Assembly (NCBI GenBank): GCA_017940385.1
Contig: JAGAYS010000055.1
Span: 1 to 33,480 of the forward strand
Source: Ruminobacter sp.
GTDB taxonomy: Bacteria > Pseudomonadota > Gammaproteobacteria > Enterobacterales > Succinivibrionaceae
Reading direction: 5' to 3'
Length of the DNA: 33,480 nt
In this document: one piece after another, positions 1 through 33,480 of the stretch
How the letters are laid out: each line of letters starts with the position of its first letter
Numbering within the stretch: the stretch's first letter is position 1
Program-made: the position numbers and the translations under genes
The notes under the pieces: generated by a model
Told to the model about the DNA's origin: nothing
The model's database searches: none
Seen by the model: the letters and a program-made list of their open reading frames with translations, nothing else

Positions 1-1
1 C

Positions 2-286
2 AATTACTTCAAGGGAGCTATTCCTGTGAGTTGGATGGTGGAAACAGACAAGTGGATCCGCAGAAGGATAAGACAGCTGTTATGGAAGCAGTGGAAGAAG
101 CCTTCAAAGCGTAAGGAGGAATACATCAGAAGGGTTAAGCATTCATCGGATGTGGAGACACACAGCTTTTCCAATAACAGATATTGGTGCGTGGCTAAAT
201 CTCAGTTACTGCACAAAATGCTTCCTAAAGCCATGCTGGCACAGGAGGGATGGGTATGTATCAATATGTTCGAACGGTGCAATTAG
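2..286 (+). CDS. Group II intron reverse transcriptase/maturase, C-terminal fragment
   Basis: The reading frame is open from the window edge (N-Y-F-K before base 26) to TAG at 284-286. It contains WIRRRIRQLLWKQWKKP, the hallmark of the maturase (GIIM) domain of LtrA-type proteins, and ends in the usual R-Y-W then L-AQEGW pattern of the DNA-binding tail. In this family the protein binds its own intron RNA, helps it splice and reverse-transcribes it into new DNA targets. Only about 95 C-terminal residues are inside the window. The real start is upstream; the GTG at 26 is internal. Confidence 0.85.
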   Translation, partial: NYFKGAIPVSWMVETDKWIRRRIRQLLWKQWKKPSKRKEEYIRRVKHSSDVETHSFSNNRYWCVAKSQLLHKMLPKAMLAQEGWVCINMFERCN

Positions 287-310
287 GTAACCGCACCGTA
301 TCATTGTTTT

Positions 311-377
311 GAACCGCCGTATGCGGATCCGCATGTACGGTGGTGTGAGAGGCGTGGGGTAACCCCGCCTACTCGAT
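311..377 (+). ncRNA. Group II intron domains V and VI
   Basis: Domain V: ACCGCCGTATGCG pairs with CGCATGTACGGTGGT around a GATC loop with a small bulge, matching the short conserved catalytic hairpin of these ribozymes. Domain VI: GGCG-TGGGG pairs with CCCC-GCC around a short loop and is followed by CTACTCGAT. It would carry the branch-point adenosine, but I cannot assign that residue by eye. Confidence 0.75.
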
Positions 378-1357
378 TACGCTGTCGTATGGTACCTGCA
401 GTACGACGGAGCTTTACGGCGGTGACGGAATGATTGATGTATTTTAATCATGTATAAAGACCGGAAATGGCCACGTCATAAAATGAAACAGCATAACGGT
501 ACTGCCGGACAGCAGAGCATTGGGAATGATCTGACTGAATAAATGATTAAGTGCGGTACATGTAAGTTACCGGGTGAGGTTTTTCATTAGCATGTTCTGA
601 CCGTATCTGCTTTCGGTATCATGTCAGAACAGTCGTCGTGATTTGTAACGGAACATCCCGGAAGATTATGAACCGTTCAGAATGGTTTTTTATGAAGTAC
701 ATATTTGAAGGCAGATGGTTATCGGCGATTGGAATTGTCTGCCGTTATTTGTGATTTTTTATGATATAAGATTAATTTATATGGTTTTATAATGTTAAAA
801 CGGTGATTAATTTATATTAATGGATTTGAGTATACAATTAATCTGAATTAATATAATATAAAACCAAGTTAAAAATCATAATTAATCTGATGCTTAAAAT
901 GGGAACCGAATGGTTCTTCCATGCACTTCTGCCGTTTTACGCATCCGTCATCTGATTTTTGGGTGGTGATTTCCGTTATTTTCTGATAAATTTCCGGCCT
1001 GACCGGCGGTATGGAAATTCTCATGTTTCACGTCGCAGTACTCTCCCACTGTCATTTTTACCTGACTCTAATACGTAAACATATGTCCGGTTAACGGGGA
1101 GCTGAGGTTTGAATTTTATCCATTTACACCGGCTGACCGGAATCCTCAGGTGTTTTTAAAATGTGTTTTATTAAGTAATGACACCGGCAGGTTAATGCCT
1201 TTTTTAACGTAAAAAACAACATGATTGAATTGATGTTTTTTATTCTGTTTACATGCGTTTTTCCGCATTTGCATCAATCATCAGGATTACACTCGGGAGT
1301 CTGTATGACGGACATTCCGTTCGTGAACGTTCCTGCCCGTCGGTGCCTGCCCTGTAT
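378..1357. other. Gene-free region between intron and phosphatase gene
   Basis: No coding frame with a credible ribosome binding site was found on either strand. GTCGTA and TACGAC flank a 12-base loop just after the intron end (about 385-408). A very AT-rich block lies at about 760-900. There is a weak bidirectional terminator-like hairpin near 1211-1243. Confidence 0.5.
1211..1243 (-). terminator. Weak bidirectional terminator-like hairpin
   Basis: AACAT and ATGTT flank a 10-base loop, with an A run on the left and a T run on the right. It could therefore act on either strand. It lies about 115 bases past the stop of the PP2C gene and is the best visible candidate for ending the minus-strand operon. 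The short stem makes this tentative. Confidence 0.3.
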
Positions 1358-2116
1358 TTAGAATTTGGCGATCATTATCGTCATGTCATCTTCCGAGCCG
1401 TTTCTGAGGGCTTCTTCAATGATTAGTTCCGCCTTTTTCATGGTTGAGATATCGGTGCGGTTCAGTGTGTCTTCAAGAAAATCAGTGTCGGTATACTCAT
1501 GAATGCCGTCACTTGTGATGATAACGGCTTTCTGACTGTCGGTAATGGGGATTGTTCCCGTCTGGATTCTCTTGAGGTTTGAGGCATTCCCCGCACCCAT
1601 GCAGCTGTAGATTTCGTTTTTCGGTGCCTTTTCGGCCGCTTCAATGTTTCCTGTATCAAGAAGCCACTGGTACATGGTCTGGTCGTCGGTTACCCGTCTC
1701 AGGTAAATGCCGTTAAGAATCTGAATGCGGGTGTTTCCGGCGTGTGCGTATATGAGGGAGTTTTCCGTTAGGTGCACAAGGCTTAAGGTTGTTGCCATTG
1801 CGGCGTACCTGCCTTCATCTGCGGTTTCGGCATGCGTAATGAGCTTTGCGTTGATATCCCTGATAATTCCTTCCCATGCTTCGTGGGTCTCGGGAGGTCT
1901 TCGTGATGAAAGCTCATTCAGCACGAATTCGGAAGCCCTGCGTCCGCCCGGCAGCCCGCCGACACCGTCGGCAACGGCAAGCAGTGCGGGAAACGCCGCG
2001 TTCATCTCTGAGCTGTGTTCATGAATTACAACAGGATCCGCACCATTGCCTGCAACCAGGGTACAGTCTTCACAGTGCTCATGATTACCCGTAACTGAAA
2101 TGCAGGTTACTATCAT
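1358..2116 (-). CDS. PP2C-family serine/threonine protein phosphatase
   Basis: A compact stand-alone PP2C domain of 252 residues, with no membrane segment or extra domain. These enzymes use two metal ions to remove phosphate from Ser/Thr residues. Visible metal-site motifs are ED (16-17), VADGVGGLPGG with D50, SDG at 202-204 and EDD near the C-terminus (242-244). The usual GDSR strand motif reads GNTR here (127-130), which some active members tolerate. The start ATG overlaps the stop of the AAA+ gene as ATGA, implying coupled translation; this is the last gene of the five-gene operon. Together with the FHA protein two genes upstream it points to a phospho-signalling module, but no kinase gene is visible in the window. 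Confidence 0.88.
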   Translation of the reverse strand: MIVTCISVTGNHEHCEDCTLVAGNGADPVVIHEHSSEMNAAFPALLAVADGVGGLPGGRRASEFVLNELSSRRPPETHEAWEGIIRDINAKLITHAETADEGRYAAMATTLSLVHLTENSLIYAHAGNTRIQILNGIYLRRVTDDQTMYQWLLDTGNIEAAEKAPKNEIYSCMGAGNASNLKRIQTGTIPITDSQKAVIITSDGIHEYTDTDFLEDTLNRTDISTMKKAELIIEEALRNGSEDDMTIMIAKF

Positions 2117-4023
2117 GAATCAGCCTCCTTCTGCAGGGTACAGTCCAGACTTATACGGTTACTGCTGCAGATGACTCCGTTTACGCGGATTGTTTCATCC
2201 TTGCGTATTCTGTTGTCAAACATGTATCTGGACAACGGATTGATAAGGTATTCCTCAATGATGTTGCCGATGCCTCGACCGCCGTTCTCAAGGTTTCCGG
2301 CAGCCGCTGTTTTAATGGTGCGTACCGCCTCATCACTGAAGGTTATGGTGATGTTCTTTGTTTCGAGCAGTTCGCGCTTAATCTTATTAAGCAGGGAATC
2401 CGTTATTCTGTTTGCGGTTTCCGGTCTGATGAAGTCAAACACCACAATGTTTTCACCGATACGGTTGAGTATTTCCGGTCTGTTGAGTTTGAACTTGAAG
2501 AAGTTTTCTATGGCGGAGATTACCTTGGTCCGTATTACTTCATAGCTTTCATCCGGACTTACGTTCTGTACCCTTTCATGGTTTTCATTCTCAACGTATA
2601 TTCCCAGATTACTGGTGAAGATTATGATGCATTCGGAGAAATACACGGTATTTCCCTGACCGTCCGTCATTCTGCCGTCTTCAAGTATCTGCAGGAATTT
2701 GTCGAGCACGGATGGATGAGCCTTTTCAATTTCATCAAAGAGAAGAATTGAGAAAGGATTGTTTTTCACGGCATTGGTAAGCTGACCGCCTGTCTCATAT
2801 CCCACGTATCCCGGAGGGGCGCCCAGAAGTCTCTGATCACTGTGAGACTGGCTGAATTCGCTCATGTCAAATCTTATGCAGCGGCTCTCATCTCCGAATA
2901 TTTTCTGTGAAAGGGTCTTGGCAGTTTCCGTTTTACCTGTACCGGTAGGTCCGGCAAAGAACAGAACTCCCTTTGGCTTTGTGTGGGATGAGTGCTGCAG
3001 ACCGTTCATGCCGGTAACCGCACGTTTAACCACGTCAAGAGTTCTGGCAATGGCATAATCCTGTCCCTGAACCCTTTTTCTGAATTCATCTTCCGCTTTA
3101 TCGAAGTCTTCGTAATGAAGATTCTCCCACGGATTATCCTTTACGCCGTAACGGTAGAGATCCACGACCCTGTTGAGCTCACTTATGCGGAATTTTCTGT
3201 TTTTGCAGAGAATGCGCAGATCGTTGAGTGTGGTATACGTGATTCCTTCGGTAATGCCGGTGAACTTTTCCTTTATTTTTTTTAGCTCTTCCAGACCTGA
3301 TTCATCCTGATATCTGACGATGTCTGACTGATAGATATCCCTGTCAAAGAAGGATCTGAACTGCGTATCAATGAAATTGAAACGTTCTTCCCTTGTAGGA
3401 GGTGTTATTCTTATGGTCTTGCTGAGGGGATTGTCCAGATAAAACCAGGCAGGGAGGTCATTGACCTTCTGGGTTAGAAGCACCACGGTGTTTCGCAGAT
3501 GGGTTCCGTTTTCGGTAACAACCTCACGGCTGTTCATTACCGCCTTCTGCAGTCTTGTAAAGCTTTCAACGTCTTCAGGCTGTATCTGATTCGGAGCCAC
3601 AATGTATCTGGAGGCAAAGTCCATGATGACAGCAGTCGGCTCAGCCTGCTGACCCAGTGCCAAATCGATGTACTGAGTGGCTCTGGCGCCTCTGCCGCTG
3701 AAGAGGGCGGGAATTCTGCCGTTTTCAGCATCGGCACTGACAAGTTCGGCAAATTCACTGACAGCGTTAGGATTGTCGGTAGCACAGTCATTATAGAATC
3801 CCGTGATGTGGTCGTAGAAAACCACGTGTCTGTATCCCAGATTCTTAAAGAATGCGTAAAGATAGTCACGGAGGTTTACGATGGCACCCTTATCCTGATA
3901 GTCATTGTCCTCAGGATATACGTACCTGTCCATTATGTTGCCTTCAATGATTATCTGAGGCTTGATTCTGTTAAAGATACTGAGTTCATTATGCCACCTG
4001 GGCAGTTTTTCAAGATTGTCCAT
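2113..4023 (-). CDS. Hsp100/ClpB-like AAA+ ATPase with degenerate first AAA domain
   Basis: 636 residues from the chosen ATG. The C-terminal half is a full Hsp100 second AAA+ domain: Walker A GPTGTGKT (about 358-365), pore-loop PPGYVGYE, Walker B LLFDEIE (about 427-433), sensor 1 TSN, then a C-terminal small domain. The N-terminal about 230 residues look like an AAA domain that has lost its Walker A; a strand AVIMDFAS sits where a Walker B would be, followed by a sensor-like LLTQKVNDLP. The intact pore tyrosine suggests real threading or remodelling of protein substrates. There is no ClpP-binding IGF/L loop that I can recognise. I chose the ATG at 4023 because AGGA motifs precede it and overlap with the radical-SAM gene falls to 14 bases; an ATG at 4086 would give 657 residues and a 77-base overlap. 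ClpV of type VI secretion is unlikely because no secretion genes are present. Confidence 0.85.
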   Translation of the reverse strand: MDNLEKLPRWHNELSIFNRIKPQIIIEGNIMDRYVYPEDNDYQDKGAIVNLRDYLYAFFKNLGYRHVVFYDHITGFYNDCATDNPNAVSEFAELVSADAENGRIPALFSGRGARATQYIDLALGQQAEPTAVIMDFASRYIVAPNQIQPEDVESFTRLQKAVMNSREVVTENGTHLRNTVVLLTQKVNDLPAWFYLDNPLSKTIRITPPTREERFNFIDTQFRSFFDRDIYQSDIVRYQDESGLEELKKIKEKFTGITEGITYTTLNDLRILCKNRKFRISELNRVVDLYRYGVKDNPWENLHYEDFDKAEDEFRKRVQGQDYAIARTLDVVKRAVTGMNGLQHSSHTKPKGVLFFAGPTGTGKTETAKTLSQKIFGDESRCIRFDMSEFSQSHSDQRLLGAPPGYVGYETGGQLTNAVKNNPFSILLFDEIEKAHPSVLDKFLQILEDGRMTDGQGNTVYFSECIIIFTSNLGIYVENENHERVQNVSPDESYEVIRTKVISAIENFFKFKLNRPEILNRIGENIVVFDFIRPETANRITDSLLNKIKRELLETKNITITFSDEAVRTIKTAAAGNLENGGRGIGNIIEEYLINPLSRYMFDNRIRKDETIRVNGVICSSNRISLDCTLQKEADS

Positions 4024-4633
4024 TGTCCTGTCCTGTAAGTCCCTTTTCCAAAAGACGTTTTTTAAGCTCCGTTTCATAGTCGGCACCGTGGATGCCTACA
4101 GATATGAAGCCGTTTCCGGTTCTGAAATTCTGAACCTGATTATGTCCTTCCCTAATGTATTTGAGATACCGTTCCCGGTGTCTGTCCTGAAGAATGCTGA
4201 TTCTCTGATTGTCTGAGCCCCTGAGAAAGCAGTTACGGTTGCGTTCACGTATGTACCTGCCGTCGATGAGCACGGTGACGTAACTCAGGATGTCAGCGTT
4301 CTCTCTCCTGAAATCCTCATCATATTCAAATCCCGTATAGACAAGTATATCGTCGGAAATGTCCGCAAGATGCGGGAGCAGTTCCCGAAGAGCCTCCTGC
4401 TGCTGGAAGGGTTCGCCTCCCGTCAGCGTAAAACCGTCAATTTTCCCGGTCCGGGCCACGCTCTTAATCATTTTCATGATCGTGTCACAGCCCGTTTCGT
4501 ATTCAGGCTTTTTCTTCCACAGTTCGGGATTGCTGCAGCCGTGACAGCCGTGTGTGCAGCCGGCGAACCAGATGCCCATACGGTTTCCGGGGCCCAGAAC
4601 CTTTACGGGATAAAGAAGTCTGGCGACATTCAT
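4010..4633 (-). CDS. Small radical-SAM protein, NrdG-like activase fold
   Basis: 207 residues. The CxxxCxxC cluster motif is C26/C30/C33 in FAGCTHGCHGCSN and the SAM-binding GGEP motif is at 72-75. The N-terminal about 160 residues resemble the activase of anaerobic ribonucleotide reductase (NrdG), which makes a glycyl radical on a partner. No NrdD-like glycyl radical enzyme is in the window, and the gene sits inside a signalling/chaperone operon, so the NrdG role is doubtful. The C-terminal tail (about 160-207) is extra compared with a minimal activase. The start overlaps the FHA gene stop by four bases and the end overlaps the AAA+ gene. The substrate is unknown; plausible inferences are a radical-based modification of a locus protein or of a small metabolite. 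Confidence 0.82.
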   Translation of the reverse strand: MNVARLLYPVKVLGPGNRMGIWFAGCTHGCHGCSNPELWKKKPEYETGCDTIMKMIKSVARTGKIDGFTLTGGEPFQQQEALRELLPHLADISDDILVYTGFEYDEDFRRENADILSYVTVLIDGRYIRERNRNCFLRGSDNQRISILQDRHRERYLKYIREGHNQVQNFRTGNGFISVGIHGADYETELKKRLLEKGLTGQDNGQS

Positions 4634-5427
4634 CGGTCATACTCTACGGTAAATGAACCGGCACCATCGGTGTTCCAGCAACCTCCCAGTGAAACCCTGT
4701 CACCGGATTCCAGAAGACGCTGTCGGCCTGCCTCGATCCTTCCGTCGTTAACCATGGTGCCGTTGGAACTGTCAAGATCCCTTATCGCAATACGGCTGCC
4801 GACTACGGTAATCTCCGCATGTCTGCGGCTGGTATAATGGCAGTTTCTGAGATAACCTGAAAGTGTATGCTCGCGGCCAATCACCAGTGTCGGGGTGTCG
4901 TCAGTGATTTCAAGGATTGTCCGGTCTTCGGCGTCCTTAAGTCTGGCCACATGTTTAGGTGTATTCAGCTGAGCCCCGGCCTCACGGTTCTGTGTCCTTC
5001 CGTCGGAAACCGTGTTTGTCAGAGCTTCTTTCGGCAGAAATTCTGGCTTTACGGTTTTAATTGCTTCCTTACAGTGTACGCATATTCTGGCGACACCTCT
5101 GTTGCGGTGCCCGCATTTCGGACATATTTTTACGTACTCCATGCCGTCATCCGATGCCGCGGAGCCGTTATCAGAAGAGGTGTTCCCGATGGCGGCAGCT
5201 GATGAAGCCGGGGTCTCCGGTACTTCATTACCGTCTGCCTGAGTCTCAGAAGCCGGGAACTTTTCGTTTTCTGCTTCAGGTATTCTGTGACTTTCGGTGT
5301 CACCTGTGACAGATTCCTGTCTTACGGTTGATTTAACGTCCATGATGTCACAGCCACATTCTGAGCATTCTGCAGCCGAAGTAGGGTTTTCCGTATGACA
5401 GTGGGGACATATTTTTACTTTTGCCAT
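4630..5427 (-). CDS. Double zinc-ribbon protein with C-terminal FHA domain
   Basis: 265 residues, soluble. An N-terminal zinc ribbon (C7, C10, C21, C24), a low-complexity Ser/Glu/Ala linker (about 32-95), a second zinc ribbon in ICPKCGHRNRGVARICVHC (101-119), and an FHA domain from about 175. The FHA signature residues are all present: GRE (184-186), SRRHAE (200-205) and SSNGT (220-224). FHA domains bind phosphothreonine peptides, so this is the likely reader of the signal erased by the PP2C enzyme. It starts 42 bases after the coiled-coil gene, with only a weak ribosome binding site, and its stop overlaps the radical-SAM start, so it belongs to the same operon. Its binding partner cannot be told from sequence. 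Confidence 0.85.
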   Translation of the reverse strand: MAKVKICPHCHTENPTSAAECSECGCDIMDVKSTVRQESVTGDTESHRIPEAENEKFPASETQADGNEVPETPASSAAAIGNTSSDNGSAASDDGMEYVKICPKCGHRNRGVARICVHCKEAIKTVKPEFLPKEALTNTVSDGRTQNREAGAQLNTPKHVARLKDAEDRTILEITDDTPTLVIGREHTLSGYLRNCHYTSRRHAEITVVGSRIAIRDLDSSNGTMVNDGRIEAGRQRLLESGDRVSLGGCWNTDGAGSFTVEYDR

Positions 5428-5469
5428 TTTTTCACGCCGTTGATACGTTATTCGTAATTATTTTGCAGG

Positions 5470-7182
5470 TTATTTGTCAATGGTAAGATGCTTCTTTTCC
5501 TCCTGCGACGCAGTGTGGCGGCCGGAGGTCATTATTTCTTCCATTGTACGTTCATCGATATCGTAGTCAGTGAGGTTAAGAATCTGACTGTATTCTGCGG
5601 ATGGAGGAAGTTCATGTCCCTCGAGCAGTTCAATGCCGCGGGCCTTGAGTTTTTCCTTTATCATGCGATAGTCACTGCAGAAGTTTTTCATGTCCTCTTC
5701 GAGCATCATGGCTTCTCTTTCGTCAGGTTCTCTGTCAGTGGTGTCAAGTCCGCCGAGTTCCATACATACGTTATTGTCTTCATCAATTGTTACGCCAATT
5801 GCGGTATTGTCGGCAAAACGGTACAGGGCTCTGTGATCTGCTCCGGAATAGTCGGATTTGCCGTAACCGAGAACCTCATGTCCCATTTCCTGCATGATTT
5901 CGTCAATGCTCTTTCTGATGTAGAGTTCCTGCTCACGCAAATCGATAGCCTCCCTGAGGTCAGCAATGGCTGAATCCATGTGAACGAGACTTGATTCGGT
6001 GAGTGCGAATCTGGCAGGAACGGCTCCTAACTGCTGACACAGAGTTTCATAGGTAAGGAGTCTGTCGTTATATTCATTAAGAAGACTGTTCCATTCTGCA
6101 ATATCGACACTGATTTTTTTGATTTTTGGTTCAATGCTTATTGAGAAGAAGCTTCTGAGATAATCCGGATCACCTGCGTGAGTCTCAGAGGCCTCAGCCC
6201 ACAGCTCCTGCAGATTATTCAGCTTTTCCGCCTGTTTTTCCGGAACGTTACGTGAGGAGACAGTCTCTGCGAACTTTCGTCTGGCGGTATCATAAAGCTT
6301 CTGAAGTTCAGCGGTTTTTTCCGCACGCTTTTTCTCGGTTTCTGCAGCTTTTCTTGCTGCTTCTGCCCGTACCTTCTCCTGTTCTTCTTCCTCACGTTCC
6401 CTGATTTTCTGCAGCAGGGTGGAAATATCATCAGACAGTCTGCTTACGTAATTCGATACTATGAGCTCCCTGGTTTCCGCACAGGAAAGGGAAAAAGTGG
6501 AGACGGTTGCTCTGACAGCCTGAAGTCCGTCAACTGCTTGTCTGAGTTCGTTCTCGTTATCGCCTGCGGCTCCGGCTTTGGAAAGCAGTTCGCTGAACTC
6601 CGAACTGCTCTTTTCATGCTTCTTGTGCAGACCTGTATATGCTTCCGGGTATTTGATGTCACACTGACTGATTTTTTCCTGAAGCATGTGCAGCTGTGTT
6701 TCATTTTCACGCAGCATGCTGCCGATTTCCTCGCTGAGACTGGAAACGGTCTGTTTCAGTTCGTTAAGCCTGCGGAGCTTTTCTCGGTATTCTCTGTCAA
6801 GGCGTTCTTTTTCCTCACTGATTTCCGCCAGAATACGGTAATGTTTTTCTTTAAGTGACCTGAATGAGTCATATGCGCGCATAACTTCAGTATCGTCCGC
6901 AGTCATTTTCAGATGCAGACTTTCGATGTCATTTCTGATGGCGCAGATTCTTTCACTGACATCTTTTTCCGTAAGTACGGTAAATGAGCCGGAGCGTTCA
7001 GCATTTTTCCGTAACTCGGCCATTATTTTACTGACGGAAGGGGAATTCTGCAGAAAGTCATTGCGTTTTCTGCCGAACTCAATGATTCTTCTTTCACGCA
7101 AAAGCTCCAGTTCGCGTCTTCTGCGCATTTCCTCAATCTGTTCTGCGGTTAGCTGTACACGCCTTGTTTTTGGACCGCTCAT
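5470..7182 (-). CDS. Coiled-coil protein, first gene of the signalling operon
   Basis: 570 residues, no signal peptide or membrane segment. It opens with MSGPKTRRVQLTAEQIEEM followed by an Arg/Glu-rich helix. Most of residues 60-400 is predicted by eye to be coiled coil (long Glu/Lys/Arg/Leu heptads, including an RAEAARKAAETEKKRAEK stretch). A globular C-terminal part (about 430-540) carries GYGKSDYSG, AIGVTIDEDNNVCMELGG and DREPDEREAM. I chose the ATG at 7182 because GAGG lies six bases upstream; an in-frame ATG at 7230 lacks a binding site. I recall MSGPK...LTxEQ starts in other uncharacterised bacterial coiled-coil proteins, but could not verify it here. A scaffold or substrate for the downstream Hsp100 and FHA proteins is a reasonable guess, no more. 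Confidence 0.75.
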   Translation of the reverse strand: MSGPKTRRVQLTAEQIEEMRRRRELELLRERRIIEFGRKRNDFLQNSPSVSKIMAELRKNAERSGSFTVLTEKDVSERICAIRNDIESLHLKMTADDTEVMRAYDSFRSLKEKHYRILAEISEEKERLDREYREKLRRLNELKQTVSSLSEEIGSMLRENETQLHMLQEKISQCDIKYPEAYTGLHKKHEKSSSEFSELLSKAGAAGDNENELRQAVDGLQAVRATVSTFSLSCAETRELIVSNYVSRLSDDISTLLQKIREREEEEQEKVRAEAARKAAETEKKRAEKTAELQKLYDTARRKFAETVSSRNVPEKQAEKLNNLQELWAEASETHAGDPDYLRSFFSISIEPKIKKISVDIAEWNSLLNEYNDRLLTYETLCQQLGAVPARFALTESSLVHMDSAIADLREAIDLREQELYIRKSIDEIMQEMGHEVLGYGKSDYSGADHRALYRFADNTAIGVTIDEDNNVCMELGGLDTTDREPDEREAMMLEEDMKNFCSDYRMIKEKLKARGIELLEGHELPPSAEYSQILNLTDYDIDERTMEEIMTSGRHTASQEEKKHLTIDK

Positions 7183-7725
7183 TGTAACCTCGGTGAGTTT
7201 TTGTTTAAATTTTCCTGTGCAGGTAAACAATGTTTTAAAAGATAATGTTTACCATAAGACAGAGGTATTTTATGTGGTAAATGTCCTTATATCAATCAGA
7301 AGCCGCCTATTTGCCGCCAAATACTTACGGAATCTGAATGAAACCGACATTTTTAAACTGTCTGCCACCGATTTTCGGTTTGCCTGAATTGGCGTTTAAC
7401 GTCCCCCGGAGATGCTCTGTCTCAACTGATTATGCTTAGGTCAAATAAAGTTTCCGGCATGAGAAAAGTCGGTTTTGTAAAACGTTATGAAGCATGAGAC
7501 CATACTTGTTTAAAAAAATTACAGTCTTTGTAAATTATGGAAAAGAAAATGTTAAATAAGTGTAAATAAAAGATTAAAAACTCGCCAAACAGTTCAAAAA
7601 AACATGATCGTGTCGTCTTAAAATGACAGTTTTACTCACTTGTCGTTTATTATCTGAAAAATTCTGATAAATTAGATACTGAATTAATTCGTATTTCCGT
7701 CTGAAAGCTCGTATCTGTCGCAGTT

Positions 7726-7923
7726 TCAATGAGGTGACCACACAGAAAAACACACTTTCGCGGAAAATGTTGGATATGACTGATTCCATTGTCCGTCTTC
7801 AATTATAAAAAGAGACGCATGTCCGTCATGGATGCTGAGTGTTTCTGTTACAGATTGCGGGAGATTGGGGAATGCCGGAGCTGTGGCTCCGGTTTTGCGT
7901 GATGAGGAGATATGTTTCTTCAT
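7726..7923 (-). CDS. Possible small protein of 65 residues (uncertain)
   Basis: An ATG preceded by AGGG at five bases opens a frame beginning MKKHISSSRKTGATAPAF and ending CFSVWSPH. No domain is recognised. It lies in the divergent promoter region and would be transcribed in the same direction as the signalling operon. A GC-rich hairpin lies inside it, and overlapping open frames exist, so it may be chance. Confidence 0.25.
   Translation of the reverse strand: MKKHISSSRKTGATAPAFPNLPQSVTETLSIHDGHASLFIIEDGQWNQSYPTFSAKVCFSVWSPH
7875..7896 (+). terminator. Terminator-like GC hairpin in the leader of the 8110 gene
   Basis: CCGGAGC and GCTCCGG flank a four-base loop and are followed by TTTT on the plus strand. 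It lies about 215 bases before the pseudo-LtaS start. If the plus-strand promoter is upstream of it, it could act as an attenuator; otherwise it may simply be part of a coding frame on the other strand. Confidence 0.35.
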
Positions 7924-8109
7924 TTTACCCTGTGATCCGTTTTTGTTGCTGAACACGAGGAACCGGCAGGATGACTCAGGAAAACAGTCTGACAACAGAT
8001 GATAATAAAAAAAGAAAAAGTATCAACGTTGGCTGATTACATACACGTGCGTAACGATATACGATGCGCTTCGGTGTACTGATCATATATGATAAATGGA
8101 TTTTGAATT

Positions 8110-11079
8110 ATGGCGTTCCTGCGTACGATTGTTATTTGTTTGATATCTGCAGTCCTTACCGTGGTAATGAATCTGCTTGGTCTAGGGTTTACTGATCCGG
8201 TTGAGTTTTCATATGAGGTTAGGGCAAAGTATTCCACTGACACCAGAGTATATTCACTGGGTGACGGCAGAACGGAGTTCAACGAGAGGTTCAGTTCTCC
8301 GTATCTCATTTCCAGCTCCGATGATTACGAAAAGGTTGTAATCCCTCTTAAAAATACCAATCGTCTCGAACAGATAAAGTTTGAAATTGATGATTCACAC
8401 GATACCGAAATCTGTTTCAAGAATTTTACCGTTTCAGGCAGAAGCGGTACTCATGAACTCATCACCGAACGTTTTACCTACAATGGTCTTACTCCTCTTG
8501 ACGCCGGCACTGAGGATCTCTGCTTCAACGTAAAGAAGAATGATTTCGATGCGGTTCACGAGAAGCCTTATCTCCTTTCAGGTAACTTTATTGAATATAC
8601 CTCCGTCGATACGTTCAACAAATGGCAGCTGTTCTTCTTCGCCGGTCTCGTATGTCTGTGCTCTCTGGTATGGCAGATTGTTCTGGCTTCGTTTGAACAT
8701 AATTACCGTCGCGTCCGTATCCCTGACTACGTATCATTCATTATTTTCCTTGCCATAGTGGAATTTGTATGTCTTTTTGCCTTTAATGAAATAATGAGAG
8801 CTTACGTTTTCCACAATTCAAATCTCATGCTGATAATCAGCGGCGTCATGGTTGCAAGATTCGTATGTTTCTTCTTCCGCACGATTGTCAATCACAAGTA
8901 TGCCTGTTATTCACTGCTTCTCCTTGTTCTGATGATGCTCGTACGTTACTGCGTGTTCCGTAATAATGTGGGCATTGTATACCGCAGTGAGTTCATGGGT
9001 TATCTGCACATTGTTAAGCAGGACTTCCCGTTTGATGTTGCCATCGTGCTGCTGTTTGCCACCGCAATCTTCGTTCAGCACAAATTCTTCAAGATAACCC
9101 TTTCCTCAGTTGCGGTCGTATCCGGTTTCCTGATGTTCCTCGACTACATCATGAATACCGAAAAGTCTGATCGTCTGATTTTCTCCAGAATCGGTATTGA
9201 CACTTTCAGCTACCAGAATCTTCGTGATGTGCCGAATGCGATCAACCATTATATATCCACCGGTCAGGGTGTTCTTACCTGTGCAGTCGCAACCACCGTC
9301 ATCTGCATGCTGGTGTTCATTTTCACCAATAACAGACTGAAGTTCGGCTGGCTTAAGTTCTTCTCATTCATCGTGTTCATGGCTCTGTCAGTCGGTGTCT
9401 ATTTCGTAAACATCGGAACAGACAGTGTGTTCAACAACAAGTTCTATAACATGGTGGACGTGAACAGAGGTATTGAAAATCTTGATTTTAGCCGTCTGAG
9501 CGCGTCATCAACCAATGAAATTGTTACTCAGCGTAAGGGACTCGGACACAAGAACAACGTGGTGGTTCTCGTTGTTGAATCACTTTCAAGCTTCTCCAGC
9601 AAGCTTTATGAGGAAAAGCTCGATCTGACTCCGAATCTTGACCGTATTGCTTCAAACAATATATGGTTCAAAAATTCATATTCATCAGGATATGATTCAG
9701 ACGTGGCCAATTATGCATTCCTTACCATGCGTCCTTTCCTGCACAATGGTTCAAACGTTGCCGATCCGCGTCTTTACAGATCAACCATTGCCCGTGATTT
9801 CAAAAAGGCAGGTTACAAGACCATCGTAATGTACTCATCCAAGCCAACTGAAGCCGAAAGAACCCAGTTCGATAAGGCCGGCTTTGAACATCTGTTTGAC
9901 TACATGCATCCGAACTATCCTGACACGGCTCCGCGTTATGACCACGGCGCTCTGGATGACAAGGTTCTGCTTCAGGAAGCTGCAAAGAACATACGCTTCT
10001 GGTCAAACAACAAGTACAGCAGGGACAAGTTCTTTGTTGAAATTCTGACTTCATCAGGTGCTGCTCCTTACGTTGTTCCTGTCGAAAAACGTCTTGATCC
10101 TACCAAGGTTGAATATGATTTCGCCACGGTAACAAAATTTACCGATGAGGCAATCGGTGAATTTGTTGCTGAACTTGAAAAGATGAACTATTTCAAGGAC
10201 GGTATTCTTGTAATCGTCGGTAATCACCGTGCTCCGGTAACCCTGTCAAAGAGAGAGTATGATCTTTACGGACAGCTTGGTATCACCAGAGTGCCTCTGA
10301 TTTTCATTGATAAGCATCAGAGGCCGAGAAAGTACGAAAACGACGTTTCAACCATTTCAATCGGCGAAATGATTGAGTATCTGGAACTCGACAGCTACCA
10401 GTCAAGCTCAATGAGGGTTAATCCTTTTGTGGCTGATGAAAACGAGGTTATCATCTATCAGCAGCTTTCTCCTAGAAACACCATTCTTCTTAAGAACGGA
10501 GATACCTACGGTGAGTTCTATATTTCCGGTAACAAGTCCCGTATTTCCGGAAACCTTCGTGACAAGGACGTAATCTTCACCAACCTTGTGGCCATGTTAA
10601 GCAAGGGTAGGACTGATGCAAGAACGTCTGCGGCTGAAAGTGATGCATCAGCCGAATCCGATGCCGAAAGATCCAGAAATGATTCCTTCTTCAGCTTTGA
10701 CAAGCCTCTTCATGACGATACTCTGAAGGCCGGTTCTGATGAAGAACCTGCGGCAGATGCCGAAGATGAAGCTGGGGCTGCTGCAGCCGCGCAGAGTCCT
10801 GATGTTGACTTTACTTCCGGCAACTATGCCGATGATGAAAATGTTCCTGACATTGAAAAAACAATGAGACAGCAGGAACGTGAAGAACTCGCAGAAAAGC
10901 TTAAAGAGGAACAGCAAAGGCTTGAACGCGTAAAGGCTGAAGCCGAAGAAGCCAAGGCAAAGGCTGATGAAGCCAAGAGAAGGGCTGCTGAAGCAAAGAA
11001 GAAGGCTGACGAGGCCAGAAAGAAGGCCGAAGAAGCTAAAGCTCAGGCTGAACAGATGAAACTGTCAAGTCTGCGTTAA
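8110..11079 (+). CDS. LtaS/sulfatase-fold membrane protein, probable pseudoenzyme, with charged helical tail
   Basis: 989 residues. An N-terminal membrane anchor (about 5-25) precedes an extracytoplasmic beta-rich part (30-170) and roughly eight further membrane segments between 175 and 435. Next is an alkaline-phosphatase/sulfatase-fold domain (about 483-800). The fold is shown by VVVLVVESLSS (E490) and LTPNLDRIA. At the nucleophile site, LtaS has GKTSD while this protein has GYDSD (D529 replaces Thr). The metal motif GDH is GNH (N705), and the region usually holding a substrate or metal histidine reads TSSGAAPY (647-654). Catalysis therefore looks lost. A disordered acidic linker (about 835-915) and a long Ala/Lys/Glu helix (about 920-985), like the central helix of TolA, form the C-terminus. 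A terminator follows, so it is separate from the next gene, though same strand. Role: perhaps an envelope sensor or scaffold (inference). Confidence 0.8.
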   Translation: MAFLRTIVICLISAVLTVVMNLLGLGFTDPVEFSYEVRAKYSTDTRVYSLGDGRTEFNERFSSPYLISSSDDYEKVVIPLKNTNRLEQIKFEIDDSHDTEICFKNFTVSGRSGTHELITERFTYNGLTPLDAGTEDLCFNVKKNDFDAVHEKPYLLSGNFIEYTSVDTFNKWQLFFFAGLVCLCSLVWQIVLASFEHNYRRVRIPDYVSFIIFLAIVEFVCLFAFNEIMRAYVFHNSNLMLIISGVMVARFVCFFFRTIVNHKYACYSLLLLVLMMLVRYCVFRNNVGIVYRSEFMGYLHIVKQDFPFDVAIVLLFATAIFVQHKFFKITLSSVAVVSGFLMFLDYIMNTEKSDRLIFSRIGIDTFSYQNLRDVPNAINHYISTGQGVLTCAVATTVICMLVFIFTNNRLKFGWLKFFSFIVFMALSVGVYFVNIGTDSVFNNKFYNMVDVNRGIENLDFSRLSASSTNEIVTQRKGLGHKNNVVVLVVESLSSFSSKLYEEKLDLTPNLDRIASNNIWFKNSYSSGYDSDVANYAFLTMRPFLHNGSNVADPRLYRSTIARDFKKAGYKTIVMYSSKPTEAERTQFDKAGFEHLFDYMHPNYPDTAPRYDHGALDDKVLLQEAAKNIRFWSNNKYSRDKFFVEILTSSGAAPYVVPVEKRLDPTKVEYDFATVTKFTDEAIGEFVAELEKMNYFKDGILVIVGNHRAPVTLSKREYDLYGQLGITRVPLIFIDKHQRPRKYENDVSTISIGEMIEYLELDSYQSSSMRVNPFVADENEVIIYQQLSPRNTILLKNGDTYGEFYISGNKSRISGNLRDKDVIFTNLVAMLSKGRTDARTSAAESDASAESDAERSRNDSFFSFDKPLHDDTLKAGSDEEPAADAEDEAGAAAAAQSPDVDFTSGNYADDENVPDIEKTMRQQEREELAEKLKEEQQRLERVKAEAEEAKAKADEAKRRAAEAKKKADEARKKAEEAKAQAEQMKLSSLR

Positions 11080-11091
11080 CACTTTTAGGAA

Positions 11092-11125
11092 AATGTGCCG
11101 GCTAAATGCCGGCTCATTTGTTTTT
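11092..11125 (+). terminator. Rho-independent terminator after the pseudo-LtaS gene
   Basis: AATG-GCCGGC pairs with GCCGGC-CATT (one unpaired T on each side), followed by TTTGTTTTT. It lies 13 bases past the stop codon. Confidence 0.8.
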
Positions 11126-11263
11126 CCTGTATACCAGTCTGTCGGCGGTGTACAATTTACGATTGCAGGTTTCCGATAAACATGTAATTTCCCCGTGAAA
11201 ATGATAGAATCTATAAAGTGACTGAGATTTTATTTTGTTCAGATTCCCGGTTTAGGATGTAAG

Positions 11264-12547
11264 ATGAATCGTAAATCTTCCAAAAAAAATACCGTTTTTC
11301 ATCAGATGTTCTGGCTCCCGCTGGTACGATTCTGGATGTTCTCCCTGTCTGTTTTCAGATATATTTACGATAATCAGGTGATAAGAACCATTATATCTAC
11401 GGTTGTTACACTGCTTGCGAGTGTTATCCTCGCATCGGCATTTTTCGTAAGCTATTACGTGTTCCTCTTTTTTATTCTCCTTATTCCGATTTCCATCGTG
11501 CTTGCTCATCTGTATATGATTATGACATACGGTGTTGAGGGCACAAGGGCTGAACTGAGGCAGATAAAAGAAGATTTTCAGGACAGAATGTGGCGATACG
11601 AAAATCAGATCTACGGAGATAATCGTGAAACCAGGTATCTGAATCTGGTATATGAAAACGAACCTGATAATCTCAGCTACAGAATAGCAGGATATATGGT
11701 GGGTCTCGGAGGAGGTGTGGATTCAGACTGTATCAGGCAGCTGAACAGCATCGTTGCCAGCGGTAACAAAAGTAAGTCTGCCATCTACGTGCAACGTTTT
11801 TATGAAGGTCTCGGCAATAATTATAACCTGCAGAATGACATCAACATGTATGTCATGAAGACCTCTGAGGATCATGAACAGAGACTTAAGTTCATAGACA
11901 TGCTTGTTGCCCTCAGTTTTATCGATAACAATATTCAGGTTGATAAGTTCAAATTCATCAGGGAAATGAGTGAAAGGGTTGAAGTTAATGATAAGGAACT
12001 GAACCGTATTCTGAATACAAGGACCAACGGTCGGTACGGAGTACGTTACGGCATTAACGACATGACCCAGGAAGAAAAGAAAAAGGCTGATTACGAGCTT
12101 GAGTACGGCACCGTGGAAACCTTTGCTCTGACACTCATGGGATATGTGGCATCTGCAGATCGTAATGTCACCAATGAGGAATACGATCTGTTTATCACCA
12201 TGATTGAGGATATGCAGAAAAAGATAGCCCAGGACAAGGAGGATGAATACGTTAAACGCTTCCACAGAGGAACTTCTCCTAAATATAATCCTCGCCAGGA
12301 CATTCAGCTGTTTCGTAAAAAATATGGAAATCAGCTGATTAAATACCGGGAGCTGCTTTCTTTACTGATTAAGATGGCGTATGCAGACGGAGACGTAAGT
12401 CGGGCTGAATATGACAGAATTCTCAGAATAGCGGAACTTCTGGAGCTGAATGAGTCTGCCGTTCAGAGCATACTTTATGATCAGACCGGCGGCAGGTTTG
12501 GGCGGAAGCCTCAGAAGAAGCAGTTCTCTGCGGATTTTTACAGTTAA
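11264..12547 (+). CDS. Membrane protein with tandem TerB/DjlA-like domains (first paralogue)
   Basis: 427 residues. A basic N-terminus, two adjacent membrane segments (about 38-90), a helical linker, then two TerB-like helical bundles. The second is the clearer: LMGYVASADRNVTNEEYD, then FHRGTSPKYNPRQDI, then LIKMAYADGDVSRAEYD, which is the pattern of the N-terminal domain of DjlA and of TerB proteins, with paired acidic residues able to bind metal. The first (about 128-250) is more divergent. It ends in a short GGRFGRK tail. TerB-domain proteins belong to the tellurite/stress-response network and are thought to act at the membrane with Ca or other metals. No J domain is present, so it is not DjlA itself. 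It has its own promoter region and terminator. Confidence 0.8.
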   Translation: MNRKSSKKNTVFHQMFWLPLVRFWMFSLSVFRYIYDNQVIRTIISTVVTLLASVILASAFFVSYYVFLFFILLIPISIVLAHLYMIMTYGVEGTRAELRQIKEDFQDRMWRYENQIYGDNRETRYLNLVYENEPDNLSYRIAGYMVGLGGGVDSDCIRQLNSIVASGNKSKSAIYVQRFYEGLGNNYNLQNDINMYVMKTSEDHEQRLKFIDMLVALSFIDNNIQVDKFKFIREMSERVEVNDKELNRILNTRTNGRYGVRYGINDMTQEEKKKADYELEYGTVETFALTLMGYVASADRNVTNEEYDLFITMIEDMQKKIAQDKEDEYVKRFHRGTSPKYNPRQDIQLFRKKYGNQLIKYRELLSLLIKMAYADGDVSRAEYDRILRIAELLELNESAVQSILYDQTGGRFGRKPQKKQFSADFYS

Positions 12548-12602
12548 AGTGTCGTTGAAATCCTGCGGAAAGGCGTCATGGTTTGTCGGTAAGACATAAT
12601 AG

Positions 12603-12644
12603 AATAACGGGGCGGAAACATGAATTTTCGTCCCGTTATTTTTC
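12603..12644 (+). terminator. Strong terminator after the first TerB-like gene
   Basis: AATAACGGG-GCGGAAA pairs with TTTTCG-CCCGTTATT, followed by TTTTC. It separates the two TerB-like genes into different transcription units. Confidence 0.85.
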
Positions 12645-13068
12645 AATATGAGCCGGAGACCGACAGCCTCGTGTCCGGTTAACTGAAAACTCTGAAATAT
12701 TCCCTGACAGTCGGGTTTTTATGAAATGTGGCGTAATTTTAACCGTAGATGTAAACAGGCAATAAACACAATGTTAAACAACGGTTATAAAATTGTATTA
12801 AATGTGATTAATTTTTAGGATTGATCCGTTCTTAAATTGATTATTTGCCAATATAAAGTAAAATAATATTAATGTCATTTGAGTTTTCCCGGATGTTAAA
12901 GACGGAAGGGCGGCCGGAAGAAAAGCTTAATAAGAACAAAAATATAAATATAAGCATAAAACAGATAAACACAGACTCAATAATAAAGGTAAATCGGCTG
13001 AAAAATACTCCATGGGGCAGAGCGTGTGTGACAGGGATAAATAATTTTTTTATTGTGGGATTGTCCTT
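12645..13068. other. AT-rich spacer before the second TerB-like gene
   Basis: About 420 bases. CCGG pairs flank a short loop near 12653-12680; the rest is AT-rich and probably holds the promoter of the next gene. A short open frame starting at 12872 runs into that gene in another frame and looks spurious. Confidence 0.4.
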
Positions 13069-14556
13069 ATGTCAAACAAAACTCGTCATACCTCTGAGAC
13101 TTCTACGGAAGTTCCGTTTTATGATGACACACACATACACCATACTGCTAAGACACTGGTGATAAGCAGTGTTGTTTATAATCTTTACCTTCTTTTTGTG
13201 CCGGCCTGTCTGTGTTTCCTGCTTGTGCTTCCTTTTATAATTCTGTGGTATTCCGGAATATTTGAGGATACGGTTTATTTTTTTGACAGGGAAGGAGCCA
13301 TAATCCCAGTTCTGCTCTGGGTCCTCATTGTTCTTCTGGTTGTCGTATATTTTTTTGTATTCCTTAACAGAAGAAATAATCTTTACATAATTCTCGGGGT
13401 GATAAACATGGGGAAGGCTCTGTGCACCATTCCAATTCACGTTTGCTGCTATCTTGGCTCTCTGTGGAATAAGGAAAAATGCCGTAAGTTCATTATTGGT
13501 GTCATGCCACCGGGAGTTAAGGACATTTCAGTTATTGGTATTGTCCGGGCATTTATCAGTGCAAACTCTCTGCAGAAAAGCGAGAGCCAGGTGTTCTCGG
13601 CATATGCCAAAGTCAGACAGACTGAAGAAAAGGAGCTTGCGGCACACGTGGCCGAGCTCTACGGATATGCTTCATTTCTGAACGGTGGAAGTCCTCTCTG
13701 CAAAAAGGCGTTTCTTCACGGTGTAAGACCTCTTGATGCCTCAGGAATCAAGGTTCTTACGGCTTGTTTTAACAACGGTATAAGTGATTCCGTAGACGCG
13801 GATGATCTTCTGAAAAAGATAGGCACTCTTGTTCCTGATGAACTTTTCAGGCGCAGGGATCTTCTGAATACTCTTGTTATCATAGTCTATGCCACTCAGA
13901 GCATCAATGATAAGACCCTGGATCTTATCGAACGTTTCGGAGAGGTTCTCAGTCTTCCTAAGGAAGATATTAATTATGCGTTAAAGTATTATGCCGGCGG
14001 CAGGTATCAGGTTTCTGTCAGGAAAAAGTCAAAATCCGGAATCAGACAGGACAGGAGAGCTGAAGGAAATGCCGCGGCCGATAATCTGTTTTCGGACATG
14101 AAATCAGAAAGTGTCAGAAAATACATCAATCGAGAGGCTGATCTTCTGCTGATGTCGCTTCTCGGCTATATTATTGGCAGTTTTGGGGAGCTTGATGAGG
14201 AAAAACATGAGCTGCTTATGAGAATGCTTGATTCTGTAGGTATGCCTGCAGATGAGCAGTACATAAAAGCTTTTGAAGCCGGTGCTTCAGTAAAGTATGC
14301 GCCTTATGAGGATATTGAAAAGTTCAGGGAAAAGTATCAGGAGGAAGATCCTGACGAGATAAAGCTTCTGCTGCTGAAACTTATCCGCATGATGCATGTC
14401 GACGGAGACATATCCGAGAGGGAGCGTCTTATCTTTTCCCAGATAGGACTTGGGTTCGGATTCCATGATGCTCAGACCCGAAGCATGATTGCCAAGGAAA
14501 AGAACCGTATTGATGCCATTGAGGCAGGTCAACGCCTGAGCGACAGTGAGTCATAA
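13069..14556 (+). CDS. Membrane protein with tandem TerB/DjlA-like domains (second paralogue)
   Basis: 495 residues. Hydrophobic segments at about 30-60 and 78-100, perhaps a third at 105-128, then two TerB-like bundles. The first (about 195-330) ends in YYAGGRYQV, matching the NGRYG/GGRFG endings of the 11264 protein. The second has LLGYIIGSFGELDEEKHE, FEAGASVKYAPYEDIEKFREKYQ and LIRMMHVDGDISERER, closely matching the second bundle of the first paralogue, including the xKYxPxxDIxxFRxKY centre. The two proteins are therefore paralogues by duplication that have since diverged, mostly in the membrane part. The ribosome binding site is weak (GGGA nine bases before ATG). An envelope stress or sensing function fits the family, but the ligand is unknown. 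Confidence 0.8.
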   Translation: MSNKTRHTSETSTEVPFYDDTHIHHTAKTLVISSVVYNLYLLFVPACLCFLLVLPFIILWYSGIFEDTVYFFDREGAIIPVLLWVLIVLLVVVYFFVFLNRRNNLYIILGVINMGKALCTIPIHVCCYLGSLWNKEKCRKFIIGVMPPGVKDISVIGIVRAFISANSLQKSESQVFSAYAKVRQTEEKELAAHVAELYGYASFLNGGSPLCKKAFLHGVRPLDASGIKVLTACFNNGISDSVDADDLLKKIGTLVPDELFRRRDLLNTLVIIVYATQSINDKTLDLIERFGEVLSLPKEDINYALKYYAGGRYQVSVRKKSKSGIRQDRRAEGNAAADNLFSDMKSESVRKYINREADLLLMSLLGYIIGSFGELDEEKHELLMRMLDSVGMPADEQYIKAFEAGASVKYAPYEDIEKFREKYQEEDPDEIKLLLLKLIRMMHVDGDISERERLIFSQIGLGFGFHDAQTRSMIAKEKNRIDAIEAGQRLSDSES

Positions 14557-14603
14557 TTTTTTCGCAACAAAGCACTCTGAAAAGAGACAATGATAAATGC
14601 AAT

Positions 14604-14634
14604 TCTCCCGCAGGTCAGCTTAACTTTCGGGAGA
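14604..14634 (+). terminator. Hairpin after the second TerB-like gene, terminator-like without a T run
   Basis: TCTCCCG and CGGGAGA flank a 17-base loop 48 bases past the stop codon. There is no clear T run, so termination here is uncertain. Confidence 0.35.
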
Positions 14635-15057
14635 GGTTCCGTTTCATGGGGACTGCAGGTAATCCGCTCTTTTTAAGGCCACCCGGCCCTGAAATTTTTT
14701 CTTAACTTCTTCCTGTCTTCTTATATTTTCCGTAAAAATGTCCTACATCCGATAGCCTGCTGTCAGTGATTAACCAGCTAATATACAGAGCGGGGATCTG
14801 ATTGGCCTGCACTATGCGCGGCCACGCACGTTTGTTGTCTGCAGTCTCGGCGTATTATCCTGAATGCACATGATGCAGTTACATGCAAAACGTTGTATTC
14901 TTTCTGTCTGTTTTGACGGGAAATCATGAGTTAAGTGAGTTAAATCTGATGCCTTGAAAAATGTCTGACGGCCGTGTCTTTACCGGAGTTTTTCAGGTGA
15001 TAATGACTTCCGGCGATGATTGAGACCGGTACAGGATAAGTACAGTGGGTGCCTGAT
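14635..15057. other. Region with no recognised gene
   Basis: I saw no frame with both a credible start and length on either strand. GGCCACCCGGCC followed by ATTTTTT near 14678-14702 is a weak terminator-like element on the plus strand. Confidence 0.4.
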
Positions 15058-15090
15058 AAAAAAACTCAGCCACAAGCTAGAAGGCTGAGT
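15058..15090 (-). terminator. Strong minus-strand terminator closing the micropeptide region
   Basis: Read on the minus strand, ACTCAGCC pairs with GGCTGAGT across an 11-base loop and is followed by seven T residues. No ordinary gene lies upstream on this strand for 1.8 kb, so it implies a transcript carrying the small frames at 15179-16173. Confidence 0.8.
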
Positions 15091-15136
15091 TGAAAATTCG
15101 CTAATTTAGAATAGATAAAATAAGTTTATCGGGTAA

Positions 15137-15161
15137 GATGTTTCTCGAAAACCAAAACATC
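15137..15161. repeat. Inverted repeat between micropeptide and terminator
   Basis: GATGTTT and AAACATC flank an 11-base spacer. It lies in the 3' untranslated part of the presumed minus-strand transcript. Confidence 0.4.
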
Positions 15162-15178
15162 CACGCGTAAGTTATACG

Positions 15179-15268
15179 TTAAATGTTAGGCAAACTCGTA
15201 CCATTCGGAGTGTGCTTTGGAAGCGGAATCTCCGGTCTTCTGAGTTTGTTGTTTTCCGGTAATATCAT
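15179..15268 (-). CDS. Proline-rich micropeptide of 29 residues
   Basis: An ATG with GAGG eight bases upstream. It begins MILPENNKLRRPEIPLPKHT and ends NGTSLPNI. It has five prolines, is net basic, and has no signal peptide and no cysteine. Its start codon overlaps the stop of another tiny frame (15265-15327) as ATGA. A hairpin (15137-15161) and a strong terminator (15058-15090) follow. The spacing of Pro and Arg/Lys recalls proline-rich antimicrobial peptides, but that likeness is superficial and the function is unknown. It could also be the relic of a larger gene. Confidence 0.4.
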   Translation of the reverse strand: MILPENNKLRRPEIPLPKHTPNGTSLPNI

Positions 15269-15327
15269 CTTTGTATCCTCTCCGAATAACGCAATCCTTT
15301 CAGATCCTTAAATGACTTATATTGCAT
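15265..15327 (-). CDS. Micropeptide of 20 residues, coupled to the proline-rich one
   Basis: A 20-codon frame beginning MQYKSFKDLKGLRYS and ending ERIQR, strongly basic. AGAG lies six bases before the ATG. Its TGA overlaps the next ATG by the usual coupling arrangement. It may be a leader that controls translation of the downstream peptide, or chance. No family is recognised. Confidence 0.3.
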   Translation of the reverse strand: MQYKSFKDLKGLRYSERIQR

Positions 15328-15358
15328 TATTCTCTGGTTTATGAAACTCTGACTACCT

Positions 15359-15399
15359 CCCTGATTCCGACAGCTTTGAGGACGAAGTCGGGATCAGGG
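15359..15399. repeat. Long inverted repeat
   Basis: CCCTGATTCCGAC pairs with GTCGGGATCAGGG (13 pairs, one a G-T pair) across a 15-base loop. No T run follows on either strand, so it is a stable RNA hairpin or a protein site rather than a clear terminator. It precedes the two coupled micropeptide frames on the minus strand. Confidence 0.55.
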
Positions 15400-15764
15400 A
15401 CACTTCACCATAAAAATATATCAAGCACCGCATAACAATGGTTTGAGGACTTAAACGATCAAATTCCGGAAGTAAGGAGGCCGGACATCATTACCAGGAA
15501 GGAAATATTAAAAAGCTGGTGATGTTTCTGATCGAATGCTGGTATGCGACGAAGGATAATAAGCTTAGGGTAAATAAGTAATGCAGAAACTGCAGTTACC
15601 GATACTCTGACCTGTCAGTCTGTTTTTCGCTTCTGCGAGACCTGACGGTGAGCTGTATCCAAATCGGCATTGGACGGTAAAGGCTTACCGGATATTGAAT
15701 TCTGTCATAGTTTTATCCTCTGTGTTAACGATACTGATTGCAGATCTTTATTTTTTTTGTGTGT
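15400..15764. other. Region with no firm gene between micropeptide groups
   Basis: A plus-strand frame ending near 15582 (KKLVMFLIECWYATKDNK in part, then RVNK and stop) is interrupted upstream and looks like a decayed gene end; the family is not recognised. On the minus strand an ATG near 15707 has a good GAGG site but stops after seven codons. Confidence 0.3.
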
Positions 15765-15854
15765 TTATTTATCTCTTCCCGTAGAGATCCGTTTTATTAT
15801 GTCGGAGAATTCTGCAACTGTTACTTCTTTTTCGATTCCGGTCTTATCCGTCAT
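15765..15854 (-). CDS. Possible micropeptide of 29 residues downstream of the paired peptides
   Basis: Starts 17 bases after the stop of the 26-residue peptide gene. It begins MTDKTGIEKEVTVAEF and ends IIKRISTGRDK. The binding site is weak. It is not similar to the paired peptides. Position and direction suggest co-transcription, but coding status rests only on that. Confidence 0.3.
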   Translation of the reverse strand: MTDKTGIEKEVTVAEFSDIIKRISTGRDK

Positions 15855-15871
15855 CGTTTTTTATACTTCGC

Positions 15872-15952
15872 TTACTTAACGTAGCTGAAGTGGTATTCGC
15901 GGGTTACCGGTGCAATAGACTGGTAATCTGACTTCTTGATGAAATACTTCAT
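15872..15952 (-). CDS. Micropeptide A (26 residues), paralogue of micropeptide B
   Basis: An ATG with CAGGGA nine bases upstream. It begins MKYFIKK and ends APVTREYHFSYVK. It aligns without gaps to the gene at 16084-16173, with 17 of 26 residues identical. Nine of the conserved codons differ only by a synonymous base (for example TTC/TTT, CCG/CCT, CGC/CGT, AGC/AGT), which is strong evidence that the protein, not the DNA, is under selection. It is basic, with no cysteine, signal peptide or membrane segment. Possible roles are a precursor of a modified peptide, a signalling peptide or a small regulator; none is shown. No modifying enzyme is adjacent. Confidence 0.75.
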   Translation of the reverse strand: MKYFIKKSDYQSIAPVTREYHFSYVK

Positions 15953-16083
15953 GTTAAATTTCCCTGTTAAATAAAAATGCTTAAAAATTATGTTTTGAGT
16001 AGTTTAAATTTTTGAGCAAACTGAATTAAAAGAATTGTGTGGATTATTTAATTTCAGTCTTTAATTTATAAAAAAGTAGCTGA

Positions 16084-16173
16084 TTAGAAATTCTGCTTAA
16101 CGTAACTGAAGTTATAATCACGAGTTACAGGAGCCAGACCTGCGTTGTTTGCTTTCTTTATAAAATATCTCAT
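16084..16173 (-). CDS. Micropeptide B (29 residues), paralogue of micropeptide A
   Basis: An ATG with AAGGA nine bases upstream. It begins MRYFIKK, has ANNAGL in the variable middle and ends APVTRDYNFSYVKQNF, three residues longer than micropeptide A. The ends are conserved and the middle (residues 8-13) varies, a pattern seen in peptide families with fixed recognition ends. It is transcribed first, about 130 bases upstream of A, and is preceded by a perfect hairpin (16212-16242) and three more palindromes. I recognise no described family. Confidence 0.75.
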   Translation of the reverse strand: MRYFIKKANNAGLAPVTRDYNFSYVKQNF

Positions 16174-16211
16174 TTAATTTTTTCCTTAAAATGTTAATGA
16201 TTATTATTGAT

Positions 16212-16242
16212 AACGTGAACTGTAGTATTCCCTGTTCACGTT
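16212..16242 (-). promoter_or_regulatory. Perfect inverted repeat in the leader of micropeptide B
   Basis: AACGTGAAC and GTTCACGTT flank a 13-base spacer, 39 bases before the ATG of micropeptide B on the minus strand. It could be an operator or an RNA leader hairpin. Confidence 0.55.
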
Positions 16243-16304
16243 GCACATGATAGTTAGACTCATTTTTTTATACAAGTCTTTTTTAAAAAAAAACTAAAAA
16301 AATT

Positions 16305-16445
16305 ACATGAAAATATTTTCATGTTATTGAAAACGTTGTCAGAGGTGTGGTAAACACTAAAAATAAGCAACAAAATATGTCTAGATATATGGTTGTAAAC
16401 AAAAAATTTTGTTTAACATTCGTTTAACATGTAATTAAATTACAT
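16305..16445. promoter_or_regulatory. Cluster of three perfect palindromes upstream of the micropeptides
   Basis: ACATGAAAATATTTTCATGT (16305-16324, all 20 bases symmetric), AAACAAAA-AA-TTTTGTTT (16397-16414) and ATGTAATT-A-AATTACAT (16429-16445). GTTTAACAT also occurs twice in tandem 11 bases apart (16411, 16422). The positions suit operators for the minus-strand micropeptide transcript. High AT content makes chance symmetry easier, so only the cluster as a whole is notable. Confidence 0.45.
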
Positions 16446-16866
16446 AAAAACATTAAAAAACGTGACAAATACCACCTGTTTTTACTATAAAAAATAGAAG
16501 TTTTCTACGTAGATTTTGTGTCAGAACAACAGTTAAATAAATCGGGTGCTAAATTTAACGTGCCCTGAGACGTTTAAATTAAGGGTTTTATAAACTTTTA
16601 CGTAAGATGCCGGAAGTACCATTTCTGGATTCCGTGATTCAGTCTTTATCGGCAGATTCGTGCAGATGATTAAAATATAAGCAGAAAAGTACCGTCAAGT
16701 CAGTGAAAACAGTGATTTATTCCATGTGGTCGTGGCTCAGAACTGAGCAGATTTAGAAATACTAAACGTTCTATATGCCTGCAGGAGCATTACGGCTGGT
16801 GCCGGATTGCCGTGATATCAGGACGGCAGAGATCAGAATGGTTAGATGACCGTACTGGCGGTCGGT
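16446..16866. other. Region with no recognised gene
   Basis: AT-rich to mixed sequence between the palindromes and the recN terminator. No frame with a credible start was found on either strand. In Enterobacterales a bamE gene often follows recN; I see none here. Confidence 0.4.
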
Positions 16867-16892
16867 AAAAAGGGGCTCCGCGAGAGCCCCTG
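16867..16892 (-). terminator. Terminator of recN
   Basis: On the minus strand AGGGGCTC pairs with GAGCCCCT around a short loop and is followed by a run of T. It lies 16 bases past the recN stop codon. Confidence 0.9.
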
Positions 16893-16907
16893 ACCGTGGT
16901 TAATTCA

Positions 16908-18578
16908 TTATTCCGCGGACTGCGTTGCCAGAAGTTCTCTGGCATTTGCAAGAGCTGATTCAGATATTACGGGACCTCCCAGAAGTCTGGCTATTTCCTT
17001 TTCCCTGCCGTCGGCATCCAGTTCAGTTATGGATGTCACCGTTTCATTATCAATATCTTTTTTAAGAACCTCATACTGATTATGTGCGGAGGCCGCCACC
17101 TGTGGCAGGTGGGTTACGGTAATAACCTGAGATGTTTTTGCCAGTCTGCGCAGCAGTCTGCCGGTATTTGCGGCAGTAAAACCGCTGATGCCCGTGTCAA
17201 TTTCATCGAATATAAGAGTAGGAGCCGATATTCTGTTGGCGGTAAGAACGAGTATTGCAAGGGCAATGCGGCTGATTTCACCGCCGGATGCGGTCTTGGA
17301 TATAAGATCCGGAGTCATGCCGGCATTGGCATTAAACTTAAAACATACACTGTCTATGCCGTTGTGATGCGGCGGAACTTCGGTAAATTCAATTTCAAAC
17401 ATGGCATTAGGCATGGAAAGTTCATGGAGCATGTCGGTTATCCGTTTTGCAAATTCCACGGACATTTCCTTTCTTCTGCGCCTGAGTTCCTCGGCTTTTT
17501 CCATAAAGGCCTTTTTGGCGGCCATTACGTCGGCGGTTCTTGCTTCAATTTCGTCTTTTATTGAGGAAAATTCCCTGGTTTTGTTCTGAAGTTCATTCAG
17601 AACTTCGTGCAGTTTATCTGGAGTGACGGCATATTTATGAGACATGTCGTTGTACAGTGCCATTCTTTCATTAATGAAGTTTAGTCTTTCCGGATCCGAT
17701 TCGAGAGTCGAACTGTAGCGGCTGATCTCACCTGCTGCATCCTCCAGCTGTATTCTGGCACTTTCAATACTCTGAAGTATTGGAGTCAGACTCTTATCTA
17801 TTTTTACAAGAGAGTTTATTCCTCCCAGAAGTGCGTTTACGGATGTCAGAATACCTCCGTCATCGTCGGTAAGCTGACCGTGTACGTTTATGCTGTTCTG
17901 CAGTAGGGTCTGTACGTTGCTGAGTCTGTCGTATTCTTCCGAAAGTTCCTCAAATTCGTGCTCCTTTGGGGCAAGTCTGTTCAGTTCCGCAATCTGGTAG
18001 AGGGTTAGTTTGTACTCCGCAACCATATCCTTCTGGAGATTCCCGAGTCTTGTTACTTCGTCTTTTCCCCTGGAATATGTGTAGAATAAAGATTCCACTT
18101 CACTTAAGAGATTTCCCAGACCGGCAAAGGCGTCAAGATACTCAATCTGGTGTTCGCTTTTTAAAAGAAGCTGACCGTCATGCTGACCGTGAATGTTGAG
18201 AAGTCTTGATGAAAGTTCTCTCAGAACAGTGGTGTTTACGCTTCTGTCATTTACGAATGCCCTTGAACGGCCGTCCTTTGAGACTGTTCTTCTTACGATG
18301 CACAGTTCGTTGTCATCGGAGAGGAGATCGTAATCCCTGAGCAGCCCGAGAGCTCTGGGTGAATCAGACAGATCAAAGGTTGCACATATGCTTGTGGCGC
18401 CGGAACCGCTGCGCACCGACTTTGAGTCGGCTCTGCCTCCCATTACCAGTTCCAGGGCATCCACGGATATTGATTTACCTGCACCGGTTTCACCGGTGAT
18501 GGCACTCATTCCCTTGTGAAGGTTTAACGTCGCTTTCTTCACGACGGCGTAGTTTTCAATTGTTAGGGATTCAAGCAT
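16908..18578 (-). CDS. recN: DNA repair protein RecN
   Basis: 556 residues, normal for the family. An SMC-like ATPase: N-terminal MLESLTIENYAVVKK, Walker A GETGAGKS (about 29-36), MGGRADSKSVRSG, a central coiled coil, then the signature TASGGEISRIALA, Walker B TLIFDEIDTGISG and the TVTHLPQVAASA histidine switch. RecN acts early in recombinational repair of double-strand breaks, holding DNA ends and sisters together. AAGGAG lies five bases before the start. It follows nadK on the same strand, a gene order seen widely in Gammaproteobacteria. I found no LexA-type box in the short upstream region. Confidence 0.97.
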   Translation of the reverse strand: MLESLTIENYAVVKKATLNLHKGMSAITGETGAGKSISVDALELVMGGRADSKSVRSGSGATSICATFDLSDSPRALGLLRDYDLLSDDNELCIVRRTVSKDGRSRAFVNDRSVNTTVLRELSSRLLNIHGQHDGQLLLKSEHQIEYLDAFAGLGNLLSEVESLFYTYSRGKDEVTRLGNLQKDMVAEYKLTLYQIAELNRLAPKEHEFEELSEEYDRLSNVQTLLQNSINVHGQLTDDDGGILTSVNALLGGINSLVKIDKSLTPILQSIESARIQLEDAAGEISRYSSTLESDPERLNFINERMALYNDMSHKYAVTPDKLHEVLNELQNKTREFSSIKDEIEARTADVMAAKKAFMEKAEELRRRRKEMSVEFAKRITDMLHELSMPNAMFEIEFTEVPPHHNGIDSVCFKFNANAGMTPDLISKTASGGEISRIALAILVLTANRISAPTLIFDEIDTGISGFTAANTGRLLRRLAKTSQVITVTHLPQVAASAHNQYEVLKKDIDNETVTSITELDADGREKEIARLLGGPVISESALANARELLATQSAE

Positions 18579-18639
18579 TTGTTCTCCTTGCGTCCTTGGG
18601 TATTAATAAAGGACTGATTCGGGCATCTACTGTTTGGAA

Positions 18640-18645
18640 ATTATA
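18640..18645 (-). promoter_or_regulatory. Probable -10 box of recN
   Basis: TATAAT on the minus strand about 60 bases before the recN start, inside the 223-base gap after nadK. The -35 region is poor. Confidence 0.45.
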
Positions 18646-18801
18646 CTATTAATTCGCGCGCAGATTGCATGTTGAGTAAAAATAAATATTATTCGTATAT
18701 TTTTTAAGCAGAAGCAGCCGTAATGCATAATGTGAATTACGCAGTCGGTTGTCGTAATTGCGGGAGACGGACTGTCAAACCTGAAATTTTGATGCAGGCG
18801 G

Positions 18802-19680
18802 CTAGTCGACAAGCTTTGTGCCGAAGCCGAGCTTTGATCTCAGAACCTTGAAGTAATCATAGGTATGAGGGTGACAGATTCTGATAGGGACTTTATGTTT
18901 TTCAATGCATATTTCGCAGCGGTCATCGGCGTTCATGATGATCTGACCGTCACAGCTTACGGTAATTTTTTCCGGAGTAAGTCTGTTCCTGAAGCTTACC
19001 TTAATGGAACTGTCTCCGCTCAGAATGCAGGGACGAAGATTCATCGAATGAGGGAACATCGGAACGAGAGACACAACATTGAGGGATGGTTCTATTATCG
19101 GACCTCCGGCTGAAAGATTGTAGGCGGTTGAACCGGTAGGGGTGCTTACAATGAGGCCGTCGGCTTTCTGCGAGTACATGAACTTGTTGTTGACAAAAAT
19201 TGAAAAATCAATCATGTGAGCCGTCTTTACGCCATGTATTACGGCCTCGTTAAGCGCTAATGCCTGCTGGCATTTTGGTCCTTTTATGGTAGTGGAAAGA
19301 AGGAACCTTTCCTCCAGGACATATTCTCCCTTGAGAATGCTGTACAGCGCTCTTCTGATGTTTTTCGGTGACAGATCGGTAAGGAATCCAAGATGCCCGC
19401 GGTTTATGCCGAGCACGGGAATACCCACATCGGTGATTTTTCTTCCCGCACTGATCATTGATCCGTCTCCACCGACTATAATCATGAGGTCGGCCGTTCC
19501 TGTCATTTCATTAAAGCTCAGAGTTGGCAGATCCAGTCCCAGTCTGGCATTGGTTGACTTTTCGAGAATGACGTTTATTTTCTGGTCAACAAGAAAATTA
19601 ACGATTTCTATCAGGGTAAATACTACAGATTCATCATTGATTCGGCTGTATATGATTACTGACTTAATTTCTTCTGACAT
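18802..19680 (-). CDS. nadK: NAD kinase
   Basis: 292 residues, the usual length for bacterial NadK, a soluble enzyme that makes NADP from NAD and ATP. The signature IVGGDGSMISAGR, the GINRGHLGFLTDL motif, the LALNEAVIHG motif and the SPTGSTAYNLSAGGPI nucleotide-binding loop are all present. GAGAG lies upstream of the chosen ATG. It is upstream of recN on the same strand, but the 223-base gap and a -10 box suggest recN also has its own promoter. Confidence 0.97.
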   Translation of the reverse strand: MSEEIKSVIIYSRINDESVVFTLIEIVNFLVDQKINVILEKSTNARLGLDLPTLSFNEMTGTADLMIIVGGDGSMISAGRKITDVGIPVLGINRGHLGFLTDLSPKNIRRALYSILKGEYVLEERFLLSTTIKGPKCQQALALNEAVIHGVKTAHMIDFSIFVNNKFMYSQKADGLIVSTPTGSTAYNLSAGGPIIEPSLNVVSLVPMFPHSMNLRPCILSGDSSIKVSFRNRLTPEKITVSCDGQIIMNADDRCEICIEKHKVPIRICHPHTYDYFKVLRSKLGFGTKLVD

Positions 19681-20334
19681 GACGACACTCTCTCGTGTTT
19701 TCTGCTCCTGATTAAACCCCGTTCAGTTTAAACGCGGCTGCGGGGGAGCTTCCCTGCACTCCTTTTCAGTATTTGAAACAGTTTAACACAAAATCAGGCC
19801 CTCTTGTTTAAATTTGCTGTCTCCTGCAGGTACTTTACCTTATTCGGCATATCTTATGCGCACAATTATACGGTGCTTTTAACAAAGGAAGATTAGTACC
19901 GTTTGCTGCCGTTTCATCATTAAAAACGTTTAATAATTTAACATAATGTTAAAAAAATGTATAATGTAAATGCGTGCGAAGAATAATCGGATACGGACCG
20001 CTGCTGCAGGCGGTCTTACCTGACATGTGTTCATAGTCTGTCTTGTCCGCAGAAAGGCAGAGGCACGCCGGCACCGCCTCCTTAAATGGTGAAAACTGTT
20101 TATATTTTATTCATTTAGCCTGTTTTTCGGCCTGTTTGGATTTAACAATGTCGAGGCTGTAGCAAAATATGGTGCAGGGGCTTTCATGTTAAAGCCTATT
20201 ACATTAACATGTTTTATTATAAATTAGCTGATATCCGTCGCTGGGGGATTACTTCCGATGTCTCCTGATTAAGGATGATTAAAGACCGGCGGATTAATAA
20301 TTACTATAAAACGATTTGGGAATGGGATCGTAAG
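19681..20334. other. Divergent intergenic region between nadK and the Sel1 lipoprotein
   Basis: Holds a perfect palindrome TTTAACAT-A-ATGTTAAA (19937-19953), a plus-strand TATAAT (19960-19965) next to it, and a GACCGC/GCGGTC hairpin (19996-20015) soon after. The order palindrome, -10 box, hairpin could be an operator-controlled promoter with an early hairpin, about 370 bases before the lipoprotein gene. No other gene seen. Confidence 0.4.
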
Positions 20335-21789
20335 ATGAAAATAAAAACTCTTGCTTCCGTAATGCTTTTATCTTCTTTAGTTCTTACAGGATGTTTTTCA
20401 AAGACGTACGAAGAAGGTGTTAAAGCTTTAAAGGAAGGCAGGCCCGAAGAGGCAAAGGAAATCTGGGTAAAGCTGGTGGAGTCAAATCAGGATGATAACG
20501 CAATGTTTGCGTTATACAAACTCGGAGATACGAATCCTGACATTATGTCTCTGGATGAATCTTTGGGATATCTTCACATGGCAGCTGATGCCGAAAGAAC
20601 TGATGCCGAATATGAATGGGGGCTGTTTTTAATCAATCAGGGTAAGTTTGACGAAGGTTATAAATACTTCGACAAGGCTGCGGTATGGAAAGAGGAGAGA
20701 GCACTCCGTTATCTTGACAAGTATCACGAGGTAAGAGAATTCCAGATCGGGGCTGAAAAGGAAGACCCTAAGAGCATGTATGAATATGCCAAGTGGCTCC
20801 TGAACCAGAAGGATCCTTCCCAACAGCAGGAAGGTTACAATCTTGCGAGAAAGGTTGCGTTTACGGATTATGCTCCGGGACAGGCTCTTTACGGTACTCT
20901 CCTGTACGAAAAGGGGGATTATCAGAATGCGCTATCCTGGTTTGAAAAGGGTATGCTTCAGGGAAATCCTGAATGTGAGTACTACATTGGTATGATGCGT
21001 ATTCAGGGTAACGGCATTTTAAGAAATCCTGCACAGGGCGTGGAAAATCTTAGGAAGTCTGCTGACAATGATAATCATCTTGCCCAGTTTGAGCTTGGCA
21101 AGATCTATCTTAACGGTGAACCGTCAGCAGGCATTGAGAAGAATTTTGATTTGGCATTCCACTACATCAGTAAGGCTGCCGGTGCAAACATGCTTGAAGC
21201 TCAGTATATTCAGGCAACAATGTACGATCAGGGGCTTGGCGTTCCTAAGGATAACGTAAAGGCCATTACTCTTTACAAGCTTGCGGCTGAACACGATCAT
21301 ATCAAGGCTCAGTCAAAGCTCGGCGAACTGTACATAAAGACCGGAGACTCACCTGACGTTCGTGAGAAAGGTATTGAATGGCTCAAAAAAGCCATCGAAG
21401 AACATGACAGTGCCGACGCTAAGAACTCTCTTGCATATGCATATGAAAAGGGGCTCGGTGTTAAGCAGGATTACAGCAAGGCGTACCAGTGGTATAAAGA
21501 AGCAGCTGACGTTGATGTGGCTGCCGCACAGTTTAATATCGGTGTGATGGTTGCTAACGGCAGAGGCGAACCGAGGGATATGAGTAAGGCTTTCTATTGG
21601 GTTGAACAGGCAGCCTACAATGACTATCCGCTGGCTGTTGTAGCAATTTCTACAATGTATTCCAAGGGTATTGGCGTTGATAAGGACAACAGCAAGGCAA
21701 CCTTCTGGAGAAGTAAGGCCGACAGTTTAGGAATTACTGATTTTAATGATAAGAAGGCCAAGGTAACTGAACTTCTTAATCTTAAATAG
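20335..21789 (+). CDS. Sel1-repeat lipoprotein
   Basis: 484 residues from the chosen ATG. A lipoprotein signal peptide (MKIKTLASVMLLSSLVLTGC) with lipobox LTGC places it at the envelope after lipidation of Cys20. The rest is eight or so Sel1-like (TPR-related) repeats of about 36 residues, for example AQYIQATMYDQGLGVPKDN and AKNSLAYAYEKGLGVKQDY. Such solenoids bind proteins and often act in envelope assembly or signalling; the partner here is unknown. I chose the ATG at 20335 because it gives a proper signal peptide; an ATG at 20275 would add 20 residues that block it. A strong terminator follows. Confidence 0.88.
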   Translation: MKIKTLASVMLLSSLVLTGCFSKTYEEGVKALKEGRPEEAKEIWVKLVESNQDDNAMFALYKLGDTNPDIMSLDESLGYLHMAADAERTDAEYEWGLFLINQGKFDEGYKYFDKAAVWKEERALRYLDKYHEVREFQIGAEKEDPKSMYEYAKWLLNQKDPSQQQEGYNLARKVAFTDYAPGQALYGTLLYEKGDYQNALSWFEKGMLQGNPECEYYIGMMRIQGNGILRNPAQGVENLRKSADNDNHLAQFELGKIYLNGEPSAGIEKNFDLAFHYISKAAGANMLEAQYIQATMYDQGLGVPKDNVKAITLYKLAAEHDHIKAQSKLGELYIKTGDSPDVREKGIEWLKKAIEEHDSADAKNSLAYAYEKGLGVKQDYSKAYQWYKEAADVDVAAAQFNIGVMVANGRGEPRDMSKAFYWVEQAAYNDYPLAVVAISTMYSKGIGVDKDNSKATFWRSKADSLGITDFNDKKAKVTELLNLK

Positions 21790-21811
21790 GAACTGATTCC
21801 AACCGTAAGAT

Positions 21812-21840
21812 AAAGGGAACCGTGTGGTTCCCTTTATTTT
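21812..21840 (+). terminator. Terminator after the Sel1 lipoprotein
   Basis: AAAGGGAACC and GGTTCCCTTT flank a four-base loop and are followed by ATTTTT. Because it lies between convergent genes, it may also serve mutT from the other side. Confidence 0.85.
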
Positions 21841-21899
21841 TGGTGCCCGGTGCGATTATCGGCGTAAAACCGTTCTGACCACGAAGCGTGTTTTCCTGC

Positions 21900-22289
21900 T
21901 CAGATTGATTCCGTTTGTATTCTGTCTATAAGACTGAGATCCGCCGGCAACCATGAAACAGAATCAAGCTCTTTGGTTTCCAGCCATCTGGCATCACTGT
22001 GTTCAAGCAGTTTTATATGACTTCCGGCAAGCGTACACAGATATGTTTTCATGGAAAGATGAAAGGTTGGGTAATCATACTCCACGGTATCGAGAAGACC
22101 TTTTATGTCAATCTCTGCTTCCAGTTCCTCTCTGATTTCACGTCTAAGGGCGTCTTCAGGATGCTCGCCGGGCTCAATTTTTCCACCCGGGAATTCCCAG
22201 CCTCCGCTGAATTCACCATAGCTTCTTTGGGTTGCAAAAATTTTATGATCCTTTATGATTACTGCTGCCACGACGTTTACTGTTTTCAT
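21900..22289 (-). CDS. mutT: 8-oxo-dGTP diphosphatase MutT (Nudix hydrolase)
   Basis: 129 residues, the size of MutT. The Nudix box is complete: GGKIEPGEHPEDALRREIRE then ELEAE. The N-terminus MKTVNVVAAVIIKDHKIFAT and FSGGWEFPGGK fit MutT enzymes that remove oxidised dGTP from the nucleotide pool and prevent A-to-C changes. AGGAAAG precedes the ATG. It is a single-gene unit, convergent with the lipoprotein gene. Confidence 0.92.
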   Translation of the reverse strand: MKTVNVVAAVIIKDHKIFATQRSYGEFSGGWEFPGGKIEPGEHPEDALRREIREELEAEIDIKGLLDTVEYDYPTFHLSMKTYLCTLAGSHIKLLEHSDARWLETKELDSVSWLPADLSLIDRIQTESI

Positions 22290-22389
22290 GTGCTTTCCTG
22301 AACTGCAATGAGTATTTCGTTTTGTATACGGATTACAGACGGCATTTTAAATGTATTTGAAGAAGCCGTTACTGCATGACGGAATCATT

Positions 22390-22453
22390 ATATATAATTG
22401 TCACCGAAATGGTAATTATATATGATGCAGGATAATGTTTGTGACCATTTCGG
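22390..22453 (+). promoter_or_regulatory. Nested inverted repeats upstream of the rRNA methyltransferase
   Basis: ATATATAATT (22390-22399) pairs with AATTATATAT (22414-22423), with ACC-GAAAT-GGT inside the loop. ACCGAAATGGT (22403) is in turn complementary over ten bases to ACCATTTCGG at 22443. Two exclusive hairpins are therefore possible, as in an attenuator or a protein operator. Confidence 0.45.
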
Positions 22454-22494
22454 GTTCTGACTTTTTGGAGTCTGATGTTTTGTCGGAGTAATGT

Positions 22495-23841
22495 ATGAGT
22501 GATGTTTTACGCGTTCGGGTAGTGGATCTTACCGAAGACGGTGAAGGAATTGCCTTTGGTCCGAATGGTATTAAGATATTCATTAAGGGCGGGTATCCCG
22601 GAGATGATGTCGAGGTGACTCTCTACGGAATAAAGGAAAAATATGCTCAGGGAAAGCTCATTCGAATTGTCAGTTCGAAGATTTCTAGAATTCAGCCTTT
22701 CTGTCAGAATCAGTGCGGTTCCTGCTCATATACCGATCTTGAGTACAGGACAGAAACTGCTTTCAAGGAAAGCAAGCTCCTTGAGCTTTACGCAAATACC
22801 ATTGGAAAGAACTACGATGAATCACTTTATAAAGGATTTATCGGTATGGAGTCTCCGTTCGAGTACAGAAACAAGGCTGTTTATGCAGTTGAAAAATCCG
22901 GTGATGAATATAAGGTGGGGCTTTATCGCCGACAGTCACACGCTATCATTGACATAAGATGCTGCAGACTTGAGCCTGAATGGATTAACGCAGCAAGAAA
23001 CGGAATACGTGATATCCTCAATACTGCCGAATTCAGAAATCTTACCGCCACATTTGAAAGAACTCTCCGATATCTGTTTTTACGGGGAGCAGACAAAGGA
23101 GAAAAGCTTGCGGTTCTTGTTGTCTACTGCAGATTTCCGGGAATTGATCTCCTTACGGATAAATTGAATTCACTTGGAATAAATAACGTTCTTCTTTCTG
23201 TGAATCAAGATGAAGGAAACAGAATTCTCGGCGATACCATGAGTGTACTTACGGGTGATAATACCATTAACGTAGAACTTCTGAATCTTAAATTTAAGGT
23301 TAATCCGTATTCTTTCCTGCAGATAAATACCGAGCAGACGGCAAAACTATACAGAACCGCAGTAGATCTGCTCTGCCTGGAACATGACGATTCAGTTCTG
23401 GACCTATATTGCGGAATAGGGACAATTTCACTTTATATGGCGGGAATGTGTCATAAGGTATTTGGAGTTGAGTGCGTCAGTGAAGCCATAGATAATGCGG
23501 TAGAGAATGCTCTTGCCAACGGTATTTCAAATACTGATTTCAGAGTCGGACTGGTTGAGAAGATTCTTCCTCAGATTATTGCAGAGGGGCATAAAGTGAC
23601 AAAAGCCGTTCTTGATCCTGCAAGAAAGGGCTGTGCACCGGAAGTATTTAAAACTCTGTCAGGAGCAGGTATCAATACGATTGCCTACATTTCATGTAAT
23701 CCTAAGAGCCAGTGTCGTGACATTCTAATTGCGATGCAGTATGGGTACAATGTTAAATGCATCAGCGCAGTCGATATGTTTCCGCATACCTCTCACGTCG
23801 AGACGGTGGTATTACTGTCAAGGGAAAAACAGAACGGCTGA
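22495..23841 (+). CDS. 23S rRNA (uracil-5-)-methyltransferase, RumA/RlmD-RlmCD family
   Basis: 448 residues. An N-terminal TRAM RNA-binding domain (about 1-60), a Cys cluster for an iron-sulfur centre (PFCQNQCGSCSY, about 69-80, plus a later Cys), and a Rossmann SAM-binding domain with VLDLYCGIGTISLYMAG (about 299-315). The catalytic Cys lies in YISCNP and the general base Glu in SHVETVVLL near the end. These enzymes methylate C5 of specific uridines in 23S rRNA (U1939 and/or U747). I cannot tell RlmD from RlmC or the dual RlmCD by eye. It is the last housekeeping gene before the AT-rich island. Confidence 0.9.
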   Translation: MSDVLRVRVVDLTEDGEGIAFGPNGIKIFIKGGYPGDDVEVTLYGIKEKYAQGKLIRIVSSKISRIQPFCQNQCGSCSYTDLEYRTETAFKESKLLELYANTIGKNYDESLYKGFIGMESPFEYRNKAVYAVEKSGDEYKVGLYRRQSHAIIDIRCCRLEPEWINAARNGIRDILNTAEFRNLTATFERTLRYLFLRGADKGEKLAVLVVYCRFPGIDLLTDKLNSLGINNVLLSVNQDEGNRILGDTMSVLTGDNTINVELLNLKFKVNPYSFLQINTEQTAKLYRTAVDLLCLEHDDSVLDLYCGIGTISLYMAGMCHKVFGVECVSEAIDNAVENALANGISNTDFRVGLVEKILPQIIAEGHKVTKAVLDPARKGCAPEVFKTLSGAGINTIAYISCNPKSQCRDILIAMQYGYNVKCISAVDMFPHTSHVETVVLLSREKQNG

Positions 23842-23864
23842 AAACCCCGTAAAATCAAGGGTTT
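23842..23864 (+). terminator. Weak hairpin after the methyltransferase gene
   Basis: AAACCC and GGGTTT flank an 11-base loop directly after the stop codon, with TTTT a few bases further on. It marks the boundary between housekeeping and island DNA. Confidence 0.4.
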
Positions 23865-23949
23865 GGCGAGTTTTGGGATTTTGAAAGGTTGAGGGTAAAA
23901 AGGCATTTTTTGCTGTATCTGAAAATACACTTTAGCAGAGAGATACAGA

Positions 23950-23999
23950 GGTTGTGGCTACGGTTTTATTATTGCGGTAGGGTTGTGGCTACGGTTTTA
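23950..23999 (+). repeat. Direct repeat pair upstream of the OLD-like nuclease
   Basis: GGTTGTGGCTACGGTTTTA occurs twice, identical over 19 bases (23950-23968 and 23981-23999), starts 31 bases apart, about three helical turns. An upstream CTGTATCT/AGATACAG inverted pair (23913-23948) abuts it. It is best read as a two-site operator; two units with a 12-base gap do not make a CRISPR array. Confidence 0.6.
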
Positions 24000-24089
24000 C
24001 TTTTTCTAAGTTCAGAGTGGAAATTTTATTGTAGTAAGGGCAAGCCTACAATTTAAAGTCTCATGTCATCTAAGTATAGAGAGAAATAT

Positions 24090-26027
24090 ATGTACGTATC
24101 AAAAGTAAAATTTGAAAACTATGGTCCTTTGGAGGAAGTAAATCTTGAGATAAAAAACGTTTCAGAAGGAAATCCAAAACCGACTGTTCTTATCGGACAA
24201 AATGGTACTGGTAAGACTTTATTTTTATCCAACATTTTACACGCTATCATCGAAATGAAGCGTAAAAAATACAGTACATTATTAGAGGTATCAGAGAATA
24301 ATTATTATAGAGTTGGATCATTGAATTATATTAGAGCGGGTACACTAACAGCTTATAATCGTATAGAATTTACAGATCAGGCGTCTTTCACAGAAGTGAT
24401 GACAAAGAATTATAAAAATTTAAAAGATAGTTATTCTGCAAAGGATTATCCGGGAGTAAATATTGAGGATAATAAGCTGAAGGAGACGGGTTTTTTTAGT
24501 TCTGCGATTGCCCCGCAGGACAATCTCTTTGATAAAGAGGTTTTCTTGTTCTTTCCTGTTGAGAGATATTATACTCCGACCTGGATAAATAAAAGCAATG
24601 AGAATCTTAGTTACGCATCAGACGAGCATGGATTTGTCGGAAAAAGTTCTTCAAATATGGTTAAGTACAATGTGTTATCCAATATCGAGGAATGGTTATT
24701 AGATGTAATCATCGACAAAGTACTTTATGATGAGAAGTTGTTCATTCCTGATGGAAAAGGAGGAACTCAGCTCGTATACTCAGGGCCTAACAATAGTATT
24801 CAGGCCACAATTAATTTATTCCTGACAATACTATATAAACATAAAGGATATGATAGTGCTAGGATCGCAGTAACAAAAAGATTAGGTCTTTGCAGGCAGA
24901 TAGCGATCATTGGAAAACGGGGAGAAGAAGAACATGAAATAATGCCTACAATGGCAAATATGTCTTCTGGTGAGGCAATGCTCCTAGGAATGATGGCTTC
25001 GATACTTAGGGAAGCAGATCGAGTAGGTGTTGGAAATTTTGCCATTAATGGCATTAATGGCATTAAGGGTATTGTACTTATAGATGAAATCGATGCGCAT
25101 ATGCACTCAGACTTTATCCAGGAAGCATTGCCAGAGCTAATTCACTTTTTTTCAGGCATACAATTTATTGTTTCCAGTTATTCTCCATTTTTCTTGCTTG
25201 GAATGAAAGATAAATTTGAAGATAATTGTAATTTTATTGAAATGCCGTTTGGTAAAAACATACATAACTTAATAAATTTTAATGAAATTAGAAACTGCTT
25301 TGATGTTGTCAACAAAACATATACCGGTTTCATCAAAGAGTATGAAAACATCACCGATGAAATGCGAAAGATAAAACAGCCGCTTATTATCACGGAGGGA
25401 AAAACGGATTGGAAACATCTTAAGCACGCCTTGAATGTTTTTCACAGTAAGGGACTCTTCAAGACGGTAAATGTAAAATTCTTTGAAGGTGAAGAGGCAA
25501 TGGGAGCTGATAAACTAGATGCATTGTTGTCTAAACTTGCTATGATTGATCAAACAGCTCCGATCATTGGAGTATTCGATAACGACTGTAAAGTTGGGAA
25601 GAAATATATAAAGCCTACTCCATTGGGGAATAATGTTTATGCATGTAGTATAACTGATACACAAGGCTATGGTGAGGAAATTTCCATTGAATTATTATAT
25701 TCTAGGGAGGATTTGACTAAGGAATGGCCGGATAAAAGACGTTTATACTTAACAGATGAGTTTTCTGAAAAATCTCATCAGTTGAAAACAGACACGTCTG
25801 TAGTATCTCAAAATAAAACAATAGATGATGCAATAAAAAGAAAAATTATCAAAGTCGTAGACTCGAATGTATACAACGATAAAGAAAAAGAACTGGCTGT
25901 TTCAAAGGAAGAATTTGCAAGGCAAATATATGAGGGCAAACCACCGTATGAAAACATAAATGTAGACGGATTTAAAAAAATTTTTAAAACTATAGAAGGA
26001 ATTCTCGATAAACAAAATAATAACTAG
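24090..26027 (+). CDS. OLD-like ATPase-TOPRIM nuclease (predicted phage defence)
   Basis: 645 residues from the chosen ATG. N-terminal ABC-type ATPase: MYVSKVKFENYGPLEE, Walker A GQNGTGKT, signature MSSGEAMLLG, Walker B GIVLIDEIDAHMH, then FIVSSYSPFF, where the family usually has a switch His (TxHSP) and this protein has Tyr. C-terminal TOPRIM domain: LIITEGKTDWKHL (metal-binding Glu) and GVFDND (DxD), followed by GEEISIELLY, as in OLD-family proteins and GajA of Gabija. Such proteins cut DNA in an ATP-controlled way and act against phages. No GajB helicase or retron is next to it, so a stand-alone OLD-type system is most likely. The start at 24090 has AGAGAGA upstream and matches family starts; an ATG at 24063 has no binding site. 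Confidence 0.82.
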   Translation: MYVSKVKFENYGPLEEVNLEIKNVSEGNPKPTVLIGQNGTGKTLFLSNILHAIIEMKRKKYSTLLEVSENNYYRVGSLNYIRAGTLTAYNRIEFTDQASFTEVMTKNYKNLKDSYSAKDYPGVNIEDNKLKETGFFSSAIAPQDNLFDKEVFLFFPVERYYTPTWINKSNENLSYASDEHGFVGKSSSNMVKYNVLSNIEEWLLDVIIDKVLYDEKLFIPDGKGGTQLVYSGPNNSIQATINLFLTILYKHKGYDSARIAVTKRLGLCRQIAIIGKRGEEEHEIMPTMANMSSGEAMLLGMMASILREADRVGVGNFAINGINGIKGIVLIDEIDAHMHSDFIQEALPELIHFFSGIQFIVSSYSPFFLLGMKDKFEDNCNFIEMPFGKNIHNLINFNEIRNCFDVVNKTYTGFIKEYENITDEMRKIKQPLIITEGKTDWKHLKHALNVFHSKGLFKTVNVKFFEGEEAMGADKLDALLSKLAMIDQTAPIIGVFDNDCKVGKKYIKPTPLGNNVYACSITDTQGYGEEISIELLYSREDLTKEWPDKRRLYLTDEFSEKSHQLKTDTSVVSQNKTIDDAIKRKIIKVVDSNVYNDKEKELAVSKEEFARQIYEGKPPYENINVDGFKKIFKTIEGILDKQNNN

Positions 26028-26060
26028 AGTATTTGCAGAGAAATTTGTAGTGATAAGCAC

Positions 26061-26089
26061 CAGTGCCGCAGTTTCTAACCGCGACACTG
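26061..26089. repeat. Imperfect hairpin between convergent genes
   Basis: CAGTG-CGC pairs with GCG-CACTG with one unpaired base on each side. It may end the OLD-like transcript, but no T run is present. Confidence 0.3.
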
Positions 26090-26115
26090 CTTTAAAGAAT
26101 GAATGTTATATCAGC

Positions 26116-26742
26116 TTATCTCGTCATAAGACTTACTCCGAATTGCTTAATCTTATTCAGGATGTAGCGCATCTGACGTTCAGTCAATCCTTCCATCCTG
26201 GCAATGTCTTCAAGCTGATAGCCATGAAAAGCTAATAGGTCAAAGACTCTGCCGGCTTTGGAATCTTTCCTGTTAATCTCTTTAGAGATGACTTCAAGAT
26301 CCATTTCATTCTCAATGTTATCCAATTCAGAGATGCTAATTGCCAATTCCTCCGGTTCGCTGTAGTTCACTATGGTTAACTGACGGTCTTCTGCTTTAAC
26401 GCCAAAAGGGCAATCTGAGCATTTGTTGCTATCAGGACATCTGATTAAAAAACCGTGTTTGCCGGGAATCTGACAACGAGAGTTACGGTGCCATTCGTTA
26501 AGCTGCCTGTTTATGCTGTTCCATAGGTCTTTAACAAGAACTTCGCTAGGCTTTATATTGGTCTTGATAAAACCGACAAGAGCTCTTTTTCCAGAGGGAA
26601 AAGAAACGTACCGGCAGTTCTCTCCGGGGAATCCGCTTTCCCTTTGTTCTTTTTCATTTCTAAATACTTCACAAGGTATGAAAAACTCCTTCTGTAATCT
26701 GTTTGGATTTTGGGTACAGTTACCCTTAACTCTTTTTGCCAT
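26116..26742 (-). CDS. Helix-turn-helix protein with Cys cluster (sigma-region-4-like)
   Basis: 208 residues. A basic N-terminus, a central part with PSGKRALVGF and WNSINRQLNEWHR, a Cys cluster RCPDSNKCSDCPFG that could bind zinc, an acidic linker, and a C-terminal helix-turn-helix in GYQLEDIARMEGLTERQMRYIL resembling sigma-70 region 4. I do not recognise the family with certainty; similar layouts occur on mobile elements. AGGAG lies eight bases before the ATG, and that site is inside a stable hairpin (26749-26779). It is convergent with the OLD-like gene. It could be a regulator of the island. Confidence 0.65.
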   Translation of the reverse strand: MAKRVKGNCTQNPNRLQKEFFIPCEVFRNEKEQRESGFPGENCRYVSFPSGKRALVGFIKTNIKPSEVLVKDLWNSINRQLNEWHRNSRCQIPGKHGFLIRCPDSNKCSDCPFGVKAEDRQLTIVNYSEPEELAISISELDNIENEMDLEVISKEINRKDSKAGRVFDLLAFHGYQLEDIARMEGLTERQMRYILNKIKQFGVSLMTR

Positions 26743-26748
26743 TGTGGC

Positions 26749-26779
26749 TTCTCCTGTTCGGAAAAACCGAAGCGGAGAA
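26749..26779 (-). promoter_or_regulatory. Hairpin covering the ribosome binding site of the HTH gene
   Basis: On the minus strand TTCTCC-GC-TTCGG pairs with CCGAA-CA-GGAGAA around a TTTTT loop, 11 pairs with one 2x2 internal loop. The 3' arm contains the AGGAGA ribosome binding site, so the folded RNA should block translation. Confidence 0.6.
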
Positions 26780-26985
26780 AACCGTTATGGCTAAATTGTC
26801 TCGTGTACATATAAGGTCACCTCGCGGGATAATCCCCGTTTCGGAAGGTGACCAGTGGTGCATGACACCGGACTGTTAATGAAAATTCGCCTGTTTCAGC
26901 CATGCACTCATCAGTTCGCGACCTGGTGAGCTTACGCAGGTGAGTGGTCGAATTATTGAAAGCAGATACAAATCTGAAAAAAGCA

Positions 26986-27022
26986 AAAGAAAAACCGTAC
27001 TGAAATTGTGTATTCAATACGG
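26986..27022 (-). terminator. Minus-strand terminator without a visible gene
   Basis: On the minus strand CCGTATTGAA pairs with TTCAGTACGG (one mismatch) across an eight-base loop, followed by TTTTTCTTTT. Confidence 0.6.
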
Positions 27023-27065
27023 TTGTCAGAAGCTTAAAATCCGGGAGCCAGATTCTCCTCAGACT

Positions 27066-27096
27066 AAAAAAGCAGGCATCTGTAAGGGTGTCTGCT
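27066..27096 (-). terminator. Second minus-strand terminator without a visible gene
   Basis: On the minus strand AGCAGACA pairs with TGCCTGCT (one mismatch) across a ten-base loop and is followed by six T residues. Confidence 0.55.
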
Positions 27097-27480
27097 GAGG
27101 TATTTGAAAAATCAATTATGTGATCTACTTAACAATAATTATAAGGTTCGATTTTACATTCAGTAAAACGATTTCTCCAATGTTTTATGGGGCAAAACAG
27201 TTAGAATGGTTATTATTTGTTTTACTAAAATGAGATATAAAACAAATAAATATGATATGTTGTAAAGTTATAAAAATGTTAGAAATTTGTAAATTACTTA
27301 CATGTTATACGTGTTGCTTTTTGGCTAATTGGTTATTGCTAGAATCGTTTTAGTACTGTAAATAATATATCGGGACTAATTTTGATACTGAGAAAGCTCA
27401 AGCAGTGTGTAAAAATTGAGTGCCTTATTTTTTGATGTTTCTCAAAATATGACTAGTAATAGTTGTGAATATGCTTATAT

Positions 27481-27524
27481 TTTGTCCCAAAAGTATTGGA
27501 ATTTGTCCCAGTTATAGGTACAAT
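27481..27524 (+). promoter_or_regulatory. Direct-repeat operator and -10 box upstream of ietA
   Basis: TTTGTCCCA occurs at 27481-27489 and 27502-27510, exactly 21 bases (two helical turns) apart. TACAAT (27519-27524) is a fair -10 box 23 bases before the ietA start. The repeats lie where the -35 region would be, which suits a repressor acting on one face of the DNA. IetA itself ends in a helix-turn-helix-like segment. Confidence 0.5.
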
Positions 27525-27547
27525 ATCCAAATAAAATGGAGGAAACT

Positions 27548-28591
27548 ATGAAAAAAGGGGATGTTCTAGATTTAATAAAATATCATTTTCAAAATAGAGA
27601 AAAAGAATTTAAGGATAAAACTATTACGATTGCGCGTGAATTTGATAAAACAGGAGATTCACAACTAGCTCAATATGTTATGGGAATTCTTTCTCAAGCA
27701 AATACCTTTTTTCCTCAATCTGAAGATGCTGCATCTTCCCTTATCCCTGTAAAGTTAGATACAGATCCTTTGCCGTTGCCTGAACCTATAATGAATGACT
27801 TGAAAGGTATTATTAATGCAGTAAATCATGGTATTGGTGTTAATAAATTTTTGTTTATTGGTTCACCAGGAACTGGTAAAACAGAAAGTTCAAAACATAT
27901 AGCACGATTGTTGGGACGTCGATTGCTTCAAGTGGATTTTAGTAATCTTGTGGATAGTAAACTTGGCCAAACAGCTAAAAATTTAACAAGTTTATTTAGT
28001 GAAATTAATGGATTGCCGTTCCCTAACAAGAATATTATTTTATTTGATGAAATTGATACTATAGCGTTGGATCGAATTAATCAGAATGATGTCAGAGAAA
28101 TGGGAAGAGTTACTTCGACTTTTCTCAAATCGTTAGATGCAGTAGCTTCTGAAATAGTAATTATTGCTACAACTAATTTGTTCGCAAATTTAGATAAAGC
28201 TCTAGTTAGGAGATTTGATGCAACAATAGATTTTGATAGATATACAGTTACTGACAAAATTGACGTAGCAGAGGTTATTTTAAATAATTATGTTCGTCAG
28301 TTCAAAAATGTTGCACGTGATCTTCGCTTATTTAAAAAAATATTAAAAAACGCAAAACATGTACCTAACCCTGGAGAACTAAAAAATATTATTAGAACAT
28401 CATTAGCTTTTAGTGATGAAAAGGATCCCTATGATTATCTGAAACGTTTTTTTTCCGCTATGTTTGGCAGAAAGCTTCCTACATTAAAGGAACTTCATTC
28501 GTTAGGATTTACCGTAAGGGAAATTGAAATATTAACTGGAATTTCAAAAAGTAGTGTATCGAGAGGATTGAACGGAGGAGAGTATGAATAA
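27548..28591 (+). CDS. ietA: IetA-like AAA ATPase of a IetAS defence pair
   Basis: 347 residues. A helical N-terminal part (1-85), then an AAA+ domain: Walker A GSPGTGKTE (about 109-117), Walker B NIILFDEIDT (about 163-172), sensor 1 IIATTN and arginine-finger region VRRFDATIDFDRYT. The last about 30 residues, FTVREIEILTGISKSSVSRGL, look like a helix-turn-helix and may bind the repeats upstream. The gene overlaps the subtilase gene by eight bases, so the two proteins are made together. An ATPase followed directly by a subtilase is the hallmark of ietA-ietS, first described in plasmid maintenance and later as phage defence. The start at 27548 has GGAGG at the right distance; the ATG at 27536 overlaps that site. 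Confidence 0.8.
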   Translation: MKKGDVLDLIKYHFQNREKEFKDKTITIAREFDKTGDSQLAQYVMGILSQANTFFPQSEDAASSLIPVKLDTDPLPLPEPIMNDLKGIINAVNHGIGVNKFLFIGSPGTGKTESSKHIARLLGRRLLQVDFSNLVDSKLGQTAKNLTSLFSEINGLPFPNKNIILFDEIDTIALDRINQNDVREMGRVTSTFLKSLDAVASEIVIIATTNLFANLDKALVRRFDATIDFDRYTVTDKIDVAEVILNNYVRQFKNVARDLRLFKKILKNAKHVPNPGELKNIIRTSLAFSDEKDPYDYLKRFFSAMFGRKLPTLKELHSLGFTVREIEILTGISKSSVSRGLNGGEYE

Positions 28592-30830
28592 TATTTTAAC
28601 CTTACGTGGAAATCGCTTTGAACATCGTTCCCGTCATTCCGGAGGTGGAAATATAGAACTTCCGGGAGGAAGCTGTGTTAGGTTGGCGCATTTAAAGGAT
28701 TTACATACTTCTCTTACAGAAGTTAGAAAATTTTGGGAAAATAATGACGTTATTTCAGGCGTTTTGGTTAGTGTTTATTACAATAGAATTGTTTCTAAAT
28801 CAAACAGGATTCGTGGATATTTATATTCGATAAAAAACGAGCATCCAATAGATACAGTTGTAGGGGCAAGATTTAATTCTGATAAAAATAAGCATATTAT
28901 TACTCATTTTATTTCTAAGGAAAATTTAGATAAAACCATAAAAAAATCGAACCAAATTATTGCTTTGTTTGAAGATTTTTTTGCTAAAAGCGGGTTAACA
29001 ACATCTGAATTTAAAAATGGAACAATTCTCGAAACATTACCTTATTCCAAATACTCTTTGACAAAAACAGATTTTAAACAATACTTGAGAGACGCCTGTT
29101 TTGTTGAAAATTTTGGTGTTGAAACGATACGTGAAAAAGCTCTAAATAAATCTGTTATTACATTTTATGATGTTAATGTAGATGCTGTGGATATTCTAAA
29201 AAGGATTGGCATAACTATTTCTCGTTCTAGTATATTGGATAAGATGACTGTCTTGCTTGATGAAAAATATGTCAAAGATATATTAGATAGAATTCCGTAC
29301 CTTATATCAATGGCTGTTGAAGATTTTTCTATATTATCCCCAGATGATTTTAAATATTCAAATAGTCTACCTACAAATATAATTCCATCCCCGACTAATG
29401 AGCCTACAATAGGTGTTATAGATACTTTATTTGATCAGAATGTATACTTTAGTGAGTGGGTTGAATACAATGATTTTATATCTGATGAAATACCTAAAGT
29501 ACCTGAAGATTATGACCATGGAACAGCTGTAACTTCTCTGATTGTTGACGCTCCGAATATTAATCCAAACCTTGATGATGGTTGTGGAAGATTTAAAGTA
29601 AGACATTTTGGAGTAGCTCTACATAGGGGGTTTAGTTCATTCAGTATAATACAGAATATCAAGCGCATAGTTTCCCAAAACCTAGATATTAAGGTATGGA
29701 ATTTGTCTCTGGGTGCTATGGAAGAAGTTAGTGATGATAGTATTTCGATTGAAGGGGCAGTTCTCGATGAGATTCAATTTGAATATGATGTAATTTTTGT
29801 TGTTGCGGGAACAAACTACAAAATGAAAAATAATACCCGTAAAAAAATTGGTTCACCTGCTGACTCTTTAAACTCTCTGACTGTTAATGCAGTGGATTTC
29901 AATAATTGTCCAACAGACTATACTAGACGTGGTGAGGTTTTGTCATTTTTTATAAAACCGGATATATCTTACTATGGTGGAGACAGCCATGGTTATATAA
30001 ATGTTTGTCGACCTTTAGGTCTTCATCCAGCCAGTGGAACTAGTTACGCTGCACCTTTGGTTTCAAGAAAATTAGCGTATCTTATAAATATTATGGGGTT
30101 GAGTCGGGAGGAAGCCAAGGCATTACTTATTGATTCTGCTATATCTTGGAGAAAAAAAATGTCTTATGAGGACTCTATTCTTATGGGGCATGGAGTTATT
30201 CCAATAAAAATTAAGGATATTCTTAGTTCTAGCGATGATGAAATTAAATTTATTGTTTCAGATGTTTCCGATAAGTTTGATACGTATAATTACAATTTCC
30301 CTGTACCAATTTTTGATAAAAAATATCCTTACGTCGCAAGAGCGACACTTTGTTATTTTCCAAAATGCTCTCGTAATCAGGGAGTAGACTACACAAATAC
30401 GGAATTAAAGATTATCTTTGGTCGTTTGCATGATTCTAAACGTATAGAATCTATCAATAAAGATAAGCAATATATTGATGATGCACCTAGTTATATTCGT
30501 GAAGCATTTGCTCGAAAGGAATATAGAAAATGGGATAACGTAAAATGTATAAGTGAGTCTTTTACAGAGCGTAATAGAGCTAGAGATATTTTGAACCCGT
30601 CAAATCCTCAATGGGGCATGAGCATTCAAGCTGTTGAACGCTTAGGAAATAAAGATGGCAGAGGAATAAAGTTTGGTGTTGTTGTTACATTAAAAGAAAT
30701 AAAAGGAATTAATAGAATAGAAGATTTTATTAATCAAGCCTCGCTTAGGGGATGGATTGTTAACAGGCTAGAAGTTGAAAATCAAATTGATATTTATAAT
30801 GTTTTAAGCGAAGATATCAATTTTGAATAG
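28584..30830 (+). CDS. ietS: IetS-like subtilisin-family serine protease of a IetAS defence pair
   Basis: 748 residues, cytoplasmic (no signal peptide). A long N-terminal region (about 1-270) precedes an S8 peptidase domain with a complete triad: Asp280 in IGVIDTLFD, His312 in DHGTAV, Ser487 in ASGTSYAAP; VAGTN supplies the oxyanion Asn. A C-terminal domain of about 200 residues follows, with NPSNPQWGMSIQAVERLG. There is no pro-peptide or export signal, unlike secreted subtilases, so it should act inside the cell, presumably held in check or directed by the ATPase encoded just upstream. GGAGGAG precedes the ATG. The target protein is not known. Identification as IetS rests on gene pairing and family. 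Confidence 0.82.
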   Translation: MNNILTLRGNRFEHRSRHSGGGNIELPGGSCVRLAHLKDLHTSLTEVRKFWENNDVISGVLVSVYYNRIVSKSNRIRGYLYSIKNEHPIDTVVGARFNSDKNKHIITHFISKENLDKTIKKSNQIIALFEDFFAKSGLTTSEFKNGTILETLPYSKYSLTKTDFKQYLRDACFVENFGVETIREKALNKSVITFYDVNVDAVDILKRIGITISRSSILDKMTVLLDEKYVKDILDRIPYLISMAVEDFSILSPDDFKYSNSLPTNIIPSPTNEPTIGVIDTLFDQNVYFSEWVEYNDFISDEIPKVPEDYDHGTAVTSLIVDAPNINPNLDDGCGRFKVRHFGVALHRGFSSFSIIQNIKRIVSQNLDIKVWNLSLGAMEEVSDDSISIEGAVLDEIQFEYDVIFVVAGTNYKMKNNTRKKIGSPADSLNSLTVNAVDFNNCPTDYTRRGEVLSFFIKPDISYYGGDSHGYINVCRPLGLHPASGTSYAAPLVSRKLAYLINIMGLSREEAKALLIDSAISWRKKMSYEDSILMGHGVIPIKIKDILSSSDDEIKFIVSDVSDKFDTYNYNFPVPIFDKKYPYVARATLCYFPKCSRNQGVDYTNTELKIIFGRLHDSKRIESINKDKQYIDDAPSYIREAFARKEYRKWDNVKCISESFTERNRARDILNPSNPQWGMSIQAVERLGNKDGRGIKFGVVVTLKEIKGINRIEDFINQASLRGWIVNRLEVENQIDIYNVLSEDINFE

Positions 30831-30969
30831 CTTAACTGTGATTGTTTTAGTTAAAATCAATTGTTAGCATATGTATAGTTATTGTATTCAAAATTTACTT
30901 AGTTACTCTGATGTTTTAAGTTTATTTTTTTGTTTTCGTGAGAATCAGATGTATATTTAAGAGGATTAT

Positions 30970-31371
30970 ATGACGCAAGTGGATCTTAAATTCATAGACC
31001 TTTTTGCTGGTATAGGTGGATTTAGACTCGGTTTTGAAAATGCTGGTTGTAAATGTGTGTTTAGCTCGGAAATCGATGAACATGCTTGTAGAATGTATGA
31101 ATTGAATTTTGGCAATAATCCCTATTGCGATATCACTAAATTAGACCCTGCCATCATTCCTGATTTTGATATTCTATGTGCAGGTTTTCCGTGCCAAGCA
31201 TTATATTCCTTACGATTTAGATTTTCCGGGAAAAATTCAAAATGTAAATGTAAAAAATCATTCTTGGGTATCCTCAACGATGTAGAAGTGAACAATGTTG
31301 ATCCCAATATATATTTAATAGCAATGCTTGCGTACAGCATAAAACGCAAAAAGGATAAGACTGTATTTTAG
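30970..31371 (+). pseudogene. Truncated cytosine-5 DNA methyltransferase fused to an endonuclease fragment
   Basis: A good start, then DLFAGIGGFRLGFENAG (motif I, SAM binding), SSEIDEHACRMYE (motif II), DILCAGFPCQA (motif IV with the catalytic Cys). After the PCQA the family sequence stops: no ENV motif, no QRR motif, no target-recognition region. The frame goes on as LYSLRFRFSG and then NIYLIAMLAYSIKRKK, which continues, after a one-base shift at a T run, into the endonuclease remnant. An internal deletion has therefore joined the two genes. It cannot methylate DNA. Confidence 0.8.
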
Positions 31372-31992
31372 TTAACCCTATTCATAAAGAAACAACTGTA
31401 ACAATTGACAAAATAATGAAATTGCTTCATAGCCATTTTTATTATCAGTATAGAAGTAGAGGAGCTTTTATTTTACCTGTTGTTGCACTCTATGGTGTTT
31501 ATCAATGCATCGTTGAAGAATTAAAAGGTTTAGCGGTAAATCTCTAGATAAATTGGCTTCTCATCATAGTTGTGATAGAAGTAGTGGTGAGACAGGCGAT
31601 ATTGTTGTACGGAATAAGGATTCCTCTATCTATGAAGTTGTTGAGGTTAAATTTGACATCCCAATTACAGCAATTATGGTTTAGGATGCGTATAACAAAA
31701 TCAAGGATAAACCAGTTCAAAGATATTATTTATTAAGTACTTCAGAGATATCTGATGAGGAAAGAGTGGGTATCGATGCTTCTATTTGCTCTATAACGAG
31801 AGGAACATGGATGCCAAATTATTGCCAATGGTGTGTTTCCGACTTTAAAGTATTATTTGAGATTGTTGGAAAATTCTGATTTATTTCTTAATAGATATAT
31901 TGAAAATCTTAGTAATAATACTGAAATTAATTATGAGCATAAGTTAGCTTGGAACACCCTTTTGGAATCCTATAGAAACGATGAAAAATAAT
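31206..31992 (+). pseudogene. Decayed type II restriction endonuclease (PD-(D/E)XK)
   Basis: Conceptual translation over at least three frame changes and one in-frame TAG (31682-31684) gives a continuous protein: VNPIHKETTVTIDKIMKLL, GAFILPVVALYGVYQCIVEE, GKSLDKLASHHS, GETGDIVV followed by YEVVEVKFDIPIT, DAYNKIKDKPVQRYYLLST, ending EHKLAWNTLLESYRNDEK. GD followed by EVK is the catalytic core of a PD-(D/E)XK nuclease. The EVKxxIPIT...DAYxKI pattern recalls SacI-type enzymes, which pair with C5-methyltransferases, but I am not sure. Both halves of this restriction-modification system are dead. Confidence 0.65.
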
Positions 31993-32036
31993 CTGAGGCT
32001 AATGCTAAAATCCAGAATTGGGCAACTGTTCTGAAC

Positions 32037-32079
32037 TAGCTATCCTGTCTTGGTGAAACAGGTACTAAGGATAGCTAGG
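32037..32079. repeat. Long perfect inverted repeat
   Basis: CTAGCTATCCT and AGGATAGCTAG (11 perfect pairs), with CCTGT/ACAGG nested inside. It lies between the endonuclease remnant and the IS3 remnant and could be the old terminator of the restriction genes. Confidence 0.5.
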
Positions 32080-32099
32080 TATATCAGATAACTTTTTAA

Positions 32100-32214
32100 A
32101 AAGTGCTTAACAAAGTTTAACGCCGAATATCTCCTACATTGGGTGGATTGAGTCCTGTTCAGTACAGACTTAGCAGGGAACAATCTGAGTAATATATGTC
32201 CAGTTTTTTGTCCG
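32100..32214 (+). mobile_element. IS3-family insertion sequence, right-end remnant
   Basis: RRISPTLGGLSPVQYR then LSREQSE and stop (32121-32192) is the typical end of an IS3-family transposase (OrfB). Just beyond, TGTCCAGTTTTTTG (from 32197) resembles the terminal inverted repeat of that family. Everything upstream of 32121 is lost or interrupted by a stop (TAA at 32118), so the element is inactive. Confidence 0.75.
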
Positions 32215-32273
32215 CATCCCTTTATGAGTTGTAAGTGTTGTTAATTTTGTAGCTCAAGAACCAGGAAATTATT

Positions 32274-32999
32274 ATGGCCTTATTAAGAAAAATAGAATTA
32301 GATAATTTAGGTTACGGTGATACTTGGAAATACTTTAAAAGTGCGGAGAGCGTCTTAAAAGCAATGCATATATACGATCTTCTTATTAAGGATTGTTTCG
32401 AAAAAAAACAGTCTAACTTTAATGATATCATATTTGGAAACAAAGAAATTCCTGAAGATGAGTGTTCACTTATACCTGGGGATAAGTTTGTTTTATGCAA
32501 TGAAGAGATCCAACTGAGCTTTTTAGCGAATATGTATATAAATGCTTTTTTTCAGGAGTGTAGAAATTTTTTTGATTATGTTGCTCAAACATTGGTAGTT
32601 TTTTTTTCAGAGGACAATGTGAAAGTTAATAGTGTAGATTTTGCAGTACTAAAAAAGATTAAAATTAACAATGATGTCGTTGCAACATATGTTTCTGAAA
32701 TATTTGAATCCGATGAGTTTAAGTATTTATGTGATTTTAATAATCTAACTAAGCATAATTATAATCTCGGTATTAGGATAAAAATGCAAGTAGCCGATTC
32801 AACTATAGGCGGTGATATTCCAAAATTTAAGAAAGAGTATAAGAATAAAACGAATAATTATAGTTCTGTAGATATTCAGAAGGCTATGGATACCATGTAC
32901 AAATTTACAGATAAGGCCTTTGTACAACTTTGTAATTTGATTCATGAGTTTTGTGCTCACCATTCAAATTCGGCGTTTAGCCAAAATAATAATGATTAA
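32274..32999 (+). CDS. Hypothetical protein of 241 residues in the defence island
   Basis: AGGA lies nine bases before the ATG. The protein appears soluble and mostly helical, with AFFQECRNFFDYVAQTL (about 90-106) and CDFNNLTKHNYNLG (about 152-165). I do not recognise a family. The paired helices and NNLTKH recall some HEPN-like or abortive-infection helical proteins, but the RxxxxH ribonuclease motif is not seen, so I make no such claim. It has the same AT-rich composition as its neighbours, which suggests it came with the island, immediately next to the IS3 end. Confidence 0.6.
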   Translation: MALLRKIELDNLGYGDTWKYFKSAESVLKAMHIYDLLIKDCFEKKQSNFNDIIFGNKEIPEDECSLIPGDKFVLCNEEIQLSFLANMYINAFFQECRNFFDYVAQTLVVFFSEDNVKVNSVDFAVLKKIKINNDVVATYVSEIFESDEFKYLCDFNNLTKHNYNLGIRIKMQVADSTIGGDIPKFKKEYKNKTNNYSSVDIQKAMDTMYKFTDKAFVQLCNLIHEFCAHHSNSAFSQNNND

Positions 33000-33265
33000 T
33001 ATCGATGATATAACTGATAAAAAAGTTCTACGCCATGTTTCCAAAAATACGAACGCACTGCGTTTGCAATTGTCATTAACACACTATCTCTTTGCTTTTT
33101 AGCTGTTAGTAGCGACATCTAGGGAAGAGGGCCGCTCAGCATGGGCGAGTCGACGTCTATAGGGGAAGAGTTCTGAAATCTGATTAAAAAACATCATTAG
33201 GACTTCATCACTTAACTTCCAAATGTCTATTTGATGAGCAGTTGCACCAAATAATTAGCTATATT
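33000..33265. other. Intergenic stretch with a GC-richer patch
   Basis: No gene seen. 33115-33175 is richer in G and C than its surroundings and contains GGGAAGAG twice about 42 bases apart. No known feature was matched. Confidence 0.35.
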
Positions 33266-33480
33266 TTATTTATAGGTTTGACTCATAATTTCATAAATGA
33301 TAACGTGCCTAAGTTGGTTCTGATATGTAAGCAGTGAGTTGGAATTTAACCTCAAATTAAACCAGTTATAATTTTTTTTCTTTACCACTTCTAACCAAAA
33401 TACATTACCAAAAATTTTTTTGTAATTTCTGTTTTCGTCAGCCAAATTTTTTATCAACTTCAGAAATTTTTTGGGGATAA
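33266..33480 (-). CDS. C-terminal end of an unknown protein running out of the window
   Basis: The minus-strand frame is open from the window edge to a stop at 33266, about 70 residues, ending YEIMSQTYK. It contains LIKNLADENRNYKKIFGN and WLEVVKKKNYNWF. There is no internal ATG with a binding site near the edge, so the start should lie beyond 33480. No family is recognised; AT-rich DNA leaves some risk that it is a chance frame. Confidence 0.4.
   Translation of the reverse strand, partial: IPKKFLKLIKNLADENRNYKKIFGNVFWLEVVKKKNYNWFNLRLNSNSLLTYQNQLRHVIIYEIMSQTYK

Follow-up and report, generated by a model that had tools for sequence, protein, structure and literature searches.

Tandem micropeptide genes of Ruminobacter and its relatives: a family under protein-level selection with likely CRP control of most arrays

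Background

The window analysed in this work, a 33,480-nucleotide contig of Ruminobacter sp. (JAGAYS010000055.1), carries on its minus strand, downstream of recN, two very short homologous reading frames. They raise the question of whether such small genes are translated and selected, how they are controlled and on what their products may act. In an earlier note, made from the letters of the window, they had been described as a pair of micropeptide genes with conserved ends and a variable centre, a pattern for which no described family was known.

Few bacterial micropeptides have known control and a testable target. The precedent considered here is VcdP of Vibrio cholerae, described in PMC8672173 as a CRP-repressed small protein of 29 residues, which binds and activates citrate synthase GltA, the activation being abolished by alanine replacement of residues 15–18. 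VcdP is the small protein of a dual-function RNA, VcdRP, and shares this RNA with a base-pairing seed; the CRP site lies upstream of the −35 box (PMC8672173). The same article presents SgrT, the small protein of SgrS RNA, which inhibits the PtsG transporter and is activated by SgrR (PMC8672173).

Results and discussion

The two micropeptide genes of the window and their relatives

Gene 1, the first in transcription (16084..16173, minus strand), encodes a peptide of 29 aa, MRYFIKKANNAGLAPVTRDYNFSYVKQNF, and gene 2 (15872..15952, minus strand) one of 26 aa, MKYFIKKSDYQSIAPVTREYHFSYVK. The gene recN (16908..18578, minus strand) is their upstream neighbour on the same strand. The reported frames of 26 and 29 codons are present at these positions, and the good ribosome binding sites ascribed to them are of AGGA/AGGGA type, 8–9 nt 5′ of the ATG in both genes. 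Gapless alignment of the first 26 codons gave the same 17 of 26 identical residues as had been claimed, nine of them differing at the third base only and eight having the same codon. A further 29-codon frame located downstream (15765-15854) was considered as a third gene and dropped, since by eye it is not kept in locus L011.

Gene 1 has intact counterparts in loci L011 and L012 and in the named records L063 and L081, while the peptide of gene 2 is identical in the nearest relative, G003. The two-gene array with both frames intact stands beside recN in three of the four genus genomes searched (G000, G002 and G003) and is absent from the fourth, G001. The earlier note had named lack of homologues, or frameshifts in close relatives, as evidence against its reading; homologues were found, and in close relatives the frames are free of frameshifts.

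With the 26-residue peptide as a query, eight further places were recovered in the own genome, so that the resemblance of the two genes goes beyond a chance pair. Five of these places (E 4e-8 to 5e-7) form one tandem array on contig 35, with a spacing of about 130 bases. Contig 45 holds two copies, the last of which was weak with the single query (E 0.23) and reached E 3e-9 with an alignment including its own type. The own genome has nine copies in three places (2 + 5 + 2). The notion of a pair is therefore right as far as two homologous genes are concerned, but what they belong to is a multi-copy, often tandem family present in several genera.

Distribution of the family

A profile search of 56 Succinivibrionaceae genomes gave matches in 19 at E≤0.5, including 13 at E≤1e-4 and one (G013) at 0.0025; the remaining five, with E from 0.07 to 0.4, are probably due to chance. 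When 295 genomes of the order were searched with the Succinivibrionaceae-only profile, 24 matched at E≤0.01. Seven of these belong to Succinivibrionaceae, 14 to genus g47 (best E 5e-6) and one to family f20 (2.5e-4), the remaining two being G034 and G272. The last two are probable chance matches, and that of G034 contains two internal stops; further weak matches were noticed in G121, G153, G146, G159, G185 and G037. A profile that included g47 and f20 sequences found 21 g47 genomes (E 3e-13 to 6e-9) and five f20 genomes (E 7e-10 to 0.003), which are counted as matches and not as a rate. Genus g47 was recognised as Aeromonas by a 94.9% match in Aeromonas caviae NZ_AP026896.1, where no feature is annotated at this place, the feature table of the record being very sparse (18 features).

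In a class-wide sample only one of 369 genomes, the own one, matched at E≤0.001, and the family looks restricted to this order on the basis of that sample, which includes no known Aeromonas or f20 genome. Scanning contigs of named genomes for the DNA of the motif returned 27 stretches, mostly of Succinivibrionaceae, among them Ruminobacter amylophilus DSM 1361, uncultured Ruminobacter and Succinimonas amylolytica DSM 2873. One stretch is labelled Bacteroidales, and two SAR86 stretches, presumed to be due to chance, were excluded from the subsequent counts. Weak matches in two-chromosome Vibrio-like genomes (f21, model positions 15-24) were likewise rejected as chance, because in each of the five to six read the match is antisense to a gamma-glutamylcyclotransferase-like gene.

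Five peptides were compared with the curated or clustered models of Pfam, NCBIfam and PHROGs at E≤10, and none of these models covers the family; the sole match was to PF20881 of Pfam, at 16.5 bits, below the cut-off of 27. No paper on the family came up in a search of the open literature, and an unnamed cluster may exist in small-protein catalogues, e.g. PMC11364881. Within these libraries and the literature searched, the statement that no such family has been described holds.

Peptide anatomy and selection

The peptides are polar and basic, range from about 26 to 43 residues and carry near the C-terminus the core P-x-T-[RK]-x-Y-x-F-x-[YW]. Among 27 diverse members P15, T17, Y20 and F22 are invariant and Y24 is nearly so (numbering of the 26-residue peptide). 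Many N-termini combine basic and aromatic residues (MKRLF, MRYF, MFKKFF). Genus g5 and the contig-45 type have a second, divergent peptide after the first, with cores such as KPYTKKYFFEY and PPFTKAYNFSYVK. By inspection, no hydrophobic membrane segment is visible in the aligned sequences, and no signal peptide is visible in the family peptides.

For 25 unique sequences of the MxY type, pN/pS was 0.12 in codons 1-7 (a value biased somewhat downward, because MxY types were selected), 0.71 in codons 8-13 and 0.08 in codons 14-26 (biased downward, because the copies were collected by that motif). The low values in both end segments bear out the protein-level selection suspected from the pair alone, and the conclusion that selection acts on the peptides is well supported by these codon comparisons. 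As to the fixed ends around a variable centre, selection is indeed strong at the ends and weak centrally, but the N-terminal M-K/R-YF proved to be a feature of the genus.

The third core codon specifies valine in 60 and alanine in two of 62 unique sequences, with A as the silent third base in 59. This near-fixed silent base makes a second constraint, on DNA or RNA, possible.

Each array consists of one to six copies, and several arrays may occur in one genome; for the contig-35 type, four genomes of the genus gave copy numbers of 5, 5, 6 and 6. Similarity within the array exceeds that to the best matches in other genomes in G001 (0.88 vs 0.84–0.86) and slightly in G002 (0.933 vs 0.92–0.93 at best for two genomes), and no such excess was seen for G000 and G003; the copies may still be undergoing duplication or gene conversion. 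The arrays are tandem DNA repeats, and this property, the closer likeness of the G001 copies to each other and the one nearly fixed silent position would also suit a repeated non-coding element in which the frames arose by chance. To that explanation we give almost no credence. It is already disfavoured by the codon pattern, with pN/pS of 0.08–0.12 in the end segments, while the frame is kept across genera at 23–65% identity and both frames are intact in the three recN-linked arrays.

Neighbourhood of the arrays

In the loci inspected, the different types of array share no neighbour gene, and no maturation enzyme or transporter recurs near the arrays, as judged by sequence starts of the ORFs within about 3 kb. 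One array adjoins a pflA-like gene, and the other arrays have no such neighbour. On the 3′ side, the first large frame beyond the window array is on the other strand and ends at 14556. Since there is no common neighbour and the downstream frame is in the opposite orientation, action in trans is to be expected of the peptides. A role as leader peptides, with ribosome stalling as the means of controlling a gene in cis, would agree with the conservation of the C-terminal motif at a nearly fixed distance from the stop codon; we regard this role as highly improbable, given the opposite-strand frame after the window array, the unrelated genes that other arrays precede and the tandem copies, which are not expected of a leader.

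Tandem copies, and a conserved motif combined with a variable stretch, resemble the arrays of precursors from which a modified or exported signalling peptide (a RiPP or pheromone) is made. Such an origin is very unlikely here: beside the arrays examined no maturation enzyme or transporter recurs, no signal peptide is visible and the conserved part is the C-terminal one. The lack of a recurring modification enzyme and of a hydrophobic segment, taken with the CRP-like boxes described below, favours a regulator under sugar control over the precursor of a modified peptide.

Ldr and Ibs of E. coli are tandem type I toxin arrays, and they share with the present genes the arrangement of paralogous micropeptide genes in intergenic regions. 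They are, however, hydrophobic membrane toxins with antisense RNAs, whereas the family peptides are polar and basic.

At one Aeromonas-like locus (L087 of G234) integrase-like genes, recognised by sequence starts, lie beside the peptide gene at 4181-7001 in its orientation, which suggests that a mobile element was inserted there.

Several other features of the window were recorded. An AAA ATPase gene followed by a subtilase gene (27536-30830, plus strand) matches the PADLOC models of IetA (2e-38) and IetS (2e-64) and is a candidate IetAS anti-phage system. Another AAA ATPase (24063-26027, plus strand), parts of which match PADLOC models of PtuA and RT-Toprim, is perhaps an OLD-like defence ATPase. 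The C5 cytosine methylase frame at 30970-31371 (plus strand, 133 aa) covers only the first 73 of 324 model positions and is, as read against the model, truncated or interrupted. A group II intron match (Rfam, 46.9 bits) is situated near the contig end (312-377, plus strand), and two adjacent TerB-domain proteins are encoded downstream of a large membrane protein (11264-14556, plus strand). ClpB-like AAA and radical SAM proteins, with others that are PP2C-like and FHA-like by appearance, occupy 1358-7230 on the minus strand, a block that may form one signalling module.

CRP-like boxes and promoters

A CRP-like box, defined by at least 8 of 10 consensus positions within 130 nt and with three copies at contig ends set aside, precedes 27 of the 32 first copies in Succinivibrionaceae arrays vs 317 of 3200 dinucleotide shuffles, although these are not 27 independent events because the first copies are related by descent. 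None of the 41 later copies has such a box (shuffles, 154 of 4100), which suggests that an array is one transcription unit. By pattern match, a CRP-type box is also present at all 21 Aeromonas-like and all five f20 genes, starting 37-73 nt 5′ of the start codon used.

Fifteen of the 27 boxes fall in the 17-bp promoter spacer (13 assigned by script, L002 and L015 by reading, the script having taken a tied second site) and 12 directly after the −10; all five f20 boxes are within the spacer. The predicted promoter pattern itself is loose and was applied without a shuffle control; 30 of the 32 first copies have it, and a test of four Aeromonas-like genes gave no match. Boxes placed within the spacer or just past the −10 would be expected to block RNA polymerase and usually to repress. 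Judging by these sites, control of most arrays by CRP is likely, and the own genome encodes a CRP orthologue (380.8 bits vs a cut-off of 266).

The five first copies devoid of a box are that of the window, its counterparts in L011 and L012, and those of L014 and L036. The predicted sigma-70 type promoter of the window array, TTGTAT-17-TATCAT (16247..16275, minus strand; a loose pattern match), has its first hexamer beginning 102 nt 5′ of the ATG at 16173. Its hexamers are similar to those of other arrays and the 17-bp spacing is identical, but the spacer has no CRP-like box, which makes CRP-independent expression of the recN-linked array probable. In the predicted 5′ leader, the inverted repeat AACGTGAAC-N13-GTTCACGTT (16212..16242, minus strand) is a putative hairpin or operator; it comprises 9 bp with AGGGA in the loop, and a 6-bp version is kept in L012. 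Across the family, a leader hairpin with a GGA loop, a candidate of CsrA type, was noticed at 10 of 32 first copies (vs 155 of 3200 shuffles) and at six of 41 later copies, and several array leaders keep the hairpin without GGA. In Vibrionaceae leaders such a hairpin occurs in 32 of 35, against a high 1028 of 3500 shuffles.

Pattern search revealed the palindrome TGAAAATATTTTCA upstream of the window array (16308..16321). Exact matches to TGAAARTATTTTCA exist at two places in the 2.45 Mb genome, upstream of the window array and of the contig-35 array (G000:C35:74173-74186); the location of these matches is more notable than their number, because the reversed control pattern has one hit per strand. 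With one mismatch allowed, the relaxed pattern gave 8 forward and 13 reverse hits vs 7 + 7 for the reversed control, and one such site lies upstream of the contig-45 array, sites of this kind being not much commoner than the control (21 vs 14). The relaxed hits are near unrelated genes and two genes that appear to be concerned with carbohydrates. At L124, L125 and L126 another palindrome stands directly 5′ of the CRP-overlapped promoter of the f20 peptide gene, which we take to be a HexR-like motif of the TGTAATTAAATTACA type; similar sequences also occur 5′ of VcdP-like frames in Vibrionaceae.

Comparison with VcdP and the choice of a candidate target

The VcdP locus of Vibrionaceae was located via pepD, and of 121 genomes, 94 gave a VcdP-like frame at E≤1, though a good number of the matches are weak. 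These frames have T17, F20 and Y22 invariant, with the same spacing as T17, Y20 and F22 of the family; T-x-x-aromatic-x-aromatic, with T at residue 17, is nevertheless a short pattern which can appear by chance. Further points of likeness are the VcdP length of 29 residues, the CRP site at the promoter in most of the family and the pepD neighbour, which adjoins the VcdP-like frames as well as the peptide gene in 12 of 21 Aeromonas-like genomes (locus L096 is not long enough for a decision). The differences are that the Aeromonas peptide gene is on the other side of pepD and the window array is beside recN, that the family boxes are in the spacer or after the −10 and not upstream of the −35, and that the family forms tandem arrays, that of the window having no CRP-like box. 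Homology was not found by three tests: the comparison of VcdP with the family profile (hhalign) was not significant, ungapped permutation gave p of 0.46 and 0.38, and the VcdP-like frames ranked 95th or worse among 4010 segments scored with the family HMM. For this reason the family may work like VcdP but is not filed as VcdP.

The same loci bear on whether the peptides belong to dual-function RNAs like VcdRP, with a base-pairing RNA sharing the transcript in part of the family. The 11-mer CCCCAATTGAT stands after the ORF and before a terminator-like hairpin in three of five f20 loci, and 3′ of the VcdP-like frame in two Vibrionaceae genomes (G149 and G403) among 45 loci examined; together with the common pepD neighbourhood it provides leads, not proof. 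It is missing, though, from the other two f20 loci and the other Vibrionaceae loci, no CCCC-type base-pairing seed was seen after the Succinivibrionaceae arrays read, the Aeromonas gene is on the opposite side of pepD, and nine loci gave no Rfam family above cut-off. As codon-level selection shows in addition that the peptide itself matters, we hold an RNA of this kind to be improbable.

Turning to the target, the citrate synthase family PF00285 is present in 52 of 56 Succinivibrionaceae genomes (at the family level, any oligomer type). Being nearly universal, also in genomes with no detectable peptides, it gains no support as a target from presence and absence. Sugar-controlled micropeptides could also be directed at something else, e.g. 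a sugar transporter or a phosphotransferase component, and the CRP-like boxes are evidence for this version too, as is the precedent of SgrT as a PtsG inhibitor described in PMC8672173. SgrT, which was set beside the family by description only, is likewise a small protein under sugar-metabolism control, though SgrR-activated and inhibiting PtsG. As neither a hydrophobic segment nor likeness to a named family was seen, we consider such another target rather unlikely.

The reading that we prefer, with slightly less than even confidence, is that these are sugar-controlled micropeptides, arrayed as operons, which act in trans on a protein of central metabolism as CRP-repressed VcdP does on citrate synthase. 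The array would be transcribed as one unit from a promoter repressed by cAMP-CRP, so that peptides would accumulate when a preferred sugar is abundant, and tandem copies would raise the peptide dose. The C-terminal motif would then bind a protein of central carbon metabolism in trans and change its activity in a VcdP-like manner, GltA being the first candidate. This action on a carbon enzyme is proposed on the strength of the VcdP precedent and the shared spacing of T17 and the aromatic residues.

Conclusions

As a kind, the family resembles known metabolic micropeptides; as far as our searches reach, tandem arrays behind a CRP-overlapped promoter, with the box missing in one array, are new. 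It is conceivable, if doubtful, that we are dealing with an order-restricted class of micropeptides that serve as dose-tunable regulators of central carbon enzymes, in which a promoter responsive to sugar would drive polycistronic arrays of almost identical peptides, the dose being set by gain and loss of tandem copies and by escape from CRP, as in the window. Were this true, VcdP would either have diverged far from the rest of the class or have arrived at the same logic independently. The regulatory signature of the family is clear, and named hosts are available in culture (Ruminobacter amylophilus DSM 1361, Succinimonas amylolytica DSM 2873 and Aeromonas). Should citrate synthase or some other enzyme of carbon metabolism prove to be tuned by the peptides, the mechanism known from Vibrio would be extended, and rumen fermenters would have in the number of tandem copies a direct evolutionary means of adjusting metabolic control.
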